From: a virus
Virus record (IMG/VR): IMGVR_UViG_3300005518_000002
Location: 17,860-81,859 of that record
Direction: 5' to 3' (one strand)
DNA length: 64,000 bases
In this document: in pieces, positions 1-64,000 of the stretch
Numbering within the stretch: position 1 is the first letter of the stretch
Layout of the letters: the number at the start of each line of letters is the position of its first letter
The notes under the pieces: generated by a model
What the model was told of the DNA's origin: nothing
The model's database searches: none
The model's input: the letters and a program-made list of their open reading frames with translations, nothing else
Translations under genes and position numbers: made by a program

Positions 1-194
1 TCGCACATGACGATGCCCAGGGGCGCCGGTCCGCCTTTGAAGATCGGGCGGATGTGGTGCTTCATCGAACCGGGGGCGAGCAGCCGGGCACGGGCAGCGA
101 CTGCTTCGGTCTTGAGGGCGATGTGAGCAGAAGCCGTCTTGCGGGCAAGGCGCATGGCCTTCTCCGGCGACACGGTGATGAAGTCCTTGGCCAT
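1..194 (-). CDS. Virion connector/minor tail protein, N-terminal part (cut by window edge)
   Basis: Only the first 64 codons are inside the window. The start ATG at 194 is preceded by GAGAGG seven bases upstream. The visible part begins MAKDFITVSP and has an Ala/Arg-rich amphipathic helix. Its position after two connector-like genes suggests an HK97 gp10-type tail-completion or minor tail protein. The family call rests on gene order and is weak. Confidence 0.6.
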   Translation of the reverse strand, partial: MAKDFITVSPEKAMRLARKTASAHIALKTEAVAARARLLAPGSMKHHIRPIFKGGPAPLGIVMC

Positions 195-197
195 GGT

Positions 198-692
198 TCA
201 GCCTCTCGGAAGCCCGACACGGATGCGGAGCTCGGTACCGACGCAGCCGCCCTCCGGACCCTTGACGATCTGTGTGTCAATGATGAAGTCCTCAATCTCC
301 ACGTCCTTCATCAGGCAGAGCTTGTGGGACACAGCATTGAGGACTTCCTGTGCGTCCACCCGGACCTGGAGGGCCGAGGTGTCCAGCTCGGGACAGGGCA
401 CCTCCATGTTCTGGCCGGTGGGGTTCGGCGCACAGCGCATCAGGGCGAAGATGAGCTCCTGCGTTTCGTACGGGGAGTCGCACGGGGACAGGACAACACC
501 ACGCTGCTCGGGGAAGGTGTCCGAGAGCACGAGGATCGTGTGGCCGACGTACAGAGCGCCGCAGGTGCAGCCGTCCCACGCGATGTCCCCGGGCACGATG
601 CAGCTGCGCTGGACCGGGGTGGTCAGTCCGGCGACAACCGCGTCCCGCAGGGCAGCGGCCACCTGGTACCACTTGTCCGTACCGGTGATCAC
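198..692 (-). CDS. Head-tail connector-like virion protein
   Basis: A 164-aa protein starting at a GTG that overlaps the stop of the upstream gene (GTGA), so it is translationally coupled. It begins MITGTDKWYQVAAAL and has several scattered cysteines. I do not recognise a named domain with certainty. Placement between the 265-aa adaptor-like gene and the gp10-like gene fits a head closure or tail terminator protein. It could also be a minor tail protein. Confidence 0.6.
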   Translation of the reverse strand: MITGTDKWYQVAAALRDAVVAGLTTPVQRSCIVPGDIAWDGCTCGALYVGHTILVLSDTFPEQRGVVLSPCDSPYETQELIFALMRCAPNPTGQNMEVPCPELDTSALQVRVDAQEVLNAVSHKLCLMKDVEIEDFIIDTQIVKGPEGGCVGTELRIRVGLPRG

Positions 693-1486
693 GTCCCTGC
701 CCTCCGGTGGCGCGGCCTGTCGATGCTGTACACCCGGGCCTTCTGTGCCAGGCCGTAAGGATTGTCGGACGCCAGGAACAGATCAACCAGGTAGAGTCCG
801 GTCCGCCCGTCCTTGAGCAGCTGACCCACGTCGGGGTAGCTGATGGTGATCCCCTGCCGTACCAGCTGTGTGACCCCCGGCGGCAGGCGGCAGTCCTCCC
901 CGCTCATGGCCTTCAGGATCTCGCAGGCCATCTCCCCCACGGCGAGACGTCCCGCTACGGGAACCTCCTGGCCGTACTCCGCAGTGACGGACCAGGTACC
1001 CACCTGTGTGTCCGCAAGCAGCAGATTGTTGCAGCGGGGCCAGTCCGATCCGTCCGTGCGCACCAGAAGCCGGTTGTCATCCACCCGGTAGGCCCCGGTG
1101 ACCAGGGCAACGCCGTCCACCTTCACGCTGACGATCCGGCTCACCGGGGAGGGGAGGATGACCTCGGGCACCTGGTTGCAGGAGCAGCTGTTGCCACAGG
1201 CGCCGCACAGCTGGGGAAGCCAGTACCAGTCGAAGTACGGGCCGCTGTAGCTGAGCCCGGACCAGATGGGGTAATCCCAGCTGAGCCAGTTCTCGTTGCC
1301 GCAGTACTTCCGGCACGGGCGCAGGGTGATCTCACAGGTGCCGTACCGGCGGCCGGACAGCGCCCACAGGATTTCGGTTGCCGCGGTCACGGCGTTGCCG
1401 GTCGCGGTGGGGCTCGATGTGGAGACCAGCTCAGGACAGTTCCAGATGACGGGCCAGTCGGAGCAGGGACCGAAGTCAGCAGTCAT
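689..1486 (-). CDS. Head-to-tail adaptor-like protein
   Basis: A 265-aa protein with ATG at 1486 and GAGG upstream. The N-terminal third is Cys- and aromatic-rich (CRKYCGNENW, CGACGNSCSC), followed by a beta-rich region and a helical C-terminus (GRLAVGEMACEILKAMSGED) typical of gp6/gp15-type adaptors that stack below the portal. The Cys-rich N-terminus resembles proteins annotated as head-to-tail adaptors in actinobacteriophages. The assignment rests on this resemblance plus gene order. Confidence 0.6.
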   Translation of the reverse strand: MTADFGPCSDWPVIWNCPELVSTSSPTATGNAVTAATEILWALSGRRYGTCEITLRPCRKYCGNENWLSWDYPIWSGLSYSGPYFDWYWLPQLCGACGNSCSCNQVPEVILPSPVSRIVSVKVDGVALVTGAYRVDDNRLLVRTDGSDWPRCNNLLLADTQVGTWSVTAEYGQEVPVAGRLAVGEMACEILKAMSGEDCRLPPGVTQLVRQGITISYPDVGQLLKDGRTGLYLVDLFLASDNPYGLAQKARVYSIDRPRHRRAGT

Positions 1487-1493
1487 GATCGCC

Positions 1494-1832
1494 TCAGATG
1501 CTCGGGACAGGGCCGACGGCTACACGGACGTTGTACTCCAGGCGCAGGGAGCAGAACTTCTGGACGGTGTTGCCGACCCAGAACTCCGCCCAGAAGTCGC
1601 CCGCCGACGGGAACTCCGCGCCGGTCCAGGTGTGGGTCACCTGTCCTGTAAGGGGAGTGGTCACAGTGGCCAGGCCCGCAGTCGACGTACCGTCCACCGG
1701 CCTGAAGTTGAACACAGCCGTGTACCCGGTCAGGTTGATGGCTGCGCCCGCGCTGTCCAGGAACTGATAGACCAGCGGTGGGGGCTTCTCACCCTGAACG
1801 TACGGGCCGATCGTGACGGACGTAGCGGCCAT
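1494..1832 (-). CDS. Small beta-rich virion protein, baseplate/fibre-like
   Basis: A 112-aa protein beginning MAATSVTIGPYVQGEKPPP. Alternating hydrophobic strands and the pattern '..NLTGYTAVFNFRP..' resemble the N-terminal beta-sandwich of BppU-type baseplate upper proteins. It lies directly downstream of the LamG repeat protein in the same leftward operon, so a fibre-attachment or decoration role is plausible but unproven. Confidence 0.5.
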   Translation of the reverse strand: MAATSVTIGPYVQGEKPPPLVYQFLDSAGAAINLTGYTAVFNFRPVDGTSTAGLATVTTPLTGQVTHTWTGAEFPSAGDFWAEFWVGNTVQKFCSLRLEYNVRVAVGPVPSI

Positions 1833-1834
1833 GG

Positions 1835-4147
1835 TCAGGGCTCCCTTCCCGATATCGAACTGGTCGGTCCTCTGCCCGTGATCGACGATACCGGCTCGCG
1901 CGCCACTGGCCTTTCCGCACCGTACCGGCCGGACGCCGTATCCCCCGGCTCATGGCCGTACACCTGCTCCCGGGAGGACGTATGAGGATCAACGGTGTCG
2001 TACGCCGTACCGGTAGACTGCGCTGTGCCTGGAAGGGCCGTCGCCGCAGCCATAGGGCTGGACGCAGCACCGGCTGCGGCGGCAACTCCGGCGAATGCCT
2101 GGTAGTTCGCGTCCACCGTGGCCCCGAAAGCAACGGCAGTCATACCGGCAGATGTTGCCAGTGCTTCGATCCGGGCCAGTTCGGTATCAACTGTTGCGGC
2201 CGCACTGGCAACATCTGCCGCTGCACCTGCGCCCGTACTGGCACCGGACGTGCTGCCTGCGGCAGCCGCCGTCCCCGGGAAGACCTCCAGTGCCGCCCCG
2301 GCGTCCTGCGCCGCACCCGAACCTGAGGAAGCCTGCTCCGGAACTGTGATCGCAGTACTCGGGGTGAGGGCAGTTCCGGACGCTGCGATGTCCTGCGCCG
2401 GGGCGTTCGTGTTGCCGCTCGTGCTGACAACCGGATCTTCGCTCGTACCGGTCGCGGCTGCTGTGCCAGCACCCGGGGCGGCAGCGACCGACGGATCCGG
2501 AGCTGACCCCGTGGCTGTAGCTGCCTGGGCAGGAGCTTCGCGCCCGGTGAGCACCGCAGCGTCGGACGCTGCCCCCGTGGCGGACGCTGCACCCGCACCG
2601 GCCGTGACGGACGTGCTGGGACTCTCAGCACTCGCGGCAGCAGATGCAGCGTCCGCCGTCACGGTACCCGAGACGGCCGCTGCCAGGGCCGTCGCTGCCG
2701 CGGAGGGGGTATCTGGGGCGGTGGTACCAGCCACAGAGGGATCGGCCGCTACAGCGGAAGCTGAAGCCGTCTGTGCAGGTGCGCTGGTCTCCGCCACCGT
2801 GCTGACAGTGGCATCGAACGCCGTACCTGCGGCTGCGGCCTGGCCGGAATTGACGGTGGCATCCGTGGAGGGGGCCAGCGCTGAACCTGTTCCCGCGGGA
2901 GTGTCCGGCTGCGCACCAGCGGCCGCCTGCGGACTGCTAGCCGAGCCGCTAGCACTCGCAGCCTCCGCAGGAGCGTCCTTGCCCACGGCCGCGGTGGCGT
3001 CGAACGCCGTGCCTGTGGCTGCGGCCTGTCCGGCGTTCGCCGTGAGCGCCGCGGAGGGATCAGTGGCCGTGCCTGTGGCTGCGGCCTGTCCGGCATTCGC
3101 CGTGAGCGCCGTGCTCGCGGTGTTCGCCGTGCCTGCCCCTGTCGGGGTATCCGGCTGCGCACCCACGGCCGCGGTGGCGTCGAACGCCGTGCCGGTCGCG
3201 CTCACTGCCCCGGCGGGAGCCTCGCGTCCGGTGAGCACGGTGGCGTCGGATGCTGCACCTGTTGCTGCGGCCTGACCCGCGTTCGCCGTGAGCGCCGTGC
3301 TCGCGGTGTTCGCCGTGCCTATGGCTGCCGGGGTATCCGGCTGCGCACCAGCGGCCGCCTGACCCGCGTTCGCCGTGCCTGTGGCTGCCGGGGTATCCGG
3401 CTGCGCACCAGCGGCCGCCTGACCCGCGTTCGCCGTGCCAGTCGCGGCTGCCTGCTCGGCCGGGGCACTGGTGGCAGGGTCTACCGCGAGGATGGAACGG
3501 ATCGGGGGCGAGCCCCAGCTGAGTCCGGGGCCGTCTTCGGTGGTGGCTCCGGAACCGCCGGAAAGGGTATTGTCCAGGCCGCTGTAGTCAGTGGTCTCCG
3601 CCTGAGTGAGCGGGTACCAGGCAGTCATGTTCGCCGTGCGGGCGGGCCGTATGGACCAGCGCTCCTGAGCAAACTCCGCCGCGGTAAGCGTAGCCCCCAC
3701 CCAGAACTTCACCCCGGTCACGCAGCCGTTGAGCCAGTCGTTCGAGGTGGAGTCGTGCAGGTTGCCGATCAGCAGCGACGTAGCCGTGGTAGTCGTGGAT
3801 CCCCCGGTCCAGGTAGTGGCCGAGGGGAAAGCTTCCGTGCCCTGCGCCACAGCCCAGAGCGAACCGTTCGCCCCGTTGCTCGACATGGCGATGAAGTACC
3901 AGGTGCCCACGGTGAGCGCCGGACCGGCCGTGGCACTGGCGTCGTCGTAGAAGCGCAGCGTCGTGCCGTCGGTGTTGGTGCCCAGACTCCAGTACTCCGC
4001 GGTGGAGGAGCCGATGGAGAAAATGCCGGAGATAACGTTCCGGTCGGAGGAAATCTTGGCCCAGCAGCATGCGGAGAGCTGGGACTGGGAGCCGAGCGTG
4101 ACGGTACGGCTGTAGGTGTGCGCACTGGCCGAGAACCGGACAGCCAT
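1835..4147 (-). CDS. LamG-domain virion fibre/decoration protein with Ala/Thr repeats
   Basis: A 770-aa protein in three parts. Residues 1 to about 225 form a LamG/concanavalin-A-like jelly roll (strands around SQLSACCWAKI, GTWYFIAMSSNG, LLIGNLHDS, GVKFWVGATLTAAEF), a fold common in carbohydrate-binding phage fibres. Residues about 226-690 are low-complexity Ala/Thr/Gly/Pro repeats such as TANAGQAAA and GAQPDTPA. The C-terminus ends in Arg/Ser-rich copies of SSI(T/S)GR(G/E)P. The repeat zone contains exact 60-bp tandem duplications. It probably makes a flexible capsid or tail fibre that binds glycans. Repeat number is likely to vary between relatives. Confidence 0.65.
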   Translation of the reverse strand: MAVRFSASAHTYSRTVTLGSQSQLSACCWAKISSDRNVISGIFSIGSSTAEYWSLGTNTDGTTLRFYDDASATAGPALTVGTWYFIAMSSNGANGSLWAVAQGTEAFPSATTWTGGSTTTTATSLLIGNLHDSTSNDWLNGCVTGVKFWVGATLTAAEFAQERWSIRPARTANMTAWYPLTQAETTDYSGLDNTLSGGSGATTEDGPGLSWGSPPIRSILAVDPATSAPAEQAAATGTANAGQAAAGAQPDTPAATGTANAGQAAAGAQPDTPAAIGTANTASTALTANAGQAAATGAASDATVLTGREAPAGAVSATGTAFDATAAVGAQPDTPTGAGTANTASTALTANAGQAAATGTATDPSAALTANAGQAAATGTAFDATAAVGKDAPAEAASASGSASSPQAAAGAQPDTPAGTGSALAPSTDATVNSGQAAAAGTAFDATVSTVAETSAPAQTASASAVAADPSVAGTTAPDTPSAAATALAAAVSGTVTADAASAAASAESPSTSVTAGAGAASATGAASDAAVLTGREAPAQAATATGSAPDPSVAAAPGAGTAAATGTSEDPVVSTSGNTNAPAQDIAASGTALTPSTAITVPEQASSGSGAAQDAGAALEVFPGTAAAAGSTSGASTGAGAAADVASAAATVDTELARIEALATSAGMTAVAFGATVDANYQAFAGVAAAAGAASSPMAAATALPGTAQSTGTAYDTVDPHTSSREQVYGHEPGDTASGRYGAERPVAREPVSSITGRGPTSSISGREP
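3311..3430. repeat. Two 60-bp tandem copies inside the fibre gene
   Basis: Bases 3311-3370 and 3371-3430 are nearly identical and in phase, encoding 20-aa repeats. A related pair with the same 60-bp period lies at about 3011-3060 and 3071-3120. The period is a multiple of three, so copy-number change would keep the reading frame. Confidence 0.85.
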
Positions 4148-4157
4148 GGGGTTCTCC

Positions 4158-4661
4158 CTACGTGTTGGAGTAGGTGAACCTTGCCTGCGTCAGCCAGGCA
4201 TCCCCCGCCATCGTGTCGTTGGCGTGCGCCCCGAGACGGCTCAGCTTGATCCAGAGCACGTCCCCATTGGTGATCGAGTCGAGGTTTGTGATGGTGATCG
4301 TTGCTTGCATGATGCGCCGGGCCGTCGTACCCAGATGCGTGTCGTCGACTGTCTGAGCCGTAGCGAAGGCTTTGGTGGTCGCATCCTGCGTGTCAGTCTC
4401 CGGGGTGATTGCAGCAAGCTGCGCCTCCCACCGGACCACGCCGCTGGTGGCCGTGTCGGCAGCCCACTCGATGTCCAGAACCGGGTTGCCGCTGGCGTAC
4501 CCGAACGGGTCGATCACCCAGAACGCAGTCTCCGTTGCAGCAGCGTCGAACTTGAGAACCGGCACCGGGCCGTTCGTACCGTTGATCTTGTCGTACTGCG
4601 GGAACGCGGATCCCAGGTACTGCGCGGATCCGGGATCGAGCATGACGCGCACATTGGCCAT
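4158..4661 (-). CDS. Virion-associated beta-rich protein, unknown
   Basis: A 167-aa protein whose ATG lies in the context TGATCATG. It begins MANVRVMLDPGSAQYLG. The sequence is strand-rich without transmembrane segments and resembles small head-fibre or tail-fibre subunits. It sits in the leftward virion operon between the LamG protein and a 90-aa gene. No domain recognised. Confidence 0.55.
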   Translation of the reverse strand: MANVRVMLDPGSAQYLGSAFPQYDKINGTNGPVPVLKFDAAATETAFWVIDPFGYASGNPVLDIEWAADTATSGVVRWEAQLAAITPETDTQDATTKAFATAQTVDDTHLGTTARRIMQATITITNLDSITNGDVLWIKLSRLGAHANDTMAGDAWLTQARFTYSNT

Positions 4662-4663
4662 GA

Positions 4664-4936
4664 TCAGCCGTCCTCTTCCGCCCGCAGGCGTCCCGCCCGG
4701 CGCATGGCCACGTAGCAGAAGAGGAAGGTCTTGGTCGCCAGGTTCGCGTTGGTCCGGAAGTTGACCGGCAGCGCCGTGTTGAAACTGGCCTGGTTGGTGT
4801 CGATCCAGTCATCCGTCGCTGCTACGGCTGCGGTGATATCGGTCTTGGTGATGCCTGCCAGGGACGCACCGGCAATCACCGCGTCGCGCATGAACTGCGC
4901 AACGGCACGGGCCCGGTTGGTGGCGTCCAGAGGCAT
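4664..4936 (-). CDS. Small helical virion-operon protein
   Basis: A 90-aa protein beginning MPLDATNRARAVAQFMRDAV. I chose the ATG at 4936, in the TGATCATG context two bases after the preceding stop, over longer upstream extensions that would overlap the neighbour. Mostly helical. Family not recognised, but it is similar in size and position to short hypothetical proteins in actinophage head regions. Confidence 0.6.
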   Translation of the reverse strand: MPLDATNRARAVAQFMRDAVIAGASLAGITKTDITAAVAATDDWIDTNQASFNTALPVNFRTNANLATKTFLFCYVAMRRAGRLRAEEDG

Positions 4937-4938
4937 GA

Positions 4939-5418
4939 TCAGACCGTCACTCGGTAGATCCCGTTGGCGTTCCAGACGATCGTGAACGTCCCCGCGGTGA
5001 CACTCTGCGCCCCGCCGAAGTAGTTGTAGCAGACCCCCTGGTCGGCCACGGTGCCGCCGGAAATCGTGTCGTCGTAGACCAGGCACCCGAACGCGTTGGT
5101 GATGGTGACGGTGCCGCCACCTGCCAGGTCCGCAGCGTCGAACATGAAAACCCCGGTGGACGGGGTGGTGAAGGTCTTGGACGCCAGCGCGCGGCCGCCA
5201 CTGACCCAGTTGGTCACGTCGGTCACTTCGTTGGCCGTGACCCAGGTGCCCGTGTTGAAGCCGGTGGACGCGGCGGCCGCGTCCTTGTCCGGCGTCACGG
5301 AGTTGTTGAACAGCGCCGCCTTGACCGTGTCGGAGTCCAGGCCGGTGTAGCTGGTGCCGGAGACCTGGACCTCCTGGGAGAACCACTCCCGGAACAGCTT
5401 GCTGTCAGCCCATGCCAT
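4939..5418 (-). CDS. Virion beta-sandwich protein, unknown
   Basis: A 159-aa protein beginning MAWADSKLFREWFSQ. It has repeated beta-strand patterns (SGGRALASKTFTTP, GGGTVTITNAFG, GTFTIVWNANG), suggesting a small beta-sandwich decoration or fibre subunit. It is embedded in the virion operon, its stop followed by the next gene after two bases. No named family. Confidence 0.55.
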   Translation of the reverse strand: MAWADSKLFREWFSQEVQVSGTSYTGLDSDTVKAALFNNSVTPDKDAAAASTGFNTGTWVTANEVTDVTNWVSGGRALASKTFTTPSTGVFMFDAADLAGGGTVTITNAFGCLVYDDTISGGTVADQGVCYNYFGGAQSVTAGTFTIVWNANGIYRVTV

Positions 5419-5729
5419 TACCGATCACTCCTTGCATACGCCGTGGGCGCATAAGCCACGCAGTCCTGGCCGTCGTCCCGGATGGTGACCACCGACATGA
5501 TCGGACGTCCGGCACCGTTGAGCCGGACGTCCTCGGTGCCGATGTAGTCCTCGCGCTCCACAGCGACGACCCGGCAGTTCGTGCCCCGGCGGACCATGGG
5601 CGCGAGCAGCCCCTCCAGCCCGCGGCAGTCGTGGAACCGGTTGGGGCAGTCCCAGGGCGTGCGGGCGACCACCGGGCAGTTGGGGCACTCCCACTCGACC
5701 GGCGGCCGCTCGAATACCGGAATCTTCAT
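5418..5729 (-). CDS. Small Cys-containing virion-operon protein
   Basis: A 103-aa protein with a possible zinc-binding N-terminus (CPNCPVV..C....HDC, residues about 15-35) followed by a compact beta domain. The ATG is followed by KIPVFERPPVEW. Its end overlaps the start of the following gene by one base. Function unknown. Similar small Cys-knuckle proteins occur in head-completion regions. Confidence 0.55.
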   Translation of the reverse strand: MKIPVFERPPVEWECPNCPVVARTPWDCPNRFHDCRGLEGLLAPMVRRGTNCRVVAVEREDYIGTEDVRLNGAGRPIMSVVTIRDDGQDCVAYAPTAYARSDR

Positions 5730-5733
5730 CGGA

Positions 5734-6432
5734 TCACGTCAGGGTGGTCGGGTTGCAGGCTTCGGTGGGCGGTGCCGTGGTGGTGATGTTCCACAGCCAG
5801 TGCTCCCCGGCGCCCAGCGTCTCGGACGTCGGGAGCCAGTTGGTACCGGTACCCGGTCCGTTCAGCCAGCCCGTGACCGCGGTGGTACTGCCTGCCCTCG
5901 TCTCGGACATGACCTGGAGCGTGGTCCGGCCGTTCTCGATGTCGTATCCGCCGAGCTTGCTGGAGCCGACGTTGGGCCAGGCGTTGTAGATATAGCGCTG
6001 CGCACCCGAGGCATCACAGGCACCGGAACCCGCGACCCGCTGCCAGACTTCGAGGGAGTACCGGTTGGTCGGCTGGCCCTCCGCGAAGGCGAAACCGGAT
6101 CCGGTGACCCCCGCCGCGCCCACGGTGAGTTCACGGGCGCTGGTGATGTACGCCGTGCCCGTCGTGTTGATCTCACAGAAGTCGATCGTCAGCTGCATGC
6201 GCTTGAGGACGGGGTCGTCCTTCTGGTTCACGCAGACGCTGCCGTCGGCCGTCCTCTCGAAGAACTCCTCGCCGTCCTCGTACTGCGGCTCCATGGAGAC
6301 CTTCACGAAGCCCTTGGACACGATGACCATGGACCCGGAACCGGTCACCGGGTTGCCACAGGTGTCCAGCTTGACGATGCGGTAGTGCGTGCCCTTGATC
6401 GGGGTTGCACACGCGGAAACAGTTGCGACCAT
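5734..6432 (-). CDS. Virion structural protein, major tail-like
   Basis: A 232-aa protein beginning MVATVSACATPIKGTHYRI. The pattern (single beta domain, '..GFVKVSMEPQYEDGEEF..', '..LTIDFCEINTTGTAYITSAREL..') resembles actinophage major tail or tube proteins. A head decoration protein is an alternative, because it lies before the connector genes in transcription order. A structural role is likely; the exact one is not settled. Confidence 0.5.
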   Translation of the reverse strand: MVATVSACATPIKGTHYRIVKLDTCGNPVTGSGSMVIVSKGFVKVSMEPQYEDGEEFFERTADGSVCVNQKDDPVLKRMQLTIDFCEINTTGTAYITSARELTVGAAGVTGSGFAFAEGQPTNRYSLEVWQRVAGSGACDASGAQRYIYNAWPNVGSSKLGGYDIENGRTTLQVMSETRAGSTTAVTGWLNGPGTGTNWLPTSETLGAGEHWLWNITTTAPPTEACNPTTLT

Positions 6433-6442
6433 GATTCACCCC

Positions 6443-7330
6443 TTACGTGGGTACTCCGAGGTTGACGAGCGCCGCGATCAGGCAGCATTCGAAGCCGAGC
6501 ACGTACGTGCGCTCAGCCAGCATGTGGACGGTGTTCTCCGCCCGGTTGAACGACTCGGCCAGCGTCGTGACGCGCATGTCGCTGCGGTAGCCGAACACCG
6601 CGCCGGTCGCGTAGATCCAGCTGGTCTGGTCCGCGGCCGCCGTGCCGATGGGTGAGGATCCGTCGTACCCGGTACCGACCACGACCAGATTGCCCGCCGC
6701 GGTGTGCAGGACGCCGTTGTCCTCCTCCACCAGATCCCACGCGACGAAGGTGGGCAGCGCCTCGGGAGCCATGTGGATGACTCCCTGACCGTGGTAGCAG
6801 TCGGCCAGGGAAGCCTCCACAGCACCGAGGGCATGGGCGGCGTCCCCGGTGGCTGCTACGGATGCGGCGGACTGGAGCGTGATGTTCTGCGGGTCCACCA
6901 GCTCTGTGCTGGAGGCCAGGTGGGGCCAGACGGTGGTGCGTCCGCCGGACGTCCCCGTCCATACGGCGCGCTCCACCCACCAGCCCTCCACCCGGGCCAG
7001 CGCGTCGGACGCGAGAGCATTGGTCTCCGCCTCGGTCCGGCCGACGGGCGAACAGGTGTACTCCGCGAACACCGTGAACGGCGTGGCTCCGCGGAACAGC
7101 TGGTCGACGTTGTCAGCCTTGTTCTCCGGTGCGGGCGGAACAGCTCCGCCCGTACCCGTGACCGCGATGCACTCGTCGTAGGTGGTCGCACCTGCGTCGC
7201 AGCGCTCTTCCCAGGTGATCCCGTGCTGCCAGTGGGGATTGTCGATACCGGGCTTCTGCGCTGCGTCCCACAGGCCGTAAGGGAGCGGTGAGAAAGACGG
7301 GCCGCTGACGATCTGTCGTGCTCCGGCCAT
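6443..7330 (-). CDS. Virion structural protein, possible second capsid-type subunit
   Basis: A 295-aa protein immediately downstream of the capsid gene and one small gene. The C-terminal half (GYRSDMRVTTLAESFNRAEN, then a helical end) resembles the end of HK97-fold shell proteins, while the N-terminus is Cys- and Trp-rich. It could be a minor capsid, decoration or penton-related protein. I see no catalytic motif. Probably an abundant virion component. Confidence 0.5.
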   Translation of the reverse strand: MAGARQIVSGPSFSPLPYGLWDAAQKPGIDNPHWQHGITWEERCDAGATTYDECIAVTGTGGAVPPAPENKADNVDQLFRGATPFTVFAEYTCSPVGRTEAETNALASDALARVEGWWVERAVWTGTSGGRTTVWPHLASSTELVDPQNITLQSAASVAATGDAAHALGAVEASLADCYHGQGVIHMAPEALPTFVAWDLVEEDNGVLHTAAGNLVVVGTGYDGSSPIGTAAADQTSWIYATGAVFGYRSDMRVTTLAESFNRAENTVHMLAERTYVLGFECCLIAALVNLGVPT

Positions 7331-7343
7331 CGGTTACGCCTCC

Positions 7344-7625
7344 TCACACAATCGTGGTGTTGACCATGTAGCTGATGTAACCCGGACTCAGCGAACTCAT
7401 TGACCAGGCCCAGAGCGCCGCCCCGGCTGCGAGTGGGAATGAGACGGGGCCGCTGTCCCCGGTCTGCACCAGGCGGCACCCGTGCTCGTTGTCGTTCGCA
7501 GACCCGATCTTCACGGAGTACTCGGACCAGAAGATCGTCACCATGCGCGTCCCGAGCAGGGACGACGCGACGATCTGGACCGGCGTCGTCCCTTCGAGAT
7601 ATGCCTCTTCGGTGATCAGAGTCAC
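7344..7625 (-). CDS. Small virion-operon protein
   Basis: A 93-aa protein. I chose the GTG at 7625 because GGGAGGA lies four bases upstream; a longer in-frame start at 7697 would have no such site. It still overlaps nothing downstream and sits just inside the end of the capsid gene region (capsid stop at 7660). It begins MTLITEEAYLEGTTPVQIV and is strand-rich. Unknown function, possibly a capsid decoration protein. Confidence 0.55.
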   Translation of the reverse strand: MTLITEEAYLEGTTPVQIVASSLLGTRMVTIFWSEYSVKIGSANDNEHGCRLVQTGDSGPVSFPLAAGAALWAWSMSSLSPGYISYMVNTTIV

Positions 7626-7659
7626 GCTGTCCTCCCTGCGGATACGGATGAAGGGAGAA

Positions 7660-9468
7660 TCAGACGTGAGCACCGTTCGGCGTGGCAACCGCGCCACCGG
7701 CCTGGCCGGAGACGTTGAAGGCCACGGTGTACTTACGTGCGGCGTGGCCGACCAGAGCGATCAGGTGGCACTCCTCCGCCCACAGCGCGGTGTAGTCGTT
7801 CTCCGCGTTGAGGACCGAGTCCCTGATGACGCCCAGGTCGAGCTGGAGGCCGGTGCCGTGGAGGAACGTCCCCGCTGCGTACATGAGGAAGTTCACCGTG
7901 CCGGGCCACACGAGCTGGACCGTGCTGTTGCCGGGCTGGGAAGCGCCGCGCACCTGGTAGTCGTTGACCCACTGGACGCGGACGTTGCGCGCGGAGAAGA
8001 ACGAGTCGATCTCTGCGTCGCTGACAGCCTGCTGGTTGGAGACACCCTGCTTGAGGGCCAGGTCCGCCCGGATCACTTCCCGGATGTAGTACGGCATGAT
8101 CACCTCAAGCACCGCATTGGTGCTCATGGCGAACCGGGCCCGGTAGTCCGTCGCAGCCAGGGCCACGGAGTTGTAGATCCTCGGGGCAGGGCCGTCGGTG
8201 GCAACGGCACCGATGGTGTTCGCACCACCGGCCGCAGTGTCCATCAGGCTGATCAGCCGCGCATTGATCGCGTGGGCGTAGGCCGCGCGCATCAGCCGGA
8301 TGAAGTTCTGCGTCGACTCGGGGTACGCGTCGTCCGTCAGGTTGCCCGCGGTGAGGCTGAGGCCGTAGCACTCCAGCCGGACCTCGGAGAACGTGGGGCA
8401 GGGGACGCGCAGCGTCGGCTTGTTGACGGATCCGGTGACAGTGAGAATGTCGTCGGACTCGGTCCACAGCCACGGGTCGGTCGCGTTGCTCATCGGGAAG
8501 GCGAAGCCACCGAGACCGGAGGCCGCCGTAGCGCCGCCGCCCACGGACGCCTGGAAGAACACGTCGCCGATGGCCGGGGAGACCGGGAAGCGGATACCGC
8601 CACGGCTCACACCGACGGACGGAAGGTCGACCATTCCGTCTGCTTCGGCGATGTTGAAGAAGTTATACATGATCTCCGACGGCGCACACCATCCGCCACC
8701 GGCAACCAGCGCGTCCAGGTTGCTGGACTTCCCCTGGAGGATGCTCTTCCAGAGCTCTTCCACCGTGGCGGGGTTGGTCCGCTCGTCGATGGTGTGCTCG
8801 AAGGTGTTGCGCACCGAGGCGACCAGGTGACGCGCGGCACCCCTGCCGTCGCGGGTGATCGGGATGGCGCGGGCCTTCTGCTGGAAGGCACTGCCGAGGG
8901 CTTCGATGGTGGGCAGGGCCTGGCCGGTGGCCACGCCGGGAATGTCCACCGAGGCGGTGATGGCCGGTACGGCTCCGGGAACCTTGAGCGGCGGAGCCTG
9001 GTTACGGGTGGCGGACAGCGACGCCATCCGGCTCTTGACCTGCTCCATCTGCGGGCTGTTCTCCCCGAACAGCGCCATGGCGACACCCTGCGCGGTGGCC
9101 TGCGTCAGCTCCCCGAGGTTGATCTGTCCGCCGGGACCGGCGGCCGCAGCGGCGGTGGCAGTCTCGCCGCCTTCACCCGTTCCGTCGCCGTGCACCCGGC
9201 CGCGGAGATCCTGCATACGGCGCTCTGCCGCCAGGCGCTCCGTCTCGGCCTTCCGGCTGGCGCGGTCCTCACGCACCTGGAGCTCGGCCCGGATACGGTC
9301 GAGGCTTTCGGTGATGGTGGCGGAGTAGGTCAGGGCTTCGGCCGTGAACTCCCCTGCCTGCTCGATCCGGTCGAATTCAGCGACGGCCTGGTCCTGGAGT
9401 GCTGCCAGATCGGCATCACTGACCAGGGAGAGGTCGTCGGGTGCGTGGAAAAGCTCAGGCTCCGGCAC
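7660..9468 (-). CDS. Major capsid protein, HK97 fold, with N-terminal scaffold-like region
   Basis: A 602-aa protein. Residues 1 to about 95 are acidic and coiled-coil (DRIEQAGEF, RKAETERLAAERRMQDLRG), as expected for a fused scaffold (delta) domain that the protease would remove. The rest has HK97 hallmarks: a long spine-helix region (TVEELWKSILQGKSS), a P-domain and a C-terminal 'NVRVQWVNDYQ..' segment with a late Gly/Ala-rich end. It is the largest shell-like protein, lies next to the protease, and is preceded by a palindrome at 9530-9567. Confidence is high for a capsid role. Confidence 0.85.
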   Translation of the reverse strand: MPEPELFHAPDDLSLVSDADLAALQDQAVAEFDRIEQAGEFTAEALTYSATITESLDRIRAELQVREDRASRKAETERLAAERRMQDLRGRVHGDGTGEGGETATAAAAAGPGGQINLGELTQATAQGVAMALFGENSPQMEQVKSRMASLSATRNQAPPLKVPGAVPAITASVDIPGVATGQALPTIEALGSAFQQKARAIPITRDGRGAARHLVASVRNTFEHTIDERTNPATVEELWKSILQGKSSNLDALVAGGGWCAPSEIMYNFFNIAEADGMVDLPSVGVSRGGIRFPVSPAIGDVFFQASVGGGATAASGLGGFAFPMSNATDPWLWTESDDILTVTGSVNKPTLRVPCPTFSEVRLECYGLSLTAGNLTDDAYPESTQNFIRLMRAAYAHAINARLISLMDTAAGGANTIGAVATDGPAPRIYNSVALAATDYRARFAMSTNAVLEVIMPYYIREVIRADLALKQGVSNQQAVSDAEIDSFFSARNVRVQWVNDYQVRGASQPGNSTVQLVWPGTVNFLMYAAGTFLHGTGLQLDLGVIRDSVLNAENDYTALWAEECHLIALVGHAARKYTVAFNVSGQAGGAVATPNGAHV

Positions 9469-9529
9469 GATAACCTCCGACGGCTGGCCAGAATGATCTG
9501 TGTGTCAGCCGGAAGATAGCATCAGAAAA

Positions 9530-9567
9530 CCGATTCACCAAAGATCGAATTCTCTTTGGTGAATCGG
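9530..9567. promoter_or_regulatory. Long palindrome upstream of the capsid gene
   Basis: Arms of 14 nt (CCGATTCACCAAAG and its complement) flank a 10-nt loop. Read leftward it is followed by TTTTC, so it can act as a terminator or attenuator between protease and capsid. The arm also contains the dispersed motif CCGATTCACCAAA seen at 20676 and in variants elsewhere, so an operator role is possible. Confidence 0.7.
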
Positions 9568-9588
9568 CTAAATGAATGCTGGACACTG

Positions 9589-9651
9589 TCAGGTCAGCGA
9601 TTCAGGCTCCGGTACCGGCGGCGGAGGCGCAGGCTTGTTGCAGCCGCACAT
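9589..9651 (-). CDS. Tiny Cys/Pro-rich peptide
   Basis: A 20-codon frame, MCGCNKPAPPPPVPEPESLT, with GGAGAGGGG upstream of its ATG. It begins just beyond the protease stop and ends before the palindrome. A CxC start followed by polyproline is unusual. Conservation data would decide whether it is a real gene. Confidence 0.35.
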   Translation of the reverse strand: MCGCNKPAPPPPVPEPESLT

Positions 9652-9656
9652 GATGA

Positions 9657-12600
9657 TCACCCCTCTCCGTGGACGCGACGGCGCATGATGTCCATCACCC
9701 GAGCGTATGCCCATTTGTCGAGCTGATCCTCCCGGACCTGGTTGGACAGGTGCGGGATGCCGCTGGCCACCAGGGCGAACTGGGATCCGGCCTTGACCGA
9801 GGTGCGCAGCTTCGGCACAGGGAAGCCCGGAGTGTTCACGGCCAGCAGGCCCACCAGGCGGAGCTGTCCGCCGATCCTGCGCCAGTCTCCGGAGACCTGT
9901 CCGGCACCGCGGAGCTCGTGCACACGGCTGCTGTCCGCGCCGGGGCGCACCGCACCGGCCACCCAGATCCCGTGAGCGTCGTTGCCGACCACGACGTCCG
10001 CCACGGCGGCACCCGTGTTGTCGTAGTGGTCGCTGGCAGCGTGAGCGTTGTAGCTGATCGGGGCGTGCCCCGTACCCACGGTGATCTGACCGACGGACAC
10101 CCGGGAGTCGTCCGCACAGACGATCTCGCCCGTCATGAAGTACGGGTGGTCCTCCTCGTGCGGCGGGGTGACGCACACTCCGGCCTGACCGATGTGGCAG
10201 GTACCCCACAGGGCGGCATGACCGTAAACGCGCCCCTCGTTGTCCACGGTGATTCCTGTGGGCACGGAGAGGGCAGGATCCTGGAACCAGGTCACGGGGG
10301 GAGCCCAGCCGGAACCGCTGGCGCGCAGGACCGGACCGGTGAACACGGGCCGCGGAGTACGGGAAGCGCGCAGTGCGCCGATGCGCTCACCCCCGGCAAG
10401 CACGGCTCCCTCTTCATCGAGCAGGGCAATGTACGCCTCAGCGAAGGCGGGGATGTCCACCACCGTGGCTGCACGGATGCGTCCCCGGTGGAACACGATC
10501 TTCTCGGGGGACGCGAACAGCATCTCGAACAGATCGGCTTCCTCCCCGCCCTCCCCGTCCGGCATGTCCGGCCAGACGAGCTCCATGTCCGCGTCCTTGA
10601 TCGAGTCGACGTCTACCGAGACACCGCGGAGGAACTGACCCTTGATCTTGTCGTGGACGCGCTGGCCGTCCTCGTCACCCAGGTCGAGCAGGCCCTCTCC
10701 CATGACCAGGCTGCCCTCACGCCAGATCTTGGTGATGTTGCCGACGTTGACCGCCACGGTGTGCGGCTCCCCGCCGTGACTGTCCTCCTTGTTCCAGCGC
10801 AGGGGGAGGGGGAGGTCTGCCCAGGTGAGGGAGTCGGTGTCGAACTCGCGTCCGTCGCCGGTCTCGATGCCCTCCACGGTGAGGGGCCCGCGCCAGGGGG
10901 CCGTCTTGCCTTCCAGCTCAACGGGTCCTGAGGTGAGCTCCTGCTCCGCCTCGGTAACGACGACTCCCGCCTCCTCCCCGTACTTGTTTTCCTTGATCCT
11001 CTTGTCCTTCTTCGTGCCCTCGCTCGGCTTGGCTCCCAGGTCGGCTTCGGTTGTCATTTCACCGCTCGATTCCGCCGCGTAGAGAGCGGCAAGCTGATCA
11101 TTCGCTTCCTGTTCCGAGGCATGGCATCCGGCAACGCTGCCGTCCGAATCCTTGACTACCGCCCAGGGCTCAGAGGACGGGCATCCGGAATGTCCCTGCA
11201 CCGTGTGCCACGGCATGGTTCCCTCCTCCACCAGGGCTTCGGTCGCGCTCATGATGCCACCGTCGGCCGTTACCGAGTCGTCCAGACCACCCCACACGGC
11301 CAGGAGCGTGCCCCGGCAGCGGGATCCGCCCTGGCATTTTGCGTAGCCCGATCCGCCGCTGGGGTACGCCTCCATCGCATCCTGGCGGGAGACGAACTCC
11401 ATGCCGTCGATGCTGATGCAGGGCTTGCAGGTGTTCTTGTCCAGCGCTTCCGACGCGACGTACTGACCCAGCGGGGCAACCATGAGCACGGCCATGCGTC
11501 CGGTGTTCTGCGCGCCGGTCATCGCGGCACCGATGGCCTCCTCGTCCGAAGCGTCGGACAGCTCGTCCAGAGCACCGTCCACGTCGTCCGCCAGCTCCTC
11601 GCTGTCCCGGCCGGAGCCGAACAGGGCTGCCAGACGCGAACGGGCCGACTGAACCAGCCGGTTGCCCATGATGCTGGCGCGCATGGAAGCGACACCCCGC
11701 AGGATGTCCGAACCCGAGAGTGCGGCAGTCAGACTGTCCAGGGTCCACTCCGGAACCGTGACCCCCTGCTCCTCGGCCTCCCGCTGCTGTGCTTCACCGG
11801 CCTGCTGAGCGAGCAGCAGCATGCGGTGGTACAGGGTCTCGGCCGCTGCCGTGGTGTCCACGGAGATCTGCGGCGAGATCCCCCCGGCCGAAGTGATCTG
11901 CTGCCGGATCTCCCTGCGCCATGAGAGCTTGACCTCCTGCCAGCTGCTCAGTGCATCAGCGACCGCTTCGGTCCAGTCCTTCTGGTGAGCGGCGAAGTCC
12001 CAGCGGCTGGCCTCCTCCAGAGGCGTCAGATTGCGCCTGAGGGGAGCGGCAGCAGCTGTCAGAGCGGCCGTCAGGGGAATGTCGGTGTCTTCGTCGGCGA
12101 AGCTGATGCGGATGCGGTCGAACGTCACCTCCCCCAGCCTCTTCTCCAGCTCCTTGGCCAGGGTGAGGTCCCCGGTGTACGCCGCGCAGATGTGCGCGAC
12201 CCAGGGGGTGTGCTGCGCGGGCAGGGTAGGGTGGTTGTGCATGTACTCCAGTGCCTCGGTGGCCAGAATGTGGGCGAAGGAGAGGCTGCCTCCCAGCTGT
12301 ACGGCTGGCTCAGGTTCTGCGTCGCCCACCGACCACACCCAGCTGGGTGACTCCCCGCCAGCGTTCCAGTGGGAGACGCCGAACACCTTGGCACTGACAG
12401 GGCCGTCCAGCTCCTGAGCGAGCATGGTCATGCTGGAGATGAGCTCCTGGCGCTGCTCCGGCGTCCAGAGCTCCGCATCATCACCCACGAAGAACAGGGT
12501 GCAGTGCAGATCTTCAGCCTTCTCCCCGCCCTTGATCGCCAGACGCTTCGCGTCGGCCACTGTCGGCATGAGCGCGATCATGCAGCCGGACAGATGACTG

Positions 12601-12692
12601 CTGTCACTCGCCATCGTCACCCGGCGCCCGTGGGCCTTCTGGACGTGCTGGCCACGGCGGTGCATGGCCACTCGGTGATCAGAGCCGTGCAT
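9657..12692 (-). CDS. Three-domain head protein: 2H phosphoesterase (LigT-like) + MuF + capsid maturation protease
   Basis: A 1011-aa protein. I chose the ATG at 12692, six bases after GTGAGGA, over the ATG at 12698. Residues about 20-190 look like a LigT/2H phosphoesterase: DLHCTLFFVGD near residue 60 and VAHICAAYTGD near residue 165, with the second H-x-S/T motif altered to H-I-C. Residues about 200-480 resemble a MuF minor head protein (DKNTCKPCISIDGMEF, then CQGGSRCRGTLLAVW). The rest (from about 500) is a prohead-protease-like region (RGVSVDVDSI, VDIPAFAEAYIAL, YGHAALWGTCHIG). It overlaps the portal gene by 14 nt. The role is capsid entry or assembly and maturation. The phosphoesterase substrate is unknown. 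Confidence 0.75.
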   Translation of the reverse strand: MHGSDHRVAMHRRGQHVQKAHGRRVTMASDSSHLSGCMIALMPTVADAKRLAIKGGEKAEDLHCTLFFVGDDAELWTPEQRQELISSMTMLAQELDGPVSAKVFGVSHWNAGGESPSWVWSVGDAEPEPAVQLGGSLSFAHILATEALEYMHNHPTLPAQHTPWVAHICAAYTGDLTLAKELEKRLGEVTFDRIRISFADEDTDIPLTAALTAAAAPLRRNLTPLEEASRWDFAAHQKDWTEAVADALSSWQEVKLSWRREIRQQITSAGGISPQISVDTTAAAETLYHRMLLLAQQAGEAQQREAEEQGVTVPEWTLDSLTAALSGSDILRGVASMRASIMGNRLVQSARSRLAALFGSGRDSEELADDVDGALDELSDASDEEAIGAAMTGAQNTGRMAVLMVAPLGQYVASEALDKNTCKPCISIDGMEFVSRQDAMEAYPSGGSGYAKCQGGSRCRGTLLAVWGGLDDSVTADGGIMSATEALVEEGTMPWHTVQGHSGCPSSEPWAVVKDSDGSVAGCHASEQEANDQLAALYAAESSGEMTTEADLGAKPSEGTKKDKRIKENKYGEEAGVVVTEAEQELTSGPVELEGKTAPWRGPLTVEGIETGDGREFDTDSLTWADLPLPLRWNKEDSHGGEPHTVAVNVGNITKIWREGSLVMGEGLLDLGDEDGQRVHDKIKGQFLRGVSVDVDSIKDADMELVWPDMPDGEGGEEADLFEMLFASPEKIVFHRGRIRAATVVDIPAFAEAYIALLDEEGAVLAGGERIGALRASRTPRPVFTGPVLRASGSGWAPPVTWFQDPALSVPTGITVDNEGRVYGHAALWGTCHIGQAGVCVTPPHEEDHPYFMTGEIVCADDSRVSVGQITVGTGHAPISYNAHAASDHYDNTGAAVADVVVGNDAHGIWVAGAVRPGADSSRVHELRGAGQVSGDWRRIGGQLRLVGLLAVNTPGFPVPKLRTSVKAGSQFALVASGIPHLSNQVREDQLDKWAYARVMDIMRRRVHGEG

Positions 12693-14484
12693 GACCATTC
12701 CTCACCGGCAGCAGATTGGTGCTGATCATCTTGCTGGTGTCCTGGTAGGGAGAGGGGCCGTCGATCTTCAGCAGGCCGAAGGCGTCCAGATGGCAGACGT
12801 AGGCACCGCTGGTACCGGGTACGGCCTGTGGCGCTGCCGTTCTGATCGCGTAGGTGAACGGACAGCTGTAGACGTGTCCGGTGCACACCTCGGGATGCAG
12901 GAGGTCCCATCTGCTGCCCGCGGTGAACTTGAGCACGTGCTGTGTGGCTGCCTGCCGGGACATGCGCTCCGTGCGTGCGGCGGCCGCCTTGGGAACCGCC
13001 TCCTCGGGCGGCGACGGAGGACCGTGCGCCTCGGGCGGGCCGCCCTCCTCCCCCGGCGGTGGCTTGCCGGTACCGGAGGGCGGCTGGGACGCCTTCGGTG
13101 CGGTGAGCAGGGGATCGAGCACCTTCTTACCGGTGAGCGCGTCCAGCGCAGCAGGCCCGGCGCCCGGCACCGTACGAACCATGATCTTGAGGCCGATGGC
13201 CTCCAGCTCCTCTTCGGTCGGAGCGTCGTCCTCGTCGAACCCGACTTCCCGGCGCAGCGCTGCACCGGACAGCTCCATGCGGTCGTACGCGTCCTTGGCG
13301 TTCTCGCTGCGGTCGGGGCGCAGGGCCAGTTCGCTCATGTCGTACCAGACGACCCACTGCCCGGCGTCAGTGGCGCCGCTGGCAGCCAGTCGCGGCTGGA
13401 GGTACCCCCGGGTGAGGGAGTCGCAGATGAGCTCCGCCACGGGAGCGATGTGCGTCTTGAGCGCCCCTTCCTCCAGCTGCCAGGCACCCCAGTGATTGAC
13501 GTCGCCCATGCCGAGCAGGATCTCCGCGGGCATGTCGAGTTTGGTCGCCAGACGCTTGATCGCGGAATCCCGCTTCTCAATGATCTTCTCGTCGGCCTGG
13601 AGTGTGAAGTCGACGTGGCGGAACTCCTTCAGCACCTCGGCCGGTCCCGTGATCGGAATGGGGATGACGGCGGAGGCAGAGCCGGGGTTCTTGATCGCCT
13701 CAGAAGCGATCTCGATGAACTCCAGCATGAAGGGGTTCGGTTCGTCCAGGAACTCCTCGCGCACCGGGAAGTCGATTTCACTGGGTACGAGGACGACTCC
13801 CGCAGACGCCAGTCGGCTCAGGTAGTCCGCCTGAATCTTCCGGTTGACCAGCTCCAGCTCCCGCAGAACCTCCCGGGCGCTGCGCGCCGGGGAATCGGCC
13901 AGGTGGTAGAACCGGTCGTCCGGCCGCCAGATGCGCACGACCAGGCTGTCCGGACCGAGCTTGCGCCAGTCGCGGCCTGCGTTGACGGACTCCTCGTCCA
14001 TGACGAAGAACGTGCCGGACTCGGCCCTGATCTCATCGACGGAGCGGATCATCCACCTCTCCGTACCGTCGGTGGTCTCACCCACCAGGTAGCCCTCACC
14101 GGGGACGGAGAGGTGGACAGTGGCCCGCTTCAGGATCTGGGACTGCCCGCCCACGCCTCCGCCGAGCATCATCATCAGCTCGGCCGCGGGGCCCTTCATC
14201 TCGATCTCCGGCTCATCTGCGTCCGGCTGGAGCTTCGCCGCGCGCAGCCGGACACGGGAGAGCATGTTGGAGAGCCACCACACCCCGAAGTTGAACTCCC
14301 CCACGGTGGTGTAGTACCGCCACAGCTCGTCCTGCCACGACTCGGTATGGCGCAGAAGCTGATCGCGGGCACCCTTGGCCTGTGTGGCTGCGGCGGTGAG
14401 GGCGGGAGGCGCAGAAGCCGTCAGGGCGGCCGGAACGGAATCCTTGGGCGGGGTGCGCTGGAGCCGGGGGATCCTCCATACCAT
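12679..14484 (-). CDS. Portal protein
   Basis: A 601-aa protein. Residues about 40-430 match the SPP1/HK97-type portal pattern: WRYYTTVGEFNFGVWWLSNM, a central helical stem, FTLQADEKIIEKRDSAIKRL and ILLGMGDVNHWGAWQ. The C-terminal 150 residues are Pro-rich, then a Cys-containing module (CTGHVYSCPFTYAI) not usual in portals. The gene is preceded by CGGAGG and flanked by the MuF/protease gene. It would form the dodecameric DNA channel. Confidence 0.85.
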   Translation of the reverse strand: MVWRIPRLQRTPPKDSVPAALTASAPPALTAAATQAKGARDQLLRHTESWQDELWRYYTTVGEFNFGVWWLSNMLSRVRLRAAKLQPDADEPEIEMKGPAAELMMMLGGGVGGQSQILKRATVHLSVPGEGYLVGETTDGTERWMIRSVDEIRAESGTFFVMDEESVNAGRDWRKLGPDSLVVRIWRPDDRFYHLADSPARSAREVLRELELVNRKIQADYLSRLASAGVVLVPSEIDFPVREEFLDEPNPFMLEFIEIASEAIKNPGSASAVIPIPITGPAEVLKEFRHVDFTLQADEKIIEKRDSAIKRLATKLDMPAEILLGMGDVNHWGAWQLEEGALKTHIAPVAELICDSLTRGYLQPRLAASGATDAGQWVVWYDMSELALRPDRSENAKDAYDRMELSGAALRREVGFDEDDAPTEEELEAIGLKIMVRTVPGAGPAALDALTGKKVLDPLLTAPKASQPPSGTGKPPPGEEGGPPEAHGPPSPPEEAVPKAAAARTERMSRQAATQHVLKFTAGSRWDLLHPEVCTGHVYSCPFTYAIRTAAPQAVPGTSGAYVCHLDAFGLLKIDGPSPYQDTSKMISTNLLPVRNGHARL

Positions 14485-14556
14485 GGCACGCCTCCGATCA
14501 TGAGGTCGTGCTCATGGTAGCCGCTGGCCTGCGGATGACCATTCCCGCAGCACGAA

Positions 14557-14583
14557 GGCCCCCCGCTGTCCATACGAGGGGCC
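14557..14583. terminator. GC hairpin between portal start and the rightward membrane gene
   Basis: GGCCCC pairs with GGGGCC across a 15-nt loop. There is no clear T-run on either side. It lies in the 160-bp gap between divergent genes, so it could reduce read-through or fold in the leader of the portal message. Weak evidence. Confidence 0.3.
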
Positions 14584-14645
14584 CTCTGTGCACGCTTCGG
14601 CATACCCACCCGAGAAGCACGTTCAGTGTGCCTTACGCTCGCCAC

Positions 14646-15035
14646 ATGTCCAAAGCCCGATGGACCCTCGGCACGCTCAAAGCGCTGATGGACGAGCGCG
14701 ACACCCGTTACCAGCAGCGCTACGACGCTCAGCAGAAGGCTCTTGACGCTGCGCTGCTGGCGGCGAAAGAGGCCGTACAGGCAGCGCTGCTGGCAGCGAA
14801 GGAAGCCGTACTGAAGGCGGAGCTCTCGGCCGACAAACGTCTCGAACTGCTGAACGAACTGCGAACCGGAGTTGCCACCACGGAGCAGCTGGAGGCGCTG
14901 GACAAGGTCGTCACGAGCCTTTCCAAACGGCTCGACCTGACCGAGGGGCGCAGCATGGGCAGAGGGGCGACGTGGGGATACCTGGTAGCGGGAATCAGTC
15001 TGCTGACCGCGGTACTCGCCTTCCTGCTCCGTTGA
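14646..15035 (+). CDS. Coiled-coil protein with C-terminal membrane anchor
   Basis: A 129-aa protein starting MSKARWTLGTLKALMDERDT. Residues about 15-95 are heptad-rich, with an imperfect duplication (ALLAAKEAVQ / ALLAAKEAVL). The last 20 residues form one transmembrane helix (GYLVAGISLLTAVLAFLLR). It is the only rightward gene in the leftward virion block and ends base to base with the next leftward gene. Similar anchored coiled coils in actinophages are sometimes called holin-like or membrane proteins. The topology suggests a tail-anchored spanin-like or superinfection-exclusion role, but this is inference. Confidence 0.65.
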   Translation: MSKARWTLGTLKALMDERDTRYQQRYDAQQKALDAALLAAKEAVQAALLAAKEAVLKAELSADKRLELLNELRTGVATTEQLEALDKVVTSLSKRLDLTEGRSMGRGATWGYLVAGISLLTAVLAFLLR

Positions 15036-15269
15036 TCATCCGGGCAGGATCAGTCCGCTCATGTTCGCCACGCCCGCGTTGATCGTGGAAGCCCAGTTGG
15101 TGGCGACGTCCCGGGGCAGCAGGACAGTCAGCGTGGTGGACGTCGTCCGCACGGTGACCATCAGACGGCTTCCGCTAGGGCCGTTGACCGGCGTCACGGA
15201 CATGGCCACGGGAACCTCGGTCAGCAGTCCATTGCTTTCGTCCCAGCCGGATGTTCCGTTGCCGGTCAT
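15036..15269 (-). CDS. Small beta-rich protein, unknown
   Basis: A 77-aa protein, MTGNGTSGWDESNGLLTEVP..., overlapping the preceding 31-aa gene by an ATGA. It has Thr/Val-rich strands (SRLMVTVRTTSTTLTVLLP). No transmembrane helix and no recognised family. Confidence 0.5.
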   Translation of the reverse strand: MTGNGTSGWDESNGLLTEVPVAMSVTPVNGPSGSRLMVTVRTTSTTLTVLLPRDVATNWASTINAGVANMSGLILPG

Positions 15270-15361
15270 GACTGCCTCCTTTCATAGCGCCAGACGAGGT
15301 ACAGCACGACACCGACGACAACGCCGGAGCCGAGCAGGGCACCGATCATCTCCAGGATCAT
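15266..15361 (-). CDS. Single-span membrane peptide
   Basis: A 31-aa peptide with one transmembrane helix (GALLGSGVVVGVVLYLVWRY) and a positively charged C-terminus. It is coupled on both sides: its ATGA overlaps the methyltransferase stop and its stop overlaps the next ATG. Placement among membrane genes suggests a lysis-accessory (holin-like) function. Confidence 0.55.
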   Translation of the reverse strand: MILEMIGALLGSGVVVGVVLYLVWRYERRQS

Positions 15362-15945
15362 GACGCCGTCCACATCTGGAACAGGTACGTGTCGGGGTGG
15401 TCGTACTCCGGCTGCCAGAGCTCGTGCTTCAGATCCGTCCAGCCTGCCGCCAGGAGCATGTCTTTGACGTCCTGCCAGCCCCAGCCCCAGTAGTGCTCGG
15501 GATTGCGCGTGTGGTTCTCCCCGCACGGCGTGGTGAGGAGGAGGTGCTTCGCCCTGTCCCGGATGGCGCGCAGCAGCGCGTCAGGATCCTCCACGTGCTC
15601 CAGGGTCTCGGAGCAGAGGAACATGTCGACCGCGGGGATCCGGGCCACCGTTTCCTCGATCGGTCCGGAGTAGTAGTACCCACGGACTCCCGGCGGGGGG
15701 AGAACGAGATCCCCCACATGGACGTCGCGCCAGGCGTGGGTGCAGTTCTGAATGATCGCGGCATCTCCGCAGGACAGATCGGCGATCGTCTGCGCCCCGG
15801 TTTCCGCGGCAAACCGGCCGAGCAGCTGGGAGGTTTTGGCCACCCGCTCCAGATGGTCCGGCCACCAGGTGTGGTCGTAGGTGCGGTGGTAGATGCGGGC
15901 GCGCTCTTCATCGGTGTAGAACGGGCGGATCTGCCAGCGGGTCAT
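15358..15945 (-). CDS. Class I SAM-dependent methyltransferase
   Basis: About 195 aa from the ATG at 15945 (GGAG eight bases upstream); a GTG at 15954 is an alternative. The glycine motif is IADLSCGDAAII, followed by DVHVGDLVL, VDMFLCSETLEHVEDPD and LLLTTPCGENH, the Rossmann methyltransferase pattern of UbiE/COQ5-like enzymes. The PCG motif differs from the D/N/SPPY motif of DNA adenine methylases, so a small molecule, glycan or protein target is more likely. Confidence 0.75.
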   Translation of the reverse strand: MTRWQIRPFYTDEERARIYHRTYDHTWWPDHLERVAKTSQLLGRFAAETGAQTIADLSCGDAAIIQNCTHAWRDVHVGDLVLPPPGVRGYYYSGPIEETVARIPAVDMFLCSETLEHVEDPDALLRAIRDRAKHLLLTTPCGENHTRNPEHYWGWGWQDVKDMLLAAGWTDLKHELWQPEYDHPDTYLFQMWTAS

Positions 15946-16466
15946 GACCAGCACTCCGTGTCCGGCAGCCCGAGGCGGGCCAGATCTCCGGGGGTGACGT
16001 CGTGGGGCTTGCGGCCGTCGCTGAAGAGATGATCCCCGGCATGTTCGGCGATCCAGTCCACGGCCTGTGAACAGATCATCTTGTTGGGGCGGGACACCCG
16101 CTTACGCAGCAGGCGTGTGGTGAGCGGGAGGTGCAGCCGGTAGGCCGAGAGGTAGAAGTAGGTGGTCCAGTTGTACGGGCTGCCCTCCAGTCCCCGGGCA
16201 ATCTGGATCATCATGGCGCGCTGGGAGTCGGACAGGTTGACCCTGTGGAGCACCCGTACGGGATGCCCGTCGTACCGGTCCTGATGACTGAGCACTGCAC
16301 CGCCGGGCTGCGCCTCGAACAGGCGGCCGTCCGGCATCACGAGACCCGCGTGGGTCCATTCGGACAGGTCTCCGTTGATCGCCTGTCCGAGCCAGATGAG
16401 CTTGCCCCCGATGCCCGGGATTTTCGTCAGGAAGATGTCCCCTGCCACTGCTCTGTCGAAGGTCAT
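15942..16466 (-). CDS. Permuted papain-like (YiiX/NlpC-P60 superfamily) hydrolase
   Basis: A 174-aa protein starting at MTFDRAVAGDIFLTKI. GDIFL, SEWTHAGLVMPDG, LFEAQPGGA and KMICSQAVDW give the His, Glu and late Cys arrangement of circularly permuted papain-fold hydrolases. Such enzymes cleave amide bonds in peptidoglycan or lipids. It follows the DUF1360 membrane gene with a 4-nt overlap, so a lysis-accessory or envelope role fits. Confidence 0.65.
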   Translation of the reverse strand: MTFDRAVAGDIFLTKIPGIGGKLIWLGQAINGDLSEWTHAGLVMPDGRLFEAQPGGAVLSHQDRYDGHPVRVLHRVNLSDSQRAMMIQIARGLEGSPYNWTTYFYLSAYRLHLPLTTRLLRKRVSRPNKMICSQAVDWIAEHAGDHLFSDGRKPHDVTPGDLARLGLPDTECWS

Positions 16467-16900
16467 GCCCACTCCTTGGAAGCGATCAGTGCGCTGGCGC
16501 CCCAGACGGCGGGCCAGACGAGCAGCGGAGCCGGGAGACCGACGGCGAACGCCGCGCCGAGGGTCAGGCCGAGGGACACATACGCGCTGACGCACCACGG
16601 GCAGCTGATCAGGTCTCCGAGCCAGAACGGAGCCCAGCCGACTTTGCGTACGTAGATCTGGACCTCTTCCTCCACCAGACCGAACATCCCGAGTCCGGGC
16701 ACATTGGTGAGACTGCCCTTCTCAATCTGCCCGGTGGGGTAGCTCTCGTGATGCTGCTCCTTGGTGGTGGGACGGCGCCAGCCCCCGGCCAGCCTGTCGC
16801 GCACCCAGAGCACGGGCGGGAAGTCGTCTTTGGTGATCAGCCGTGTGAGCCGGTAGGAGCCGAGCACGAGCACGATCAGCAGGAGCCAGAGCGGCATCAC
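16463..16900 (-). CDS. DUF1360-family membrane protein
   Basis: A 145-aa protein. It has an N-terminal transmembrane helix (LWLLLIVLVLGSYRLTRLIT), a central soluble part and two C-terminal hydrophobic segments after the signature CPWCVSAYV. This arrangement is characteristic of DUF1360, known from Bacillus and actinobacterial phages and chromosomes, function unknown. The start may be GTG 16900 or ATG 16897. Confidence 0.75.
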   Translation of the reverse strand: MMPLWLLLIVLVLGSYRLTRLITKDDFPPVLWVRDRLAGGWRRPTTKEQHHESYPTGQIEKGSLTNVPGLGMFGLVEEEVQIYVRKVGWAPFWLGDLISCPWCVSAYVSLGLTLGAAFAVGLPAPLLVWPAVWGASALIASKEWA

Positions 16901-16978
16901 GCACCGCCGGTTTCACTGTTCACGGGTCACTGTCCTTTGATCTTGGGCACGGGACGTCCAACGTCTCAGATTGGAGGT

Positions 16979-17022
16979 GGTCGGCCGGACGTCCCGCTAC
17001 CTGGCAGACGTCCGGCCGGACC
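16979..17022. terminator. Strong GC hairpin downstream of the holin-like gene
   Basis: GGCCGGACGTC pairs with GACGTCCGGCC (11 bp), extended by GGTC/GACC past a one-base bulge. It follows the stop at 17032 in the direction of leftward transcription. No T-run, so termination efficiency is uncertain. Confidence 0.45.
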
Positions 17023-17031
17023 GGTTGGTTC

Positions 17032-17403
17032 CTAGCTGGCGGGAGCCTTCAGCTGAACGGGTCCGGACACTGTCGAAGCCGGTACGGGCGCTACGACATT
17101 CTGCCGGGTGATGTAGCCGAGGATCAGTGCGAGACCGCCCAGGAACATGGTCTGCTTCTCCGCGGACCAGTCGAGACCGAGACCGGTGAACAGGGAAATC
17201 GCAGCCTGGACGAAGCCGAGTGCGGCGGCAATGATCCCGTCCCCGACCATGAACGCCACGATCAGGCCGAAACCGGCGGTGACGAGTGCAGTGATGATCG
17301 CCTGCCACTTGGGGCTGACGTCGATGCCGAAGGACGTCAGTACCTGGATACCGGCCGACACCAGGCCCAGCCAGACGGCGAGCTCTCTTCCGAAGACCTT
17401 CAT
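17032..17403 (-). CDS. Holin-like membrane protein
   Basis: A 123-aa protein with three hydrophobic segments (ELAVWLGLVSAGIQVL; IITALVTAGFGLIVAFMVGD; MFLGGLALILGYI) and a soluble tail. Size, topology and location between terL and other membrane genes suit a holin, but other phage membrane proteins look the same. Confidence 0.55.
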   Translation of the reverse strand: MKVFGRELAVWLGLVSAGIQVLTSFGIDVSPKWQAIITALVTAGFGLIVAFMVGDGIIAAALGFVQAAISLFTGLGLDWSAEKQTMFLGGLALILGYITRQNVVAPVPASTVSGPVQLKAPAS

Positions 17404-17450
17404 ACTTCCTTCTCTCCACGGGCGGCACGCATGGAATATAGCGCACCGGT

Positions 17451-18839
17451 TCAGCCAATTTTGCGGCTGACTGCTGCGAGCCCCTTACCGCCGGATTTGT
17501 TGCCGGTCATCATCAGCTTGACGATCCGCTGATGCCACGCTGGCCACACCATCGCGTCCAGCCGGTCGGGAGACCAGTCGAGCTCTTCGTGCCATGTACA
17601 CAGCTGGTCCTCAAGCTCAGGATGCACCCCGACGAGGTGCCAGCGGTTCTGCTCGGTCAGCGCGCTGACGGGGGAAGCACGGACCTTCTTCCCCCGGCTG
17701 GCTGTGACCTTGCGCACCGGGATGCTGATCCCCATGGAGTCCGCGGCCGCGCGGATCGTGCCGATCGCCATGTCGCCCCCGTAGTTGATCTCTACGCAGA
17801 TGTCGTCCGCCTCGTAGTCGACGGCAGCCTGGACAGCGCGCCGCCCCCATCCGTCAGGGGTGAGGTGACAGGTACGGTCGGCCAGCACGAAGCCGTGTGC
17901 CAGGGGAGTGCGCAGCCGGGCATCCTCCGTCTCCCGGGTGATGAGGGACTTGCCGACAACGACGATGCCCTGCTCCCCGGCTCCGCCCGACGGGTCCACT
18001 CCGACGCTGCGCCGGACGTTGGGGGTCATGAGATCGAGATTCGGTATGCGGCTGGAGTCGAGACCGGCGTGGGTCCACAGTGCGTTCTCGTCCTGGTCGA
18101 GGACTTCGGCATGCAGCTCCTGACGGCCCAGCTGCGTACCGCCGTACTCGTCCTCCAGCTCCTGGCGGAGCTCCCCGTCCAGGTGGGGGTTGTCGTACAT
18201 GGAGGCACGGGAGACGGAGACGTTGCGGAACTCCCCGCGGTCCAGCTTTTTGATCAGCGGACGTGGCTTCGGCGTGGTCGATGCAACCCAGTGGGGCCGC
18301 TGTCCGACGCGGAGACCGAAACGCATGTGAGGCCAGCACGCGTCGAGGTAGCGCCAGGCTGCAAGCTCTTCTGCCCAGACCACACAACGGTTACCACCGG
18401 AACGAAGACGTTCAACATCCTCCGGAGTATGCGCACCAAACAGCTTCGCCTCGGATCCATTGGGCCAGCGTACGGACAGACCACCGGCACCGGAGAACAT
18501 GCGTGCGTCGGGGTTGTGCGCCTTGAGGCCCGAAGGTCCGTTGACGCAGCTCGTCGCCGCGTCGCCGAGAGTGGGAGCGATGATGCCGATCCAGTGCGGG
18601 GTGTGACCGGGCAGGCACGGCGGACCGTTGACATGATCGGTGATGTACTTGGCGCAGGCGTCCGTCTTACCGGCGCCGCGCCCCGCGAGCAGCAGCCAGC
18701 CCCGCCAGTCGCCCGGGGGAGGAATCTGGTGAGGCAGGGGCTGCCACTTGACGATGGACATGGCACGCAGATGCATGGCCAGCCGGTCGCTGGCCCCGCG
18801 TGCGATGCTGCCCTTCGCGCTCATGTGATCAGTGTGCAT
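17451..18839 (-). CDS. terL: Terminase large subunit
   Basis: A 462-aa packaging motor. It has a Walker A motif LLLAGRGAGKT (about residues 49-59), Walker B plus catalytic carboxylates in CVVWAEELAAW (about residue 145), and a C-terminal RNase H-like nuclease with VGVDPSGG, DICVEINYGG and WSPDRLDAMVWP. It assembles on the portal and cuts concatemers. The likely small subunit (22731-23375) lies 4 kb away. The start could also be the internal ATG of MSAKGS. Confidence 0.9.
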   Translation of the reverse strand: MHTDHMSAKGSIARGASDRLAMHLRAMSIVKWQPLPHQIPPPGDWRGWLLLAGRGAGKTDACAKYITDHVNGPPCLPGHTPHWIGIIAPTLGDAATSCVNGPSGLKAHNPDARMFSGAGGLSVRWPNGSEAKLFGAHTPEDVERLRSGGNRCVVWAEELAAWRYLDACWPHMRFGLRVGQRPHWVASTTPKPRPLIKKLDRGEFRNVSVSRASMYDNPHLDGELRQELEDEYGGTQLGRQELHAEVLDQDENALWTHAGLDSSRIPNLDLMTPNVRRSVGVDPSGGAGEQGIVVVGKSLITRETEDARLRTPLAHGFVLADRTCHLTPDGWGRRAVQAAVDYEADDICVEINYGGDMAIGTIRAAADSMGISIPVRKVTASRGKKVRASPVSALTEQNRWHLVGVHPELEDQLCTWHEELDWSPDRLDAMVWPAWHQRIVKLMMTGNKSGGKGLAAVSRKIG

Positions 18840-18872
18840 CAGCGGGGACCGGACACTTTCCGGCCGGGCACT

Positions 18873-19079
18873 TCAGCTGGCTATGTGAACGCTGACCTTG
18901 CCAAGGATGTCTCCGATGACCGGCCACACCTGCGGTCCCCAGGACGTCGTCGTTCCCATGGAGATCCCGGTGAGGATGGCGATCACCGCGACAATCTTCG
19001 TCACCCGCTGGCGGCCGGAGAGGAAAGCCAGCAGAACGAGAACAGCGAAGATCCATAAACCTACGGTTATGTTTGTCAT
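18873..19079 (-). CDS. Small membrane protein
   Basis: A 68-aa protein with two hydrophobic helices (VGLWIFAVLVLLAFLSG; IVAVIAILTGISMG). It is the first gene of the leftward late block after the terminators at 19.1-19.25 kb. It may be a holin or antiholin partner of the nearby lysin. No family recognised. Confidence 0.5.
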   Translation of the reverse strand: MTNITVGLWIFAVLVLLAFLSGRQRVTKIVAVIAILTGISMGTTTSWGPQVWPVIGDILGKVSVHIAS

Positions 19080-19115
19080 TCCACCGAAGCTACTCGTCCA
19101 GCTCAGGACAGCAAG

Positions 19116-19152
19116 AAGACCCCTCCGCGAGGCAGATACCCGGAGGGGTCTT
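19116..19152. terminator. Bidirectional intrinsic terminator
   Basis: A perfect 12-bp stem (AAGACCCCTCCG with its complement) and a 13-nt loop. The A- and T-containing ends allow function in both directions. It separates the lysin transcript from the virion block. Confidence 0.75.
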
Positions 19153-19216
19153 CACCCGTGAACCGGAAGTCGGTGAGACTCCGAATCACGGACCAGCATA
19201 GCCGCACCCGGTGCAC

Positions 19217-19250
19217 AGAAAACCCCCGCTGTCAGGAGCGGGGGTTTTCT
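19217..19250. terminator. Bidirectional intrinsic terminator
   Basis: A perfect stem AGAAAACCCCCGCT with its complement and a 6-nt loop. A-rich and T-rich flanks give a classical terminator on both strands. Between it and the lysin stop (19251-19375) I see no gene. Confidence 0.85.
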
Positions 19251-19375
19251 GGAGCGGCGTGTCCTGCCAGGGACGACAGGAGCAGACTACCGCAGGGAAC
19301 CAGCGCCACGTGGGTTTAGACGTCCTGGTCGGCCTTGAGCCCCCGGACTCGCCAGTTCCCTGCTCACTCAGACTA

Positions 19376-20632
<1,257 letters not shown>

Positions 20633-20675
20633 CTACCAGGGCCGTGCCCAAGGGTGGAACGGTAGAGGGTGAAAC

Positions 20676-20688
20676 CCGATTCACCAAA
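20676..20688. promoter_or_regulatory. Copy of the CCGATTCACCAAA motif
   Basis: The 13 bases CCGATTCACCAAA are identical to one arm of the palindrome at 9530-9567. The site lies just beyond the stop of the epimerase gene and upstream (leftward) of the lysin. Possible operator half-site. Confidence 0.5.
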
Positions 20689-20691
20689 CGG

Positions 20692-21741
20692 TCACGCAGA
20701 CGCCAGCCATTCGGGATGAGCCAGGGTCCAGGCAACAGTCTTGGCCATGGAGTCGTCCAGACTGATCGGCGCGCGCCAGCCGAGGTCAGCAATCTTGGAG
20801 CCGTCCAGTGCGTAGCGCAGATCATGGCCGGGGCGCGAGGAGTGGAAACTCTCCATCTTGATCTCCGGGGGCCGACGGGCCTGGAGACCGGCCAGACGCA
20901 TCCATTCGTAGATCATGCCTACCAGGTCGAGATTATTGACCTCCCTGTCCCCCACGATGTGGAACCGGGGCGGCCTGCGCGCGCCGCCCGCGTAGGGGAC
21001 CATGTCGACTTTCTCGTCCAGAACCTGGCGAGCGAGGTAGAGCCAGGCGTCCGCGAGGTTGCGCGCGTGGAGGTAGAAACGGGAGCCCGGGGTCCCGTCC
21101 GGCGCGCAGTGCACGATGACCGGCACACTACGCATGATCTTGCTCATGGTCATCGGCACGAACTTCTCGGGATCCTGCATCTCCCCGACGATGTTCATCG
21201 TATTCGTGATGACCACCGGCACACCGTAGGTGCGCCAGTAGCTGAAGCAGATCGCCTCCTGCGCAGCCTTGCTGGCGCTGTAGGGATTGGACGGTGCGAG
21301 CGTTTCCCACTCCTTGTGCCGGTGGTCGCCGTAGGCCGGACCGTAGACCTCGTCCGTGCTCATCTGGAGGAAAATCTTCGGCTTGTGCCGCCGGGCCAGC
21401 TCCAGCACGTTGAGCATCAGCGAGGTGTTGTTCAGGGTGAAGCCGACGGGATCTTCAATCGACCGGTCCACGTGGCTCTCCGAGGCGACGTTCATGAACA
21501 CCTCGCAGCCCTCCAGCGCAGCGTGGAGACTCATGGGCGCGGGGGCCTGCATGTCCCAGTGGACGATGGTCACGCGCCGGGCCCACTTGTCGTCACCGCA
21601 GGTGCTCGAAGCGATGCGCTCCGGCATGCCCTTGTGCTGGAACGAGACAGAGCAGACGATCTCCCAGTCCGTCTCCATGAGCAGGTGGCGCAGGACGTGC
21701 GAGCCGACGAAGCCACCGGCTCCGGTGAGGAACGCCTTCAT
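20692..21741 (-). CDS. NAD-dependent sugar epimerase/dehydratase (extended SDR)
   Basis: A 349-aa enzyme. I set the start at MKAFLTGAGGFVGSHV, with AGGAG seven bases upstream; an upstream in-frame extension overlaps the deacetylase gene and is not real. Motifs: TGAGGFVG nucleotide loop, MSTDEVYGP and YSASKAA catalytic Tyr/Lys. This is the pattern of dTDP-glucose 4,6-dehydratase-like enzymes acting on nucleotide sugars. With the neighbouring deacetylase it may make a sugar for DNA, virion or host surface modification. Confidence 0.85.
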   Translation of the reverse strand: MKAFLTGAGGFVGSHVLRHLLMETDWEIVCSVSFQHKGMPERIASSTCGDDKWARRVTIVHWDMQAPAPMSLHAALEGCEVFMNVASESHVDRSIEDPVGFTLNNTSLMLNVLELARRHKPKIFLQMSTDEVYGPAYGDHRHKEWETLAPSNPYSASKAAQEAICFSYWRTYGVPVVITNTMNIVGEMQDPEKFVPMTMSKIMRSVPVIVHCAPDGTPGSRFYLHARNLADAWLYLARQVLDEKVDMVPYAGGARRPPRFHIVGDREVNNLDLVGMIYEWMRLAGLQARRPPEIKMESFHSSRPGHDLRYALDGSKIADLGWRAPISLDDSMAKTVAWTLAHPEWLASA

Positions 21742-21757
21742 GATCTTGCTCCTGTGG

Positions 21758-22501
21758 TCAGGGGTGGACGATCCAGTTCGGGTTGCCGGACGCCACCGAC
21801 GGGAACAGCGACGTGCCGACCGAGTGATAGCCGACGGCGAAGCGCCCCTGGAGCGGAGCCCAGCAGCTGTAGGCCCGCGCGGACTGCCGGACAGCGATCT
21901 TGGTTTCTTCCGCGTACTGCGCCGGGATGACGTACTGATCGCAAGGGATCTCGCCGGACAGTGCCTGCGACTCCCGCACCAGCCAGCGCACGTCCGGCCA
22001 CGCGGCAGGATTCGCCTCACGGAGCTGCTTGAGCGCGAGCCCGTACATGGAATGGGTGGGGTCAACGTCCTGCCAGTGCATGGTGTACATGCCTGCCGCG
22101 GGGTCCAGATCGTGGAAGTACTGGAGGACTGCCTTGGCCTGGTCGATGGTGGGGGAGTCGTGACGCAGGGCCGTGTTGAGATGGATCTCCCCGGGCACGG
22201 CGCCGAGCAGCGCGGCGGAGTCCATGAACTCCGCATCCCGGCTGGCGACGATGTCGTCCGGGGTCAGGGTGGCGTATCCCTCCCGGGCCAGGTCGTGCGT
22301 TCCGCCCCACCAGGAGTTCGCCGTCAGGCCATTGATCGAGTCGATGGCTGTGGTGGTGCGGCCGGGCGCACCGAGGATGAACGAAACCCGGCGGCCGACA
22401 CGGGCGTGGTACCAGGCAACCTGTCCCATGGACAGGCAGTCGTCGTCCGCATGGGGCGAGAGGAAGTACACCCGGCGCCCGGTCGGATTGATGATCGTCA
22501 A
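21758..22501 (-). CDS. PIG-L/LmbE family deacetylase
   Basis: A 247-aa protein with the family zinc motif SPHADDD near residue 15 and a late H (AVGYHSVGTSLF). PIG-L enzymes remove acetyl groups from N-acetylglucosamine conjugates, as in mycothiol or GPI synthesis. It sits between an epimerase and a 70-aa gene in the same leftward operon as the hypermodification cassette, so the substrate may be an acetylated sugar or base adduct. That link is inference. Confidence 0.8.
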   Translation of the reverse strand: MTIINPTGRRVYFLSPHADDDCLSMGQVAWYHARVGRRVSFILGAPGRTTTAIDSINGLTANSWWGGTHDLAREGYATLTPDDIVASRDAEFMDSAALLGAVPGEIHLNTALRHDSPTIDQAKAVLQYFHDLDPAAGMYTMHWQDVDPTHSMYGLALKQLREANPAAWPDVRWLVRESQALSGEIPCDQYVIPAQYAEETKIAVRQSARAYSCWAPLQGRFAVGYHSVGTSLFPSVASGNPNWIVHP

Positions 22502-22515
22502 GCTGGTCTCCTCGG

Positions 22516-22728
22516 TCAGTCACCAGGCTGGTAGCGGACGGAGTCCGCCGTGTCGGACATCTCTTTGAGCCCGCGCATGAGAGTCAGGATCTCCTCCACG
22601 CTGTAGCCGCGGAACTCCTGCGTTTCGCCGCTCAGGACCACGTACCGCCGTTCGTCGTAGCCCAGGCGCAGGATTTCCCCGGCTCCCCAGTTCTCCGGAT
22701 GGGCGGTGCCGCCCTGCGATTCGGTCAT
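22516..22728 (-). CDS. Small hypothetical protein
   Basis: A 70-aa protein, MTESQGGTAHPENWGAGEIL..., with a short beta region (RRYVVLSGETQEFRGYS) and a C-terminal amphipathic helix. It lies two bases after the stop of the terminase small subunit-like gene. No family recognised. Confidence 0.5.
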   Translation of the reverse strand: MTESQGGTAHPENWGAGEILRLGYDERRYVVLSGETQEFRGYSVEEILTLMRGLKEMSDTADSVRYQPGD

Positions 22729-22730
22729 GG

Positions 22731-23375
22731 TCAGTCTCCGCTCTCCGTGGTCTCTTCCACCACTTCACCGTCGATGGTGCGCAGGTGGGACTGTGCTGCT
22801 TCCAGCGCGAGCATACGCGACTGCGGTTCCAGTCCCGCGGCGTCGAACCCCGCGAGGATCGCTTCGGCCACCACGGCTGATTCGAGATCCTGCCGCCGCT
22901 CCAGTGCGACGTTCAGCTTCTCCGGAGCGTTGAGGCCGTGACGCATGGTGTACCGGTCCTCCACCTTGAGCAGCCGGTCGATTGCCGCGAAGACGGGACC
23001 GAGGTCATTGACGGTTTCCTCCTCCCCGGTCTCCTCGTTATGGATCTTTACGATCTTCCCGTTCTGGATCAGAGGATGCTTCCTGGACATGATCGTATAG
23101 AGCCTGCGGCGCAGATCGTCGTCGCGCATGTCGGCCAGCTGGACCAGTTCTTCGAGGTTCTGGTTCAGCTCGTTACGTGCTGTCATCAGTGCACGCTTGA
23201 CGTCCTCGCACGCAGCAGCACGGGAAGGTTTGCCACCGCTATCAAGGTAGGGGACAGCCTCAGCCACTTGTTCCCAGGTCAAACCCTGGTTCCGTAGCTT
23301 GATCGCCTTTGCTCGCCGTTGCGCAACGAGGGCCCGGTTGCTGTTCTCGTGCGACGGGGGAATGTGATGTCCCAC
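22731..23375 (-). CDS. Probable terminase small subunit (HTH protein)
   Basis: A 214-aa protein. The N-terminal region (residues about 12-70) has a helix-turn-helix, KAIKLRNQGLTWEQVAEAV, followed by a long coiled coil (LMTARNELNQNLEELVQLAD) and an acidic C-terminus. HTH plus oligomerising helix is the architecture of small terminases. It is not adjacent to terL, so a transcription regulator remains possible. Confidence 0.55.
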   Translation of the reverse strand: MGHHIPPSHENSNRALVAQRRAKAIKLRNQGLTWEQVAEAVPYLDSGGKPSRAAACEDVKRALMTARNELNQNLEELVQLADMRDDDLRRRLYTIMSRKHPLIQNGKIVKIHNEETGEEETVNDLGPVFAAIDRLLKVEDRYTMRHGLNAPEKLNVALERRQDLESAVVAEAILAGFDAAGLEPQSRMLALEAAQSHLRTIDGEVVEETTESGD

Positions 23376-23398
23376 TTGTTACCCCTCCAATAAAGTAA

Positions 23399-24292
23399 TC
23401 AGCGAGTGACGCCCTTGGTTGTCTCCCGGAACTCCTGCGCCCGCTTGATCTCTTCCCGCTCGCTCCCGCAGTTGACCATGGCCGTGCGCATGTAGCTGAC
23501 GACGCTGATGCGCTCCGCCCCGCAGTCCGGGCAGGCCGAGGTGCGCGTCACCCCGCAGGCGCAGACGATGGCCGTGTTGCCGTGCCACTGGTGCGCGTCC
23601 ATGAGGATCAGGTCGCCGTCCTGTAGATCCACGGCCACCCGGTACTCCGGGAAGACGAAGACTCCCCCGGTGTACTCCCCCCGGCGCAGCGTGAAGATCG
23701 TGCTGAAGCCCTTGTCCAGATCACCCTTGTCCGTGTGCACGCCGGTCGGGTACGTGTTGTTCACCGTGATCGTGGTAAACGGGGTACCCGGCACCACCCA
23801 GTCATCGTGCGTCCGGCCGATCTCCTCCATCTGCGCCTGCCAGCGGTCCGGCACGTGGATGCTCATCTGCTCGGAGACCTGACGGAGCAGCGGATGCAGC
23901 GCCTGCCACTCCGGGAGGTGGCGACCGGTCCACTGGGTGAGGCGGCAGAAGTTGAAGGCGTTGGTCGGGTCAGCCGAACCGATCATCGAACTGGCAAGGT
24001 TCTTGGCATAGGTGCGCTTCTGTTCTCCGACCTTGACCCTGCGGGTGGCACCGGCCAGGCCCCGGTTGTCCGTACGTACGCTGCGCAGCGAGTGCAGGAT
24101 CTCGTACTGCTCGGGAGTGACGGCTTCGCGCATGGCTCCGGGGAGGTACACGCACAGCGGCCGCCCGTCGGGCAGGAGAAGACGGGTGGGTCCGGTCATC
24201 AGCAGGCTGTACGCCCCGGACGTGATGACCTTGCCCTTCATCTCCTCCAGTGTCTGAGGGTCGATACGGCTGCGCAGCCGGGCACTGATCAC
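23399..24292 (-). CDS. TET/JBP-family 2-oxoglutarate/Fe(II) dioxygenase
   Basis: A 297-aa enzyme. The iron-binding HxD lies in YPTGVHTDKGD (His186, Asp188), the distal His in HQWHGNT (His237) and the 2-oxoglutarate-binding Arg in VVSYMRT (Arg269). The intervening GEYTGGVFVFPE and LQDGDLILMD match the Tet_JBP pattern rather than prolyl hydroxylases. A CxC...CxxC insert (residues 244-257) may bind zinc. Known members oxidise the methyl group of thymine (JBP) or 5-methylcytosine (TET) in DNA. Its start overlaps the stop of the kinase gene, so it belongs to the hypermodification cassette. Target base is inferred as thymine from the neighbours. Confidence 0.8.
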   Translation of the reverse strand: MISARLRSRIDPQTLEEMKGKVITSGAYSLLMTGPTRLLLPDGRPLCVYLPGAMREAVTPEQYEILHSLRSVRTDNRGLAGATRRVKVGEQKRTYAKNLASSMIGSADPTNAFNFCRLTQWTGRHLPEWQALHPLLRQVSEQMSIHVPDRWQAQMEEIGRTHDDWVVPGTPFTTITVNNTYPTGVHTDKGDLDKGFSTIFTLRRGEYTGGVFVFPEYRVAVDLQDGDLILMDAHQWHGNTAIVCACGVTRTSACPDCGAERISVVSYMRTAMVNCGSEREEIKRAQEFRETTKGVTR

Positions 24293-24873
24293 GAGCGCAC
24301 TCCGTCCGTGAGGAATCCGAGAGCGGGGATGTCCTGCACCCGTTCAGCCATGCAGCCGGGCTCCACCAGATGCGTGCTGGTCATGGAGTGGAAGTCGATG
24401 CCCCCGTCAGCCGCTGCCCACTCCGCCAGGTTGTACGCGCGGGTCTGGGCTCCCTTGCGCCAGCTGTAGTTCTGGGACGTGCCCCGCTGCGCGCAGCGAT
24501 GATCCAGGACATCGTCGTCCGCATACAGGTAGAGCAGGTGGACCCGCACTCCCGCAGCCGTCAGCCGGGACAGGAAGGGACGCGTGGCCAGCCGGGCTCC
24601 CTCCCCCAGGGCGAAGTCGACCGGGGTGCGCAGCAGGAAGTCCGAGGCACGGAAGGAGATGTCCATGGCCAGGCTGTCCGTGCCGGGATGCTGCTGACGG
24701 GGCACTCCGAGTTCGAGCCCGTGCAGGGCTCCGCTGTTCATGGAGCGCAGCAGCGTGTGCGGCACGGGCGGACCCTTGACGACTTCCATGTCCCAGGGCA
24801 GGCGCAGGTAGCGCATCAGCGTGGACTTGCCGACGCCGGGTGCTCCGCAGATGTACAGCAGGTCTTTGATCAC
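24289..24873 (-). CDS. P-loop kinase, 5-hydroxymethyluracil DNA kinase-like
   Basis: A 194-aa enzyme. I chose the GTG at 24873 (GGAGGA five bases upstream). Walker A is GAPGVGKST (residues 10-18). Further motifs are LGVPRQQHPGTDSLAM (about 55-70) and LGEGARLATRPF (about 89-100), which match the pattern I know for 5hmU DNA kinases of phages with thymine hypermodification. Those enzymes phosphorylate 5-hydroxymethyluracil in DNA to activate it. The PLP gene stop overlaps this start by GTGA. Other nucleotide kinases are possible, but the neighbourhood supports the call. Confidence 0.75.
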   Translation of the reverse strand: MIKDLLYICGAPGVGKSTLMRYLRLPWDMEVVKGPPVPHTLLRSMNSGALHGLELGVPRQQHPGTDSLAMDISFRASDFLLRTPVDFALGEGARLATRPFLSRLTAAGVRVHLLYLYADDDVLDHRCAQRGTSQNYSWRKGAQTRAYNLAEWAAADGGIDFHSMTSTHLVEPGCMAERVQDIPALGFLTDGVRS

Positions 24874-25718
24874 AGTGGTCCTCCGACGATCCAGAAGCAG
24901 GTCGTGCCGTCCCGGCGCTTCCACCAGTCCGGCGCAAGCTGGTCCAGATGGTGGGCGACCTTTCCCTCATAGGTGGGGTGCAGGACGATGCCGTCCAGCG
25001 TGTGGGGCTGCCGGTCACCGTAGGCATAGACGCCTGTGCCGTGCAGGTCGATGTGCTCGTAATCATCCCAGACCAGACCCATGCGCAGCAGCCGCGCGCG
25101 CATCCACTCCCGCCGGTCCGGGCCTATGCCGATCAGCTTGACCTCCACGTCGCTGCGCTTGTGGGCGATCAGTCCGGTGAGGATGCCGGTCGCGGTGTTC
25201 GCCGACCCGAACGGGATCACCAGCGTGCGCACCTCCAGCGGCAGGTTGGCGACCTGTTCGGCCACGGGACCGTGGAACGCCATGAGCTCCACAGCACTGG
25301 CGTCCGGCGGGGTGGTGATGCCGTACTCCAGGAGATAGGCCGAGCCGTCCCTCCGCACGAGCTCCCGGGCTGCGCGCTGCAAGGCCGGGTTGTACCCCAC
25401 GCCGATGAAATCGAAGTCCGCTCCGGCCGCCTGAGCAATCTGCGGAGAGGGGTGGCGGAAGGCAGTCGACGGACGGGTGCCCCCGTAGATCACGAGGCAG
25501 TCCATGTCCAGCTCCCGCGCCGTGATGGAGACCATGGCCGCCTGCGGGCTGAGCACGCTGCACGCGGTGACCACCCGGGTGTAGCCGAGGGCGGACGCGC
25601 GGCGGAGCAGGTGCTGGCAGGCACGGAGCTTGGATCCGTTGATGCCGTGCTGTCCGGTGTAGAGATCTTCCCGCTTGAGCTGGAGTCCGCCGCGCAGCTG
25701 TACGGGGGTCAGATCCAC
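24870..25718 (-). CDS. Fold-type II PLP-dependent enzyme in the hypermodification cassette
   Basis: A 282-aa protein. I placed the start at GTG 25718, five bases after GGGAG and overlapping the previous stop by 10 nt; upstream extension would lie inside the aGPT-PPlase gene. KREDLYTG, INGSKLRA (Schiff-base Lys30) and the glycine loop FGSANTATG mark the family of ACC deaminase, D-cysteine desulfhydrase and threonine synthase. In Vi1- and M6-like phages a PLP enzyme finishes the thymine side chain by removing a carboxyl group. This fold type may do a related step or supply an amine donor. Reaction unknown. Confidence 0.7.
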   Translation of the reverse strand: MDLTPVQLRGGLQLKREDLYTGQHGINGSKLRACQHLLRRASALGYTRVVTACSVLSPQAAMVSITARELDMDCLVIYGGTRPSTAFRHPSPQIAQAAGADFDFIGVGYNPALQRAARELVRRDGSAYLLEYGITTPPDASAVELMAFHGPVAEQVANLPLEVRTLVIPFGSANTATGILTGLIAHKRSDVEVKLIGIGPDRREWMRARLLRMGLVWDDYEHIDLHGTGVYAYGDRQPHTLDGIVLHPTYEGKVAHHLDQLAPDWWKRRDGTTCFWIVGGPL

Positions 25719-26785
25719 CGGATCTCCCGGCGCCCGAAGCTGCCCTGCGCCACGGCGGACTCGAAGCCATTGGCGAAGCAGGGCCACTCCTCCGTCATGT
25801 TGATCACTTCTCCGTGTTCGAGGAACCAGTTCTGCTTGACCGGCACGCAGCCGGGGTCCAGCGGACTGTCCTCCAGGAGGAGCCGGGGCGGGAATGCGGT
25901 GCGCCGGGCCTCCCACAGCAGATCGAACCTCCGCCCGAACTTGATCTCTCCGTGGCGGATGCGGTCGTACAGCATGTCGTTGTACACACCGGGGTAGCGC
26001 CGGTTCGGCTTGTGCCAGCTCTTGAAGGTGCACAGCGCACTCTCCAGGCTGAGGTAGCCCAGCGCACGGTCGTCCCAGCCGAGCGTGCGCACCAGGTCCC
26101 GTGCGTCCCCCAGAAGCCGGGCACCCTCGGATTCGAGCTTCCTGATCATTCCCGGGGAGTAGCGCCCGCCGTAGCTGCCGAGCTGGTGGTCACTGATCCA
26201 GCCCTCGTGTCCGGACACCAGGCACAGGCCGTTGCGGTGGGAGCGGGATCCGGAGATGTCCTGGAGCATCAGCGTGTCCGCGTCGGGCACCGGCAGGCCG
26301 AGGATGCGCAGGTACTCCAGGTAGCTCCAGGCCGAGAGCCGTCCCATGGTCGGAATGGCGAGAGCACGCTCCCAGCAGCTGTCCCAGTCACCCTTGCGCC
26401 AGTAGCGGGCCTGTCCCGCTCCGGTCAGCGCACGGTACCCGGCGCAGGCCCGGGGGAACTTGGCCTTGTGGTAGCGGCGGTCGGTGTCCCACTGGAGCGC
26501 GCCCCAGTGCTCGTTGAGAAAGGCGACGGCCTTGTCCGAGTCCTCCGGCCGGGGCGCAGCCCCGAACAGCAGCAGCGTCGTGACGGGGTTCTGCGTGTTG
26601 CCGTTGAGGAAAGCGAGCCAGGCCCGCTGCTCCTCGTCGAGGTCCAGCTCCCGGGCGACGTGCGGCAGCACGTAATGCACACCGCCGGGGAAGGACTGGT
26701 ACTTCAGGGACCAGGCGTAGAAGCGCAGGAAGATCTCCCTCCGGTACTCGGGCTTGCGGAAGTCAGCGCCGTGCTCAGGATTCAT
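25709..26785 (-). CDS. Alpha-glutamyl/putrescinyl thymine pyrophosphorylase-like protein (aGPT-PPlase)
   Basis: A 358-aa protein with GGAGG six bases before the ATG. Motifs such as RFYAWSLKYQSFPGGVHYVL, NGNTQNPVTTLLL, RRYHKAKFP, SAWSYLEYLRI and HKPNRRYPGVYNDMLYDRI match the DNA-glycosylase-related aGPT-PPlase families described in complex base-modification operons. These replace the pyrophosphate of activated 5hmU in DNA with an amine or amino acid. It is coupled to the ParB-like gene (11-nt overlap) and the PLP gene. Recognition is from memory, with moderate to good confidence. Confidence 0.7.
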   Translation of the reverse strand: MNPEHGADFRKPEYRREIFLRFYAWSLKYQSFPGGVHYVLPHVARELDLDEEQRAWLAFLNGNTQNPVTTLLLFGAAPRPEDSDKAVAFLNEHWGALQWDTDRRYHKAKFPRACAGYRALTGAGQARYWRKGDWDSCWERALAIPTMGRLSAWSYLEYLRILGLPVPDADTLMLQDISGSRSHRNGLCLVSGHEGWISDHQLGSYGGRYSPGMIRKLESEGARLLGDARDLVRTLGWDDRALGYLSLESALCTFKSWHKPNRRYPGVYNDMLYDRIRHGEIKFGRRFDLLWEARRTAFPPRLLLEDSPLDPGCVPVKQNWFLEHGEVINMTEEWPCFANGFESAVAQGSFGRREIRWI

Positions 26786-27545
26786 CCGGACCCTCCGGGG
26801 AGTCCGCGTACTCCAGCGCGTTGCCCTCGTCGCTCAGTCCGTGCTGGTCGATCACCCGCGCGGTCACCCGGGCCGCGCACAGCAGGATCTCTCCCTGGCT
26901 GCGGGCGCCCAGATTCTCCCGGATCTTCATGATCAGCTGTCCGAGCTCGTCGGCCTGCGCACTGGGCAGGGCGAGGACGATGTCCCGCACCCCCCGGCTG
27001 GCCATCGTCGTGGAGTCGTGTCCGCCGTGGGACGCAATACGCCGCTCCACGTCCTCCGGGGTGTCGTTCCAGGACGTATCGGGGGTGGCATAGGGGGTCA
27101 CCTCGGCCTCCTCTCCTGAGGCTGCCTCCAGGGCTTCCAGGAGGTCCGCCACTTCGTCATCCGCGAAGCCGGTCCCCTCGTAGTCGCCCTCCAGCGCGGT
27201 GAGCAGCGCGGCGAGAGCTCCGGAGTCGTAGTCCCCGTCGTCGGCCGCCTTGTTGTCCACCAGGTTGATCTTTTTGGCGGTCCTGTCGTCGCACGTGATC
27301 ACCTCGCAGCGGGCTTCGGTCTCGCCCTCCTCGGCCAGCGCGATCATCGTGTGGTTGCCCGCCAGCACGACCAGCCCGGCGTCCGGCGTCTCGCGGACGA
27401 CCAGGGACCGGTACTGACCGTGCTCCCGCAGGCTTCCGCGGATCACGTCCACCCGGCCACGCTTGGCGTTGCCCGGGAAGGGGGTCAGCTCCCCCAGGGG
27501 GATGACATCGGTGCGGACATAGGTGCTCTTGGCTGTCTGGGTCAT
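26775..27545 (-). CDS. ParB/sulfiredoxin-like protein at the head of the hypermodification cassette
   Basis: About 256 aa from the ATG at 27545 (AGGAAAG upstream). The N-terminal ParB-like fold shows PLGELTPFPGNAKRG, LVVLAGNHTMIALAE and KINLVDNKAADDGDYD. A helical C-terminal half follows, with an acidic end. ParB-like domains often accompany phage DNA modification enzymes and may bind or nick DNA or use nucleotide (CTP/ATP). Here it is the first gene of the coupled cassette. Confidence 0.75.
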   Translation of the reverse strand: MTQTAKSTYVRTDVIPLGELTPFPGNAKRGRVDVIRGSLREHGQYRSLVVRETPDAGLVVLAGNHTMIALAEEGETEARCEVITCDDRTAKKINLVDNKAADDGDYDSGALAALLTALEGDYEGTGFADDEVADLLEALEAASGEEAEVTPYATPDTSWNDTPEDVERRIASHGGHDSTTMASRGVRDIVLALPSAQADELGQLIMKIRENLGARSQGEILLCAARVTARVIDQHGLSDEGNALEYADSPEGPDES

Positions 27546-27898
27546 CGGGCTTTCCTCGCTCCTCGGACGGTCCACTGGACAACATGATCCAGCTCATGGC
27601 GCACAACAGCGTCCAGCCGCTTCTGCGCCTCGGGACTCAGCAGTACGTACGAGCACCCGGTGCGCCGCTCGATGCGCTCCAGGACGATGTCCTCCAGCTG
27701 CTGGTTCGTCCTTCTGATCCAGTTGTCGGTATCCAGGCAACCAGCCTGGAACACCTGATATTCGAGCAGTCTGGTCTTCCGCTCCTGCTTCTTCCGCCGA
27801 CCGGCAGGGGTGAGTTCGTTCTCCCTGATCAGGAAGACGGCCAGACCGAAAAACGTCAGGGTGGTCACGATGAGGCCGATCACCGTTTCAGCGTTCAC
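27542..27898 (-). CDS. Single-span membrane protein with basic cytoplasmic tail
   Basis: A 118-aa protein starting at a GTG with GGGAGG six bases upstream. An N-terminal transmembrane helix (VIGLIVTTLTFFGLAVFLI) is followed by a basic segment (RRKKQERKTR) and a helical domain with HELDHVVQW near the end. HELDH resembles HExxH, but no other zincin features are seen. Function unknown. Confidence 0.6.
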   Translation of the reverse strand: MNAETVIGLIVTTLTFFGLAVFLIRENELTPAGRRKKQERKTRLLEYQVFQAGCLDTDNWIRRTNQQLEDIVLERIERRTGCSYVLLSPEAQKRLDAVVRHELDHVVQWTVRGARKAR

Positions 27899-28199
27899 GG
27901 TTGCCCTCCCAGACGATGCCCCGGGAGAAACCCCCGCGCTCCATGGCCTTCGCCCTGCGGATCTCCTCCAGCTCCGACGCACTGACGCCGAGACCCAGCG
28001 CCAGCGTGTAGACGACTTCGAGCACGTCGGCCAGTTCCTCCGGCGCGGTCCTGTCGTCGGCCTGGAGGAATTCACCGACTTCTTCGGTCAGCTTCTGGCG
28101 CAGCCTGCGGCGGTACTCTGCGGAGTCCGCGATGTGGGTGACGGGCTCCTGCCCGTTCTCCCGGCAGATCTCAGGGATCCTGTCCCTCACGAGCTTCAT
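27888..28199 (-). CDS. MazG-like nucleotide pyrophosphohydrolase
   Basis: A 103-aa protein starting MKLVRDRIPEICRENG. The KLVRDxIPE start, the helix pair KLTEEVGEFLQ and ELADVLEVVYTLA (EExxE and ExxD metal ligands) mark the all-alpha NTP pyrophosphatase superfamily (MazG/PRA-PH). It may hydrolyse unwanted dNTPs or (p)ppGpp-like molecules. Close to the modification genes it could clean the dNTP pool. Confidence 0.8.
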   Translation of the reverse strand: MKLVRDRIPEICRENGQEPVTHIADSAEYRRRLRQKLTEEVGEFLQADDRTAPEELADVLEVVYTLALGLGVSASELEEIRRAKAMERGGFSRGIVWEGNRER

Positions 28200-28387
28200 G
28201 ACGGTGTCCTGCCGCTCCGCTTCAGCAGCTGCGCGGCGATAGCACTGATCTCCTCGGCCACGGCCCCCACCACGGCCGCGCCGTGCTCCCGCTCCAGCTC
28301 TTCGGGCCACCAGCCCGCCTGAACCACAGACTTCAGGATGAGCGCCGCGCGGAACGCCGCATACTTCTTGATCTCTGCCTTGTTCAT
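28196..28387 (-). CDS. Small helical protein
   Basis: A 63-aa protein from the ATG at 28387 (AAGGAG five bases upstream). Sequence MNKAEIKKYAAFRAALILKS..., all helical, ending in a basic tail. It overlaps both neighbours by 4 nt. Unknown function. Confidence 0.55.
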   Translation of the reverse strand: MNKAEIKKYAAFRAALILKSVVQAGWWPEELEREHGAAVVGAVAEEISAIAAQLLKRSGRTPS

Positions 28388-28635
28388 GCCTGCTCCTTGA
28401 TCACTTCTGGTCCGAACAGTGTCGCCCTGTCGGAGTAGTCGGCCATGAAGTTGCCCGGTGCACCGACGGGAGACCGTGAGCACACGTCATAGAAGATCAC
28501 ATCCGCACTCGTGTCCTGGTCCGGGAGTGCACCGGAATACCCCAGACACAAGTGGTCCTGGTCCGGGAGGTGACTTTCGGGAAGGTCGCAGCCGTGGGAC
28601 GTCCAGCACACAGGACATGTACGGACCGATTTCAT
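28384..28635 (-). CDS. Small Cys/His-containing protein
   Basis: An 83-aa protein beginning MKSVRTCPVCWTSHGCDLPE. A CPxC pair plus later His and Cys residues may bind zinc. Coupled by ATGA to the next gene. Not recognised. Confidence 0.55.
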   Translation of the reverse strand: MKSVRTCPVCWTSHGCDLPESHLPDQDHLCLGYSGALPDQDTSADVIFYDVCSRSPVGAPGNFMADYSDRATLFGPEVIKEQA

Positions 28636-29129
28636 ACCTGCTCCTTGGTCAGTTGTCCGGCCAGGCGCCGCTCCCAGCGCTCAGCCTCCTTCTCATGACA
28701 CGTGATCAGGTTCGTCGCGATCCGCACGTCGCGGTCGCTCATCTCCTCCAGGCCGTAATTGTTGCGCAGCCAGGTCATCTTCCGGGCCCGGTGCCCGCGC
28801 TGGTTCAGCTGTACGCAGTGCACGAGTTCGTGCACGCAGGTGGCGGCAGCCTGGAGACCGTCACCCCGGGGGTGCAGGTCCCAGTTGACCAGCACCAGAC
28901 ATCCCGTCCGGTTCAGTGTGGTGCATCCGTAGGGAACGTCCGTCTCGGGCCACAGCGGAGCGCTGCGGATGCGCAGCACTTCCTGTTCCGCGCGCTCCCG
29001 GATCCGGTTGAGCTCGTGCCCGCGCACGATCTCCAGCGTCACCCGTCCGGGGTCCCCCACCCGGCGCCGGACCAGATCCCTGGCCCGGCCGAAGATCTCA
29101 AAGATCTCTTTGATGTCAGGACGGTTCAC
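28632..29129 (-). CDS. Zincin-like metallopeptidase domain protein
   Basis: A 165-aa protein from the GTG at 29129 (AGGAG six bases upstream). The motif CVHELVHCVQLNQRG (about residue 105) contains HExxH, the zinc-binding signature of zincin peptidases. The later CHEKEAERWERRL could supply the third ligand Glu, as in SprT/WSS1-like or ImmA-like proteases. Upstream, LFGRARDLVRRR is helical. Possible targets are a host repressor or DNA-bound proteins. No signal peptide. Confidence 0.6.
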   Translation of the reverse strand: MNRPDIKEIFEIFGRARDLVRRRVGDPGRVTLEIVRGHELNRIRERAEQEVLRIRSAPLWPETDVPYGCTTLNRTGCLVLVNWDLHPRGDGLQAAATCVHELVHCVQLNQRGHRARKMTWLRNNYGLEEMSDRDVRIATNLITCHEKEAERWERRLAGQLTKEQV

Positions 29130-29344
29130 GGGGTACTCCTGTTCACCGGCAGCTCGCCCCACGTGGCCAGGAATGCCTCGCTGCTCTGCTGGCCGCTGGC
29201 CACGGCACGCTCGTCCATCCGGCGAGCCGCATGCTGCGCTTCCTCCGTGCCGCCCTCCAGGTAGGTCTGGAGATCGTAAGAGTTCAGGTCCGTGCAGCCT
29301 TCGGGGTAGGCATACGTGTCCGGGCGGTCGTCCGGGTGCGTCAT
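29126..29344 (-). CDS. Small hypothetical protein
   Basis: A 72-aa protein, MTHPDDRPDTYAYPEGCTDL..., whose start lies in the GCACTGATCATG context. Acidic, helical in its centre (TEEAQHAARRMDERAVA). Unknown function. Coupled to the zincin gene. Confidence 0.5.
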   Translation of the reverse strand: MTHPDDRPDTYAYPEGCTDLNSYDLQTYLEGGTEEAQHAARRMDERAVASGQQSSEAFLATWGELPVNRSTP

Positions 29345-29359
29345 GATCAGTGCTCCTGT

Positions 29360-29551
29360 TCAGTGATCGGTGGATTCTGCATGCTCGGCCGCCGTGATGA
29401 TCGCAACGGCGTCGCTCCGGAAGCTCCGGTCCTTCATCTGTTCGCAGCCTGAGCAGATGACGCGCCGCTGTCCGGTCTCGCGGTCGGCCTCCGCGTAGAC
29501 GAAGGAACCGTAGAGGGTTTCAGGGATCTTGCTGATCCTCTCCCACGCCAT
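29360..29551 (-). CDS. Small Cys-containing protein
   Basis: A 63-aa protein, MAWERISKIPETLYGSFVYA..., in the TGATCATG start context two bases after the nuclease stop. It has CSGCEQ near residue 34. Unknown function. Confidence 0.5.
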   Translation of the reverse strand: MAWERISKIPETLYGSFVYAEADRETGQRRVICSGCEQMKDRSFRSDAVAIITAAEHAESTDH

Positions 29552-29553
29552 GA

Positions 29554-30078
29554 TCAGACCCTTCCGCTCTGGCCGTGCTCGAAGCGCGCGCTGCGCGCAG
29601 CGTCGTAGGGGCAGTGCCCGGTGCAGGGTCCCGGCTGTACCGGAACGCTGAGCCAGGGGCCTCCGTAACCCTTGAGGGTCTTGCTGGCTGCCGCGCCGCG
29701 CGGCCGGTAGTCGAACCAGCTCGCATGCAGCAGGGGCGGGCCGTCCGGCCGGGCGAGCAGCACAGCCCGTCCCGGCAGGCCCTGCGTGCAGTTCGGCACC
29801 GGACCGAGAACGGTCAGATGACCAAGAACCGAGGCTGCCCGCATAAGGTACGGTTTGTCCAGATTTTCCTCGGTTCCCTTCACTTCGACATATCCCGAGC
29901 CGTTGGTGCGGAAGTCCGGCAGGTACGTTCCCCCGCCGGGCAGCGCCACCCTCTCGGGCTCGTACTCGTAGTCGATGCCCGCGGCGGCGAAGAAGACAGC
30001 CCAGCGGGCCTCCAGACGGCTCCTGAAAAGGATGCCGTTGTAGCGGGTCTCGATGGCTTTGATCTTTGGTCGTTTCAT
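29554..30078 (-). CDS. PD-(D/E)XK nuclease-like protein
   Basis: A 174-aa protein. The N-terminal half shows the restriction-endonuclease-fold core: RSRLEARWAVFFAAAGIDYEYEPE (Glu in the first helix), YLPDFRT (Asp) and GYVEVKGTEE (E-x-K). This VSR/Tn7-TnsA-like pattern cuts DNA in recombination or host degradation. The C-terminal part has four scattered Cys and His residues. It is next to the replication fusion gene. Confidence 0.7.
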   Translation of the reverse strand: MKRPKIKAIETRYNGILFRSRLEARWAVFFAAAGIDYEYEPERVALPGGGTYLPDFRTNGSGYVEVKGTEENLDKPYLMRAASVLGHLTVLGPVPNCTQGLPGRAVLLARPDGPPLLHASWFDYRPRGAAASKTLKGYGGPWLSVPVQPGPCTGHCPYDAARSARFEHGQSGRV

Positions 30079-30103
30079 GATTCCTCCATTCCCTGATCAC
30101 TGA

Positions 30104-33100
30104 TCACTTGGCGGAGATTTCTCCCCAGTTGTGGCCCGGCTTCGAGAGATCGCACAGGATCGGCACATCCCTCCATTCCCAGGTGAAAGCGTCCTTGATC
30201 TCTGCGCCGACTTCCGCCGCCAGGTTCTCGGGTACCGAGAACACGAACTCGTCGTGGACCCAGCCCCTCAGGTACGCCCGGTACTCGGGGTGGCGGTCCA
30301 TCAGGCGGAGCAGCACCTCACAGGTGATGTCCCGCGCCCCGCCCTGGCCCATCAGCGCGGGAGCCACCGTGTACGCCCACTTCGGGTCACAGCGCATCAG
30401 GCGCCCGAATCCGTTGTCGAGCAGTTCCCCGTTCGCCCCCTTGGCCCGTACGTCGTCGCGCCATTCCATCAGCCGGGGGAACCGGGCCTCCATTCCGTTG
30501 ACGAAGGCATAAACGATTTTCGGGTCCGCACCGTCTTCGATCATCCGCCGGGCCCCGAGACCGTAGTTCCAGCCGTGACCCCGGGCCTTCGCATCCTGCC
30601 TGCTGATTCCGAGCATGTCCGCGATCAGCTGGTGCGCGTCCTTCTGTGTGCCGTCCTCCTCGAACCCGAACAGCGCCATGTAACCCGGGTCCTGGCAGTG
30701 CCCGGCAATCGCCCGCATGTCGACCTGCGCCAGGTCGCAGGCCATCAGCACGTCCCCGTCGTCCGCCTCGAAGATCTCCCGCTCCACGTGGCGGCCGCCG
30801 TGCTTCCCGTAGACGGTCATGCCCGGTTCGGTGACCGAGCCCCGGCCGCTGGCCTGGCGCATGGACACCTTCGGGTGCACGCGCCCCTCGGGCGTCAGGT
30901 ACTTCTGCGCGGTCTGGTAGACGGTGCGGGTGGTGGTGACCACGCGCATCAGCTCCAGCGCCCGCTTCAGCTCCGCAGGGCACCGCGGGTGCTCCGCCAC
31001 CCGGTCCAGCGTGTCGGCCGCCGTGCTCAGCCTGCCGTTCTCGGTCTTCGGGGGCTGGGTGACGCCGTGCTGCTTCCACAGGTCCGTGAGCCAGGCGATC
31101 CCCTCCGTGGTGGCGAGAGGGGAGCTGAACGGCTCCCTGACGGCCTTGCGTGCCTTCCCCCGCCCCCGCATCACCTCCCGGGACAGCGGGAGCCCGTAGC
31201 CCTCGCTGAGCTCTTTGAGGGCTGCCTGCTTCTTCTCCTCCCCGTCCCGCAGCCGCTGGTTCAGCAGCTCCGTGTTGACCTTGAACCCGTTGAGCGTCAT
31301 CCGCCCCATGAGGGGGAGGATCCTGTGCTCGCGCCGGGTGTAGTCGTCCGAGGGCAGGATCCCGCGCACCGCCCGGGAGGCTTCAAGATCGCCCCGCAGG
31401 TAGTCGTTGTACTCAGAGTCATCTTTCGGGATCTTGTCGAACCCGCCGTGCTTGCGCGCCAGAACCCGGATGTCGTTGGTCTTCCCGGCCACCCCGTAGC
31501 GCTGAGCCACATGATCCAGATCGTACTCGTCCACCGACGACTTGCCCCGGCTCCTCGGGGGGTGCGCCTGCCGGGCGAGAGGTTCGGTGTCGACCGCCTT
31601 GCGGGCGAACGCGTCGAAGTCCATCCGGTGCCAGTGCGCGAGTGCCGGGCCGTCGAACCCGAGGATGTTGTGCCCGTAGACCTCCGGTGCCCGGGAGATC
31701 ATTTCCACCAGTTCCGCGGGGGGCACGCCCGTCCTCGAATTGCCGTGCTGGTCGATCACTCCGGCAAGGCGCACGAAGCCCTCCCCGTAGGTGAACGCGG
31801 CGGACGCGTCAGCGGTCTCCAGGTCGAACCCGATGGGGCCCGAGAGGTCGATTTCCACGGGGGGTGCGGGGTCCGCAAAAGGATCTACGGAGAGGTCGAA
31901 ATCAAGATCGTCCCCAAGGGCGTTCCAAGATCGGGTACCGTCAGTACCGTCAGCGCCGTTAAGTCCTCGTGATGGCTCATTTTTTCTGGTTAACCGGGCT
32001 GACGGTACTGACGGTACCTGATCTTGGTCCAGCTCTGTGACGTGCATTTTTTCATTTTTCGCTTGTTCAGTGTTCAACGACTTTTCTCCCTCCAGAATTT
32101 TTTCTGCGCCCGTTTTGTACCCATTCTCGCGACCGGCCGCGGGACCCTCCGACGGACCCCGGAAAGGATCATCAGGACAGTCCGTGCAGTCGTCCCCGGG
32201 AAGATCGTCCGGGGTGAATTTCAGCCCCCTCCAGGCGTAGTAGGTCGACCCGAGAGGAACGGACATTCCGGACGGCCGGGAGAGCCCCGACTGCTTTTTG
32301 ATCTTCTTCCTGTCGACCGGATTCTGCGACACCAGGTCGTGTCCCCCGAACCGGCTCACGAAGGTTTTGTCCCCCCATTCCTTCTGTCCCTTGTCCTTGA
32401 TGTAGGAGTTGAAATCCGCGTACAGCTCCTTTGCGATCACGTGTGAGGCGTCGTCGAACTCCAGCCGGTCCTGGATGTACGACATGATCAGATCGGAGGA
32501 CCGGCGCCATTCCTGGGTGTCCTTGTCCACCCGGTCCGGAGGAGGGGGCATGATCGTACCCAGCTCGTACCAGCGCCGGGCACCGGCCGCCATCCACGCC
32601 AGAACGGCCTCCTGGATCTTCGGATCGGTCTTGCAGCGGTCACGGAGCGTAGCGTCACCGAGCCGGTCGTTCGGCCCTTTCACCTCTTCCTGCGTCTTGC
32701 GGTAGGTGTAGGGCCAGCGCACCAGCGCCAGGCGCCTCCAGGTGCCGTGGTCCGTCTCGTCGACCACCGGCTTGTGGTTGGAGTTGATGAACAGGCTGTG
32801 CGTCGCCTTGAAGGTCACCGGGTCCTGCCGGATGCGCCGGGCCGTCACGTACGCCGTACCGGCCAGCTTCTTCGCCCGGTTGGTGTCCAGGCGCCGGGCC
32901 TCCGGCGTCTCCTCCAGCACCGCGTAGCGCGCCCCCATCAGATCCATCATTTCGGTGGGGTGGTTGTCGTTCGCGTTGCCGAGCATCACCCGGTCGCTCA
33001 CCTGCACGTGGTACTTCCCGGCTGCTTTGGCGCACGCGTCGTAGATCGTGCTCTTGCCGTTGGCCCCGCCGCCCTGACAGATCAGGATCAGATCGTCCGG

Positions 33101-34402
33101 AGTCATGTGCCCGGTGATCGCCTGTCCCTCCCTCAGCTGGAACCACTCCACCACGTCACCCGGCAGGGCCAGCAGCGCCTTGTCCCAGTCCGCGTGGTGT
33201 GCGTCCTTGACGAAGTCCACTCCCGCAATCTTCGTCATCAGCTGGTCGGGATCATGCGGCGTCAGCACCCCGGTCTTCAGGTCCACCACACCGTTGGGGC
33301 AGTTGAGCAGATCCGGATCGCCGTCGAAGCTCTCCGCGTCGCACTCCAGCGTTCCCTTCGCCAGCCGGATCACCGCACCCACCCGGCTCGCGCTCAGCAC
33401 GCCCCGCCAGCCGTCCACCGCCGCACCCAGGTCCCTGCCCGTGCCGCTGTGCTGCGCGTCCACGGCCCGGTGGTAGTGCTCCAGTGCCCAGCGGCTCACC
33501 GTCTCCACGACAGTGACCTCCGTGGCCTCCTTCCACACCTTGCCGGTCCACTGCATCCACCCCATGCCCGCAGCCCAGCGGAAGCGGCCGTCCAGCTCCT
33601 CGTCGCACACCGTGTCGGCCAGCACCCTGTCCGTGAACGTGGCGTCGCGCGATTCGTTGGGCAGCTGGTCCATGCTGGCCTGGCCGAGGACTTCCAGCGT
33701 CCCTCCGGCATGGAAGAAGTCGTCCACGCCCTTCACGGCCGTGCCGTCCACCTCGGCCGGGATGATCAGGTACCGGACCGTGGCACCCTTGCTCTCCAGC
33801 CAGCGGCCGAGCCGCTGCATGGCCAGAAGAACGTTTCTCTTCTCCCGGGCGTCCGCGTCGAAACAGACCACGACCGTCCGGTCCATCAGGGGAATGTCTT
33901 CCCAGTCCCCGAGCGTTCCCATCTTGCTGCGCCAGTTGAACACCCCGGTCAGCGTGATCACTGCCTTGCCCAGGGAGGCCAGGCAGTCGGCCTTCTTCAG
34001 CCCTTCCGTGATCCACAGCGGTTCGCTCGGGTCGCGCACCCCGTCGCTCACGGGCGGGGGGACGTCCAGCCGGTTGGGCACGCCGGTCTGGCTGGCGTAC
34101 TTCTGGAGCTTGCCGCCGGGGGCCTCCTGCGGAATGGCAGGCTTGAACTGGCAGCCGATCTTCTCGCCGGTCACCCGGTACATCGGGATGAGCAGCCCCG
34201 GGAACGCCATCGGGTCCCGCCATGCCCAGCGCGGCACCCGCAGGTCGTGCAGCCGGGCCTGGTCGTCGTCCGAGCCGTACAGGGTCTCGTACCCGCGGGC
34301 GCGGCGCACCTCCTCGCTGATGCAGCTCTCCTCCAGCTCCCGCAGGTGCCCGGCCATCAGCTCCTGGGCAGCTGCCACGGGTGGTTCCTCGGTGGTCGTC
34401 AC
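30104..34402 (-). CDS. Primase-helicase-DNA polymerase A fusion (single-chain replication protein)
   Basis: A 1432-aa protein. Residues about 70-250 form a DUF3854/Toprim-like primase region (EPLWITEGLKKADCLASLG, VVVCFDADA). Residues about 260-720 are a D5-type SF3 helicase with Walker A GGGANGKST near residue 445 and IRQDPVTFKATHSLFINSNH. After a low-complexity linker, residues about 855-1010 form a 3'-5' exonuclease (FDLETADASAA, VYGHNILGFDGPAL). Residues about 1020-1432 are the family A polymerase: motif A MACDLAQVDMRAIAG, motif B RQDAKARGHGWNYG and motif C WVHDEFVF. All three activities look intact. It overlaps the upstream HTH gene by ATGA. Confidence 0.85.
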   Translation of the reverse strand: MTTTEEPPVAAAQELMAGHLRELEESCISEEVRRARGYETLYGSDDDQARLHDLRVPRWAWRDPMAFPGLLIPMYRVTGEKIGCQFKPAIPQEAPGGKLQKYASQTGVPNRLDVPPPVSDGVRDPSEPLWITEGLKKADCLASLGKAVITLTGVFNWRSKMGTLGDWEDIPLMDRTVVVCFDADAREKRNVLLAMQRLGRWLESKGATVRYLIIPAEVDGTAVKGVDDFFHAGGTLEVLGQASMDQLPNESRDATFTDRVLADTVCDEELDGRFRWAAGMGWMQWTGKVWKEATEVTVVETVSRWALEHYHRAVDAQHSGTGRDLGAAVDGWRGVLSASRVGAVIRLAKGTLECDAESFDGDPDLLNCPNGVVDLKTGVLTPHDPDQLMTKIAGVDFVKDAHHADWDKALLALPGDVVEWFQLREGQAITGHMTPDDLILICQGGGANGKSTIYDACAKAAGKYHVQVSDRVMLGNANDNHPTEMMDLMGARYAVLEETPEARRLDTNRAKKLAGTAYVTARRIRQDPVTFKATHSLFINSNHKPVVDETDHGTWRRLALVRWPYTYRKTQEEVKGPNDRLGDATLRDRCKTDPKIQEAVLAWMAAGARRWYELGTIMPPPPDRVDKDTQEWRRSSDLIMSYIQDRLEFDDASHVIAKELYADFNSYIKDKGQKEWGDKTFVSRFGGHDLVSQNPVDRKKIKKQSGLSRPSGMSVPLGSTYYAWRGLKFTPDDLPGDDCTDCPDDPFRGPSEGPAAGRENGYKTGAEKILEGEKSLNTEQAKNEKMHVTELDQDQVPSVPSARLTRKNEPSRGLNGADGTDGTRSWNALGDDLDFDLSVDPFADPAPPVEIDLSGPIGFDLETADASAAFTYGEGFVRLAGVIDQHGNSRTGVPPAELVEMISRAPEVYGHNILGFDGPALAHWHRMDFDAFARKAVDTEPLARQAHPPRSRGKSSVDEYDLDHVAQRYGVAGKTNDIRVLARKHGGFDKIPKDDSEYNDYLRGDLEASRAVRGILPSDDYTRREHRILPLMGRMTLNGFKVNTELLNQRLRDGEEKKQAALKELSEGYGLPLSREVMRGRGKARKAVREPFSSPLATTEGIAWLTDLWKQHGVTQPPKTENGRLSTAADTLDRVAEHPRCPAELKRALELMRVVTTTRTVYQTAQKYLTPEGRVHPKVSMRQASGRGSVTEPGMTVYGKHGGRHVEREIFEADDGDVLMACDLAQVDMRAIAGHCQDPGYMALFGFEEDGTQKDAHQLIADMLGISRQDAKARGHGWNYGLGARRMIEDGADPKIVYAFVNGMEARFPRLMEWRDDVRAKGANGELLDNGFGRLMRCDPKWAYTVAPALMGQGGARDITCEVLLRLMDRHPEYRAYLRGWVHDEFVFSVPENLAAEVGAEIKDAFTWEWRDVPILCDLSKPGHNWGEISAK

Positions 34403-34605
34403 AGCGCAGCCTCTTTCCTGGCCGGGCTGGCGACGGGCTGCGGGGTGATGAGCTGCATGAGCTCACTCCGCCGCACCCGCACGCTCCTCGGGCCGACGCG
34501 GTACTTGGTCAGCCGCTGCTCGTTGAACCAGCGGCGGATGGTCTTCGGGTCCTTACCGGCCAGCCGTGCAGCCTCCGGAACCGTGATGTACTCGTCTTCT
34601 TCCAC
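34399..34605 (-). CDS. Excisionase-like helix-turn-helix protein
   Basis: A 68-aa protein starting at GTG 34605, eight bases after GGAGG; an ATG at 34626 is possible but has no such site. EYITVPEAARLAGKDPKTIRRWFNEQRL is a MerR/Xis-type HTH, followed by VGPRSVRVRRSEL. Such proteins bind DNA in excision or transcription. As the first leftward gene beside the divergent promoter region, it may regulate the switch. No integrase is seen, so a true excisionase role is uncertain. Confidence 0.7.
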   Translation of the reverse strand: MEEDEYITVPEAARLAGKDPKTIRRWFNEQRLTKYRVGPRSVRVRRSELMQLITPQPVASPARKEAAL

Positions 34606-34626
34606 CTGGAGCACCTCCTTCCACAT

Positions 34627-34711
34627 GTAGGGGTCAACTGACCTCACTGTACCCCGCGAGGGGTCAGGGGGGTATATTGGAGGGAGCATACCGCGAACAA
34701 GGAGACTGATC
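34627..34711. promoter_or_regulatory. Divergent control region between leftward and rightward replication operons
   Basis: An 85-bp gap holding a GGTCA-AC-TGACC inverted repeat, two direct AGGGGTCA copies about 30 bp apart, and a rightward TATATT (34673-34678) that could be a -10 element. AAGGAG then precedes the ATG at 34712. Probably houses both promoters and a binding site for the adjacent HTH protein. Confidence 0.5.
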
Positions 34712-35218
34712 ATGGACCAGTGCCTCAGGTGCGCCCATCCGGCGCATCCCACGAAGACCTGCCAGGAGAACACCGATCCCGACTTCCCCGACGCGGGCAC
34801 GGACTGCGGCTGCACTCCGGTGCAGGTGCACGAGGTGTTAGCGGCCGAGCGCCGGGCACAGCACCTGGCCCGGTTCAGCGACGGAGAACTGCGCAGCCGC
34901 CTGAACGACCTGCTGGTCCAGTGCGACAAGGAGCAGAAGGCGTACCCCGCTACGGGCAAGGCGGGTTACCTGTACGTCGAGGAGATCTACCGGCTGCTGG
35001 GCCTGTCGCCCGAGGGGAAGATCCGGGAGAGCCGCGCGGCCGCGGAGCTCTCCCAGATGATCGAGCAGGGCCGCGCGGCCGAAGTGCTGGAGGCGTACGA
35101 CGACCATCACCTCAGCTGCGGCTACGTCGCCGGGATCATCAGCCACGTGGCGGCCGAGGGCGGCGAGATGACCGCGCAGGAGTTCGCCCGGTCCCTCCAG
35201 GAAGAGGCGCAGAAGTGA
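34712..35218 (+). CDS. First rightward gene: Cys-rich N-terminus, unknown, contains a TTA codon
   Basis: A 168-aa protein with AAGGAG before the ATG. The N-terminal 40 residues hold CLRCAHPAHPTKTC...DCGC, a probable zinc-binding module. The rest is helical. Codon 43 (34838-34840) is TTA, the rare leucine codon read in Streptomyces by the bldA tRNA. Function unknown. It leads the replication/recombination operon. Confidence 0.65.
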   Translation: MDQCLRCAHPAHPTKTCQENTDPDFPDAGTDCGCTPVQVHEVLAAERRAQHLARFSDGELRSRLNDLLVQCDKEQKAYPATGKAGYLYVEEIYRLLGLSPEGKIRESRAAAELSQMIEQGRAAEVLEAYDDHHLSCGYVAGIISHVAAEGGEMTAQEFARSLQEEAQK

Positions 35219-35331
35219 AGGCCGGACAGGACACGACCCCGTGCCCCTGCGCGTGCAGTCCGGGAACCCGGTGCAGCTGCACCGGCTGTGTCTGCGAGGA
35301 GCACCACCCGGAGGAAACCGATGAGCGCTGA
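35215..35331 (+). CDS. 38-aa Cys-rich peptide
   Basis: Starts at a GTG overlapping the previous stop (GTGA) and ends 11 nt inside the helicase gene. Seven cysteines in a CPCAC...CSCTGCVC pattern suggest a metal-binding knuckle. The overlaps on both sides favour a real, coupled gene. Function unknown. Confidence 0.5.
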   Translation: MKAGQDTTPCPCACSPGTRCSCTGCVCEEHHPEETDER

Positions 35332-37978
35332 CATGATCCGCCTGCGCGACTACCAGAACGAGTGCGTGGACAAGGTGATTGCCGCCTGGCTCACCAACAC
35401 CCAGCGTCCGGCCGTCGTGCTCCCGACCGGCTGTCATCGGGCGGGGCAACGCGTTCTCATGTACGACGGCTCCGTCTGCACTGTCGAGAACGTCCGGGCT
35501 GGTGATCGCCTCATGGGTCCTGACAGCACCCCTCGTGAGGTTCTGTCCCTGGCCCGGGGTACCGGACCCATGATGGAGGTCCGGCCGGTCAAAGGACGCC
35601 CCTGGGTGGTCAATGATGAGCACGTGCTGACTCTGGTCCGCACCGCAGCCGGGGGTAAATACCCCTCGGAGCAGGGGGGCGTGATCACCGACGTAGCGCT
35701 GCCGGACTGGTGGCAGTGGGCCCGGTACCGGAAGCACACCCATAAGATCTTCAGGGTGCCGGTCGACTTTCCCGCTCAGCCTGTGCCGGACCTCGATCCG
35801 TATTTTCTCGGAGTAGTGCTCGGAGATGGGTCACTGTCCGTCCGGCACCGGCTGTCGATCGCCACGGCGGACCCGGAGATCACGGAACTGTGCGAGCAGG
35901 TGGCACAGGACCACGGCCGACGGGGCGGGGGCAATCCCCTGGTGACAAAAATCCGTGCACTGGGACTGTGCCCGATCGCATGCGCAGACCGGTTCGTTCC
36001 GGAGATCTACAAACTGGGCAGCCGGAAGGTCCGGCTGGAGACCTTGGCCGGTCTGATCGACTCGGACGGAGCTCTGTCCGGGGACGGATACGACTTCGGA
36101 TCCAAGTCAGAACGGTTGGCCGATGACGTGGCGTTCATGGCCCGGAGTCTCGGGCTGGCTGCGTACGTAACCAAGCGTCCGAGCGGCCATTACCGGGTGT
36201 CGGTCTCCGGGGACTGCACAGTCATCCCGGTGCGGATCAGGCGTAAGAAAGCACCAGCACGGACGGCAGTCAAGGATGTGCTGCGTACGGGATTCGATGT
36301 GATCCCCACGGGCACTGTGGAGCCGTATTACGGGTTCCACCTGGACGGCGACCACCGATACCTCCTGGACGATTTCACGGTGACGCACAACTCGGGCAAG
36401 ACTGTGATCTTCTCCCATCTGGCGGACGACTGGCTCAACCACCGCGGCCGGGGCACCCGCGTCGTGATCCTGGTGCACCGTGATGAGCTGGCCGACCAGG
36501 CGATCCGCAAGCTGCACGACGTCGCACCCCACATGAGCGTCGGCAAGGTCAAAGCGGCGGACAACGACGTCCATGCCGACGTCATGGTCTGCTCCGTGCA
36601 GACCCTGGCCCGCCAGTCCCGTCTGGACCGGCTGATCAGCAGCCAGTACGCGTTCTCTCCCCCGGGAGAACCGGCTCCGCTGGAGCGGCCGATCGGACTG
36701 GTCATCGTGGACGAATGCCATCATGCCGCCGCACCCAGCTACCGCCGGATCATGGAACAGCTGGGCTGCTTCACCCTGGAGCCGGAAAATGCCTACGGCC
36801 ACTGCGCCGGTACCCGGGCGGTAGGCTTCACCGCCACCCTGGCCCGCGGTGACGGGGTGGGGCTGGGCTCCGTGTGGGACAGCGTGGCCTACACCCGCAC
36901 CACCCTGGAGATGATCCGGGACGGCTTCCTGACGGACGTCAAGGGGCGTAACGTCGATCTTGATTTCGACCTGTCGGGGGTCAAGACCTCCGCGGGCGAC
37001 TACCAGGCCAAGTCGCTCGGAGAGGCGATCGTCTCGGCCGACGGTCCGCGCAAGATCGCTGCCGCTGTCCTGGAGTACGCGGAGGACCGGCGCCCGATCG
37101 TCTTCACGCCCGACGTGGCCAGCGCCTATCTCACCGCGGCGGAGCTGGACAAGCTCGGCATCCTGTGTGACGTGGTGGAGGGCAACACCAGCCGCGAGGA
37201 GCGCCAGCTGATCTACAAGAAGTACCGCACCGGGGAATTGCAGGCCGTGGTCAACTGCATGGTGCTGACCGAGGGAGCCGACTTCCCCTGGGCGGACTGC
37301 GCGGTGATCGCCCGTCCGACCAGGAGCGCCCCGCTCTACATTCAGATGGTCGGCCGTGTGCTGCGTCCCTGGCCCGGCAAGTCCGACGCGCTGGTGCTCA
37401 ACGTGATCGGCCAGGGCGGCACCATCTCCACCCTGATCGACCTGGACCCGGGCCTGGTCACCACGCCCCGGCCGGGGGAGTCACTGGCCGACGCCTACAC
37501 CCGGCAGGAGGAACGGGCGGACTCGAAGGTCCCCGCCGGATCACTCGCCTTCGAGCTCAAGTACCGCGACATGGACCTGTTCGCCGCCTCCAGCCAGGCG
37601 TGGCTGCGCACCCCCGGCGGGGTGATGTTCCTCCCCCTCGGACAGGGAGAGGTCTTCCTGTGGCCGGACGCAGAGGGCACCTGGGCGGTGTGCTTCGCCC
37701 CCACTCAGGGTCGCAAGTGGGTCCGCCTGCACCGGGAGCTTCCCCTCGGCCTGGCCATGGCATGGGCGGAAACCGAGGCGGGCGCGGCGGTCTTCGCCCT
37801 GTCGGCCAAGGACAAGCGCTGGCGCAAGGAGAAGGCCGACGCCAAGCAGATCGGCAAGGCCCGCTCGATGGGTATCGACGTCGGGCCCGACCCCCGCAAG
37901 GGGTCAGTGTCAGACGCCATCAGTACAGTGCTCGCGAGCTGGAAGTTCGATGAGCGCGTGAAGAAGGTCCAGGTATGA
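35321..37978 (+). CDS. SF2 DNA helicase interrupted by an intein
   Basis: 885 codons from the ATG at 35321 (GGAGG six bases upstream). Residues 1-37 end in VVLPTG, and residues 358 onward resume SGKTVIF, so the Walker A loop PTGSGKT is split by a 320-aa intein (residues 38-357). After splicing the helicase is about 565 aa. It has a DECH box (IVDECHHAAAP), the motif III-like GFTATL, and C-terminal EGADFPW and QMVGRVLRP of the UvsW/RecG-like DEAD superfamily. It likely opens or restarts replication forks with the downstream nuclease and SSB. It cannot hydrolyse ATP until spliced. Confidence 0.9.
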   Translation: MSADMIRLRDYQNECVDKVIAAWLTNTQRPAVVLPTGCHRAGQRVLMYDGSVCTVENVRAGDRLMGPDSTPREVLSLARGTGPMMEVRPVKGRPWVVNDEHVLTLVRTAAGGKYPSEQGGVITDVALPDWWQWARYRKHTHKIFRVPVDFPAQPVPDLDPYFLGVVLGDGSLSVRHRLSIATADPEITELCEQVAQDHGRRGGGNPLVTKIRALGLCPIACADRFVPEIYKLGSRKVRLETLAGLIDSDGALSGDGYDFGSKSERLADDVAFMARSLGLAAYVTKRPSGHYRVSVSGDCTVIPVRIRRKKAPARTAVKDVLRTGFDVIPTGTVEPYYGFHLDGDHRYLLDDFTVTHNSGKTVIFSHLADDWLNHRGRGTRVVILVHRDELADQAIRKLHDVAPHMSVGKVKAADNDVHADVMVCSVQTLARQSRLDRLISSQYAFSPPGEPAPLERPIGLVIVDECHHAAAPSYRRIMEQLGCFTLEPENAYGHCAGTRAVGFTATLARGDGVGLGSVWDSVAYTRTTLEMIRDGFLTDVKGRNVDLDFDLSGVKTSAGDYQAKSLGEAIVSADGPRKIAAAVLEYAEDRRPIVFTPDVASAYLTAAELDKLGILCDVVEGNTSREERQLIYKKYRTGELQAVVNCMVLTEGADFPWADCAVIARPTRSAPLYIQMVGRVLRPWPGKSDALVLNVIGQGGTISTLIDLDPGLVTTPRPGESLADAYTRQEERADSKVPAGSLAFELKYRDMDLFAASSQAWLRTPGGVMFLPLGQGEVFLWPDAEGTWAVCFAPTQGRKWVRLHRELPLGLAMAWAETEAGAAVFALSAKDKRWRKEKADAKQIGKARSMGIDVGPDPRKGSVSDAISTVLASWKFDERVKKVQV
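35432..36391 (+). mobile_element. Intein with LAGLIDADG homing endonuclease
   Basis: Begins with Cys (TGT 35432) and ends HN before extein Ser358 (TCG 36392). N-terminal splicing block CHRAGQRVLMYDGSVCTVEN, block B-like VNDEHVLTL, and C-terminal YGFHLDGDHRYLL...FTVTHN are present. Two endonuclease motifs, FLGVVLGDGSL and LAGLIDSDGAL, appear complete, so it may still home into intein-free alleles. Confidence 0.9.
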
Positions 37979-40416
37979 CCACGGAAGAAAAGGATCAGAA
38001 GATGACCAAGGTTGTGTGCCCCGGGTGCCGGAAGGACTTCGTCCCGATCGCCTCGGGGAAGATCAAGGTCCACAGGATCAAGGGTGTGGAGTGCGAAGGG
38101 GTCGGCGAAGACCCGTACACCGGGGAGGAAGGCTCCCCGTCGGGCAGCCAGTGCCGGGTGTGCAAGGGACCGGTCGTGCTGGAGCCCAGCGGCCGCACCA
38201 AGCCCCACCTGACCCGCGAGCAGGTTCCGCAGCCGTGCGACGGAGGCAGCGACTGGCCGCTGGGTGTCTACCCGGACATCGAGGGTTCCACCCGGGGTCC
38301 TGCCCGCAGCGACGTCGCCACCGCGGGGGACGAGAGCTGGCGGCCGGGTTCCGGCTGGCAGCTGGCGGATCATGACCACACCTACGAGTGGGGCGACGAC
38401 AACAACGGCCACAGCGGCAGTTTCTGCACGACCTGCGGCAAGGAGGAGCCGCAGGACCCGCCGGACCGTCCGCTGATCTCCGGCGGATCCATGGGAGACA
38501 TGGAGGACGACCGTTTCCCGAGCGGCGGACACACGATGGTCGGCTCCGGAACGGTGAAGGCCCGTCCCGTCGATGCGGCGAACGACTTTCTCAGCGGCAC
38601 CCGGAAGGCCCTCACTCCCCCCGGCGCGGCCGACGACTTTCTCAGCGGCAGCGCGGAGGATGACGGAGACGACGACGAGAGCAGTGGTCCGGGCTCCTGG
38701 TTCGAGGCCCGGTACGACGGGGATTGCGGCACCTGCGGAACGCACTTCGAGGCGGGAGACCGCATCCGTGCCGACGGGTCGGGCGACTGGGAGGCCGAAG
38801 ACTGCTGCGGGGACGAGATCGAGACCCCCGCGGAGAAGGCCGCGGAGAAGGCCCGGCAGCCGGTCACCGCTGACCCCTCCCTGCCGGTGCGCAATGGCCG
38901 GTACGTCGCCCCGCACCCCAAGACCGGCAAGCAGGCCAAGTTCACCCGCACCACCACCTTCGCCGAAGCCGTCTCCGACTCCATCGCTCTGGACCAGTGG
39001 AAAGGCCGGATGGAGGCCATGGGCCTCGCGCTCAATCCGGACCTGATCGCCAAGGTGCGCAGCGCGGTGCAGGGCCGTGTGCCCTACGAGGTCGCCAAGG
39101 AGCAGCGGGAGTTCCTGAACGGCGTGGTCGAGCAGGCCAAGCTTGCTGCCGGATCCAAGGACCGGGCGCGCAAGGGCACGATCCTCCACAAGCACACGCA
39201 GGAGATCGACTCGGGCCGCCGGACGCTGGCCGAGGTGCCCGAGGAGTTCCGGCCGGACGTCGCCGCCTACCTGACAGCGATGGAGGGAGCGGGTCTGCGC
39301 CTGCTGCCGCAGCTGATCGAGCGTTCCGTCGTGACCACGGAGCTGGACGTCGTCGGTACGTTCGACCGGATCGTCGAAGTCCTGTGGGACCAGGAGGCAC
39401 AGGATCTGAGCGGACGGCCGGTCCGGCTGCGCAAGGGTGACCACGTCATCGGGGATGTGAAGTCCGGCGCCAGCCTGCTGTTCGCCTGGCCGGAGATCGA
39501 GATCCAGCTGGCCATCTACGCGCACGCGGTCAACGAGAACGGCGTGGCCGTCCCCGACGGACCCCGGGGCCAGACCACCTGGCGCTGGGCTCCGCTGGCC
39601 GAGTTCGGGGTGCCCGCAGTGCGTCAGGACGTCGGCATCGTCATGCACATGCCGTACGGCGAGAAGACGTGCGAGCTGCACCTGGCCGATCTGGTCGAGG
39701 GCTGGCGCGGAGCGCAGCTGTGCAAGGTCGTCCGCGAATGGCGCAGGATCAAGTTCCCCGACGCGCCGTTCTTCCGCCATGTCGAGCTGGTCAAGGAGGC
39801 GCCCCGGGAGGACCGCCCCACCGGCTTCGACGTGACGCCGACCGGCGAGAGCTGGGAGGAGCGGTTCCGCGCCGTGCAGACCAAGGAGGAGGGCAGTGCG
39901 CTGTGGCGCGAGGCGAAGGCGGCCGGAATGCCCCCGGACGAGCTGAAGCGGCTGACCGGCCTGGTCCGTCTCCCGGCCGTCGTTCACGCAGCGGCAGGGG
40001 ACCACGCAGACTCCGAGCCGCTGCCTTCCCCGGAGCTCTCCGAAGCGCTGCATCACAAGCGTGAGGCTGACAGTGCTCTGGACCAGCAGGAGCGGTACGG
40101 GGGGTCCGGGGGAACCTCCCGGGCCGAGGACCCGTGGCCCACGTGGGAAAGCCGGTTCCGCGCCGTGCAGACCAAGGAGGAGGGCAGCGCGCTGTGGCGC
40201 GAGGCGAAGGCGGCGGGTGTCGTGCCTGTCGAGCTCAAGCGGCTGACCGGCCTGGTGAAACTGTCCCCTCCCACCCTGGAGGAACGCGCCGCCGCAGTGA
40301 CCACCCGGGCCGAAGCGTCCGCCCTGTTCCAGGAGATGCGAGACAACGTGGAGACGATCGGTAAGCCCCGTATCGCGGGGCTGGTAAAGATCATGCAGGA
40401 GGCTCTACCGGCCTAG
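37975..40416 (+). CDS. RecB-like PD-(D/E)XK exonuclease with repeated C-terminal modules
   Basis: An 813-aa protein coupled to the helicase by ATGA. Residues about 15-280 hold several zinc-ribbon-like CxxC pairs (CPGCRKDF, CRVCKGP, CTTCGKE, CGTCGTHF) and two DFLSG motifs. The nuclease core spans about 390-520: GTILH (His405), GTFDR (Asp464), GDVKSG (Asp494-x-Lys496) and QLAIYA (Gln511, Tyr515), the RecB/Cas4 pattern. Residues about 620-770 contain two near-identical copies of W..RFRAVQTKEEGSALWREAKAAG. It probably resects DNA in recombination. Confidence 0.8.
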   Translation: MTTEEKDQKMTKVVCPGCRKDFVPIASGKIKVHRIKGVECEGVGEDPYTGEEGSPSGSQCRVCKGPVVLEPSGRTKPHLTREQVPQPCDGGSDWPLGVYPDIEGSTRGPARSDVATAGDESWRPGSGWQLADHDHTYEWGDDNNGHSGSFCTTCGKEEPQDPPDRPLISGGSMGDMEDDRFPSGGHTMVGSGTVKARPVDAANDFLSGTRKALTPPGAADDFLSGSAEDDGDDDESSGPGSWFEARYDGDCGTCGTHFEAGDRIRADGSGDWEAEDCCGDEIETPAEKAAEKARQPVTADPSLPVRNGRYVAPHPKTGKQAKFTRTTTFAEAVSDSIALDQWKGRMEAMGLALNPDLIAKVRSAVQGRVPYEVAKEQREFLNGVVEQAKLAAGSKDRARKGTILHKHTQEIDSGRRTLAEVPEEFRPDVAAYLTAMEGAGLRLLPQLIERSVVTTELDVVGTFDRIVEVLWDQEAQDLSGRPVRLRKGDHVIGDVKSGASLLFAWPEIEIQLAIYAHAVNENGVAVPDGPRGQTTWRWAPLAEFGVPAVRQDVGIVMHMPYGEKTCELHLADLVEGWRGAQLCKVVREWRRIKFPDAPFFRHVELVKEAPREDRPTGFDVTPTGESWEERFRAVQTKEEGSALWREAKAAGMPPDELKRLTGLVRLPAVVHAAAGDHADSEPLPSPELSEALHHKREADSALDQQERYGGSGGTSRAEDPWPTWESRFRAVQTKEEGSALWREAKAAGVVPVELKRLTGLVKLSPPTLEERAAAVTTRAEASALFQEMRDNVETIGKPRIAGLVKIMQEALPA

Positions 40417-40417
40417 G

Positions 40418-40429
40418 CGATTTAGCAAA
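40418..40429. promoter_or_regulatory. AT-rich motif copy upstream of the SSB-like gene
   Basis: CGATTTAGCAAA, a variant of the CCGATT...AAA motif, right after the nuclease stop. GATTT and AAATC form a short inverted repeat. Confidence 0.4.
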
Positions 40430-40442
40430 ATCCCCGTATCAT

Positions 40443-40495
40443 GGGTGGGGTAGCAGTACCCCACCCACTCACAGGTTCAAGCACTCACAGGTTCA
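40443..40495. promoter_or_regulatory. Perfect hairpin and tandem 14-bp repeats upstream of the SSB-like gene
   Basis: 40443-40466 is a 10-bp stem (GGGTGGGGTA with its complement) and a GCAG loop. It is followed by two copies of CACTCACAGGTTCA (40466-40479, 40482-40495), 16 bp apart, and a partial third. This may be an operator, an mRNA-leader control element or an iteron-like origin site. Confidence 0.55.
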
Positions 40496-40519
40496 CAGGC
40501 TCACAGAAGAGGCAGGAAC

Positions 40520-41116
40520 ATGACCACTCAGGCAGACCCGTTCAGCACCCAGAAGCGCGAGGCCGACGAATTCCTCTCCGGTGGCGGCTCCACCATGATC
40601 GCGGCCAAGTGGCCCACCGTCGGTGCCGTCGTGGAGGGGACCATCACCGCGTGGGAGGGTCCCGTCCAGAAGACCGACATGGAGTCCGGGGAGCTCCTGT
40701 ACTTCGAGGCCAAGAAGATGGTCAAGGAGTCCGACCTGAGGGGCAACCCGGCCACCGCACGCAAGGCCATGGAGCTCCGCGTCGATCTCCAGTGCGAGGC
40801 GACCGGCATCACCTGGAAGACCAACCAGTACATCGAGGAAGAGGTTCCGGACGACGACGGCATGCGCCGCATGTACATCAGCGGAGCTCTCCAGAAGGCG
40901 TTCGCCGCAGCCAAGGAGGCCGCGGGCACCGACGGTGTTCCCGCGCCGCTGGAGACCGGAGCGTACGTGAAGATCACCCGGACCAAGTCGAAGAAGATGC
41001 CCAACGGGTTCTTCGCCTACACCTTCGAGGGTGAGTGGACCCCCGCCAAGCAGAACGCCAAGGCGGCGGACGGCTTCCTGAGTGACGACGCGGAAGAGAA
41101 CCCGTTCGCCGAGTAG
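40520..41116 (+). CDS. Single-stranded DNA-binding-like protein
   Basis: A 198-aa protein with GAGGCAGG before the ATG. The core (VGAVVEGTITAWEGPVQ...LYFEAKKMV, ELRVDLQCE, GAYVKITRTKSK, FFAYTFEGEW) has the strand pattern of an OB fold, and the C-terminus is acidic (DDAEENPFAE) like SSB tails that recruit partners. It carries EADEFLSG and AADGFLSD motifs shared with the nuclease. Probably coats ssDNA in replication and recombination. Confidence 0.7.
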   Translation: MTTQADPFSTQKREADEFLSGGGSTMIAAKWPTVGAVVEGTITAWEGPVQKTDMESGELLYFEAKKMVKESDLRGNPATARKAMELRVDLQCEATGITWKTNQYIEEEVPDDDGMRRMYISGALQKAFAAAKEAAGTDGVPAPLETGAYVKITRTKSKKMPNGFFAYTFEGEWTPAKQNAKAADGFLSDDAEENPFAE

Positions 41117-41125
41117 TCCCCCATG

Positions 41126-41162
41126 CAGAAGGCCCCCGGGAATCTCTCCCGGGGGCCTTCTG
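41126..41162. terminator. Strong bidirectional terminator
   Basis: CAGAAGGCCCCCGGGA pairs perfectly with its complement (16 bp) around a 5-nt loop. It stands between convergent genes (SSB-like rightward, 47-aa gene leftward). Confidence 0.8.
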
Positions 41163-41181
41163 TTGTGCGAGGTCTCGTGTA

Positions 41182-41325
41182 CTACTCGCTGGTCCTGCCC
41201 TCTTCGCCGCAGTGGCACTCATCGGTCGACTGAGCATCTGGGTGGTGCGCGGCCATGTGCTCCAGCATTTCCCCGAATCCCTCGGGGATACCGGCCTTCG
41301 TCAGCAACTTTTCCCAGATATCCAT
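41182..41325 (-). CDS. Small leftward protein, unknown
   Basis: A 47-aa protein, MDIWEKLLTKAGIPEGFGEM..., with a strong GGAGG seven bases before ATG 41325. Helical start, then HHPDAQSTDECHCGEEG. It follows the RuvC-like gene in a short leftward operon. Confidence 0.6.
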   Translation of the reverse strand: MDIWEKLLTKAGIPEGFGEMLEHMAAHHPDAQSTDECHCGEEGRTSE

Positions 41326-41357
41326 TACGTACCCTCCTTCAACAGCTGTGTGGAGCC

Positions 41358-41900
41358 TCAGGCAGCGTTCTGAGGACTCCGGGGCCGCAGTCCGGCACGG
41401 GTGGCCGGGGTCCAGTCCACCCGCTCCAGACGGGCCCGCTGAGCGGCAGGAAGAGGGAACGCAGGCTCCCCCGCCCAGTCCAGTCCGAGCCAGCGCAGCC
41501 AGGCCGCGTCGCACTCGTTGTCATCCGTGAACTCGACGCCGGAGCGCTTGTACGCAGCCATGATCATCGCTGCCTTGTCCCCTGTCCTGCCCAGCGCGTA
41601 CGCCTTGAGCGTGCTCGGGTTGACCTCCACATAGGGGAATCCCCGGCTCAGCAGCTCGACCCGCACGGCTCCGTGGACCATCGGGATCTGCCGGGCGGAG
41701 GCCCCCTTGAGACCGGCGCGGATGTCCTCCAGGATCACCAGGTCCGGCCAGGCGTCGAGCAGCGCGACCGCCAGATGATCGCGGATGTGCAGCAGACGGC
41801 CGTCTCCCCCGCCGTCCTTCGTCCTGATCAGTCCGGTGGAGCCGTCCGGATAGGCGAGCCCGGTGCGGGTGAGCGCAGCGTCTATTCCCATGATCTTCAT
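41358..41900 (-). CDS. RuvC-like Holliday junction resolvase
   Basis: A 180-aa protein preceded by CGGAGG. The RNase H-fold residues are Asp7 (MGIDAALTRTG), Glu58 (LVILEDI) and the DDNECDA cluster (Asp127/Asp131), with NPSTLKAYALG and GDKAAM typical of RuvC. It would cut recombination or packaging branch points. It is transcribed opposite to the neighbouring recombination genes from its own promoter region. Confidence 0.85.
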   Translation of the reverse strand: MKIMGIDAALTRTGLAYPDGSTGLIRTKDGGGDGRLLHIRDHLAVALLDAWPDLVILEDIRAGLKGASARQIPMVHGAVRVELLSRGFPYVEVNPSTLKAYALGRTGDKAAMIMAAYKRSGVEFTDDNECDAAWLRWLGLDWAGEPAFPLPAAQRARLERVDWTPATRAGLRPRSPQNAA

Positions 41901-41920
41901 GTCGTTCCTCCGTGGTCTGT

Positions 41921-41933
41921 TTGATTAAATCAA
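41921..41933. promoter_or_regulatory. AT-rich inverted repeat between divergent genes
   Basis: TTGAT-TAA-ATCAA lies 20 bp upstream of the resolvase start and 64 bp before the rightward 87-aa gene. An operator or divergent promoter element in an otherwise GC-rich stretch. Confidence 0.45.
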
Positions 41934-41996
41934 CCGTACCACCTAGGATGGAACAGGAGTGCATCGTGAACACCGACCAGATGATCAAGGAGTGGT

Positions 41997-42260
41997 ATGG
42001 CTCTCGACCCGGCGGCGAAACCCGCCTATGACGCTCTTGTGGAAGAACACAACGCTCTGCTGAAGGAAGTGGGACGCAGTCCCCTGACCCGCGCACAGCT
42101 GGCGGGGGTGCGCACCCAGCTCTCGTACGCCGCCCGCGGTTTCCGCATCACCTCTCTCATGGTTCCCCGCGAGGGAGAGAAGGGCGAGAACTTCTGGAGG
42201 GGCCTCGCGAGCATCCGTAAGAACCTGGCGGCCGCCCGCGCCGGACTGGAGGAGCGATGA
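41997..42260 (+). CDS. Small helical protein, unknown
   Basis: An 87-aa protein with AAGGAG four bases before the ATG. Sequence MALDPAAKPAYDALVEEHNA..., all helical with a basic middle. It overlaps the next gene by ATGA and may be a partner of the two ParB-related proteins downstream. Confidence 0.6.
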   Translation: MALDPAAKPAYDALVEEHNALLKEVGRSPLTRAQLAGVRTQLSYAARGFRITSLMVPREGEKGENFWRGLASIRKNLAAARAGLEER

Positions 42261-42697
42261 GCTTCACCACAGGACAGCTCGGCATGAAGGCATACGAGAT
42301 CTACGTGGCCGAGGAGATCTCCCAGGAAGCGGCCTGTGCCCGGGTGGGCACAGGCCGCAACAACCTGCGCCGGGTACTGGAGATCATCCGGAACGACCCG
42401 AGCGAGGAACTGCTGCTCCAGCTGAAAGCCGGAGAGATCTCCCTGATGCAGGCACTGGCGGACAGCCGGAAGAACATGGACATCCCGGACCGGCTCAGTG
42501 TTCAGCAGATCCGCACCGCCATGGAGCGCTTCGTCGGATTCGACAGTGTGCGTGCCGAGTTCACCGACGCGCTGCTGCTCCGGGTGCCTGCCGATGAACT
42601 CGCGGAGTTCGAGCGCAGGCTGTGCGCCAGCCGCGCTGCCACCTGGAACCTGATCAACGCAATCCGGAAGACCAACGAACAGAGGATCACAGAATGA
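42257..42697 (+). CDS. ParB-associated HTH protein
   Basis: A 146-aa protein. KAYEIYVAEEISQEAACARVGTGRNNLRRVL fits a ParB-type helix-turn-helix, and GEISLMQALADSRKN resembles the segment that follows it in ParB proteins. It lacks the N-terminal nucleotide-binding domain, which is supplied by the next gene, to which it is coupled by ATGA. Together they may make a split ParB. Confidence 0.6.
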   Translation: MSFTTGQLGMKAYEIYVAEEISQEAACARVGTGRNNLRRVLEIIRNDPSEELLLQLKAGEISLMQALADSRKNMDIPDRLSVQQIRTAMERFVGFDSVRAEFTDALLLRVPADELAEFERRLCASRAATWNLINAIRKTNEQRITE

Positions 42698-43506
42698 GCG
42701 AGATCATGAAGGACGGCGAACTCCGGTTCGTCATCGAGCACCTGAGCGCCAACCTGCTCGAAGTCGACCCCGCCGTCCAGCGGGACATCAGCCAGGCCCG
42801 GGTGAAGAAGATCGCCAACAACTTCGCCGAGCACAGTCTCGGAGTCCTGGTCGTCTCCCGCCGGGGAGGCGTCACCTCGGAGCCCCGCTACGTCGTCCTG
42901 GACGGCCAGACCCGCCTGGAGGTGATCCGCCAGGTCGCCGGAACGGCGGAGACCACCATGCCCGTGCTGTGCCAGGTGTACCTCAACCTGAGCCGCAGGG
43001 AGGAGGCGGAGATCTTCCTCACGCACAACGACCGGGCCGCCGTGCGCAAGCTGGACGGCTTCCGGATCTCCCTGGTGGCGCAGGAGCAGTGGGCCGTGGA
43101 GATCAACGCCGTGGCCGACCGCTACGGCTACCACGTGAACAAGGACAAGGATCCCGGCCACCGGTTCCTGGCCGTGGGTGTCGCGGAGCGGCTGTACCGC
43201 GGGGAGCGGGGCCTGGACGTTCTCGACCGGACGTTCGACACGATCAACCGGGCCTGGAACCACACCCCCAACGCCGCTTCCGCGGAAGCGGTCATCGGAC
43301 TGGGGCTGCTCTACCAGCGCCACCCCGGGGACATCGACTTCAAGGGACTGGCGAGCAGGCTGGCCAAGGCAGGCAGCCCGCAGCAGTTCATGGGGGTCGT
43401 GGCTCAGCACCGGCACGCCCTGGGCATCACCATGCCCGAGGCTGCCTACCGGTACGCGGTCCAGCTGCACGACAAGGGCCGCAAGTCCCGCCGTCTGAGC
43501 GGCTGA
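42694..43506 (+). CDS. ParB/sulfiredoxin-fold protein
   Basis: A 270-aa protein from the ATG at 42694. DPAVQRDISQARVKKIANNF, GVLVVSRRGG, YVVLDGQTRLEVIRQV and IFLTHNDRAAVRKLD mark the ParB-like nuclease domain family found in many actinophages. The C-terminal half is helical. Possible roles are DNA binding, nicking or nucleotide-dependent regulation. It is distinct from the ParB-like gene at 26775. Confidence 0.75.
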   Translation: MSEIMKDGELRFVIEHLSANLLEVDPAVQRDISQARVKKIANNFAEHSLGVLVVSRRGGVTSEPRYVVLDGQTRLEVIRQVAGTAETTMPVLCQVYLNLSRREEAEIFLTHNDRAAVRKLDGFRISLVAQEQWAVEINAVADRYGYHVNKDKDPGHRFLAVGVAERLYRGERGLDVLDRTFDTINRAWNHTPNAASAEAVIGLGLLYQRHPGDIDFKGLASRLAKAGSPQQFMGVVAQHRHALGITMPEAAYRYAVQLHDKGRKSRRLSG

Positions 43507-43583
43507 CGGACACGGGCGGGGGCCGTCGGGGCTCCCGCCCTGCCGTACGATCTAGCTCAACGACCACGGACTGAGGAGAACCA

Positions 43584-44054
43584 GTGAATACGAACACGCA
43601 GCTCCCCGGGGAGGACGATGCCGGGACCGAAGGTGTCTGGACCTTCACGGACCAGTACAACGAGACGTTCACCGTCACCGGGACGTTCCTGGGCGTGGGG
43701 TCCTCGCACCGGCCGCGCCACAAGGGTCATGAAGCGGGTACGTTCATCCCCCGCCGGGAGCACTGCTCCACGTGCCGCTGGACGGAGATCCGCATCTTCG
43801 TGGAGGCCGGGGAGCGCACCCGGTACGCCGTCGTCAACCGTGGCGTGTCCATCGTTCCCGGTGAACGGGAGCTGGTCACCTGCGAGAGGTTCACCACCGG
43901 ATTCTCCGTGGTGGAGGGTGTCACCACCCGCAAGACCCAGAGGGACGGCAGCCAGGTCGTTGCCCTGACCCTCCCGGCCGCCCGTGCGCTGGCGCAGGCG
44001 GCCGCCCATGACGAGAGCATCCGGGACGCGTACGTCAACCGGGCCACCGTCTGA
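43584..44054 (+). CDS. Hypothetical protein with zinc-like CxxC
   Basis: A 156-aa protein with GAGGAGAACC before the ATG. A beta-rich N-terminus (EGVWTFTDQYNETFTVTGTF), CSTCRWTEI in the centre and a helical end. No family recognised. Confidence 0.6.
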   Translation: MNTNTQLPGEDDAGTEGVWTFTDQYNETFTVTGTFLGVGSSHRPRHKGHEAGTFIPRREHCSTCRWTEIRIFVEAGERTRYAVVNRGVSIVPGERELVTCERFTTGFSVVEGVTTRKTQRDGSQVVALTLPAARALAQAAAHDESIRDAYVNRATV

Positions 44055-44084
44055 GCACATCCGCACAACGACCAGGAGACCGAC

Positions 44085-44282
44085 ATGAACAGACCCTCCG
44101 TAACCACCTTCGCCGAAACCGCCGTCGTCTATGCCGTGATCGAAGGCCGTACGGACGAAGCCCGACGACTCCTCGGCAACATGCTGGACGACGAGCTGCG
44201 GGACTACCACCGCCAGGTCAGCACAGTTCTCGACCTGGTCAACGACGAAGGCAACGGACGTCGCCTGGAGGGCGGGTTCTGA
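44085..44282 (+). CDS. Small helical protein
   Basis: A 65-aa protein, MNRPSVTTFAETAVVYAVIE..., with GGAGACCGAC before the ATG. All helical. Its final base is shared with the next start. Confidence 0.55.
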   Translation: MNRPSVTTFAETAVVYAVIEGRTDEARRLLGNMLDDELRDYHRQVSTVLDLVNDEGNGRRLEGGF

Positions 44283-44479
44283 TGACCGACTTCCCCTGGA
44301 CGGATCCTCCCTGTACCTGCGAGGAGTGCCGTCCGGGGCCCGGCATCGACTACGCCAGCACGCACCTGAGCCGGATGCTGAACAGGCTGGACGAGGAGCG
44401 TGCCCAGCGGGCTGTGGAAATCACAGCATGGATCGACGGATGTCACGGCAACCCCGTGATCAAGAAGGAGCCCTCATGA
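44282..44479 (+). CDS. Small acidic protein with CxCxxC
   Basis: A 65-aa protein, MTDFPWTDPPCTCEECRPGP..., with a CTCEEC knuckle and a central helix. Coupled to both neighbours. Unknown function. Confidence 0.55.
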   Translation: MTDFPWTDPPCTCEECRPGPGIDYASTHLSRMLNRLDEERAQRAVEITAWIDGCHGNPVIKKEPS

Positions 44480-44553
44480 TGAAGCTCATCGGTTGCCTGG
44501 TGTTTCTCACCGCGCTAGCGCTGATCTTCCTGATAGCCACGAACAAGATCTGA
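44476..44553 (+). CDS. 25-aa transmembrane peptide
   Basis: MMKLIGCLVFLTALALIFLI then five polar residues: one transmembrane helix with a basic N-terminus. ATGA overlap with the previous stop supports translation. Possibly a regulator of a host membrane protein. Confidence 0.5.
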   Translation: MMKLIGCLVFLTALALIFLIATNKI

Positions 44554-44555
44554 CC

Positions 44556-44753
44556 GTGGGCAGGCACCGCGCCGGGCCACCGGTCACACCACGCGCCGCG
44601 GAGGCTGTACCTCACCCTCCGCGGCGCGTACTGCGTCAGGAGTACGAGCGGCTGTACCGCTTCTACAAAGACCTCCAGCGGGAGCACAGTGCCCTTCTGG
44701 ACAGGCTGGAGCAGGACACCGAGGAGGTTCCCCTCCCCCTTCCGGCCGACTGA
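44556..44753 (+). CDS. Small coiled-coil protein
   Basis: A 65-aa frame from GTG 44556. The basic Pro-rich start is followed by a clear coiled coil (EYERLYRFYKDLQREHSALL). Ribosome site is weak, so the start is uncertain. Confidence 0.45.
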   Translation: MGRHRAGPPVTPRAAEAVPHPPRRVLRQEYERLYRFYKDLQREHSALLDRLEQDTEEVPLPLPAD

Positions 44754-44777
44754 GAAATCGACCAAGGAGAACAGATC

Positions 44778-45218
44778 ATGACCATCCGCTTCATCGCTGT
44801 GGCCGGGTACATCAACAAGGTCACAACGGACGGCCGCATCCTGGAACACACCCCGGATGTTCCCCTCGCTCCCGAGGACATGCTTTCACTGATGATCCAC
44901 GACCATTCCCGGGGTGAGCACGTCGGCCGGATCGACCGGGTGAGCCTGATCGGGGACCAGATCGTCCTGATCGGCATCCTCTTCGAGGACAGCTGGGCCA
45001 GGCCCTCCGTCGATGCGCTCCGCGCCGGTACGGACAGGCTCAATCTCGACGTCGGCTCCCGTAGTTCCAGCTGGGACTCGCGGGACTCCGGGAAGCCCTT
45101 CAAGACGTATGCCGAGGTGATGCGCATCCACGACTGGTGGATCCGGGCCGCACATGTCCACAGCAATCCCTGCTGGCCCCTCCCGGCGGCAGACGTCTGG
45201 GCGGACCCCGGATGCTGA
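44778..45218 (+). CDS. Hypothetical protein
   Basis: A 146-aa protein with AAGGAG before the GATCATG start. Begins MTIRFIAVAGYINKVTTDGR; IHDHSRGEHVGRIDRV in the middle is His-rich. No family recognised. Confidence 0.55.
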   Translation: MTIRFIAVAGYINKVTTDGRILEHTPDVPLAPEDMLSLMIHDHSRGEHVGRIDRVSLIGDQIVLIGILFEDSWARPSVDALRAGTDRLNLDVGSRSSSWDSRDSGKPFKTYAEVMRIHDWWIRAAHVHSNPCWPLPAADVWADPGC

Positions 45219-45263
45219 CTGCCCCTCCCGCCACAGGGGGTTCTGCTGTTAAGGTAAATTGAC

Positions 45264-45277
45264 CCGATTTACTGAAA
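45264..45277. promoter_or_regulatory. Motif copy directly upstream of the winged-helix gene
   Basis: CCGATTTACTGAAA, preceded by TTGA, ends 11 bp before the ATG at 45289. Overlap with the ribosome-binding region suggests that a protein bound here would block expression, perhaps autoregulation. Confidence 0.5.
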
Positions 45278-45288
45278 GGGGTACCACC

Positions 45289-45540
45289 ATGACCACCACC
45301 AAGCGACCCAGGGGACGACCCCGTCCCATCGAGACGATCGAGCGGGACGAGAAGATCCTCAAGCTGCTCCAGCAGAGCGGATCGTTCACCCGCAATCAGA
45401 TCGCCGAAGCCCTGGGCCTGGACACCACCATCACCTACCTCTCCCTGGACCGGCTGCGCCGCCAGGGACGCGTCCGCAAGTGCGCGGGCACCGGCTCGAA
45501 CACCCTGTGGACGAGCGAGGCGAATGCCCCGTGCCCCTGA
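45289..45540 (+). CDS. AT-hook plus winged-helix DNA-binding protein
   Basis: An 83-aa protein. Residues 5-13 are an AT-hook-like KRPRGRPRP. Residues about 20-70 form a winged helix (DEKILKLLQQSGSFTRNQIA, TYLSLDRLRRQGRVRK). The AT-hook would suit the AT-rich intergenic motifs of this element. Likely transcription regulator. The GC-rich host background makes AT-rich sites stand out. Confidence 0.75.
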   Translation: MTTTKRPRGRPRPIETIERDEKILKLLQQSGSFTRNQIAEALGLDTTITYLSLDRLRRQGRVRKCAGTGSNTLWTSEANAPCP

Positions 45541-45746
45541 TCACCGGACCTGCGGACGAGCAGGAAGAGGCGCTGGGACCGCGGGAGATCTGCGAGCTGG
45601 GAGAGATCTGCGTAAAGATGGCCCGGCAGCTGCGAGAAACGAGCGAGGCAGCGGCAGCCATCTTCAGATCGCTCCCCGCCGCGGGAGCCCTGCTGACGTC
45701 CCCGGACGCCATGCGCTGGACCCCCGGGGAAGGAGTTGCGCTGTGA
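45531..45746 (+). CDS. Small helical protein
   Basis: A 71-aa protein from GTG 45531, overlapping the previous gene by 10 nt. The sequence CELGEICVKMARQLRETSEA gives an amphipathic helix. Unknown function. Coupled to the glycosyltransferase by GTGA. Confidence 0.5.
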   Translation: MPLITGPADEQEEALGPREICELGEICVKMARQLRETSEAAAAIFRSLPAAGALLTSPDAMRWTPGEGVAL

Positions 45747-46372
45747 GCGGTGACCGGCTCACCGTGGCTGTGTGCATCCCGACCATCGACGGCCGGGAGC
45801 GCATGCTGGCCAACGCCATGCGCACGGTAAGGATCCAGCGCCGCAAGCCCGACCAGATCCTGATCGAGCGGGACCGGGAAAGGACGGGCGCAGCAGCCAC
45901 ACGCAACCGGCTGCTGGCCCGGGTGGAGACCGACGTGATCGCCTGGCTCGACGATGATGACCTTCTGGAGCCGAACCACCTGATCGCCAACCTCCGGGTG
46001 CTCAAGGAGCGGCCGGAGGTCACACTCGTCTACCCCCGGCCGCGCATGGTCGGCGGGAAGGACCCCACGGCAGTGACTTACCAGGGACGGTTCCCGACCC
46101 CTCCCTGGGGCCTGCGCTGGTGCCCGGAGTTCGACAAGCACCTGAGGATGCGCGGCTCCTTCATCCCCATGACGCACCTCGTGCGCACGCAGGCGGTGCG
46201 CGACGCCGGAGGATTCCCGCCCGGTGAAGTCCTGCCGGACGGCCGGTACCGGGGTGAGGACGAGGCGTACCTGATCAGGCTTCTCGATCACGGCGCGGTG
46301 TTCGAGCACCTGGACGCGAAGACCTGGAAGTGGGTCGTGCACACCCGGCAAACCGCCGGACGGGGTGTATAA
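45743..46372 (+). CDS. Family 2-like glycosyltransferase
   Basis: A 209-aa protein from GTG 45743 (AAGGAG seven bases upstream). VAVCIPTIDGRERML is the nucleotide-binding start, GAAATRNRLLARV the helix before the metal site, and WLDDDDLLEPNH the DxD. The C-terminal YRGEDEAYLIRLL supplies the ED catalytic base region. Without a transmembrane helix, it acts in the cytoplasm. Acceptor could be modified DNA or a virion or host glycan. Confidence 0.8.
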   Translation: MSGDRLTVAVCIPTIDGRERMLANAMRTVRIQRRKPDQILIERDRERTGAAATRNRLLARVETDVIAWLDDDDLLEPNHLIANLRVLKERPEVTLVYPRPRMVGGKDPTAVTYQGRFPTPPWGLRWCPEFDKHLRMRGSFIPMTHLVRTQAVRDAGGFPPGEVLPDGRYRGEDEAYLIRLLDHGAVFEHLDAKTWKWVVHTRQTAGRGV

Positions 46373-46413
46373 CTACCCGCGGATCAGGAGGAATCGGGCA
46401 ATGACCGTTTTGA

Positions 46414-46426
46414 CCGATTCGTTAAA
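46414..46426. promoter_or_regulatory. Motif copy CCGATTCGTTAAA
   Basis: Preceded by TTTTGA. Part of the dispersed CCGATT...AAA set, located between the glycosyltransferase and the conjugation-like block. Confidence 0.45.
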
Positions 46427-46495
46427 CCACTCCCTGACCAGCGAAAACTCCTAGGAGAAGAGGGGCTGGGCCTCGTTGAGGGGTGGTTCTGGAAG

Positions 46496-46523
46496 GTCCG
46501 GAGAAGGGAACCTCCGGACTTTC
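46496..46523 (+). terminator. Rho-independent terminator
   Basis: GTCCGGAG pairs with CTCCGGAC over an 8-nt loop, then TTTCCTACTC. It would end the transcript of the glycosyltransferase operon. Confidence 0.65.
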
Positions 46524-46625
46524 CTACTCTACGGACCGGTAACCAGAGCGGATCAGTCCGTTCGGTTACGGATTAATTAAACAGGCATCCGTATAACGAT
46601 ACCTGCCGGACGAGGGAGAACGATC

Positions 46626-47027
46626 ATGGGAAACAACGGACGGACGTACCGGGGTGTGCCGGTTCCGAGCCGTCTGCGCGAGATCGAAGAGAAGGGCGAC
46701 CAGGATCATGATTTTTCCTACATGGGGTGGAAAGATGGCGTAGATGCAGCTTGGGCGGCGGGCATCCGCAATGAACCCGACCCTGGGCAAGGAGAACCGA
46801 CCATGACAGACCTACTCGAAGACAGCACCGATCCGCCCGAGAAGCGGGACAGTGAGGTACCGGCCGGGGCGGAAGTCGAAGCACTGTGCGCGGTGTTCAA
46901 CGAGAACGGGACCAGGGCCCGGGAGATCGTCAGGAGCATGCCCCGGCGGGACCGGGCGATCTTCACCTTCTGGCTGCTGGAGCTCACCAACATCATCGAC
47001 GAGATCCAGCTGGGTGACCGCTTGTAG
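46626..47027 (+). CDS. Hypothetical protein, two-part
   Basis: A 133-aa protein in the GATCATG context. Residues 1-58 are mixed (RTYRGVPVPSRLREIEEKGD, MGWKDGVDAAWAAG). From an internal ATG at 46803 (GGAGAACCGACC upstream) a second helical part follows. Two separate genes, 46626-46802 without a stop and 46803-47027, are less likely because the frame is continuous, but the internal start may be used. Confidence 0.55.
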   Translation: MGNNGRTYRGVPVPSRLREIEEKGDQDHDFSYMGWKDGVDAAWAAGIRNEPDPGQGEPTMTDLLEDSTDPPEKRDSEVPAGAEVEALCAVFNENGTRAREIVRSMPRRDRAIFTFWLLELTNIIDEIQLGDRL

Positions 47028-47043
47028 GACAGGACACCCGGAC

Positions 47044-47086
47044 AAGACAGGACAGGACACCAGGACACGGTGTCCTGTCCTGTCTT
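47044..47086. terminator. Very long terminator-like hairpin
   Basis: An 18-bp perfect stem (AAGACAGGACAGGACACC with its complement), 7-nt loop, followed by TGTCTTGTC. Its arms consist of the GGACA repeat. Confidence 0.7.
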
Positions 47087-47310
47087 TGTCTTGTCTGCCC
47101 CCCTTGTCCAATGCGCCCCCGGGTGCGCCCGTACACCTGTCCGTGCGCCGTCCCGGGACAGGACATCCCGGCAGGACGCTCCTGGACAGGACACGGTGTG
47201 CCAGTCCACCTGGACAAATATGCCGCTGGACATGTCCAGTCAACGTCCTGGACAACCCCGGGTAATACAGCACTGGACAAGCGCGCTGGCTGCCCCGTAC
47301 ATTGACTGGA

Positions 47311-47324
47311 CCGATTAAAGAAAA
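47311..47324. promoter_or_regulatory. Motif copy CCGATTAAAGAAAA
   Basis: CGATT and AATCG make an inverted repeat. It lies 20 bp before the Spd-like gene, next to its ribosome site. Confidence 0.45.
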
Positions 47325-47344
47325 TCGACCAGGGAGGACAGGCC

Positions 47345-48445
47345 ATGCGAACCAGGACAGAGCGCAGGACACGGATGGTGTCCAGGACGGTGGGGGACAA
47401 GACACACCCCGTCTCCCAGGAGTACGAGGTCCAGGTCCCGGTTGTCCCGACAGACTGGGACGCCGTCGCGCTGTCCACTGTCCGGGCCGCGACCACCCTG
47501 TCCGTCCTGGGCGCCATGGCCTGGAGCACGGTGTCCATCGGGGACCTGCTGTCCATGGTGGCCCCGAGCTGGGTGGCGTACACCGTCGCCGGGGTCTTCG
47601 ACCTGGCCTGGATCGTCTGCATGATCCTTGAATGGCTGGGCCGCTACGACCCCGCCCGCGCACGCATTCCCCGCCGGGCTGGCTGGTCGGCCCTGGGCAT
47701 CAGCATGGTCCTCATCGCAGGTCACGGCTATGCATACGGCGTGCTCAACGGCCACGGACGGAGCTTCCTGGCTGTGGGCATCGGAGGTGCGCTGGTCTCC
47801 GCCATCGCGAAGAGCATGTGGTCGGTGGTCATGAACCACACGGCCGTGAAGCTCTCCGCGGAACACGAGGAATGGCTGGCGGCGGAGCGTGCAGAGACCG
47901 GCACGGAGCTGGCCCTGACGGCTGAGCGCCGCAGGCTCGCCCGGACACGGGACTCCATTGAAGCCGAGCGCCGCGCACTGGGGCAGGACACAACGCCGGA
48001 GCCGGACGTCCAGGACATCCGGCCGGAGCCGGACGGGACACTGTCCGCCTCCCTGGACACGGACAAGGAAAAGGCTGTCCGGGCACTCGCCAAGGCCATG
48101 GACATCCCCGTGGAGCTGTTCGGCCTGGACAGGACAGCCGGACAGGACACGGACAGCCGGACAGGACACGGACAGCCGGACAGGACACGGACAGCCGGAC
48201 AGGACGGCCGGACAGGACGGCCGGACAGGACACGGACAGTCGTCCCCCTGGACAGGACACGCAGTGTCTCGTCCTATGTCCTGTCCCTCCTGTCCGAAGC
48301 GCCGGACATGGACGGGACAGCGGTCAGGACAGCGGTCCGGCTCGAATTCCCGGGCGCTTCGGAAGACAGCATCGCCAAGGCGATCACCCGCACACGTCTG
48401 AAGATCAGGAACACCGAGAAGAGGGATGGAGAGAACCATGGCTGA
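47345..48445 (+). CDS. Spd-like multi-span membrane protein with repeat-rich tail
   Basis: A 366-aa protein. Residues about 40-165 contain four hydrophobic segments (VRAATTLSVLGAMAWSTV, VAYTVAGVFDLAWIVCMI, ALGISMVLIAGHGYAYG, FLAVGIGGALVSAIAK), as in DUF2637/SpdB-type spread proteins of Streptomyces plasmids. A coiled coil follows (EHEEWLAAERAETGTELAL), then a Gly/Arg/Asp low-complexity stretch made by 19-bp DNA repeats, then a helical end (SEAPDMDGTAVRTAV). It precedes a TraB-like translocase, as in conjugative elements. Confidence 0.6.
   Translation: MRTRTERRTRMVSRTVGDKTHPVSQEYEVQVPVVPTDWDAVALSTVRAATTLSVLGAMAWSTVSIGDLLSMVAPSWVAYTVAGVFDLAWIVCMILEWLGRYDPARARIPRRAGWSALGISMVLIAGHGYAYGVLNGHGRSFLAVGIGGALVSAIAKSMWSVVMNHTAVKLSAEHEEWLAAERAETGTELALTAERRRLARTRDSIEAERRALGQDTTPEPDVQDIRPEPDGTLSASLDTDKEKAVRALAKAMDIPVELFGLDRTAGQDTDSRTGHGQPDRTRTAGQDGRTGRPDRTRTVVPLDRTRSVSSYVLSLLSEAPDMDGTAVRTAVRLEFPGASEDSIAKAITRTRLKIRNTEKRDGENHG
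48145..48227. repeat. Three perfect 19-bp tandem repeats plus two 13-bp derivatives
   Basis: GGACACGGACAGCCGGACA occurs at 48145, 48164 and 48183. GGACGGCCGGACA follows at 48202 and 48215. The unit is not a multiple of three, so the same DNA is translated in all three frames in turn (AGQDTDS, RTGHGQPD, RTRTAGQD). Selection may act on DNA rather than on protein. Confidence 0.85.
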
Positions 48446-49043
48446 GCACAACGGCTGGCCGTCTGCGCCGGACTACCCGGCAGGCATGCAGCGTCCGGCG
48501 AACCGGACCACGCTGACCGCGGACGAAGCCACAGCACGGGGCACGGACGGATTCGGGCACCCTCTGGGACCCGACTCCACGTTCCCCAACGGCACCGGAG
48601 AGATCTTCCCCCCGGGCACCCGGGGCACGATGTCCTCGGGCAAGGGGGGAAAGCACAGCAACCTGCTGGATCTGATCAAGACCCTGGAGGACGGCGATCT
48701 GGGTGACCAGGTCGAGATGCACGCCTATGTCGAGGACGCACGCGCACTGTTCATGCGCATCGCAGTGATCATCGCACTGGCGTCCGGCGGGATGAAGGAA
48801 GACGCCAAGCGCAAGGCCCGGGAGTCCGCGGACGGCCGCATGACCCTCGGGGACAAGATCAAGCTGGCTGCCGCGCTGCGGAAGATCTCCCGCAAGTTCG
48901 GCGCGGCCGCCGACCACGCCGCTGACGCGGCCGCCGACATGGCAGCCTCCTGGCGGATCATGGAAAGCTGCCTGGACGATCTGGAGCAGGGAGCGGCAAA
49001 GCCGCAGGCCAAGCGCGGTTTCAACATCACTCGCGGTCGTTAG
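48438..49043 (+). CDS. Transfer-block protein, unknown
   Basis: A 201-aa protein from the ATG at 48438 (GGAGAG upstream). Polar N-terminus, central hydrophobic helix (LFMRIAVIIALASGGM), Ala-rich helical C-terminus (AAADHAADAAADMAASW) and a basic end. It sits between the Spd-like and the translocase genes. Similar proteins accompany FtsK-like genes in actinomycete mobile elements, but I cannot name it. Confidence 0.6.
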   Translation: MAEHNGWPSAPDYPAGMQRPANRTTLTADEATARGTDGFGHPLGPDSTFPNGTGEIFPPGTRGTMSSGKGGKHSNLLDLIKTLEDGDLGDQVEMHAYVEDARALFMRIAVIIALASGGMKEDAKRKARESADGRMTLGDKIKLAAALRKISRKFGAAADHAADAAADMAASWRIMESCLDDLEQGAAKPQAKRGFNITRGR

Positions 49044-49055
49044 GGGGTGGCCAGG

Positions 49056-51020
49056 ATGAGCATCAACTTCGGTGCACGATTCGGCTGGCTGATGGCTGAG
49101 AAAACGGCTCCCTTTTCGGCGCCGGTACTGCTCAGCCTGGCTGCTATGCCGCTTGCCGTTCTCGCCCACTGGGGCTGGGGGGACGATCCGGTCTGGATCG
49201 CTGTCCTGGCTGTGGTCTCCACGATCCTGACCGCCTCCACGTACTGGACCTGGGGCCGCCGCAGCCGGGAGAGCCAGCGGGTGGCCACGGTGTTCACCGC
49301 CCTGGTACTGGGCTGGATCACCTTCGCGGCCGCGTCCAGCCCCTTCAACTCCGGCATGGTCAGTGCCTGGCTGCTCGGAACCGTCGCTCTCGGCATCCTG
49401 TGGGGTATCCGGCACGCCGGTCTCAAGCCCTCCAGCGAGAACGACAAGCAGGTCAGCGAGCCCGACCCGCTGGGCGGTCGTGTGGGCGTGCTGAAGGGAG
49501 CCCGGACAAAGAAGATCAAGGGGGACGACGAAGCGGTGGAGGCACGGGTGCAGATGCCCCGGGGCGGAGCCACCGTGGCGGATGTCCAGGCAGCCCGGGA
49601 CACCATCGCTTCGGCCGTCAGCATGGGGACGGACCAGGTCACCGTCCGGCCGGTCAAGGGACGTGCGGACCAGGTTGACCTGGCCTTCACCCAGCCCGTG
49701 GACATGGACAAAGTCCTGGCCTGGACAGGTCCGTCCCACCCCGGGAAGTCCATCGCGGATGCCCCGATCCGTCTGGGCTACCGCATGAACGGCAGCGAGA
49801 TCGCCTGGTGGCTGGTCGGGTCGGGAGACCCCGCCAACCCCCGGGTGCTGTCCCACACGCTGTGCACCGGCATGACCGGCTCCGGGAAGACGGAGACGAT
49901 CTGCACGGCGATCATCGAGATGCGCTCCCGCACGGACATCGTGCCGATCGTGGGAGACCCCGCCAAGTTCGCGCAGAGCTTCGGGGACATCGCGGACTGC
50001 CTGGAGATCGCGGCCAAGACCCCGGCCGAGGTCAAAAAGCTGATCAAGAACCTGCCGGACGCCGTGGTCTACCGTGCCGGGCTGCTGGGCACCCTGACCA
50101 GGGCAAACGGCCAGGTCGGGTACAAGGAGTGGATCCCGGAGTGCTACACCCTGCACGGGATCCCGGCAGTGTTCATCGACATCGAGGAAGCGGCCGACGT
50201 CGCCGATCTGATCGCTGATGAGCTGGACGAAGCAGTGCGCAAGCTCCGCTCCATAGGCATCCACCTCTGCATCTCGATGCAGACCGCACCGCACGACAAC
50301 ATGGCGCGCAAGACCCGCGGGCAGTTCGGCCAGTCGCTGGCCCACGGGTGCCAGGAAGCCCAGGATGCCAAGTACTCCCTGAACTCGAACACTCTCGACG
50401 CAGGGGCGGACCCCACCAAGTGGGGCAACGAATCCCCCGGCTCGCTGTATGCGGAGCTGGTCGGCACGGACAAGCTGCACTGGTCCGTGGACGGCAAGGT
50501 GCTCGCCACGACGTACGAGCAGAAGCGCACGTCGATCAGGGACACGAAGCGGTACTGGGCACACCTGGACGCCGGGACGAAGCAGATCCTCGGCCGGGGG
50601 ATCATCCTCCAGGACGAGCAGTTCCTGGCCGCGCTGCCGAGCGTTCCGGCCGACAGGGAAGTACCCGAAGAGGATGTGAGGCGGGACCTACACGCGGTCC
50701 CGACCGACGAAGGAGTGGTGGATGTGACACAGGAACTTCAGCCTCCGGTAGGTCCCCGGGTGGCCTTCGGGTCGCCCGAGCGTGACCGGATGAGCACCGA
50801 GGATGCACGTGCGCTGATCGAGGGAAGGATCGACGATCTGGAAGCCGGGGGCCGCGATTCGGTGGGCTTCGGAGACCTCGAAGATCTCGCCGCAGTGACC
50901 GGCCGCCAGCGCACCTGGATCTACCAGGAGCTGACACGGCTGGTAAAGGAGGGACGCCTGGTGGAGGGAACGAAGCCCCCGTACGCCATCAAGAGGCGTT
51001 CCGAGACAGCTGTCAGCTGA
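49056..51020 (+). CDS. TraB/FtsK-SpoIIIE-like DNA translocase
   Basis: About 654 aa from the ATG at 49056 (GTG at 49047 possible). Residues about 20-125 hold four transmembrane segments. Walker A GMTGSGKTE lies near residue 272, Walker B IPAVFIDIEEAAD near 370. The last 70 residues form a winged helix (GFGDLEDLAAVTGRQRTWIY...LVKEGRLVEG). Streptomyces TraB has the same order: membrane anchor, motor, DNA-reading winged helix. It pumps double-stranded plasmid DNA between mycelial cells. A cluster of TGTCAG repeats at the gene end could be its target. Confidence 0.85.
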   Translation: MSINFGARFGWLMAEKTAPFSAPVLLSLAAMPLAVLAHWGWGDDPVWIAVLAVVSTILTASTYWTWGRRSRESQRVATVFTALVLGWITFAAASSPFNSGMVSAWLLGTVALGILWGIRHAGLKPSSENDKQVSEPDPLGGRVGVLKGARTKKIKGDDEAVEARVQMPRGGATVADVQAARDTIASAVSMGTDQVTVRPVKGRADQVDLAFTQPVDMDKVLAWTGPSHPGKSIADAPIRLGYRMNGSEIAWWLVGSGDPANPRVLSHTLCTGMTGSGKTETICTAIIEMRSRTDIVPIVGDPAKFAQSFGDIADCLEIAAKTPAEVKKLIKNLPDAVVYRAGLLGTLTRANGQVGYKEWIPECYTLHGIPAVFIDIEEAADVADLIADELDEAVRKLRSIGIHLCISMQTAPHDNMARKTRGQFGQSLAHGCQEAQDAKYSLNSNTLDAGADPTKWGNESPGSLYAELVGTDKLHWSVDGKVLATTYEQKRTSIRDTKRYWAHLDAGTKQILGRGIILQDEQFLAALPSVPADREVPEEDVRRDLHAVPTDEGVVDVTQELQPPVGPRVAFGSPERDRMSTEDARALIEGRIDDLEAGGRDSVGFGDLEDLAAVTGRQRTWIYQELTRLVKEGRLVEGTKPPYAIKRRSETAVS

Positions 51021-51122
51021 CAGTGTCAGACAGTGTCAGAAAGGCTGTCAGAAGCCGTGTCAAAGGCTCCTGACAGCCCCTCTGGCCTAAGACTCTCCCC
51101 GCCTGACACGATCACGTGTCAG
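51011..51122. repeat. Cluster of TGTCAG/CTGACA hexamers at the translocase 3' end
   Basis: TGTCAG starts at 51011, 51024, 51034, 51046 and 51117; CTGACA at 51017, 51070 and 51103; a near copy TGTCAA at 51058. Eight exact copies within 112 bp. The location directly behind a traB-like gene is where Streptomyces plasmids carry the clt locus with TraB recognition repeats. Confidence 0.85.
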
Positions 51123-51123
51123 G
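51102..51123. terminator. Perfect hairpin within the repeat cluster
   Basis: CCTGACACG-ATCA-CGTGTCAGG. A 9-bp stem containing two of the hexamers. It may end the translocase transcript or be a paired binding site. Confidence 0.5.
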
Positions 51124-51155
51124 AACACTGAACACAGAGAAACGGAAAGATCATC

Positions 51156-51365
51156 ATGACTCGTATCCTTGCCCGCTGGACGGCGGAGATCGTCGTCTTT
51201 GTGGGTGCCCTCATAGAGATCTACTTGTTCGCCAGCCTGCTCCCCGGGGACAGTGTCGATCTCCCTGTCGGCGGCACCCTGGTGACCATGCTCCTGATCG
51301 GAGCAGTCACCGCCGCTGTCGCCATTCCGCTCTGGTCGCACGGCCGCAAGCGCGACCGTGCCTAG
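51156..51365 (+). CDS. Two-span membrane protein
   Basis: A 69-aa protein. Helices IVVFVGALIEIYLFASLL and LVTMLLIGAVTAAVAIPLW, ending in a basic tail. Start in the GATCATCATG context. It lies in the conjugation-like block, where small membrane proteins are usual. Confidence 0.6.
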   Translation: MTRILARWTAEIVVFVGALIEIYLFASLLPGDSVDLPVGGTLVTMLLIGAVTAAVAIPLWSHGRKRDRA

Positions 51366-51480
51366 GCATCACCACGGGCGCCGGGGACACCGTCGCCGTC
51401 ACAGCGGGAACGGAGACCTGATCTTCTGGGTCGGCCTGTTCCTCACCATCGTCTGGATCGCGGACCACTATGGAAAATGA
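51358..51480 (+). CDS. Possible small His-rich membrane peptide
   Basis: A 40-codon frame from GTG 51358: a His/Arg-rich start then one hydrophobic helix (DLIFWVGLFLTIVWIADHYG). It overlaps both neighbours. There is no clear ribosome site; an initiation nearer 51418 is possible. Tentative. Confidence 0.35.
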   Translation: MPRHHHGRRGHRRRHSGNGDLIFWVGLFLTIVWIADHYGK

Positions 51481-51862
51481 GATCGAGCGGCGGCAGCGCC
51501 TCGGGGAACTCACCGAGTACCTGCGGACGCAGCCGCTCACGAACACAGACCAGGGACAGCACGTCCACATCCACTACCACCAGGCGCCCGCCAGTACAGC
51601 GCCGGTCGACCAGAACCCGGGACAGAGCGTCCTGGACAAGTACACCCCGTACTTCATCCTGCTCCTGGCGGGGTGCGTGATCCTCGCGATCGTCGCGGTG
51701 ATCGCCGTCATCCTCCTGCCCATGGTCGTGACCATGCTGATCGCCGTTGCGGTCTGCCTGGGCGCGGTCGCCGTGCTGGCGCTGGCCGTCAGCGGCTCGC
51801 TGCGCAATATGCGGCTCCAGAAAATGGATGAAACCCTCCTGAAGAAAGTGATCAAAAAGTGA
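51470..51862 (+). CDS. Membrane protein with His-rich segment
   Basis: A 130-aa protein. A charged N-terminal helix, then GQHVHIHYHQAP (possible metal site), then two transmembrane segments (YFILLLAGCVILAIVAVIAV; MVVTMLIAVAVCLGAVAVLA) and a basic tail. Similar proteins follow traB-like genes in Streptomyces elements. Function unknown. Confidence 0.6.
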   Translation: MENEIERRQRLGELTEYLRTQPLTNTDQGQHVHIHYHQAPASTAPVDQNPGQSVLDKYTPYFILLLAGCVILAIVAVIAVILLPMVVTMLIAVAVCLGAVAVLALAVSGSLRNMRLQKMDETLLKKVIKK

Positions 51863-52545
51863 GCAGAGACCCGATGCTGGTGATCGTCCCCACCCGGGGA
51901 CGGCCGGAGAACATCGTCCGGCTGGAGGCCGCACTCACCGAGACCGGCACGATCGAGGCCGACTTCCTGTACGTGGTCGATCATGACGATCCGGCGCTGG
52001 ACGACTATCTCTCGCTCGGCCTGCGCCGGATCACGGTCATGCAGCGCCGGGCGCGTCTCGGCCGGACCCTGAACCATGTCTCCCAGCTCTACCGGGAGGC
52101 GTACGACGTGATCGGTTTCATGGGGGACGACCACTGCCCGCGGACCCCGGAATGGGACAAGCGGATCATGGACTCACTTCTGGAGGGCGCACCGCGGGTC
52201 GTCTACGGCAATGACCTCCTCCAGGGGGCGAACCTGCCGACGGCCGTCTTCATGCACAGCAGGATCATCAAGGAGCTCGGCTACATGGTTCCGGCGACCA
52301 TGGTCCACCTGTACCTGGACAACTTCTGGAAGGAGCTGGGCGCCGGACTGGACGGCCTGGTCTACCGGCCGGACGTGGTCATCGAGCACATCCACCCGGC
52401 TGCGGGCAAGGCCCCGATGGACGACGGGTACCGTGAGGCGAACTCGTCGGAGCAGGACCGGGCGGACCGGGAAGCCTGGCTGGCGTACCAGCAGAACTCT
52501 CTGCCCTACGCGGTCAAGAGGATCCGGGAGGCGTACGACAAGTGA
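51859..52545 (+). CDS. GT-A type glycosyltransferase
   Basis: A 228-aa protein from GTG 51859, overlapping the previous stop. LVIVPTRGRPENIVRLEAAL is the nucleotide-sugar start, FMGDDHCPRTPEWD the metal-binding region, and GADLDGLVYRPDVVIEH-like C-terminus carries a late His. Cytoplasmic. First of two tandem transferases before an epimerase. Confidence 0.75.
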   Translation: MSRDPMLVIVPTRGRPENIVRLEAALTETGTIEADFLYVVDHDDPALDDYLSLGLRRITVMQRRARLGRTLNHVSQLYREAYDVIGFMGDDHCPRTPEWDKRIMDSLLEGAPRVVYGNDLLQGANLPTAVFMHSRIIKELGYMVPATMVHLYLDNFWKELGAGLDGLVYRPDVVIEHIHPAAGKAPMDDGYREANSSEQDRADREAWLAYQQNSLPYAVKRIREAYDK

Positions 52546-53138
52546 CCTTGAAATCAGGCGTAACAGCCGTCGTGTCTGCACACACTCCCCGTGTGCAGAC
52601 ACGCTTGCATTCCGCACTGGACAGTGTGCTGATGCAGACCCGTCCGGTGGACGCAATCAGCGTCTCCGTCGATCATCACCACGAAGGTGCCGCTGCCACG
52701 AAGAACCGGGCGCTGGCGGCCGTGGGCACCGAGTGGTCGGCCGTGCTGGATTCGGACGATCTCTGGTTCCCCGAGCACGTCGCACTCCTGCTCATGCATG
52801 CCGAGCAGACCGGAGCCGACATGGTCTACCCGTGGTTCGAGGTGGAGAACGGGTGGGATCCGTTCCCGATGTTCGAGGGCCAGCCGTTCGACCCGAACGC
52901 GCTCAACGAGCAGAACTACATCCCGACCACGGTGCTCGTCAGGACAGAGCTGTTCCGGAGCACCGGGGGCTTCCAGCCCCTGGGACCGGAGGAGAATCCC
53001 TGCGACGACTGGGGGGCCTGGCACGCGCTGCGGAACGCGGGAGCGAAGATCGAGCACCTGAACCGGCGGACCTGGAAATGGGTCTGGCACGATACGGACG
53101 GGGACCGCAACACCTCGGGGAGGGGGAACGCGTGGTGA
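52542..53138 (+). CDS. GT-A type glycosyltransferase
   Basis: A 198-aa protein coupled to the previous one by GTGA. GVTAVVSAHTPRVQTRLHSA, GAAATKNRALAAV, AVLDSDDLWFPEH (DxD) and NPCDDWGAWHALR match the transferase at 45743 in order and spacing, so the two are probably paralogues. It has no membrane helix. Confidence 0.75.
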   Translation: MTLKSGVTAVVSAHTPRVQTRLHSALDSVLMQTRPVDAISVSVDHHHEGAAATKNRALAAVGTEWSAVLDSDDLWFPEHVALLLMHAEQTGADMVYPWFEVENGWDPFPMFEGQPFDPNALNEQNYIPTTVLVRTELFRSTGGFQPLGPEENPCDDWGAWHALRNAGAKIEHLNRRTWKWVWHDTDGDRNTSGRGNAW

Positions 53139-53287
53139 GGAAGAAGGCCACCCGCGACGGACCGGAGAAGTGCATCCATGGTCACCGGTACGACGAGAAG
53201 AACACGTACCGGCACAAGGGGAAGAAGTTCTGCCGGAAGTGCCATGCAGCGGGCCAGCGTGCGCGCCGGAGGAGGGGGGCCGCGTAA
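53135..53287 (+). CDS. Small zinc-finger-like basic protein
   Basis: A 50-aa protein from GTG 53135. CIHGHRYDEKNTYRHKGKKF followed by CRKCH gives four Cys/His ligands of the type seen next to HNH genes in phages. Strongly basic end. It overlaps the HNH gene by one base. Confidence 0.6.
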   Translation: MRKKATRDGPEKCIHGHRYDEKNTYRHKGKKFCRKCHAAGQRARRRRGAA

Positions 53288-53598
53288 TGATCAAAACCCT
53301 GCTGGTCACGGACAACGTGATCCGCCCGCAGCAGTGCGAGCTGTACCGGGGGCACACGTGTGCTGTGGTCAACAAGCACCACATCTGTCCGGAGTCCTGG
53401 TGGCACGCGGCCGGAGTCCTGGTGGACACTCCGATGATCGTGCTGTGCCCGAACTGTCACTACAACACGCACGCAGCCATCGACGGCATGATCCGGGAGC
53501 GGGACCTGCACTGTCTGCCGCCCCGCTGCATCAAGCTGGCGGAGCAGGCGTTCACGCTCGCTCTTGCCGCCGGTCTCACTCCCGCCCTTACTCTCTGA
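53287..53598 (+). CDS. HNH-type endonuclease-like protein
   Basis: A 103-aa protein. CELYRGHTCAVVNKHHICPE and VLCPNCHYNTHAAID give the two Cys pairs and His-His/Asn/His of a beta-beta-alpha metal nuclease. It may nick DNA. The fact that it lies between glycosyltransferase and epimerase genes may mark it as a homing-type intruder. Confidence 0.65.
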   Translation: MIKTLLVTDNVIRPQQCELYRGHTCAVVNKHHICPESWWHAAGVLVDTPMIVLCPNCHYNTHAAIDGMIRERDLHCLPPRCIKLAEQAFTLALAAGLTPALTL

Positions 53599-53607
53599 GG
53601 ACTGATC

Positions 53608-54519
53608 ATGAAGGCACTCGTCACCGGCAACAAAGGGTTCCTCGGCCGTCACTTCGAGGCTGAACTCGTCCGGCGCGGCTACGACGTGACCGGCCTGGAC
53701 ATCAAGACCACGAAGAGCCAGGACTGCCGGAGGTTCTTCCAGAGCTCGGAATCTCTGAAGAAGGAGTTCGATCTGGTGGTTCACGCCGCTGCTGTGATCA
53801 AGGGGCGGGAGACGATCGACGGGGCTCCGCTGGCCACCGCGGTGAACCTCGGACTGGACGCGGACATGTTCCGCTGGGCTTCGCTGGCCCGTCCGGGACG
53901 GGTGCTCTACCTCTCCAGCTCCGCCGCGTACCCCGTGTGGGCACAGGACGGGGAGCCCTCCTCCCCCTCCACGCAGGGTGGTCTGGGAGAGTTCTCGGTA
54001 GACGTCACCCGGGACGGAGGAGTCTCCCGGCCGGACCAGGTCTACGGCTGGAGCAAGGTCGTCGGAGAGGTGCTGACGCACGAGCTGCGCCGGACCGGCG
54101 TACCGGTCAGCGTGGTCCGGCCGTTCAGCGGATACGGCGCGGACCAGGACGACACGTACCCCTTCCCGGCCTTCGTCCGCCGGGCACTGGAGCGCCAGGA
54201 CCCCTTCGAGGTCTGGTGCGGCTCGTGCGTCAGGGACTTCATCCATGTCAGCGATGTGGTGGCGGGTGCGCTGGCCGTGGCTGAGGACGGCACCGAGGAT
54301 CCGGTCAACCTGTGCACCGGACGCGGGACCAGCTTCGACGACCTGGCAGAAATGATCACCGATGCCGTCGGATACTCCCCGGAGATCCTGGAACGGGCCG
54401 ACAAGCCGACCGGCGTCCGGCACCGTGTCGGAAGCACGCTGCGCATGTCCAAGATCTATGAGCCGGTGGTCACGCTGGAAGCCGGGATCGCGCTGGCGCT
54501 GGAGAAGTCGGCGGACTGA
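53608..54519 (+). CDS. NAD-dependent nucleotide-sugar epimerase (SDR)
   Basis: A 303-aa protein in the TGATCATG context after GAGGAC. KALVTGNKGFLGRHF nucleotide loop, VLYLSSSAAYPVW and VYGWSKVVGEVL (Tyr/Lys) and RPFSGYG. Member of the extended SDR family (GDP-mannose or UDP-glucose type). Probably prepares the sugar for the two upstream transferases. Confidence 0.85.
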   Translation: MKALVTGNKGFLGRHFEAELVRRGYDVTGLDIKTTKSQDCRRFFQSSESLKKEFDLVVHAAAVIKGRETIDGAPLATAVNLGLDADMFRWASLARPGRVLYLSSSAAYPVWAQDGEPSSPSTQGGLGEFSVDVTRDGGVSRPDQVYGWSKVVGEVLTHELRRTGVPVSVVRPFSGYGADQDDTYPFPAFVRRALERQDPFEVWCGSCVRDFIHVSDVVAGALAVAEDGTEDPVNLCTGRGTSFDDLAEMITDAVGYSPEILERADKPTGVRHRVGSTLRMSKIYEPVVTLEAGIALALEKSAD

Positions 54520-54552
54520 GCGTGTTGTGAGCCGCTTGGCGCAGGGTGTACT

Positions 54553-54564
54553 GTTTAACTAAAC
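54553..54564. promoter_or_regulatory. AT-rich palindrome upstream of the small-gene region
   Basis: GTTTA-AC-TAAAC, a perfect palindrome 31 bp before the ATG at 54596. Related in composition to the other AT-rich intergenic sites. Possible operator of the rightmost operon. Confidence 0.45.
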
Positions 54565-54595
54565 AACTGAAACAGACCAGGGACCAGTGATCATC

Positions 54596-55288
54596 ATGCG
54601 CACCGTCACCAGCACCCAGACCCTCCGCACCGTCATCGAGCGGGCCATCGCCAAGCAGCACCCGGTGACGATCTCGTACGTCACGGCCAGCGGCCGGAAT
54701 GTTGTCCGCACCGTGGAGCCCTACCGGATCAGCGTGTCGGCCGCTGGTGACGTCCTGGTCAAGACGATGGACCGCGAGTCGGGCGACTACCGCAGGTTCC
54801 GGCTCGACCGGATCACGCACTACACCGTGCACCGCACCTACTTCTCGATCAAGAACCCGACCCACCTGACGGAGGTCGTCCTGTCCGTCGACAGCGGCGT
54901 TCCGGCCACGGCAGCCGAAAAGATGACCATGATCCGCGAAGCGGTCCTGTTCACGATCAAGCACAGCAACGGCAACCCTGCCGACGTCGACATCGACGGA
55001 ACGGTCGGACTCCTTGCAGCGGAGACCGGGGAGATCACACCGAGCCGTATCTGGGAGGCAATCCGCATGAACAAGACCCCCGAGTACCGCACCAGCAACG
55101 GTGTGGCCATCCGCGCCGGTCTGCGGGTGCTCGACTACGACCGTAAGACCGGCAGCGTCGGCCACGCGCAGTTCACCCGCGGCGGCAGCTGTGACCCCGG
55201 TGGCGAGTACTTCAATGGCTGGTTCGAGGTCGTCCGGGACGACGGCAGCACGGCCCTGTTCAACGGTGAGCGCCTGCGGGCGCTCTGA
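54596..55288 (+). CDS. WYL-like or two-part hypothetical protein
   Basis: A 230-aa protein from the ATG at 54596. Residues 1-80 (LRTVIERAIAKQHPVTISYV, RTVEPYRISVSAAGDVLVKT, YRRFRLDRITHYTVH) closely follow the strand pattern of WYL domains, ligand-sensing modules in regulators. There is no N-terminal HTH. The C-terminal part (residues about 150-230) is unrelated and unknown. Confidence 0.55.
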   Translation: MRTVTSTQTLRTVIERAIAKQHPVTISYVTASGRNVVRTVEPYRISVSAAGDVLVKTMDRESGDYRRFRLDRITHYTVHRTYFSIKNPTHLTEVVLSVDSGVPATAAEKMTMIREAVLFTIKHSNGNPADVDIDGTVGLLAAETGEITPSRIWEAIRMNKTPEYRTSNGVAIRAGLRVLDYDRKTGSVGHAQFTRGGSCDPGGEYFNGWFEVVRDDGSTALFNGERLRAL

Positions 55289-55345
55289 CCCACCATCCCG
55301 GCCGGGAGGCAGACGCCTCCCGGCTCCGTCTATGAAAGGAAGATC

Positions 55346-55600
55346 ATGGCCAGGGACAAGTACCGGCACCGGACCGAGGACCGGGGGCGCGGCATCGTCG
55401 CCGTCTTCTCGGAGGGTCCGAGCAGCGAGGTGAACGCGGTCGACCGCGAAGGCCGGTCCTTCGCCAAGCGGGAGCTGACGTTCGAGCCGGGGCTGACCGG
55501 CAGGCCGGTTTCGGGCGGCGGCCGGTTCTACGACCATGGCGCCATGTACGAGGCGCAGCAGATCTTCGTCACGAAGAAGCTCACCCCGAGGGAGGACTGA
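55346..55600 (+). CDS. Small hypothetical protein
   Basis: An 84-aa protein, MARDKYRHRTEDRGRGIVAV..., after AAAGGAAGATC. Basic and Gly-rich, no hydrophobic segment. Unknown. Confidence 0.5.
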   Translation: MARDKYRHRTEDRGRGIVAVFSEGPSSEVNAVDREGRSFAKRELTFEPGLTGRPVSGGGRFYDHGAMYEAQQIFVTKKLTPRED

Positions 55601-55602
55601 TC

Positions 55603-55827
55603 ATGGCACGTAAAACCGACTACCCCACAGGCAATCCGAACGGCATGTCGTTCATCTGCAACAGGTGGGTGTTCACCGGTCCGCAGGGCTACCGCGTCCA
55701 GAAGCAGGGCGACAAGTGGAGCGTCGTCTCGTACACCGCGAACGACACGCGTCCGGTGTCCAGCGGTGCCCGGATGACCGAGGACGACGCGCACGCGCTG
55801 GCAGCCGAGCTGGCCGGAGGTCACTGA
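55603..55827 (+). CDS. Small hypothetical protein
   Basis: A 74-aa protein, MARKTDYPTGNPNGMSFICN..., in the TGATCATG context. Compact beta-rich core then a C-terminal helix (EDDAHALAAEL). Unknown. Confidence 0.5.
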   Translation: MARKTDYPTGNPNGMSFICNRWVFTGPQGYRVQKQGDKWSVVSYTANDTRPVSSGARMTEDDAHALAAELAGGH

Positions 55828-55829
55828 CC

Positions 55830-56306
55830 ATGCCGATTCGCGATGTCCTCCAGGCAGCCCTCCGTCGGCTCAGCTGGTCTCAGCACGAGATCGACACGGC
55901 GCTGACCGAGCTCCAGGAGGACGTACTGACGGACCCCACGCTGTCCGACCACACGGCCTACCGGGAACTGGCGGACGCAGTGGTGGAGCAGATCGGCTGG
56001 CTCTCCGGGGACGGGGACAGCTGGGACGGCGACGACGACGAACTGACCATCCTGAAGAACTGGCTCACGGTCTCCGGGAAGTGGCTGCCGGAGATGTACG
56101 CACACCTGACTGCGGAGAAGATCAGGTTCTGCTGCAACTGCCTCGCGGGAGCGGGCTCGTGCGATGCGGCGGCCGACCGGATCGACCCGTGGCTCTCCAG
56201 CACGGAGCACGAGAGCTGGGGAACTCTGGTCCGGAAGTCGGACGGCACCGAAGTGCCCTGGAAAATCATGAACGCCGTGGAAGTCCTGAGGAACAAGGAG
56301 AAGTGA
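55830..56306 (+). CDS. Acidic helical protein
   Basis: A 158-aa protein starting MPIRDVLQAALRRLSWSQHE with CGGAGG upstream. Acidic centre (DGDSWDGDDDE) and a CCNCLAGAGSC cluster. Unknown; acidity could suggest DNA mimicry. Confidence 0.55.
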   Translation: MPIRDVLQAALRRLSWSQHEIDTALTELQEDVLTDPTLSDHTAYRELADAVVEQIGWLSGDGDSWDGDDDELTILKNWLTVSGKWLPEMYAHLTAEKIRFCCNCLAGAGSCDAAADRIDPWLSSTEHESWGTLVRKSDGTEVPWKIMNAVEVLRNKEK

Positions 56307-56308
56307 CC

Positions 56309-56518
56309 ATGAAGAAGACGATCACCATCCGGCTCACGCTGGACAACATCGAGACCGCACTGAAGCCGGGCGACGTGTTCGCCGACGACCCCGAGTTCGG
56401 GGCTGTCCGGTCCGCCCGCAAGCACGCCAACGGCACGGACGCCATGGTGTACACCGACAAGGGCAGCCGGGACTCCCTCGGCCTGCCGCAGACCGTGCGC
56501 GTGATCCGGGAGACCTGA
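56309..56518 (+). CDS. Small hypothetical protein
   Basis: A 69-aa protein, MKKTITIRLTLDNIETALKP..., two bases after the previous stop, with AAGGAG. Alpha/beta composition. Unknown. Confidence 0.5.
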   Translation: MKKTITIRLTLDNIETALKPGDVFADDPEFGAVRSARKHANGTDAMVYTDKGSRDSLGLPQTVRVIRET

Positions 56519-56520
56519 TC

Positions 56521-56730
56521 ATGGAGAAGAAGCTGTACCTCGTGGGGGTTTCGCAGGGGGCTCCGGTGAGCGTCCTCGGCCCGTACCAGGAGAGCGAGCT
56601 CCGTCCGCTCATGACCGGCCGCAGGCAGCTGGAGGACGCGGGAGCCGACGAAGGCGTCTACCGGGCGCGGGCGCTCAGCGCCGAGGAAGCGCTGGCGCAG
56701 GTCGAGCGGGACCTGAGGGAAGGGAACTGA
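56521..56730 (+). CDS. Small hypothetical protein
   Basis: A 69-aa protein, MEKKLYLVGVSQGAPVSVLG..., in the TGATCATG context. Ends in an acidic helix (EEALAQVERDL). Unknown. Confidence 0.5.
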   Translation: MEKKLYLVGVSQGAPVSVLGPYQESELRPLMTGRRQLEDAGADEGVYRARALSAEEALAQVERDLREGN

Positions 56731-56732
56731 TC

Positions 56733-56945
56733 ATGGGACAGCGGGAACGGCTGGAAGCGCTGCGCAAGGACGCGAATGATCCGACACTTGAGGCCGGAGA
56801 CCTCGTGTTCTGCCGGGGCATCTACGCCAAGGTTCGGATGATCAGGGAACACAAGCCGGGTACACACTCGTGGTCACCGATCAAGAACGAAATGACGGCC
56901 CGGGAGATCGTGACAGACCTCGGCTCACGGTGGTTCGGACGCTGA
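56733..56945 (+). CDS. Small hypothetical protein
   Basis: A 70-aa protein, MGQRERLEALRKDANDPTLE..., with AAGGGAACTGATC before the ATG. A GDLVFCRGIYAKVRMI segment suggests a small beta barrel. Unknown. Confidence 0.5.
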   Translation: MGQRERLEALRKDANDPTLEAGDLVFCRGIYAKVRMIREHKPGTHSWSPIKNEMTAREIVTDLGSRWFGR

Positions 56946-57034
56946 GAGACCGGTCGGGTGCAGGGGCTGACGTCCCTGCACCCCCTCAGGCCGTCAGCCT
57001 GGAACAAGATCACAGACCAGCACGAGGAGAGATC

Positions 57035-57295
57035 ATGGAAAAGGGATACACCGTCGTCCAGGTCACGGACCTGGCCCCCGGGGACCGGATCGCGCAGGTG
57101 TTCCCCGTCAGGGAACGCGGCATCGTCCGCAAGGGGGAGCGGGTGGTGAAGATCCTGGACGTCCAGCCGGAGACGGTTGAGCGCTGGGGCGAGAAGCTTC
57201 CGGTCTGCCGCGTCCTCGGTATCGACCCTGATCAGGGGGACGGGGTCGTGAAGTGGCTGGCCGTGCCGTCCCGCCGGTACGTCGTCGTCCGCTGA
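57035..57295 (+). CDS. Small beta-rich protein
   Basis: An 86-aa protein, MEKGYTVVQVTDLAPGDRIA..., after GAGGAGAGATC. It is strand-rich and resembles small RNA- or DNA-binding barrels. The terminator follows 5 bp after the stop. Confidence 0.5.
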   Translation: MEKGYTVVQVTDLAPGDRIAQVFPVRERGIVRKGERVVKILDVQPETVERWGEKLPVCRVLGIDPDQGDGVVKWLAVPSRRYVVVR

Positions 57296-57299
57296 CTGA

Positions 57300-57317
57300 G
57301 GGGCCCTTCGGGGCCCC
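57300..57317 (+). terminator. Intrinsic terminator
   Basis: GGGGCCC-TTCG-GGGCCCC followed by TTCTTCCTT. A UUCG tetraloop closes the stem. It ends the upstream small-gene operon and isolates the following non-coding region. Confidence 0.85.
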
Positions 57318-57323
57318 TTCTTC

Positions 57324-57922
57324 CTTAAAAATCACGGTTTATTTTTAAAGCCCCAGGTCAGGGCGTTGATCGAAACTTTACAACGAGCCGGATTAGCTGT
57401 TTACTTAAAGCAGAACAACAAAACAGCACGACCGAGCCACCGGGGGTCCAATCCCCCCGGAGCCCGGGGAAGATCGGGAAGAGGACGCTACGGTCAGCCT
57501 CACCGGATCACCCCACAGGGGCAGCGGATCGGGAGTCGAGATCTTCTCCTCCCCCGCAGGATCGGAGCCCGGAACATAACCGGGCGGGTCACGCAGCAGA
57601 CCTCAAGCGCTCGTCGCAGCTGGAGACAGGCACCGGACCTCCGCAAAACCGGTAGACGAACCGAGTAGGAGATCGGGCGCGGCTGGCATGAGGGTCAGTC
57701 ACCGTACCTCCCAAAGGACGAGTCGGAAGCACCGGCCAGCAACGGCGTAAGGGCAGCGAGCTACAGACTGCATCTCACGGGGCCGCCGGTGACGCACTAC
57801 ACACGACCCTCCGCTCACAGTCGAAGTCCAGATATGACCCCGCACTGGAGTGACTGCCCGTTCGAGTCGGGCCCGGAGGGACCAACCGCACACCAACTGA
57901 AGATCACAACAAGGAGCACACC
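57324..57922 (+). ncRNA. Candidate large structured non-coding RNA
   Basis: About 590 nt with no convincing gene between a terminator and the next small gene. It starts with an AT-rich inverted repeat (57324-57350) that could hold a promoter. Hairpins: 57440-57460 (7 bp, loop TCCAAT), 57567-57585 (6 bp, loop AACATAA, like a CAU anticodon arm), 57632-57653 (5 bp), and a tRNA-like element at 57807-57881. Size and tRNA neighbourhood recall phage GOLLD and ROOL RNAs. No alignment was possible, so the identity is open. Several tandem degenerate tRNAs are the alternative. Confidence 0.45.
57807..57881 (+). tRNA. tRNA-like element lacking a normal D-arm
   Basis: A 75-nt unit. CCCTCCG pairs with CGGAGGG as acceptor stem. 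GCCCG-TTCGAGT-CGGGC is a canonical T-arm. Between them CAGTC/GACTG encloses TCCAG/CTGGA with a 13-nt loop, so there is no 7-nt anticodon loop or D-stem. It may be a decayed tRNA or a tRNA-mimic domain of the larger RNA. Confidence 0.4.
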
Positions 57923-58126
57923 ATGATGGAATTCCCCCTCGGCACGCCGGTCGCCTACAAGGGGTCCGAGCGGTGGCCCAGCGCCATCGCTGCTGTGGTC
58001 GTCGAGCCCTTCATCGTGAACGGCCAGACCGACCCCGAGCGCGTGATCATCGACTGCGGGCCGACCCGGTACGCCGCTCCTTACGACCGGGACACCCGGA
58101 TCGTCTGGACCGACCAGCTGACCTGA
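57923..58126 (+). CDS. Small hypothetical protein
   Basis: A 67-aa protein, MMEFPLGTPVAYKGSERWPS..., with AAGGAG before the ATG. Beta-rich, Tudor/SH3-like spacing. Unknown. Confidence 0.5.
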   Translation: MMEFPLGTPVAYKGSERWPSAIAAVVVEPFIVNGQTDPERVIIDCGPTRYAAPYDRDTRIVWTDQLT

Positions 58127-58231
58127 TCATCGCTATCCCCCGATAAGGCGAAACCGGCGCGAGCCGGTCGGCCGGAGATCACCTCCCGGTCCTGACGAGC
58201 CAGGTCAGTCCAACTGAATGACGGAGAGATC
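58127..58231 (+). other. Structured 105-nt intergenic stretch
   Basis: Contains ACCGGC-GCGA-GCCGGT with a GNRA loop, a GGAG-ATCA-CTCC-type hairpin and CCTG-ACGAGC-CAGG. It looks like an RNA element or an unusual tRNA. No protein start until 58232. Confidence 0.4.
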
Positions 58232-58525
58232 ATGGACAAGGACATCACCGTCCGGCGGCACTCGGCCGTCCCCGGCCTCAAGGACGTCCACCTGAAGGCC
58301 CAGCCCGCCTACACCTTCACCTACCGCGGAGAAAACTACTCCGCGGCCTACGACCGGCTGAGCGAGATGTGGAGCGTCAGCTGGGTGAGCTCGCCCGACG
58401 GTGCGACGCACCCCATGGCTGTGCGCTCCTCGCTGGAGCAGGCCGTGCGAGACGCCATGAGCGATGTGGACCTGATCGCCCGGCACCTCCCCAAGGTGCC
58501 CCAGACCACGACCCGGGAGAACTGA
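58232..58525 (+). CDS. Small hypothetical protein
   Basis: A 97-aa protein, MDKDITVRRHSAVPGLKDVH..., after ACGGAGAGATC. Beta-rich first half and helical end. Unknown. Confidence 0.55.
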   Translation: MDKDITVRRHSAVPGLKDVHLKAQPAYTFTYRGENYSAAYDRLSEMWSVSWVSSPDGATHPMAVRSSLEQAVRDAMSDVDLIARHLPKVPQTTTREN

Positions 58526-58527
58526 CC

Positions 58528-58740
58528 ATGCGTGACCTGACCGAGCCGGTCGACTGGCAAGTGCTCATCAGTCACCCAGCCTCACGGACTGAGTACCAGG
58601 AGGCCGAGACCAGCAGGGGCACAGTGGCCCGGGTGACCGAGGACGGGCACGAAGTCGTCTCCCCCAGCGGTGACACCGAGCAGGTGCGGCGGCAGTACAA
58701 CGGCCGGGTTCAGGCGTACCTGAAGTCCTACGGTCTGTAA
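58528..58740 (+). CDS. Small hypothetical protein
   Basis: A 70-aa protein, MRDLTEPVDWQVLISHPASR..., two bases after the previous stop. Unknown. Confidence 0.5.
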   Translation: MRDLTEPVDWQVLISHPASRTEYQEAETSRGTVARVTEDGHEVVSPSGDTEQVRRQYNGRVQAYLKSYGL

Positions 58741-58771
58741 ATCGCACCACCCGTGAACTGTACTGATCAAA

Positions 58772-58799
58772 GGCCCTCCACCGGCTACGGTGGAGGGCC
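58772..58799 (+). other. 12-bp perfect hairpin just upstream of tRNA-Glu
   Basis: GGCCCTCCACCG-GCTA-CGGTGGAGGGCC, five bases before the tRNA. It lacks a T-run. May be a processing signal or attenuator. A smaller hairpin occupies the same place before the second tRNA-Glu. Confidence 0.7.
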
Positions 58800-58804
58800 C
58801 GCCA

Positions 58805-58875
58805 GCCTCCATGGGGTAATGGATGCCCGCCGGGTTCTCAGCCCGGAGATGCCGGATCGTGACCGGCTGGAGGTA
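58805..58875 (+). tRNA. tRNA-Glu(CTC)
   Basis: A 71-nt cloverleaf: acceptor GCCTCCA/TGGAGGT (one G-T pair), D-arm GGGT-AATGGAT-GCCC, anticodon arm CCGGG-TTCTCAG-CCCGG with anticodon CTC, T-arm GCCGG-ATCGTGA-CCGGC. All stems pair. The T-loop lacks the usual TTCRA start, which is odd. No CCA is encoded. Confidence 0.8.
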
Positions 58876-58916
58876 CGCAGGAACGACCAACTGAACAGGA
58901 CCACAGGGAGATCGCT

Positions 58917-59201
58917 ATGAGCACTGCTGCCAGGCCGACCTGTCTGGAGCTCGCAGTCAACTGGGAGCGCGGCTGGAAGGTCTACGAAGTGACCGGCACC
59001 CGGCACGCGCATTTCCTGCTGAAGAAGCTCGCTGCTCGCGACGGCTTCCTGGGAGCCCGGCTGCGGGATCTGCTGTACGAAAGTGACGGCACGGTGACGA
59101 ACAACGTCCTGATGTTCTCCAGCCAGGACATCCTGTACGGCAGCGAGAAGTTCGGCGCGCTGCTGGACCGGGGCAACAGCAACTATGACCTGGAGCACTG
59201 A
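58917..59201 (+). CDS. Small hypothetical protein
   Basis: A 94-aa protein, MSTAARPTCLELAVNWERGW..., after AGGGAGATCGCT. Alpha/beta mix. Unknown. Confidence 0.55.
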   Translation: MSTAARPTCLELAVNWERGWKVYEVTGTRHAHFLLKKLAARDGFLGARLRDLLYESDGTVTNNVLMFSSQDILYGSEKFGALLDRGNSNYDLEH

Positions 59202-59207
59202 TCGACC

Positions 59208-59268
59208 CCTCTGTCCGGATGGAACGGGCCGCGACCGCCTCGGGCGGGGAAGCCGGTCCGGACGGAGG
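59208..59268 (+). ncRNA. 61-nt stem-loop element next to a tRNA-like gene
   Basis: A 12-bp stem (CCTCTGTCCGGA with TCCGGACGGAGG, one T-G pair) encloses a CCGCC/GGCGG hairpin. It ends four bases before the tRNA-like unit at 59273. It could be a tRNA leader or a degenerate tRNA. Confidence 0.45.
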
Positions 59269-59272
59269 CCAT

Positions 59273-59340
59273 GCCGGGGATATCCAGCGGGTGCTCGCGT
59301 GATCAGCACGCCCCCGGGGGTTCGAGTCCCCCGCCCGGTA
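59273..59340 (+). tRNA. tRNA-like gene, possible anticodon GTG (His)
   Basis: 68 nt. Acceptor GCCGGGG/GCCCGGT with one mismatch at the inner pair. T-arm GGGGG-TTCGAGT-CCCCC is canonical. The anticodon arm TGCTC-GCGTGAT-CAGCA has a C-C mismatch at its top and places GTG as anticodon, with C instead of T at position 33. The D-arm is shortened (ATCC-AGC-GGGT, sharing bases). Possibly a defective or divergent tRNA. Confidence 0.4.
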
Positions 59341-59370
59341 CGCAGGAACACAGACCAAGGAGGACCAGCC

Positions 59371-59544
59371 ATGGATGCAAAGGGATTCAAGATCACTAAG
59401 AAGGAGGTCCGGGGACGGGTCCTCGTGACCTGCTCCGAGCACGGGAAGCTCGCGGTTCACGGCGGAGACTTTCCGTGGACGGCCGCACAGGTCACGGAGT
59501 GGACCCACGCCCGCGACGTGCACCGCGTGCCCGTCACCTTGTAA
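59371..59544 (+). CDS. Small hypothetical protein
   Basis: A 57-aa protein, MDAKGFKITKKEVRGRVLVT..., with AAGGAGG before the ATG. Contains CSEHGK. Unknown. Confidence 0.55.
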   Translation: MDAKGFKITKKEVRGRVLVTCSEHGKLAVHGGDFPWTAAQVTEWTHARDVHRVPVTL

Positions 59545-59546
59545 CT

Positions 59547-59900
59547 GTGGACGGCACATGTCCGGCGGGGCGGCACGCCTACCCCGCGACACGCATGGCC
59601 ACGATGAGCGAAGGCAAGCTCCGGTTCTACTGCGGCGGTTGCCGAAGGGACCGGGACGGAGCCCGGAGGGAGCGGGACTACCAGCCGTACGAGCCGGACA
59701 TGGAAGCCGTGAAGCGCGCGGTGTACGGCGATCCCCCCGAGTACCTGCATCCCGCGGAGCGCCGCCTGGCAGCGGAGGAGATCTACGCCGTCCCGCTGCC
59801 GCGCCGCCTCAGTCTCTCCGTATCGGCGCAGCATCTGCGCTGCACTCCCCGGCACGTCAGCTGGCTGTTCAAGAAGATCAAGGAAGCGAAAGAGGGGTAA
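59547..59900 (+). CDS. Zinc-ribbon-like protein with C-terminal helical domain
   Basis: About 117 aa from GTG 59547, two bases after the previous stop. This start keeps CPAGRH, which with CGGCRR makes a plausible zinc ribbon. The ATG of MATMSEGKL is an alternative. A basic helical end (RCTPRHVSWLFKKIKEAKEG) may be DNA-binding. Confidence 0.5.
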   Translation: MDGTCPAGRHAYPATRMATMSEGKLRFYCGGCRRDRDGARRERDYQPYEPDMEAVKRAVYGDPPEYLHPAERRLAAEEIYAVPLPRRLSLSVSAQHLRCTPRHVSWLFKKIKEAKEG

Positions 59901-60154
59901 TGGTCACTAAGAATCAGGCGCTGAGCGTCAACGACTTCCACTACGGCACCTGTACCCGCGAGACGGGACCCCGTGGCGGCGTGAAGGAGCGCATCGAGCG
60001 CTGGCGTCGCAACGGGTCCACCCAGACCTGGAAGACCCGTCCGCGGGAGTTCCGCCTTCCGGTCAAGTACGGCATGCGCGGCTACAGCGTGATCACTCAG
60101 GACAACGCGTCCGACTTCCACACCGAAGCGGACTGTCCGCTGAATGGAGGCTGA
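59900..60154 (+). CDS. Small basic protein
   Basis: An 84-aa protein, MVTKNQALSVNDFHYGTCTR..., whose ATG shares a base with the previous stop. Arg-rich centre (VKERIERWRRNGS). Unknown, possibly nucleic-acid binding. Confidence 0.55.
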   Translation: MVTKNQALSVNDFHYGTCTRETGPRGGVKERIERWRRNGSTQTWKTRPREFRLPVKYGMRGYSVITQDNASDFHTEADCPLNGG

Positions 60155-60156
60155 TC

Positions 60157-60402
60157 ATGGGTGCCACGTACAGCACGGTCCGCATCAGCCCGGTCCGGGT
60201 GGGCAACGGTCTCTGGAACCGCTGGGACTTCACCCGGGACGGTGCCACTGTCGGTGAGATCACCGAAACGGAGCGAGGCTACGTGGGCAAGCTGTTCGGT
60301 CCCCACGGACCGAACGGCAGGCCCGCGTTCACCGGCTGCGAGCTGCCGTTCCGGCAGTCGGTATTCGACCAGCTGACCAAGCAGGACGAGAAGAGGAGCT
60401 AG
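60157..60402 (+). CDS. Small hypothetical protein
   Basis: An 81-aa protein, MGATYSTVRISPVRVGNGLW..., in the TGATCATG context. Beta-rich. Unknown. Confidence 0.5.
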   Translation: MGATYSTVRISPVRVGNGLWNRWDFTRDGATVGEITETERGYVGKLFGPHGPNGRPAFTGCELPFRQSVFDQLTKQDEKRS

Positions 60403-60404
60403 CT

Positions 60405-60707
60405 ATGGCAATGGGGCAGGACCAGCGGGAAAAGGCACTGGACAGTCTGCGCGGCTGTTCACCTTTCAGGAGCGCGAACAGTGCCCTGTCGGCCGCGTAC
60501 GGGTGCCAGGGCACAGGAAAGCTGGACCACGAATACAAGGCCGATGCCGAGTCGGCCGGTTACGTGGTCTACAGCTACGAGACGCCTATCGCCTGGATCC
60601 GGCAGGACGGCACGCGGGTCATGCCGTCCGCCCGCTACAGCCAGGTAACGGCTCAGCACAAGGGCATCGTCCGTCAGGCATGGGCGGGGCGTGTGCGCGA
60701 GATCTGA
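60405..60707 (+). CDS. Conserved actinophage small protein (DUF8033-like pattern)
   Basis: A 100-aa protein. SANSALSAAYGCQGTGKLDH, AESAGYVVYSYETPIAW and a YSQVTAQHKG end follow a pattern I recall from many small phage and plasmid proteins (YSxxT..H with SYxTPIA). Biochemical role unknown. Confidence 0.6.
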   Translation: MAMGQDQREKALDSLRGCSPFRSANSALSAAYGCQGTGKLDHEYKADAESAGYVVYSYETPIAWIRQDGTRVMPSARYSQVTAQHKGIVRQAWAGRVREI

Positions 60708-60787
60708 TCTCCGCCCGGCTGCACAGCCTCCGGTCTGTGCAGCCTGCGAGGCTGATCAGCCTTGACCACCGAGTGCCAGGAGACCAC

Positions 60788-60913
60788 ATGAACAAGATCG
60801 TCCGGCTTCTCTCCACTCTGTTCGGCAGCTGCCCCTCGGGTGGCGATCACCTTCCGGGCACGTCCGGTGAATGGGTCGGCCGCTGTACCAAGTGCGGCAA
60901 CCCCACCAGCTGA
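60788..60913 (+). CDS. 41-aa zinc-knuckle peptide
   Basis: MNKIVRLLSTLFGSCPSGGD... ending RCTKCGNPTS. One Cys plus a CxxC pair. AGGAGACCAC before the ATG. Unknown. Confidence 0.5.
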   Translation: MNKIVRLLSTLFGSCPSGGDHLPGTSGEWVGRCTKCGNPTS

Positions 60914-61009
60914 TGGCAGGGACCAAGCGCCCCGGAGGGCTTCAGCCCAAAGGGCCCTGGGACAACAGGCCGCAGCCTCCGAGCCCCGGCCGTATGCAGT
61001 GACGACACC

Positions 61010-61037
61010 GCCGCCCGGAGCCTGAGCTCCGGGCGGC
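61010..61037 (+). promoter_or_regulatory. 12-bp hairpin abutting a ribosome-binding site
   Basis: GCCGCCCGGAGC-CTGA-GCTCCGGGCGGC ends one base before CGGGAGGG, the ribosome site of the gene at 61050. The gap 60914-61049 has no other gene. It may control translation of the next gene or end the upstream transcript. Confidence 0.55.
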
Positions 61038-61049
61038 CGGGAGGGAAAC

Positions 61050-61373
61050 ATGCCAAAGATCGTTCTTCTTCAGCCGTCGGAGTACACCGACCACATCACC
61101 GCCGACGGTACGCAGCTGACCAAGCTGCCGTATCCGGTCGGTGTGCACATGGACGGCTCCGTCACCAATCAGGAGTTCTGGCAGGGCGACCCGTATCGGG
61201 TCATCGGCTTCCAGCGTGACCTTGCCCGGCACGAGATCGACGTGTGGTGGGCCGAGGTCTCCCGTGATCCGCAGAAGGCCGTCGGTCTGTACCTGGTCAC
61301 CGGGGACAGCAAGGGCGGCATGGGCGTGCACCAGACGGCCATCTCCAGCGTTGAGGTTCTGGGATCCGAATGA
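61050..61373 (+). CDS. Hypothetical protein
   Basis: A 107-aa protein, MPKIVLLQPSEYTDHITADG..., with GGGAGGG upstream. Ordered alpha/beta pattern (PYRVIGFQRDLARHEIDVWW). Unknown. Confidence 0.55.
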   Translation: MPKIVLLQPSEYTDHITADGTQLTKLPYPVGVHMDGSVTNQEFWQGDPYRVIGFQRDLARHEIDVWWAEVSRDPQKAVGLYLVTGDSKGGMGVHQTAISSVEVLGSE

Positions 61374-61462
61374 AGAGGATCCAGATCACGAAGACCAGGC
61401 GGCCGACCGGTCCGCCGGACATCGACACCCGGACGCCGTCCGGCCGACCCCTGCCGTACTGA
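61370..61462 (+). CDS. Possible 30-aa basic peptide
   Basis: MKRIQITKTRRPTGPPDIDT..., ATGA overlap with the previous stop. Short and Pro/Arg-rich. Supported only by coupling. Confidence 0.35.
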   Translation: MKRIQITKTRRPTGPPDIDTRTPSGRPLPY

Positions 61463-61472
61463 GGGAGGGGCC

Positions 61473-61712
61473 GTGCAGACGAAGTTCGAACACGAAGTCG
61501 CGTACCTGATCGGCCGCCGGTATCACGTCTCCATATCGAAGACCGGGGGAGGCACCGTCGGTCGCCGGTACGACGGCGACTGGTCGTACGCGATCAGGAG
61601 CCAGAACTACCGGGGCAAGCTGCTGATGTTCGGCAGCGACCTGTCCACCGGCAATCCGTCAACCCACCGCGAGGCCGCGGAACTCGCGGTCGAGATGTAC
61701 GAGGGGATCTGA
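61473..61712 (+). CDS. Small hypothetical protein
   Basis: A 79-aa protein from GTG 61473 after GAGGGAGGGGCC. MQTKFEHEVAYLIGRRYHVS... with a helical end. Unknown. Confidence 0.55.
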   Translation: MQTKFEHEVAYLIGRRYHVSISKTGGGTVGRRYDGDWSYAIRSQNYRGKLLMFGSDLSTGNPSTHREAAELAVEMYEGI

Positions 61713-61714
61713 CC

Positions 61715-61924
61715 ATGAGGATGGCGTACCCCAACCTCACCTGGGAGAAGGCCAGCTGGCCGGACCAGACCTATCAGGCCAGGCTCGGGGAGTGGTCGTT
61801 CACCATTGACTACGTCGGCCCGGAATGGCGCCTGCGCGGCTGGCACTCCAAGGAATTCTCGGCCTGCCGTTATGCCAGGACCGCTGCTGAGCTCCAGCAG
61901 TGGGCCGACGACAACGTTCAGTAA
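61715..61924 (+). CDS. Small Trp-rich protein
   Basis: A 69-aa protein, MRMAYPNLTWEKASWPDQTY..., with six tryptophans. GEWSFTIDYVGPEWRLRGWH suggests a beta-sheet. Unknown. Confidence 0.55.
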   Translation: MRMAYPNLTWEKASWPDQTYQARLGEWSFTIDYVGPEWRLRGWHSKEFSACRYARTAAELQQWADDNVQ

Positions 61925-61932
61925 GGATGATC

Positions 61933-62112
61933 ATGGACAAGTGCACGAAGTGCGGCATCGCACACCCGCCCAGTCTCAAGCAGTGCGAGGGCTGTTCCGG
62001 TCCGCTGGAGAGCTACCTGAAGGCATACGAGAACGGCTGTCTGAAGGTGACATGGACCCTGTGCCCCTCGCACTACTCGCAGACGCTCAGCAGTCACCAC
62101 GACGAATACTGA
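61933..62112 (+). CDS. Small zinc-ribbon protein
   Basis: A 59-aa protein from the second ATG (61933) of ATGATCATG. MDKCTKCGIAHPPSLKQCEG followed by CSG gives two CxxC knuckles. Unknown, maybe nucleic-acid binding. Confidence 0.55.
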   Translation: MDKCTKCGIAHPPSLKQCEGCSGPLESYLKAYENGCLKVTWTLCPSHYSQTLSSHHDEY

Positions 62113-62124
62113 TCAAGCACGACA

Positions 62125-62140
62125 CCCGGCTTGCGCCGGG
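62125..62140 (+). other. Small hairpin before the second tRNA-Glu
   Basis: CCCGGC-TTGC-GCCGGG, three bases before the tRNA. Mirrors the 12-bp hairpin before the first tRNA-Glu. Confidence 0.6.
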
Positions 62141-62143
62141 CCA

Positions 62144-62214
62144 GCCTCCATGGGGTAACGGATGCCCGCCAGGCTTTCAATCTGGAGATGCCGGATCATG
62201 ACCGGCTGGAGGTA
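62144..62214 (+). tRNA. tRNA-Glu(TTC)
   Basis: 71 nt, nearly the same as the tRNA at 58805: acceptor GCCTCCA/TGGAGGT, D-arm GGGT-AACGGAT-GCCC, anticodon arm CCAGG-CTTTCAA-TCTGG with anticodon TTC, T-arm GCCGG-ATCATGA-CCGGC. Differences lie mostly in the anticodon arm and keep pairing, so the pair is a duplication under selection. Same odd T-loop. Confidence 0.8.
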
Positions 62215-62248
62215 CGCACCGCAACTGAACAACGACCAAGGAGCTCAC

Positions 62249-62479
62249 ATGAAACACGAAGGCCAGCTCGTCGTACCGGCAGTGAACCGGCTGGAGGTCA
62301 TGCCGTACTGGCCGATGTACGCGGACTGGATCGACCACCTGAACGAGTGTGCCCAGTGCGGCACCGTGATGGTCAGCGGCGATCAAATGATCAGCGGCCT
62401 GTGCCCGGAGGGCCAGACGCGTCAGCAGGATCTCCAGCACGACCTGATGGCTCAGTCGTCAATGGCCGCGCTCAACTGA
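62249..62479 (+). CDS. Small protein with CxxC
   Basis: A 76-aa protein, MKHEGQLVVPAVNRLEVMPY..., with AAGGAG. ECAQCGT and a later Cys may bind zinc. Unknown. Confidence 0.55.
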   Translation: MKHEGQLVVPAVNRLEVMPYWPMYADWIDHLNECAQCGTVMVSGDQMISGLCPEGQTRQQDLQHDLMAQSSMAALN

Positions 62480-62491
62480 AGAGGAGAAGTC

Positions 62492-62809
62492 ATGGCAACG
62501 GCAAGCGCAGTGAGCCGGTACCTCGGTCAGACGTTCGCCCGGGCCGAGAGCTGGACGACGCGGGTGAAGGGCTGGCACAACTACAGCTCCGGGTTCGAGG
62601 TCCGGATGATCGGCTACGGAGAGAACCGGGGGAAGGTTCAGGTCGACCACAGCCTCGGGGACCACGGCCACCGGATGACCCCGGAACAGCGGGCGCCGAA
62701 GATCCGGAGCATGATCTCCGAGTACCGACAGAAGCTGGAGATCCGGTATTCGGTGGAGGTCGTCGCCGGGGGCACGCAGCTGATCGTGTCGGACAAGGGG
62801 AAGTCGTGA
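62492..62809 (+). CDS. Hypothetical protein
   Basis: A 105-aa protein, MATASAVSRYLGQTFARAES..., with AGAGGAGAAGTC upstream. Helical start, then a beta sheet with a helix (PKIRSMISEYRQKLEIRYSV). Unknown. Confidence 0.55.
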   Translation: MATASAVSRYLGQTFARAESWTTRVKGWHNYSSGFEVRMIGYGENRGKVQVDHSLGDHGHRMTPEQRAPKIRSMISEYRQKLEIRYSVEVVAGGTQLIVSDKGKS

Positions 62810-63006
62810 AGCCGCTGAAGGTAGGTGACCGGGTTGTCGTCACCCCGTCTGCTAAGGGTCCGGTCAAGGGCAGTCGCGGAAAGGTGGTCTCGGTGTATGC
62901 CCACGGCCGTGGCTACGGCGTACTGCTCGACTGGAAGTACGACCACCTCCAGCTGCCGTGCGCGTTCAAGCCGAACGAGATCAGGCCGGAGGACGAGAAG
63001 TCATGA
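62806..63006 (+). CDS. KOW/SH3-like small barrel protein
   Basis: A 66-aa protein from GTG 62806 (GTGA overlap). KVGDRVVVTPSAKGPVKGSRGKVVS is a KOW-like turn found in RNA-binding and transcription-elongation proteins. Unknown partner. Confidence 0.55.
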   Translation: MKPLKVGDRVVVTPSAKGPVKGSRGKVVSVYAHGRGYGVLLDWKYDHLQLPCAFKPNEIRPEDEKS

Positions 63007-63224
63007 AGACAGGGTTCACCGCAGCGGAGCTCCGCAGGGCACAGTCCGAGGGGGCGAAGATCATGGCGTATGACACTGAGGTGGAGTACAAGCCCTCCCG
63101 GGACCGGGACGTCACGCCCTGGCGGGCTCTCGGCTCCCGGGTACGCTACCGGTCCACAGAATGCCGTCCTGTGGAGCCCCGCGGGGGTGGCCCCTGGGCG
63201 GTGGCCAGGCTCATCAGGTTCTAG
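63003..63224 (+). CDS. Small basic protein
   Basis: A 73-aa protein, MKTGFTAAELRRAQSEGAKI..., ATGA overlap with the previous stop. Arg-rich second half. Unknown. Confidence 0.5.
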   Translation: MKTGFTAAELRRAQSEGAKIMAYDTEVEYKPSRDRDVTPWRALGSRVRYRSTECRPVEPRGGGPWAVARLIRF

Positions 63225-63270
63225 CGTCAGACGGCCGTACAAGCCCGCCGGGGGGCCAATCCCGGCACCC

Positions 63271-63342
63271 GCCCCTGTAGCTCAGCCGGAAGAGCGGCCG
63301 CTTTAAAACCGGCACGCACAGGTTCGAATCCTGTCGGGGGCA
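63271..63342 (+). tRNA. tRNA with anticodon TAA (would read UUA)
   Basis: 72 nt. Acceptor GCCCCTG/CGGGGGC, D-arm GCTC-AGCCGGAA-GAGC, anticodon arm GCCGC-TTTAAAA-CCGGC with a C-C mismatch at the top pair, T-arm ACAGG-TTCGAAT-CCTGT. The anticodon is TAA, a leucine anticodon, but the variable loop is only four bases whereas bacterial tRNA-Leu has a long one. The amino acid identity is therefore uncertain. Confidence 0.7.
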
Positions 63343-63369
63343 CTCGATCACGACCAGGGAGGAAAGGTC

Positions 63370-63558
63370 ATGGAAAAGAAGATCACGAAGGTGCGCGTCA
63401 GCATGCTGGTCGCGGTCGACGTGGAAGGCTACGCGAACGAGTACGGCCTGGAGCCGAAGCCCAACATCGTCCGCGCGGATGTGAAGCAGTACATCGAGGG
63501 GTGGATCAACGACGGCCCCGCGGGTTTCGAGTTCATGGAGATCATCGAACCGGGATAG
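63370..63558 (+). CDS. Small hypothetical protein
   Basis: A 62-aa protein, MEKKITKVRVSMLVAVDVEG..., after GGGAGGAAAGGTC. Alpha/beta mix resembling small phage proteins. Unknown. Confidence 0.55.
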   Translation: MEKKITKVRVSMLVAVDVEGYANEYGLEPKPNIVRADVKQYIEGWINDGPAGFEFMEIIEPG

Positions 63559-63569
63559 GAGAACAGATC

Positions 63570-63782
63570 ATGACCAAGACCATGGAAGACAAGGTCGAAC
63601 TGGTCCGGCTGAACCGGCTGTACCGCGAGGCCATCGGTTCGGAGTACTTCCTGTACACCGAACCGGCCGGTGGAGGAGACACCCGGTGGGTGTTCACGGA
63701 CGGCTCGGTGTACAGCCTGGACACTGCGCTTGTGCTCATGCGCGGAGCGCTGGAAGCCCTCGGTCTGGACTCCGTCCGATGA
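63570..63782 (+). CDS. Small hypothetical protein
   Basis: A 70-aa protein, MTKTMEDKVELVRLNRLYRE..., in the AGATCATG context after AGGAG. Unknown. Confidence 0.55.
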   Translation: MTKTMEDKVELVRLNRLYREAIGSEYFLYTEPAGGGDTRWVFTDGSVYSLDTALVLMRGALEALGLDSVR

Positions 63783-63997
63783 GCACTCCGGAGTGGGAAG
63801 GTCCCGCGTACCCGGATGTCTCGGTCCAGCTGTCCGGCCAGGACGGGAATGCTTTCGGCATCATCGGTTCCGTGTCCCGGGCCCTGCGCAGGGCGGGACA
63901 CCGGGAAGCGGCCGAGACGTTCTCCCGGGAAGCCGTGGACTCCCCGTCGTACGACGCGCTGATTCAGCTCGCCATGCGCACGGTGGACGTCCGGTGA
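63779..63997 (+). CDS. Small hypothetical protein
   Basis: A 72-aa protein, MSTPEWEGPAYPDVSVQLSG..., ATGA overlap with the previous stop. QLSGQDGNAFGIIGSVSRAL followed by RRAG is a pattern I recall from many small actinobacterial phage and plasmid proteins. Function unknown. Confidence 0.6.
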   Translation: MSTPEWEGPAYPDVSVQLSGQDGNAFGIIGSVSRALRRAGHREAAETFSREAVDSPSYDALIQLAMRTVDVR

Positions 63998-64000
63998 GCC

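Follow-up and report, generated by a model that had tools for sequence, protein, structure and literature searches.

Introduction

The pathway of Pseudomonas phage M6 reportedly makes 5-(2-aminoethyl)dU, and PLP enzymes, FAD oxidoreductases and radical SAM enzymes are said to be the classes that tailor amino-acid-derived thymidines. To our knowledge, every ADDT pathway characterised biochemically works on 5-hydroxymethyluracil (5hmU), and oxidation of thymine in DNA by a TET-family enzyme is established for JBP alone, apart from a side activity of some TETs. In kinetoplastids, JBP1 and JBP2 hydroxylate thymine in DNA to 5hmU, which is then decorated to give base J (PMC10276184). Among phages, the annotation of Gordonia phage CaiB includes a ParB-TET-ADDT-kinase cassette (PMC9302106), and a five-gene system of Rhodococcus phage Tonitrus was read as thymine hypermodification (PMC11955845).

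We describe herein a cassette from IMG/VR record IMGVR_UViG_3300005518_000002, carried by a phage that is a relative of viruses infecting Streptomyces and its kin. The window, i.e. the whole stretch of DNA analysed, comprises 64,000 nt (positions 17,860-81,859 of the record, whose entire length is 81,859 bases). Absences given below for this metagenomic contig, whose completeness is uncertain, hold for the record alone.

Results

Layout of the cassette

The cassette consists of five minus-strand genes, each overlapping the next, and is followed just downstream by two further genes:

26775..27545, minus strand, ParB/Srx-fold protein, 256 aa (PHROG and predicted fold), first gene of the cassette
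25709..26785, minus strand, ADDT (aGPT-PPlase clade 2), 358 aa (PF18724)
24870..25718, minus strand, fold-type II PLP enzyme, ACC-deaminase-like, 282 aa (PALP, PF00291)
24289..24873, minus strand, P-loop kinase, 194 aa, predicted base hydroxymethyl kinase (PF18751, Walker A)
23399..24292, minus strand, TET/JBP 2-oxoglutarate/Fe(II) dioxygenase, 297 aa (PF12851 and predicted fold)
20692-22501, PIG-L deacetylase and epimerase, just downstream of the cassette

The overlaps are 11 nt between ParB and ADDT, 10 nt between ADDT and the PLP gene, and 4 nt (GTGA) at each of the two remaining junctions. Thus the five leftward genes with overlaps of 4-11 nt, which an earlier note had placed at 23399-27545, are all present at these coordinates. 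Since numerous IMG/VR contigs carry the same overlapping five-gene operon, with proteins about 45-71% identical, the arrangement is not due to chance. The dinucleotide composition of the window was uninformative on base modification.

Family assignments

The family calls of the note held for the ParB-like, ADDT, PLP and TET proteins (by Pfam, PHROG and folds) and needed correction for the kinase. Likewise, the models for Tet_JBP and ADDT were matched over their cut-offs, whereas that for the 5hmU kinase was not. Sequence-based profile searches against the PDB with the TET, ADDT and kinase returned nothing informative on function.

The dioxygenase matches Tet_JBP (PF12851) with an E-value of 5e-17 (62 bits versus a curated cut-off of 34.9). 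Its iron ligands, H186-x-D188 and H237, and its 2-oxoglutarate arginine, R261, are invariant across a 24-sequence alignment. The predicted model (pLDDT 91.5) finds NgTET1 with 5mC DNA as its best PDB match (4lt5, E 1e-12), with CcTet and TET2 also among the top structural matches. A 71% relative of this TET comes from Streptomyces africanus. In the same alignment, Asp191 occupies the H+5 position, where Zemanar-type TETs have Asn; this is presumably the site at which Asp234 of NgTET1 contacts the 4-amino group of 5mC. The solved TETs closest to the window enzyme act on 5mC, an observation that counts against a thymine substrate.

The ADDT matches PF18724 (E 3e-14, 53.7 bits versus a cut-off of 26.2) and carries the conserved motifs NTQNP, DTDRR, GRLS, SHRNG, ESALCT and NRRY. 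It is 51% identical to gp3 of Mycobacterium Coopervirus, 48% to its counterpart in Glutamicibacter phage Montesquieu and 28% to Ackermannviridae proteins. The PLP enzyme matches PALP (PF00291, E 1e-10, over the curated cut-off) and, by profile, ACC deaminase (1f2d) and D-cysteine desulfhydrase; it has an invariant Lys30 within GSKLR, and its homologues, about 31-33% identical, occur in Vibrio and Aeromonas phages and in many enterobacterial phages. We predict that it decarboxylates a DNA-bound amino acid. In related cassettes this tailoring slot holds a PLP enzyme, an FAD oxidoreductase or a radical SAM enzyme.

The kinase, with a Walker A motif of GAPGVGKST, matches Ploopntkinase3 (PF18751, E 8e-26, over the curated cut-off). 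A Pfam search gave no match of this protein to PF18748 (HMUDK_HMUD1), the verified 5hmU-DNA-kinase family, to which gp54 of M6 belongs with an E-value of 8e-18. Judged from these profiles, the window kinase is in a sister family of HMUDK_HMUD1, and the two are united only by the broad cluster phrog_800 (4e-13 for the window kinase, 2e-39 for M6 gp54). Its place outside the verified family weighs against the thymine pathway.

The first protein of the cassette matches the PHROG "ParB-like partition protein" with an E-value of 4e-42, and Pfam ParB_N weakly (E 0.18). Its AlphaFold model matches the N-domains of ParB and Noc (6sdk, 7bm8 and 7ng0). Where the canonical ParB box is GERR, it reads GNHT. 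In related phages this gene goes with TET, not with ADDT, and among the ADDT-bearing loci compared it is absent from those of the synthase type. We propose that the ParB-fold protein is a DNA-loading or targeting partner.

Comparison with described cassettes

As in the actinophage cassette type of CaiB and Tonitrus, the window has contiguous and overlapping ParB, Tet_JBP, ADDT and P-loop kinase genes, here with the PLP gene placed after ADDT and before the kinase. Genes 1-5 of CaiB (cluster DR), located right before the terminase, include overlapping ParB, Tet_JBP, ADDT and PF18751 kinase genes; however, its ADDT is of another clade, its TET is of another type (about 23% identical to the window TET), and its fifth gene encodes an oxidoreductase rather than a PLP enzyme. 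Genes 1-4 of the Coopervirus Zemanar encode ParB, Tet_JBP (annotated as queuine tRNA-ribosyltransferase), the 51%-identical ADDT and a PF18751 kinase, but that stretch has no PLP enzyme and its TET is again of the other type (22% identical). By its published description, Tonitrus shares ParB, tet-like JBP, aGPT-PPlase2 and a 5hmU DNA kinase with the window, while its fifth gene is hypothetical and no PLP enzyme is named.

Two other phages share the ADDT, PLP and kinase part of the cassette. Montesquieu (OV696619) has the identical ADDT-PLP-kinase order (48% identity for ADDT, 38% for PLP), but it has no TET match and no ParB annotated beside the trio, and its predicted 5hmU source is a synthase-type hydroxymethylase with HMUDK_hel. 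M6 likewise has ADDT, a PALP enzyme and a phrog_800 kinase, yet it differs in its synthase-type hydroxymethylase (gp58), PF18748 kinase, HMUDK_hel (gp55) and radical SAM enzyme (gp53), and no TET is annotated within the stretch compared. The synthase-type hydroxymethylase and HMUDK_hel of such M6/ViI-type loci are lacking on the window's record, where a TET stands in the synthase's place. The base J pathway resembles the cassette in TET/JBP hydroxylation of thymine in DNA followed by decoration; it differs in being eukaryotic and in attaching glucose rather than an amino acid.

The cassette is therefore not an undescribed system, as the earlier note had supposed, since TET, ADDT/pyrophosphorylase, kinase and ParB were already annotated together in CaiB (PMC9302106) and Tonitrus (PMC11955845). 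What appears to be new is the version with a PLP enzyme and the interchange of TET and synthase, the latter of which may already stand in Iyer 2013, Lee 2018, Lee 2022 or Burke 2021.

TET and synthase replace each other

When 100 viral records were chosen by ADDT alone, blind to TET or synthase, 91 had Tet_JBP, six had a thymidylate-synthase-type hydroxymethylase and none had both. The remaining three had neither in full: two were 4.2-kb fragments, and the third had an incomplete synthase at its edge. A synthase was found in none of 50 records chosen by TET. No PF00303 synthase was detected anywhere on the record (81,859 bases, of which 17.9 kb lie beyond the window), so a nucleotide-level hydroxymethylase hidden elsewhere on the record was rejected as the 5hmU source. 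HMUDK_hel (PF18723), which accompanies nearly all synthase cassettes, was not found on the record either; its absence counts against the proposed pathway.

In the five synthases tested from loci of this ADDT set, as well as in M6 gp58, the residue that reads the base is invariably Asn, the uracil type; the CMP hydroxymethylase MilA has Asp there, and Asp179 is the cytosine determinant of the T4 hydroxymethylase (PMC6400193). In a tree of ADDT, the synthase context occurs in at least two separate places, a count that leaves out the very long-branched Agtrevirus row. That row presumably also represents a synthase context.

Discussion

The mutual exclusion of TET and synthase in ADDT-bearing records agrees with the suggestion of the note that an oxygenase, rather than a nucleotide-level hydroxymethylase, could supply 5hmU. 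Its choice of thymine as the target is likewise favored: uracil-type synthases take the place of TET, and C5-cytosine methyltransferases, absent on the record, are seldom present in its relatives. Given this exclusivity, the uracil-type Asn, the ADDT tree and the rarity of C5-methyltransferases, the most likely role of the window TET is to convert thymine in DNA into the 5hmU that feeds the kinase, ADDT and PLP steps. Thymine hypermodification is thus well supported, and we consider it quite probable that the cassette as a whole is a post-replicative thymidine-hypermodification pathway, with catalysis, step order, amino acid, product and the role of ParB all deduced.

If the TET instead turned 5mC into 5hmC, then the kinase, ADDT and PLP enzyme could make an amino-modified cytosine. 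Characterised phage TETs reportedly use 5mC, the best fold matches of the window TET are 5mC oxidases, and Asp191 lies at the position that would read the cytosine 4-amino group. However, no C5-methyltransferase (PF00145) was found on the record at E<=1, and only 3 of 50 and 1 of 50 related records have one over the cut-off. The enzymes that stand in for TET are, moreover, of the uracil type, and the ADDT pathways known to us all act on 5hmU. This cytosine route is improbable.

Slightly less probable still is a sugar route, in which the TET would pair with the PIG-L deacetylase and epimerase directly downstream, and the ADDT trio would be a separate, adjoining system. TET does lie beside the glycosyltransferase TAGT in Suigeneris, which also has PIG-L, and in some contigs. 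Nonetheless, phmmer finds PIG-L only in contigs of the same phage (L011 and L012), the epimerase follows the phage backbone whatever the ADDT type, and the record's GT2-type glycosyltransferases are distant, whereas TET-ADDT-kinase is maintained across distant contigs and ADDT selected regardless of TET is still accompanied by it. Least probable is action on free nucleotides or something else, or a decayed cassette that makes no modified base: some mycobacteriophages do retain only ParB-TET-kinase or PLP-kinase, but here the frames are intact, the catalytic residues conserved and the overlaps tight, and a DNA substrate is suggested by the ParB-fold partner as well as by the likeness of the TET to structures of TETs bound to DNA.

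In the thymidine pathway, TET/JBP, helped by the ParB-fold protein, would turn thymine of phage DNA into 5hmU by hydroxylating its methyl group, and the P-loop kinase would phosphorylate the hydroxymethyl group in DNA. A free amino acid, brought in by ADDT, would then take the place of the (pyro)phosphate, and the PLP enzyme would decarboxylate it, leaving an amine. Because ADDT and the PLP enzyme are closer to the pair of Ackermannviridae, to which ViI belongs, than to that of M6, the likeliest product would be a ViI-like 5-(aminoalkoxymethyl)uracil, and such a base may shield virion DNA against host nucleases.

We lean towards two interchangeable 5hmU sources, one pre-replicative (synthase-type hydroxymethylase plus HMUDK_hel) and one post-replicative (TET plus ParB), with ParB setting site or processivity. 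Hypermodification by a TET acting on finished DNA under ParB steering could therefore be confined to selected sites and depend on neither nucleotide pool nor polymerase. If this is true, aminated thymidines would arise without 5hmdUTP in the nucleotide pool, and thymine-specific TETs, ParB partners and DNA-tailoring enzymes would be candidate tools. A strict interchange of TET and synthase would, moreover, serve as a rule for predicting 5hmU-based chemistry from genomes, both for many uncultured phages and for cultured phages of Gordonia, Rhodococcus and Mycobacterium.

Layout of the cassette and family assignment

The source is an IMG/VR virus record of 81,859 bases, of which the window takes up bases 17,860-81,859. 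The five leftward genes, said earlier to overlap by 4-11 nt, do so on the minus strand, with successive overlaps, from the ParB-like gene to TET (the Tet_JBP dioxygenase), of 11, 10, 4 and 4 nt. HMM searches also bore out the TET and the aGPT-PPlase, here called ADDT (amino acid:DNA transferase). Four of the five proteins exceed Pfam curated cut-offs, the ParB-like protein being the remaining one.

Genes of the cassette and their assignment (window coordinates)
27545-26775, minus strand, ParB-like protein: PHROG ParB-like (4e-42) and predicted fold
26785-25709, minus strand, ADDT: PF18724 amino acid:DNA transferase, over curated cut-off
25718-24870, minus strand, PLP enzyme: PF00291 PALP, over curated cut-off
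24873-24289, minus strand, P-loop kinase: PF18751 Ploopntkinase3, over curated cut-off
24292-23399, minus strand, TET: PF12851 Tet_JBP, over curated cut-off

The 3' neighbours are an HTH protein, PIG-L, an epimerase, a lysin-like protein and the large terminase. At 20692-22501, 45524-46372, 52542-53138 and 53608-54519, the window encodes this PIG-L deacetylase, two epimerases and a pair of glycosyltransferases of the GT2 type, which possibly serve a second, sugar-based modification or a surface function. At 35288-37978, an apparent intein splits the Walker A motif of a helicase-like ORF (...LPTGCHRAG...HNSGKT...).

The predicted fold of the ParB-like protein matches ParB, Noc and PadC, and GNHT occupies the place of the canonical GERR box of ParB, a difference that bears on CTP binding. 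Two tandem ParB-like genes lie 5' of TET in six compared loci (L111, L112, L115, L117, L123 and L124).

Kinase, ADDT and PLP enzyme

The kinase, which retains Walker A, had been called 5hmU-DNA-kinase-like. It shares PHROG phrog_800 with gp54 of Pseudomonas phage M6, but belongs to PF18751 and so falls outside the verified family, PF18748 'HMUDK_HMUD1', that holds gp54; a function like that of a 5hmU DNA kinase is plausible. The name given to phrog_800, 'terminase small subunit', is incorrect for both proteins. Both M6 gp54, which Pfam classes as a 5hmU DNA kinase, and the PF18751 kinases of TET cassettes are among the members (362 Mycobacterium phage records) that bear the name 'terminase small subunit' or 'adenylate kinase'.

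The ADDT is 43-63% identical to its relatives, with many invariant polar residues. The nearest solved proteins to the PLP enzyme are the fold type II ACC deaminase and D-cysteine desulfhydrase, and its Lys30 is invariant in the alignment.

Interchange of TET and synthase

Viral contigs were selected on ADDT alone, using two alignments for two ADDT clades, and 50 whole records per clade were searched for Tet_JBP and thymidylate synthase. In the window clade, TET was present in 42 records, a thymidylate-synthase-type hydroxymethylase (synthase) in five, and both in none; L154 has a partial synthase at the record edge, and L089 and L118 are 4.2-kb fragments. In the clade of Gordonia phage CaiB, the counts were 49, one and zero. 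The chance of zero overlap is about 7e-8 (n = 100; carriers 91 and 6) if records are independent, a nominal figure, as the records are related. This kinship problem is partly answered by a quick ADDT tree (SH-aLRT support only), in which the ADDTs with a synthase context branch off at two or more separate points among those with a TET context, and two types of TET swap several times.

Accessory genes follow the same division. ParB is usual in the TET loci examined and was found in none of the synthase loci examined, while HMUDK_hel occurs in most synthase loci (the exceptions are short or edge-cut) and was not seen in the TET loci examined; thus ParB is the companion of TET and HMUDK_hel that of the synthase. 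No earlier description of the interchange was found in the literature searched, which did not extend to Iyer 2013 or Lee 2018/2022.

Which base is oxidized

Synthase-type enzymes can yield hmdUMP or hmdCMP. In T4 dCMP hydroxymethylase, the cytosine determinant is Asp179 (PMC6400193). In the aligned stretch, the CMP hydroxymethylase MilA has Asp, replaced by Asn in the enzyme of Glutamicibacter phage Montesquieu, in contig relatives L128, L145, L153 and L138, and in M6 gp58; these synthases are therefore of the uracil type. TET, as their replacement, is therefore expected to yield 5hmU.

The AlphaFold model of TET (pLDDT 91.5) has as its top PDB matches NgTET1 on 5mC DNA, CcTet and TET2, and H186, D188, H237 and R261 are unchanged across 24 aligned sequences. 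A 5mC substrate would be favored by Asp191, at H+5, the position with which NgTET1 reads the 4-amino group of its 5mC base. Asp191 is unchanged in the window TET type irrespective of neighbouring genes, and TETs of the type in Mycobacterium phage Zemanar have Asn there and serve the same ADDT family. Phage-made 5mC is unlikely, because this record has no C5-methyltransferase and few related records have one.

Among Mycobacterium phage proteins, Zemanar gp2 (L003:785-1759) and Suigeneris gp2 (L009:813-1691), annotated as queuine tRNA-ribosyltransferases, have Tet_JBP as their sole Pfam match, and PHROG phrog_6059 belongs with them. The label is an annotation error, and probably hides TETs throughout cluster B phages.

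Distribution and tailoring partners

Selection by TET gave 62 viral contig loci (identity 44-100%), in most of which ADDT-type and kinase genes adjoin TET. Among these, PLP is confined to loci with a window-type ADDT, and an FAD oxidoreductase to those with the CaiB-type; the FAD pairing recurs in contigs selected by CaiB-type ADDT. Other loci have radical SAM proteins or TAGT, a glycosyltransferase. Lee et al. in 2022 reportedly described PLP, flavin and radical SAM enzymes as tailoring classes for amino-acid-derived thymidines. The complete five-gene set occurs in 45 of 74 ADDT-selected contig loci, near-duplicates counted.

Some TET-ADDT-kinase cassettes include small phosphatases (LMWPc, DSPc; L040:5177-5587, L045:5941-6390, L048:5383-5898), possibly acting on the phosphorylated base. 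ChrisnMich (L010:1-2371) has a reduced cassette of ParB, TET and kinase only. TET lies beside TAGT, mostly with ParB, in L046, L054, L157, L160, L163 and L009:1707-2441, a pair that could make base-J-like glucosylated 5hmU in phages. A C5-cytosine methyltransferase is missing from the records of L046 and L054, and in its place Nonlabens phage P12024L carries an N6/N4 methylase.

Relatives in genome contigs of Streptomyces africanus (71%, same backbone, FAD version), Actinomadura rayongensis and Haloechinothrix alba make a streptomycete or related actinobacterium the probable host. On 250-kb bacterial contigs, TET accompanies ParB and radical SAM in A. rayongensis (L158:3048-4130 and 6107-8942), and ParB and TAGT in H. 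alba (L157); prophages or chromosomal systems are possible.

Relation to known systems and proposed pathway

The cassette had been proposed as an undescribed system, which does not hold: ParB, TET, pyrophosphorylase/ADDT and kinase are annotated together in CaiB (PMC9302106, 2022) and in Rhodococcus phage Tonitrus (PMC11955845, 2025), where they are already named a thymine hypermodification system. Among the examined matches in the annotated phage collection, none combines TET, ADDT and PLP. Unlike the window, Zemanar lacks PLP, Montesquieu has a synthase instead of TET, and the left end of Vincenzo (L004:1-3152) is a reduced cassette of ParB-methylase fusion, PLP and kinase, without ADDT and TET.

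In the proposed pathway, TET, perhaps loaded by ParB, would convert thymine in DNA to 5hmU; the kinase would phosphorylate the hydroxymethyl group, ADDT would form an amino acid adduct, and the PLP enzyme, as a decarboxylase, would leave an amine. ADDT and PLP have relatives in Salmonella, Klebsiella, Vibrio and related phages (SKML-39, the one record checked, is Ackermannviridae), and the PLP enzyme matches phrog_3650 at 4e-68 versus 6e-8 for the M6 PLP family, phrog_7093. On these similarities, a ViI-like aminoalkoxymethyl product appears likelier than one of the M6 type.

Follow-up and report, generated by a model that had tools for sequence, protein, structure and literature searches.

The window analysed here, a 64,000-nucleotide part of an 81.9-kb virus record, carries a group of genes on the plus strand around a traB gene (49056–51020). 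The traB product (654 aa) is predicted to be a membrane-anchored DNA translocase of the FtsK/SpoIIIE type, based on a profile match, tblastn, AF2 modelling and Foldseek. We took the ATG at 49056 as its start, with a GTG at 49047 as an alternative. Directly upstream is a traA-like gene (48426–49043, plus strand), recognised from a match to the NF041213 plasmid_TraA profile (E=4.6e-7, 30 bits, under the curated cut-off of 80) and from homologues at the same place in the clade. The gene before it (47345–48445, plus strand) encodes a membrane protein that is Spd/DUF2637-like in position and layout and matches phrog_35187 (E=8.5e-54), a function-unannotated family. Its product has N-terminal hydrophobic helices, a repeat-encoded linker and an HTH-like C-terminal end, as judged by eye within this clade. 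Assignment to DUF2637 itself was dropped, as the protein had no Pfam match to DUF2637 and no BLAST homology to the DUF2637 protein of pWTY27. Behind traB lies a putative clt of eight TGTCAG/CTGACA hexamers in both orientations (51011–51122), and a gene for a small membrane protein of 69 aa (51156–51365, plus strand) starts 33 bp past the repeats; this gene is a reading of the sequence, with the gene call beginning at 51201 in the same frame.

The TraB product matched the NCBIfam plasmid_TraB profile (NF041214) over its full length (residues 14–645, E=1.7e-109, 367 bits). The naming (equivalog) cut-off of this profile is 800 bits, and both the window protein and the TraB of pRL1 (708 bits) fall under it. 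Homologues were found by tblastn in 50 actinobacterial plasmids, including pJV1, pSN22, pWTY27 and pFP4, with 26–29% identity over ~95% of TraB for many Streptomyces plasmids (pRL1, pCQ3, pJV1, pSN22, pFP4 and others). The AF2 model (pLDDT 85.9) has an N-terminal membrane anchor of four long hydrophobic helices, predicted to be transmembrane (residues 5–123), and Foldseek returned the FtsK motor structures 6t8g and 6t8o as the top matches (E=1.1e-14 for 6t8g). A C-terminal winged helix (50784–51017, plus strand), the putative repeat reader, was modelled separately with a pLDDT of 87.7 as three helices plus a strand; its structural neighbours are mostly winged-helix domains, and its recognition helix reads GRQRTWIYQEL. 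The order of membrane anchor, motor and winged helix that the original prediction had read from the letters is thus present in the predicted structure. That prediction had also named loss of Walker function as grounds for refutation, and the Walker motifs GMTGSGKTE and VFIDIEEAAD are intact, with G272, G275, K278, E377 and E378 invariant across 41 TraB homologues. The profile match and the models support the gene as encoding a full-length Streptomyces-type TraB, and TraB of this family has been the transfer protein in every tested case (PMC3583192, PMC4170104).

The cluster of exact hexamers starts inside the last 10 bp of traB, with TGTCAG on the plus strand at 51011, 51024, 51034, 51046 and 51117 and on the minus strand at 51017, 51070 and 51103. 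The predicted count of eight in 112 bp was exact, and a ninth, near copy (GTGTCAA) lies at ~51056. When the window was dinucleotide-shuffled block by block (30 shuffles), no hexamer reached more than 5 copies in 120 bp, and the maximum in 500 shuffles of the cluster region was 4. Over the whole window, the hexamer shows no excess (28 found vs 36 expected). An apparent avoidance of TGTCAG outside the cluster, seen against dinucleotide shuffles, vanished against a higher-order expectation (z=+1.1) and was discarded.

By-eye alignment of homologous sites pointed to CTCTGGCCTAAGAC (51080–51093, plus strand), a core containing CCT-N-AG in the gap between two repeat blocks. The two-block layout about such a core recurs among homologous sites, and pWTY27 and the held-out plasmids described below have CCCCTAGG, CCCTCAGG or CCCCAGG at the equivalent position of the gap. 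CCTHAG is denser in the 3' regions (1.67/kb) than elsewhere (0.46/kb). A universal core, CTCTGACCTTAG, held only partly (mean mismatches 3.50 vs 4.06 shuffled), and we retained it as a weak CCT-N-AG feature.

A search for the same cluster beside related translocases, which the original prediction had proposed as a check, found repeat clusters at the same site behind traB in most of 67 relatives, including two experimentally established clts, those of pWTY27 and pJV1. CTGACA/GTGTCA clusters lie at the traB 3' end in pRL1, pCQ3, plasmids of S. canus, Amycolatopsis and Nonomuraea, and many virus contigs. The density of TGACA/TGTCA in the 200 bp at the traB stop was 20.5/kb vs 0.8/kb elsewhere (66 loci, Wilcoxon p=6e-8). 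Other relatives have divergent words at the same place, for example GTGTCACGG (L027), CTGATCAG (L028/L029), TGTGAG (L030/L031), GGAACAG (L035/L036), GTGGCA (L056/L058) and CCGCACACC (L060). The place or the phase of the cluster is conserved in pWTY27 (place), pJV1 (place and phase) and more than 30 homologues. Spacings of 10–13 bp accounted for 112 of 263 neighbouring pairs (39.7 +/- 5.6 at random), and copies in the same orientation had a period of 11.9 bp with a power of 0.36, against a random maximum of 0.13. Such systematic conservation of the cluster in place and phase while its words diverge appears to be new, as far as the open-access literature shows. Two distant TraBs of ~25% identity, L099 (an S. 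virginiae plasmid, 54687–57716) and L069, also have clt-like clusters behind the gene, with new words (GCGCACC and GTTGCACC).

Eight plasmids, including pSN22, were retrieved only once the rule had been formed, and all eight carry 5–8 copies of one hexamer behind traB. In six of them no other segment of the retrieved sequence had as many, and in the other two the cluster was equalled or exceeded by one segment elsewhere. Under a strict exact-hexamer test, the site ranked within the highest 5% of its own sequence at 27 of 66 loci, and roughly one locus in four had no cluster; at many of the others a second array dilutes the signal, or the repeats are degenerate but recognisable by eye. Weak or no hexamer clusters were found behind traB in the close relatives L018, L019, L024, L030 and L031, and neither the hexamer test nor inspection by eye revealed a cluster behind traB in pFP4 (maximum 3 copies), L024 or L065. 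The rule itself, a short repeat of any sequence phased at 10–13 bp in the first 150–200 bp after traB, can be used for finding clts.

To relate the repeats to their possible reader, we compared repeat similarity with winged-helix identity while holding motor identity constant. Repeat similarity tracked winged-helix identity (partial Mantel p=0.002–0.008), and the same test gave no signal on three control regions. When the comparison was slid along TraB, segments other than the winged helix followed the motif as well or better, so the covariation fails to single out the winged helix, and we dropped it as proof of the reader. The middle residue of an RxR in the recognition helix is His with TGTGA repeats (L030, L031, L032) and Ser or Gln with TGTCAG (the window and L017); in these few and related sequences, it is a possible specificity switch. 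With dozens of winged helices and repeats now paired, TraB specificity becomes directly testable, for example RHR/TGTGA vs RSR/RQR/TGTCAG.

The closest experimental counterpart is pWTY27 of Streptomyces sp. Y27, whose clt consists of the last 16 bp of an FtsK-type gene and the next 159 bp, with TGACACC repeats; the plasmid's TraB-type protein footprints this site, and transfer fell ~1000-fold when the 159 bp were deleted (PMC3583192). The translocase (named traA there) is 26% identical over 89% of the query, DUF2637 and TraA genes lie upstream, the repeats share a TGACA core, and the clt likewise starts shortly before the gene ends (by 16 bp, against 10 bp in the window) and continues downstream. 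The two differ in that pWTY27 is a small theta plasmid with one capsid-like gene and otherwise without a phage structural operon. Its repeat is TGACACC rather than GTGTCAG/CTGACA, and binding to it has been demonstrated, whereas the window cluster is a putative binding site. In pJV1, CCGCACA repeats follow traB at spacings of 12, 12, 11 and 13 bp, and this clt is experimentally established according to work cited in PMC3583192. Both pJV1 and pSN22 resemble the window in having the cluster directly behind traB with 11–13 bp phasing, and differ in the CCGCACA repeat, in being small circular Streptomyces plasmids without phage genes, and in a TraB of 26% identity. For pSVH1, an 8-bp motif is read by helix alpha-3 of TraB, again as cited in PMC3583192. 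Clts are described as varied, and none is reported for the archetype pSAM2 (PMC3583192, PMC9513070). Streptomyces plasmid-phages with transfer genes, pZL12 and pFP4, are already known from work cited in PMC4170104 and PMC3583192. These are likewise Streptomyces elements with phage and transfer genes, and pFP4 has a TraB of 28% identity and a DUF2637 gene but no hexamer cluster was found behind its traB; pZL12 did not turn up among the TraB matches.

The TGTCAG cluster is not the strongest array nearby, because denser clusters of GGACA-family hexamers (47019–48337) sit 0.7–2 kb upstream of traB. By word counts, the second array (47019–48445) comprises 46 GGACA and 17 TGTCC, that is, 63 copies at 44/kb vs ~4/kb elsewhere. 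It is larger than the TGTCAG cluster and had been overlooked in the original prediction. The array occupies the 326 bp of non-coding DNA before the Spd-like gene and all three frames within this gene, which points to a signal in the DNA and not to repetition in the protein. Dense arrays also lie upstream at nearly all TraB loci, in a gene of comparable kind. Within the phage clade almost every member uses GGACA, with clear exceptions in L022 (CGAAAG) and L026 (CGCAAG), and plasmids use other words. The simplest candidate for the GGACA reader, the HTH-like C-terminus of the Spd-like protein, is weakened by L022, where this C-terminus closely resembles those of GGACA carriers yet the array differs. 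As a finding, the GGACA array appears new within the open-access literature. Slippage-like tandem arrays are also present in this region (48127–48205).

The window also has structural and packaging genes of a tailed phage. Genes on the minus strand encode a major capsid protein (7660–9468; 60% identical to the annotated major capsid protein of pS1D4-14.2), a portal protein (12679–14484; a weak PF04860 match, 63% to the pS1D4-14.2 portal), a terminase large subunit (17451–18839; PF03237/PF17289, 71% to pS1D4-14.2), a ParB-like protein (26775–27545; phrog_723 ParB-like partition protein, E=4e-42, no PF02195 match) and a primase/helicase-polymerase fusion for replication (30104–34402; DNA_pol_A, D5_N, DUF3854 and DUF5906, 47% to the P4-family primase of pS1D4-14.2). 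The reference element, pS1D4-14.2 (NZ_CP041606.1), is a complete 98.8-kb plasmid of Streptomyces sp. S1D4-14 with portal, capsid and tape-measure genes. Its conserved core genes are collinear with those of the window, its TraB is 48% identical, and it too has a TraA-like gene upstream of traB and a repeat cluster behind. It differs in that its repeats have diverged to CGTCAG/TGTCGG, its second array is CGAAAG rather than GGACA, and it has annotated ParA, ParB and tyrosine integrase genes. In the window's virus record, which is possibly partial, ParA (PF13614), ParB_N (PF02195) and a tyrosine integrase were not found. As the record has the ParB-like gene and neither ParA nor a tyrosine integrase was found, we infer plasmid maintenance of the virus from its relatives.

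Portal and TraB occur together in at least 14 other virus records (portal 54–66% identical), or 15 with the window's own. Eight further records with a related portal had no TraB, which proves little because most are fragments. For the genome scan, an alignment of all TraBs was too diverse, and a clade alignment used instead found three genomes; the isolate genomes that came closest are those of Streptomyces africanus and Streptomyces sp. NRRL S-455, with the matches on contigs of 93–96 kb. The 12-kb region had no near-identical counterpart in the phage and plasmid collections searched, and tblastn of TraB gave no match among isolated phages, a set from which near relatives may be missing. Collinearity with pS1D4-14.2 and the relatives in Streptomyces genomes favour the phage-plasmid reading originally proposed.

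Taken together, the locus is very probably the conjugative transfer module of an actinobacterial phage-plasmid, consisting of the Spd-like membrane protein, the TraA-like protein, TraB and the putative clt behind traB. This reading is based on the identity of the genes, the intact catalytic motifs, repeats that are phased and conserved in position, and relatives that are phage-plasmids; from these we infer repeat binding, transfer and plasmid maintenance. The clt and phage-plasmid interpretation of the original prediction is well supported, given that the position and phase of the repeats are conserved behind traB, the core genes are collinear with pS1D4-14.2, and portal and TraB are kept together in relatives. 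By analogy with pWTY27 and pSVH1, TraB most likely uses its winged helix to load on the phased repeats. The N-terminal helices would anchor the protein in the membrane, and the winged helix would grip the TGTCAG copies. Copies about one helical turn apart (10–13 bp), in two blocks flanking a short core, would be well placed for a TraB ring to load on double-stranded DNA. Once assembled, the ring's motor would pump the replicated genome via a septum or hyphal contact into the neighbouring compartment, without lysis. For TraB plasmids the transfer step is well established, and it would extend by analogy to the window virus. With a complete TraB motor and a phased repeat cluster behind it, this virus of a soil bacterium can probably spread between touching bacterial filaments like a plasmid, besides making virus particles.

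The repeats might instead be bound by a dimeric repressor and not by TraB, acting as an operator, attenuator or structured 3' leader for the transfer operon or for the small membrane gene that follows. The two orientations do give palindromes (51010–51023 and 51103–51122) and strong predicted hairpins, the RNA fold has z=-5.98 at the cluster (homologous regions mean z=-3.35 vs -0.59 for controls), and the next gene begins just 33 bp past the last copy. However, hairpin propensity is predicted because the copies are inverted and so arises for free, a search inside the cluster found no terminator-like site, and the downstream genes vary between elements. Eight to ten helically phased copies over 110–170 bp also exceed what a repressor site needs, and the equivalent arrangement in pWTY27 has been proven to bind the TraB-type protein and to be needed for transfer (PMC3583192). 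An RNA or operator role of the cluster is thus possible but less likely, and we consider this explanation in place of TraB binding quite improbable. An origin of the cluster by chance, or by slippage as low-complexity sequence, is hardly credible: tandem arrays resembling slippage do occur nearby, but the shuffle statistics, the phasing and the held-out plasmids speak against it, as does conservation of position and motif across TraBs of ~27% identity.

The other alternative concerns the use to which the module is put. FtsK-like proteins are able to segregate DNA, and TraB is conserved together with the portal through much of the phage family, so that TraB and the repeats could serve the phage itself, in genome segregation, prophage partition into spores or DNA delivery to heads, rather than cell-to-cell transfer. 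The virus, however, has its own terminase and portal, and no support was found for the related suggestion in the original prediction of a captured module for loading DNA into heads. TraB is moreover accompanied by a TraA-like gene in a plasmid-type layout, and wherever tested the TraB of this family is a transfer protein (PMC3583192, PMC4170104). We regard use by the phage alone as highly improbable.

TraB/clt systems and transfer-competent Streptomyces plasmid-phages are already known (PMC3583192, PMC4170104). What appears new, within the open-access literature, is that TraB is one of the regular genes in a tailed-phage family of mycelial bacteria, which makes a plasmid-style conjugation module a regular component of that family. 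With portal and TraB together in at least 14 related records, such viruses may spread as particles and also through contact between hyphae. A more speculative extension, which we hold to be rather unlikely, is that the transfer module has two DNA sites, the phased clt and the GGACA array, with the latter, which lies ahead of a membrane-HTH gene and inside its coding linker, being a membrane-tethering or spreading site that doubles as coding DNA for a partner protein, and with conjugation-type spread a core trait of the phage family beside virion production.

Several other features of the window were recorded. A modification-type gene set (23399–24292, 51874–52545, 45524–46372, 52542–53138 and 53608–54519) comprises a TET/JBP-type oxygenase (PF12851, E=5e-17), a weak match to a TET-associated glycosyltransferase, two more glycosyltransferases and a nucleotide-sugar epimerase, and probably represents a DNA base hypermodification pathway. 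A DEAD/DEAH-type helicase gene (35321–37978) has an inserted Hint/homing-endonuclease (intein) segment (PF05203, PF14528), and four tRNA genes (Glu-CTC, Ala-AGC, Glu-TTC and Leu-TAA) lie amid many small ORFs at 58805–63343. A near-perfect 60-bp tandem repeat (3308–3439; 2.2 copies, 98%) is located in a minus-strand gene of the structural region.

Follow-up and report, generated by a model that had tools for sequence, protein, structure and literature searches.

A candidate family of structured non-coding RNA in Streptomyces phages, located in a long gap between viral genes

In the 64,000-nucleotide stretch of viral DNA analysed here (the window; the source virus record comprises 81,859 bases), 627 nt without a convincing gene separate the stop of one ORF at 57295 from the ATG of the next at 57923. 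We favour, with some confidence, the reading that this gap encodes a structured non-coding RNA belonging to a family present in Streptomyces phages, which would be freed from the message in which it is made and would act in trans. The original prediction had proposed a structured phage RNA akin to GOLLD and ROOL; conservation across unrelated phages, some compensatory changes and a constant arrangement in the relatives argue for a structured phage RNA, but the GOLLD or ROOL identity is not upheld. We class the RNA as a new family with an unusual 3′ module among the structured phage RNAs, which are a known kind.

Results

Content of the gap

The 627 nt compare with gaps of about 2 to 176 nt in the neighbouring gene chain, whose genes were chosen by eye from the ORF list, and the unusually long non-coding gap originally predicted at 57324-57922 is thus borne out. 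The following features were localized in and around it:

57300-57317, plus strand: terminator-like hairpin GGGGCCC-UUCG-GGGCCCC, with a perfect 7-bp stem, a UUCG loop and a weak T-run, closing the upstream operon
57325-57348, no strand assigned: AT-rich inverted repeat, with 8-bp perfect arms at 57325-57332 and 57341-57348 and an 8-nt spacer
57377-57405, plus strand: tentative promoter TTTACA-17-TTTACT, recognized by eye
57408-57884, plus strand: proposed RNA, its 5′ end placed from the tentative promoter and its 3′ end from the tRNA-like element
57807-57884, plus strand: tRNA-like element with an exact 7-bp acceptor stem, a canonical T-arm (loop UUCGAGU) and an encoded ACCA; a D-arm is not evident
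57923-58126, plus strand: downstream ORF of 67 aa, with no family match in Pfam or PHROGs
58146-58209, plus strand: type II hammerhead ribozyme, scoring 39.3 bits against a threshold of 37, located 22 nt before the ATG at 58232

The hairpin at 57300-57317 had been called a strong terminator; the perfect hairpin is present, but given its T-run and the absence of any call on it in the terminator scan, the word strong is not warranted. The AT-rich inverted repeat, also anticipated at the start of the gap, is the sole repeat of its kind in the 64 kb and did not occur in 40 dinucleotide shuffles; it is possibly an operator or an upstream promoter element. The surrounding segment (57318-57420) has an AT content of 60%, compared with 34% in the window. 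The promoter scan did not call the tentative promoter. A TTG-start frame of 100 codons in the ORF list (57366-57668), originally judged unlikely to be real, has no counterpart among the ten copies of the RNA that were examined, in which the longest frames vary in position and length, nor does the shortest related RNA (206 nt) contain one, in agreement with that judgement.

The combination of a 7-bp acceptor stem, a T-arm and CCA that defines the tRNA-like element was found once in the window and in none of 40 shuffles. Neither ARAGORN nor the Rfam models recognized a tRNA or tmRNA in the gap (tRNA model down to E 10), so that the "tRNA-like unit" of the original prediction is retained for its acceptor stem, T-arm and CCA, but not as a tRNA. 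Further along the window, ARAGORN placed tRNA genes scattered among small ORFs at 58805-58876, 59252-59341, 62144-62215 and 63271-63343; the last two were the only ones of these four dispersed calls to pass the Rfam tRNA threshold. The call at 59252, for an Ala tRNA, is odd in being 90 nt long and is perhaps a second tRNA-like element.

Relatives in Streptomyces phages

A sensitive blastn search with the gap against 50,697 phage records matched Yara (E 3e-5) and, weakly, five more Streptomyces phages (E 0.2 to 8), and all of these matches fall where no annotated feature underlies them. When the Wentworth and Yara copies were used as queries, nine Streptomyces phage records were reached in total (Yara, Wentworth, Dryad, Gibson, Rooney, phiRKBJ001, ShakeNBake, PHTowN and Lizz), some of the wider matches overlapping annotated genes; Gibson, ShakeNBake and PHTowN are known as BLAST matches only. 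The phages phiRKBJ001, Wentworth, Yara and others are assigned to the lytic cluster BN (PMC8852317). The sequence shared by these gaps is centred on one element:

57622-57655, plus strand: conserved 34-nt core, which recurs in the gaps of the relatives and possibly forms an H-type pseudoknot

Pattern scans located the core in IMG/VR contigs as well. A 24-nt core pattern has a single occurrence in the window and none in 100 shuffles, and one scan of bacterial genomes with the strict pattern returned no match. The contig that holds the window shares 99.5% identity with L009 over 12 kb, and the two were treated as one. The resulting set of 26 copies leaves out this twin, the truncated L026, and L001, L002 and L004, which duplicate other loci; it also lacks the second copies in L022, L030 and Lizz, which were found by covariance model and are too diverged for the core pattern. 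Three loci retrieved with a looser pattern (L038-L040) were discarded as apparent chance matches, and L015-L017, L019-L021, L023-L025 and L027 were dropped on the basis of GC content and context.

From 17 sequences other than the window, a covariance model was made for the central domain. It matched the window at 33.3 bits (E 3.5e-5 in a local search of 251,774 bases) and recovered both the core and the conserved hairpin Pa described below. Since the relatives had been picked by their core, core conservation and this match are partly circular; what the match confirms is homology across the 77 nt around the core, and it does not amount to an independent discovery. Of the 18 records searched with the model, 16 yielded matches. 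Each of 14 BN-type records contained a pair of them, with a weak third one in Wentworth (E 0.015); this phage and its 99.5% identical twin contained a single match apiece, and Daudau and Jevington were without any. Cluster BN phages carry the RNA as two paralogues.

The genomic background of the window is different. Proteins of the seven ORFs around its RNA had no match in the relatives' loci that were searched, which indicates that the RNA is common to these phages though its neighbourhood is not. Queries with the stretches 56500-59400 and 50000-63999 revealed no near relative of this phage among the 50,697 phage records, and a search through its FtsK-like gene led to the twin contig only. 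For its capsid and polymerase, distant relatives exist among phages of Streptomyces and of other actinobacteria.

Predicted structure and covariation

The folding energy of the whole gap is modestly better than that of shuffled sequences (z -1.69, with 5 of 100 shuffles as good), and that of 57408-57660 somewhat more so (z -2.26; 4 of 200 shuffles equal it). Several stable hairpins had been claimed for this region; multiple hairpins are indeed predicted, including CCCGG-AACATAA-CCGGG, but the gain in folding energy over shuffles is modest. The elements considered in the comparison with relatives are:

57440-57460, plus strand: hairpin CCGGGGG-UCCAAUC-CCCCCGG with a T-loop-like loop, compared in sequence with Yara
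57568-57584, plus strand: hairpin with loop AACAUAA; judged from sequence, the Yara copy has a similar stem with a different loop
57586-57603, plus strand: conserved hairpin Pa (GGGUC/GACCU), outside the searched core
57622-57625 with 57639-57642, plus strand: possible pseudoknot stem S1 of the core
57632-57636 with 57649-57653, plus strand: possible pseudoknot stem S2 of the core

The Yara counterpart of the first hairpin, CCGAGGG-UCCAACC-CCCUCGG, keeps 7 bp with one pair altered on both strands. For Pa, all 25 pairs form over five sequence types (25/25), and at three of the five positions both partners have changed. When the 3′ strands were permuted, 2 of the 120 arrangements equalled this result, both equivalent to the identity given that two types share strands. 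The Pa register of the R1 copies was set by hand, a one-column shift with respect to the MAFFT alignment being needed for pairing; on the unshifted alignment, Pa pairs in only 56% of cells. All 13 R1 copies have one identical Pa hairpin, and because divergence is this low, the covariation rests on five sequence types.

Within the core, the window and the R2 copies have all of S1, the R1 copies only two of its four pairs; S2 shows one double change (L007). Pair counting on A2 gave a covariation score of 0.052 against 0.032 in shuffles, none of 500 shuffles scoring that high, and the tool count found a double change in 3 of 14 pairs, a value matched by 24 of 500 shuffles. Overall, we consider the evidence for RNA structure to be real yet moderate. 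A long helix after GUCGA, convincing by eye, was rejected by shuffling (89/2000 in the window and 640 to 1955 of 2000 in seven relatives).

Arrangement of the copies in cluster BN and in the window

In BN phages, the motif TTGC[CT]T-N17-CATAGT, which resembles a promoter, was found 15 times across 21 loci, always at the start of the RNA (15/15). A looser form precedes 20 of the 26 copies; the window copy has neither. Upstream of the motif, at L001:2210-2345 and equivalent BN sites, repeats CTACCAGGGCA / TGACCAGGTAG and A-tracts were noticed by eye and are possible operators.

At the other end, all 25 non-window RNAs (14 records) are followed by a type II hammerhead, beyond which comes a start codon, at +77 to +96 relative to the RNA in BN copies. 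Because the hammerhead served to define the 3′ ends of the relatives' RNAs, its proximity follows from the procedure; its presence does not. The window copy, the sole exception among the 26, has no hammerhead at its RNA 3′ end, and the tRNA-like element occupies the place where the relatives carry it. In every copy, the RNA lies on the strand of the next gene. These next genes vary, being gp79-like, gp91, others unmatched by gp79, gp90 or gp91 and, in the window, the unrelated 67-aa ORF.

One protein family (PHROG 20596, comprising gp79 and gp90) adjoins both RNA copies in BN phages (L012:3864-4337, L012:8047-8649 and homologues). It is not an obligatory partner, because neither the window nor the first 18 kb of its contig contains a match to it. 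Its paralogues share conserved N-terminal residues, and gp79-type members have a basic tail. The structure predicted for a gp90-like protein is of low confidence (mean pLDDT 70, pTM 0.33) and gave no match in the PDB at E 0.001; in BFVD, five matches were obtained at E ≤0.001, three of them nameless in the tables and the other two uncharacterized proteins, one from Arthrobacter phage Wollypog and one from Gordonia phage Lambo. The gp79-like gene after several copies also suggested a type III toxin-antitoxin system, in which a pseudoknot RNA adjoins a gene; this candidate was set aside, as Pfam and PHROGs revealed no toxin family.

Type II hammerheads

The hammerhead at 58146-58209 possesses the conserved core and three stems, with stem II open, scores above the gathering threshold and is predicted to self-cleave. 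It sits between the 67-aa ORF and the following gene, i.e., one gene downstream of the RNA. In our own scan, 70 type II hammerheads were found in 15 loci (some sharing a record) and none in 10 shuffles of each; they are located mostly 11 to 35 nt ahead of an RBS and start codon. The loci rich in hammerheads were L012, L013, L005-L008, L010, L011, L022, L029, L030, L041 and L042. The Rfam model, applied at E 0.01, detected a single hammerhead in this phage, 14 in Jevington and 9 in Daudau; 14 control genomes gave none.

Discussion

Proposed mode of action and alternatives

Under the reading that we favour, RNA polymerase would start at a promoter just past the upstream terminator and produce an RNA of 200-540 nt whose conserved centre consists of Pa and the pseudoknot-like core. 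In BN phages, the type II hammerhead at its own 3′ end would cut the RNA from the downstream message; in this phage, host tRNA-processing enzymes may do so at the tRNA-like element. Our best guess is that the freed RNA acts in trans while the infection proceeds, through binding to a protein of the host or the phage. A wider proposal, which we put forward tentatively and hold to be doubtful as a whole, is that these RNAs constitute a hitherto undescribed trans-acting class of phage RNA with an interchangeable 3′-end module (hammerhead in BN phages, tRNA-like element here) that has spread as a unit between unrelated Streptomyces phages.

A cis-acting 5′ leader that controls the adjacent downstream gene, either riboswitch-like or protein-bound, could likewise account for an RNA that always lies upstream of a same-strand gene, with the BN start codon 77-96 nt beyond it, and for the PHROG 20596 family next to the BN RNAs. 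We nevertheless consider such a leader unlikely, because the ribozyme between the RNA and the start codon would sever the two and because the downstream genes differ from copy to copy (gp79-like, gp91, unmatched others and the window's 67-aa ORF). It is the lack of relationship among these genes that leads us to prefer a trans-acting RNA.

It is considerably less probable that the conserved unit functions as DNA, as an operator, recombination or packaging site in which the S2 pairs are a DNA palindrome. A palindrome too can retain symmetric changes, such as the one that S2 has in L007, but an RNA is indicated by two hairpins (Pa and the T-loop-like one), by the strand being always the same, by the promoter-like motif and by the hammerhead at the 3′ end.

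Extrachromosomal prophages of cluster A mycobacteriophages use an RNA-based replication origin or primer, and the report on them describes a non-coding RNA region of ~400-500 nt that is expressed and needed for stable lysogeny (PMC7157519). These origins resemble the present RNA in being non-coding RNA regions of similar size in actinobacteriophages, and AT-rich DNA precedes the window RNA. The arrangement and lifestyle described for them differ: BN phages are described as lytic (PMC8852317) and carry two copies of the RNA per phage. We give an origin function little chance.

Decayed tRNA genes plus spacer, the outcome that was stated in advance to refute the RNA, would explain the T-arm, acceptor stem and CCA in the 3′ part and fit the other tRNA genes nearby. 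They would leave the core unexplained, which is shared with tRNA-poor phages: of the 11 other-phage loci scanned, 10 lack any tRNA call and the remaining one, L022, has a single call (three in L014, this phage), and the Rfam tRNA model finds nothing in the gap at E values up to 10. This explanation, which we regard as very improbable, is contradicted by cluster BN, whose phages are described as having no tRNAs (PMC8852317) and yet conserve the core and hairpin. A divergent GOLLD or ROOL RNA is hardly credible: the size, phage origin, nearby tRNA genes and multiple hairpins are similar (PMC12286853), but neither model matched at E up to 10 and one relative is just 206 nt long.

Comparison with known RNAs

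The Rfam covariance-model check called for in the original prediction was run and gave no match to GOLLD (RF02032) or ROOL (RF03087). The genome family searches likewise returned no match to GOLLD, and that for ROOL, which had no match in control genomes either, is weak evidence alone. Both families are phage-encoded, non-coding, structured and often near tRNA genes, as is the RNA described here; they differ from it in showing no sequence or structure match, and the relatives' RNA is shorter, with the BN copies having a promoter-like motif and a 3′ hammerhead. The RNA is akin to GOLLD and ROOL in size, phage origin and tRNA neighbourhood without belonging to either, and it matches no characterized phage RNA that we could identify. 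A P7-like match noticed by eye suggested a group I intron, which was dropped for lack of an Rfam match at E up to 10.

The BN 3′ modules and the element at 58146-58209 are of the same kind as the type II hammerheads (RF02276) of Perreault et al. 2011, where intergenic type II hammerheads of phages and a triple arrangement in Agrobacterium are reported (PMC3088659). The hammerheads found here differ in that they are many per phage, lie just before start codons and include one that ends each BN RNA. The tRNA-associated theta ribozymes of gut phages offer another parallel, being small ribozymes positioned so as to release the end of an RNA within a phage transcript; they are HDV-like and adjoin genuine tRNAs (PMC10879173), whereas the present ones are hammerheads beside a new RNA. 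In the literature covered (titles and abstract openings, with subscription papers and preprints mostly outside it), we found no description of this RNA or of many hammerheads per Streptomyces phage.

If transcribed, the RNA would represent a phage RNA family lacking annotation in the named phage records examined and undetected by Rfam 15. Natural type II hammerheads, whose purpose has been a standing question, would gain a definite role from the constant 3′ hammerhead. BN phages have been isolated and grow on laboratory Streptomyces, so the function of the RNA is directly testable by deletion.

Elsewhere in the window, a helicase-like ORF of 896 aa (35288-37978) has an apparent intein inside, as judged by eye.
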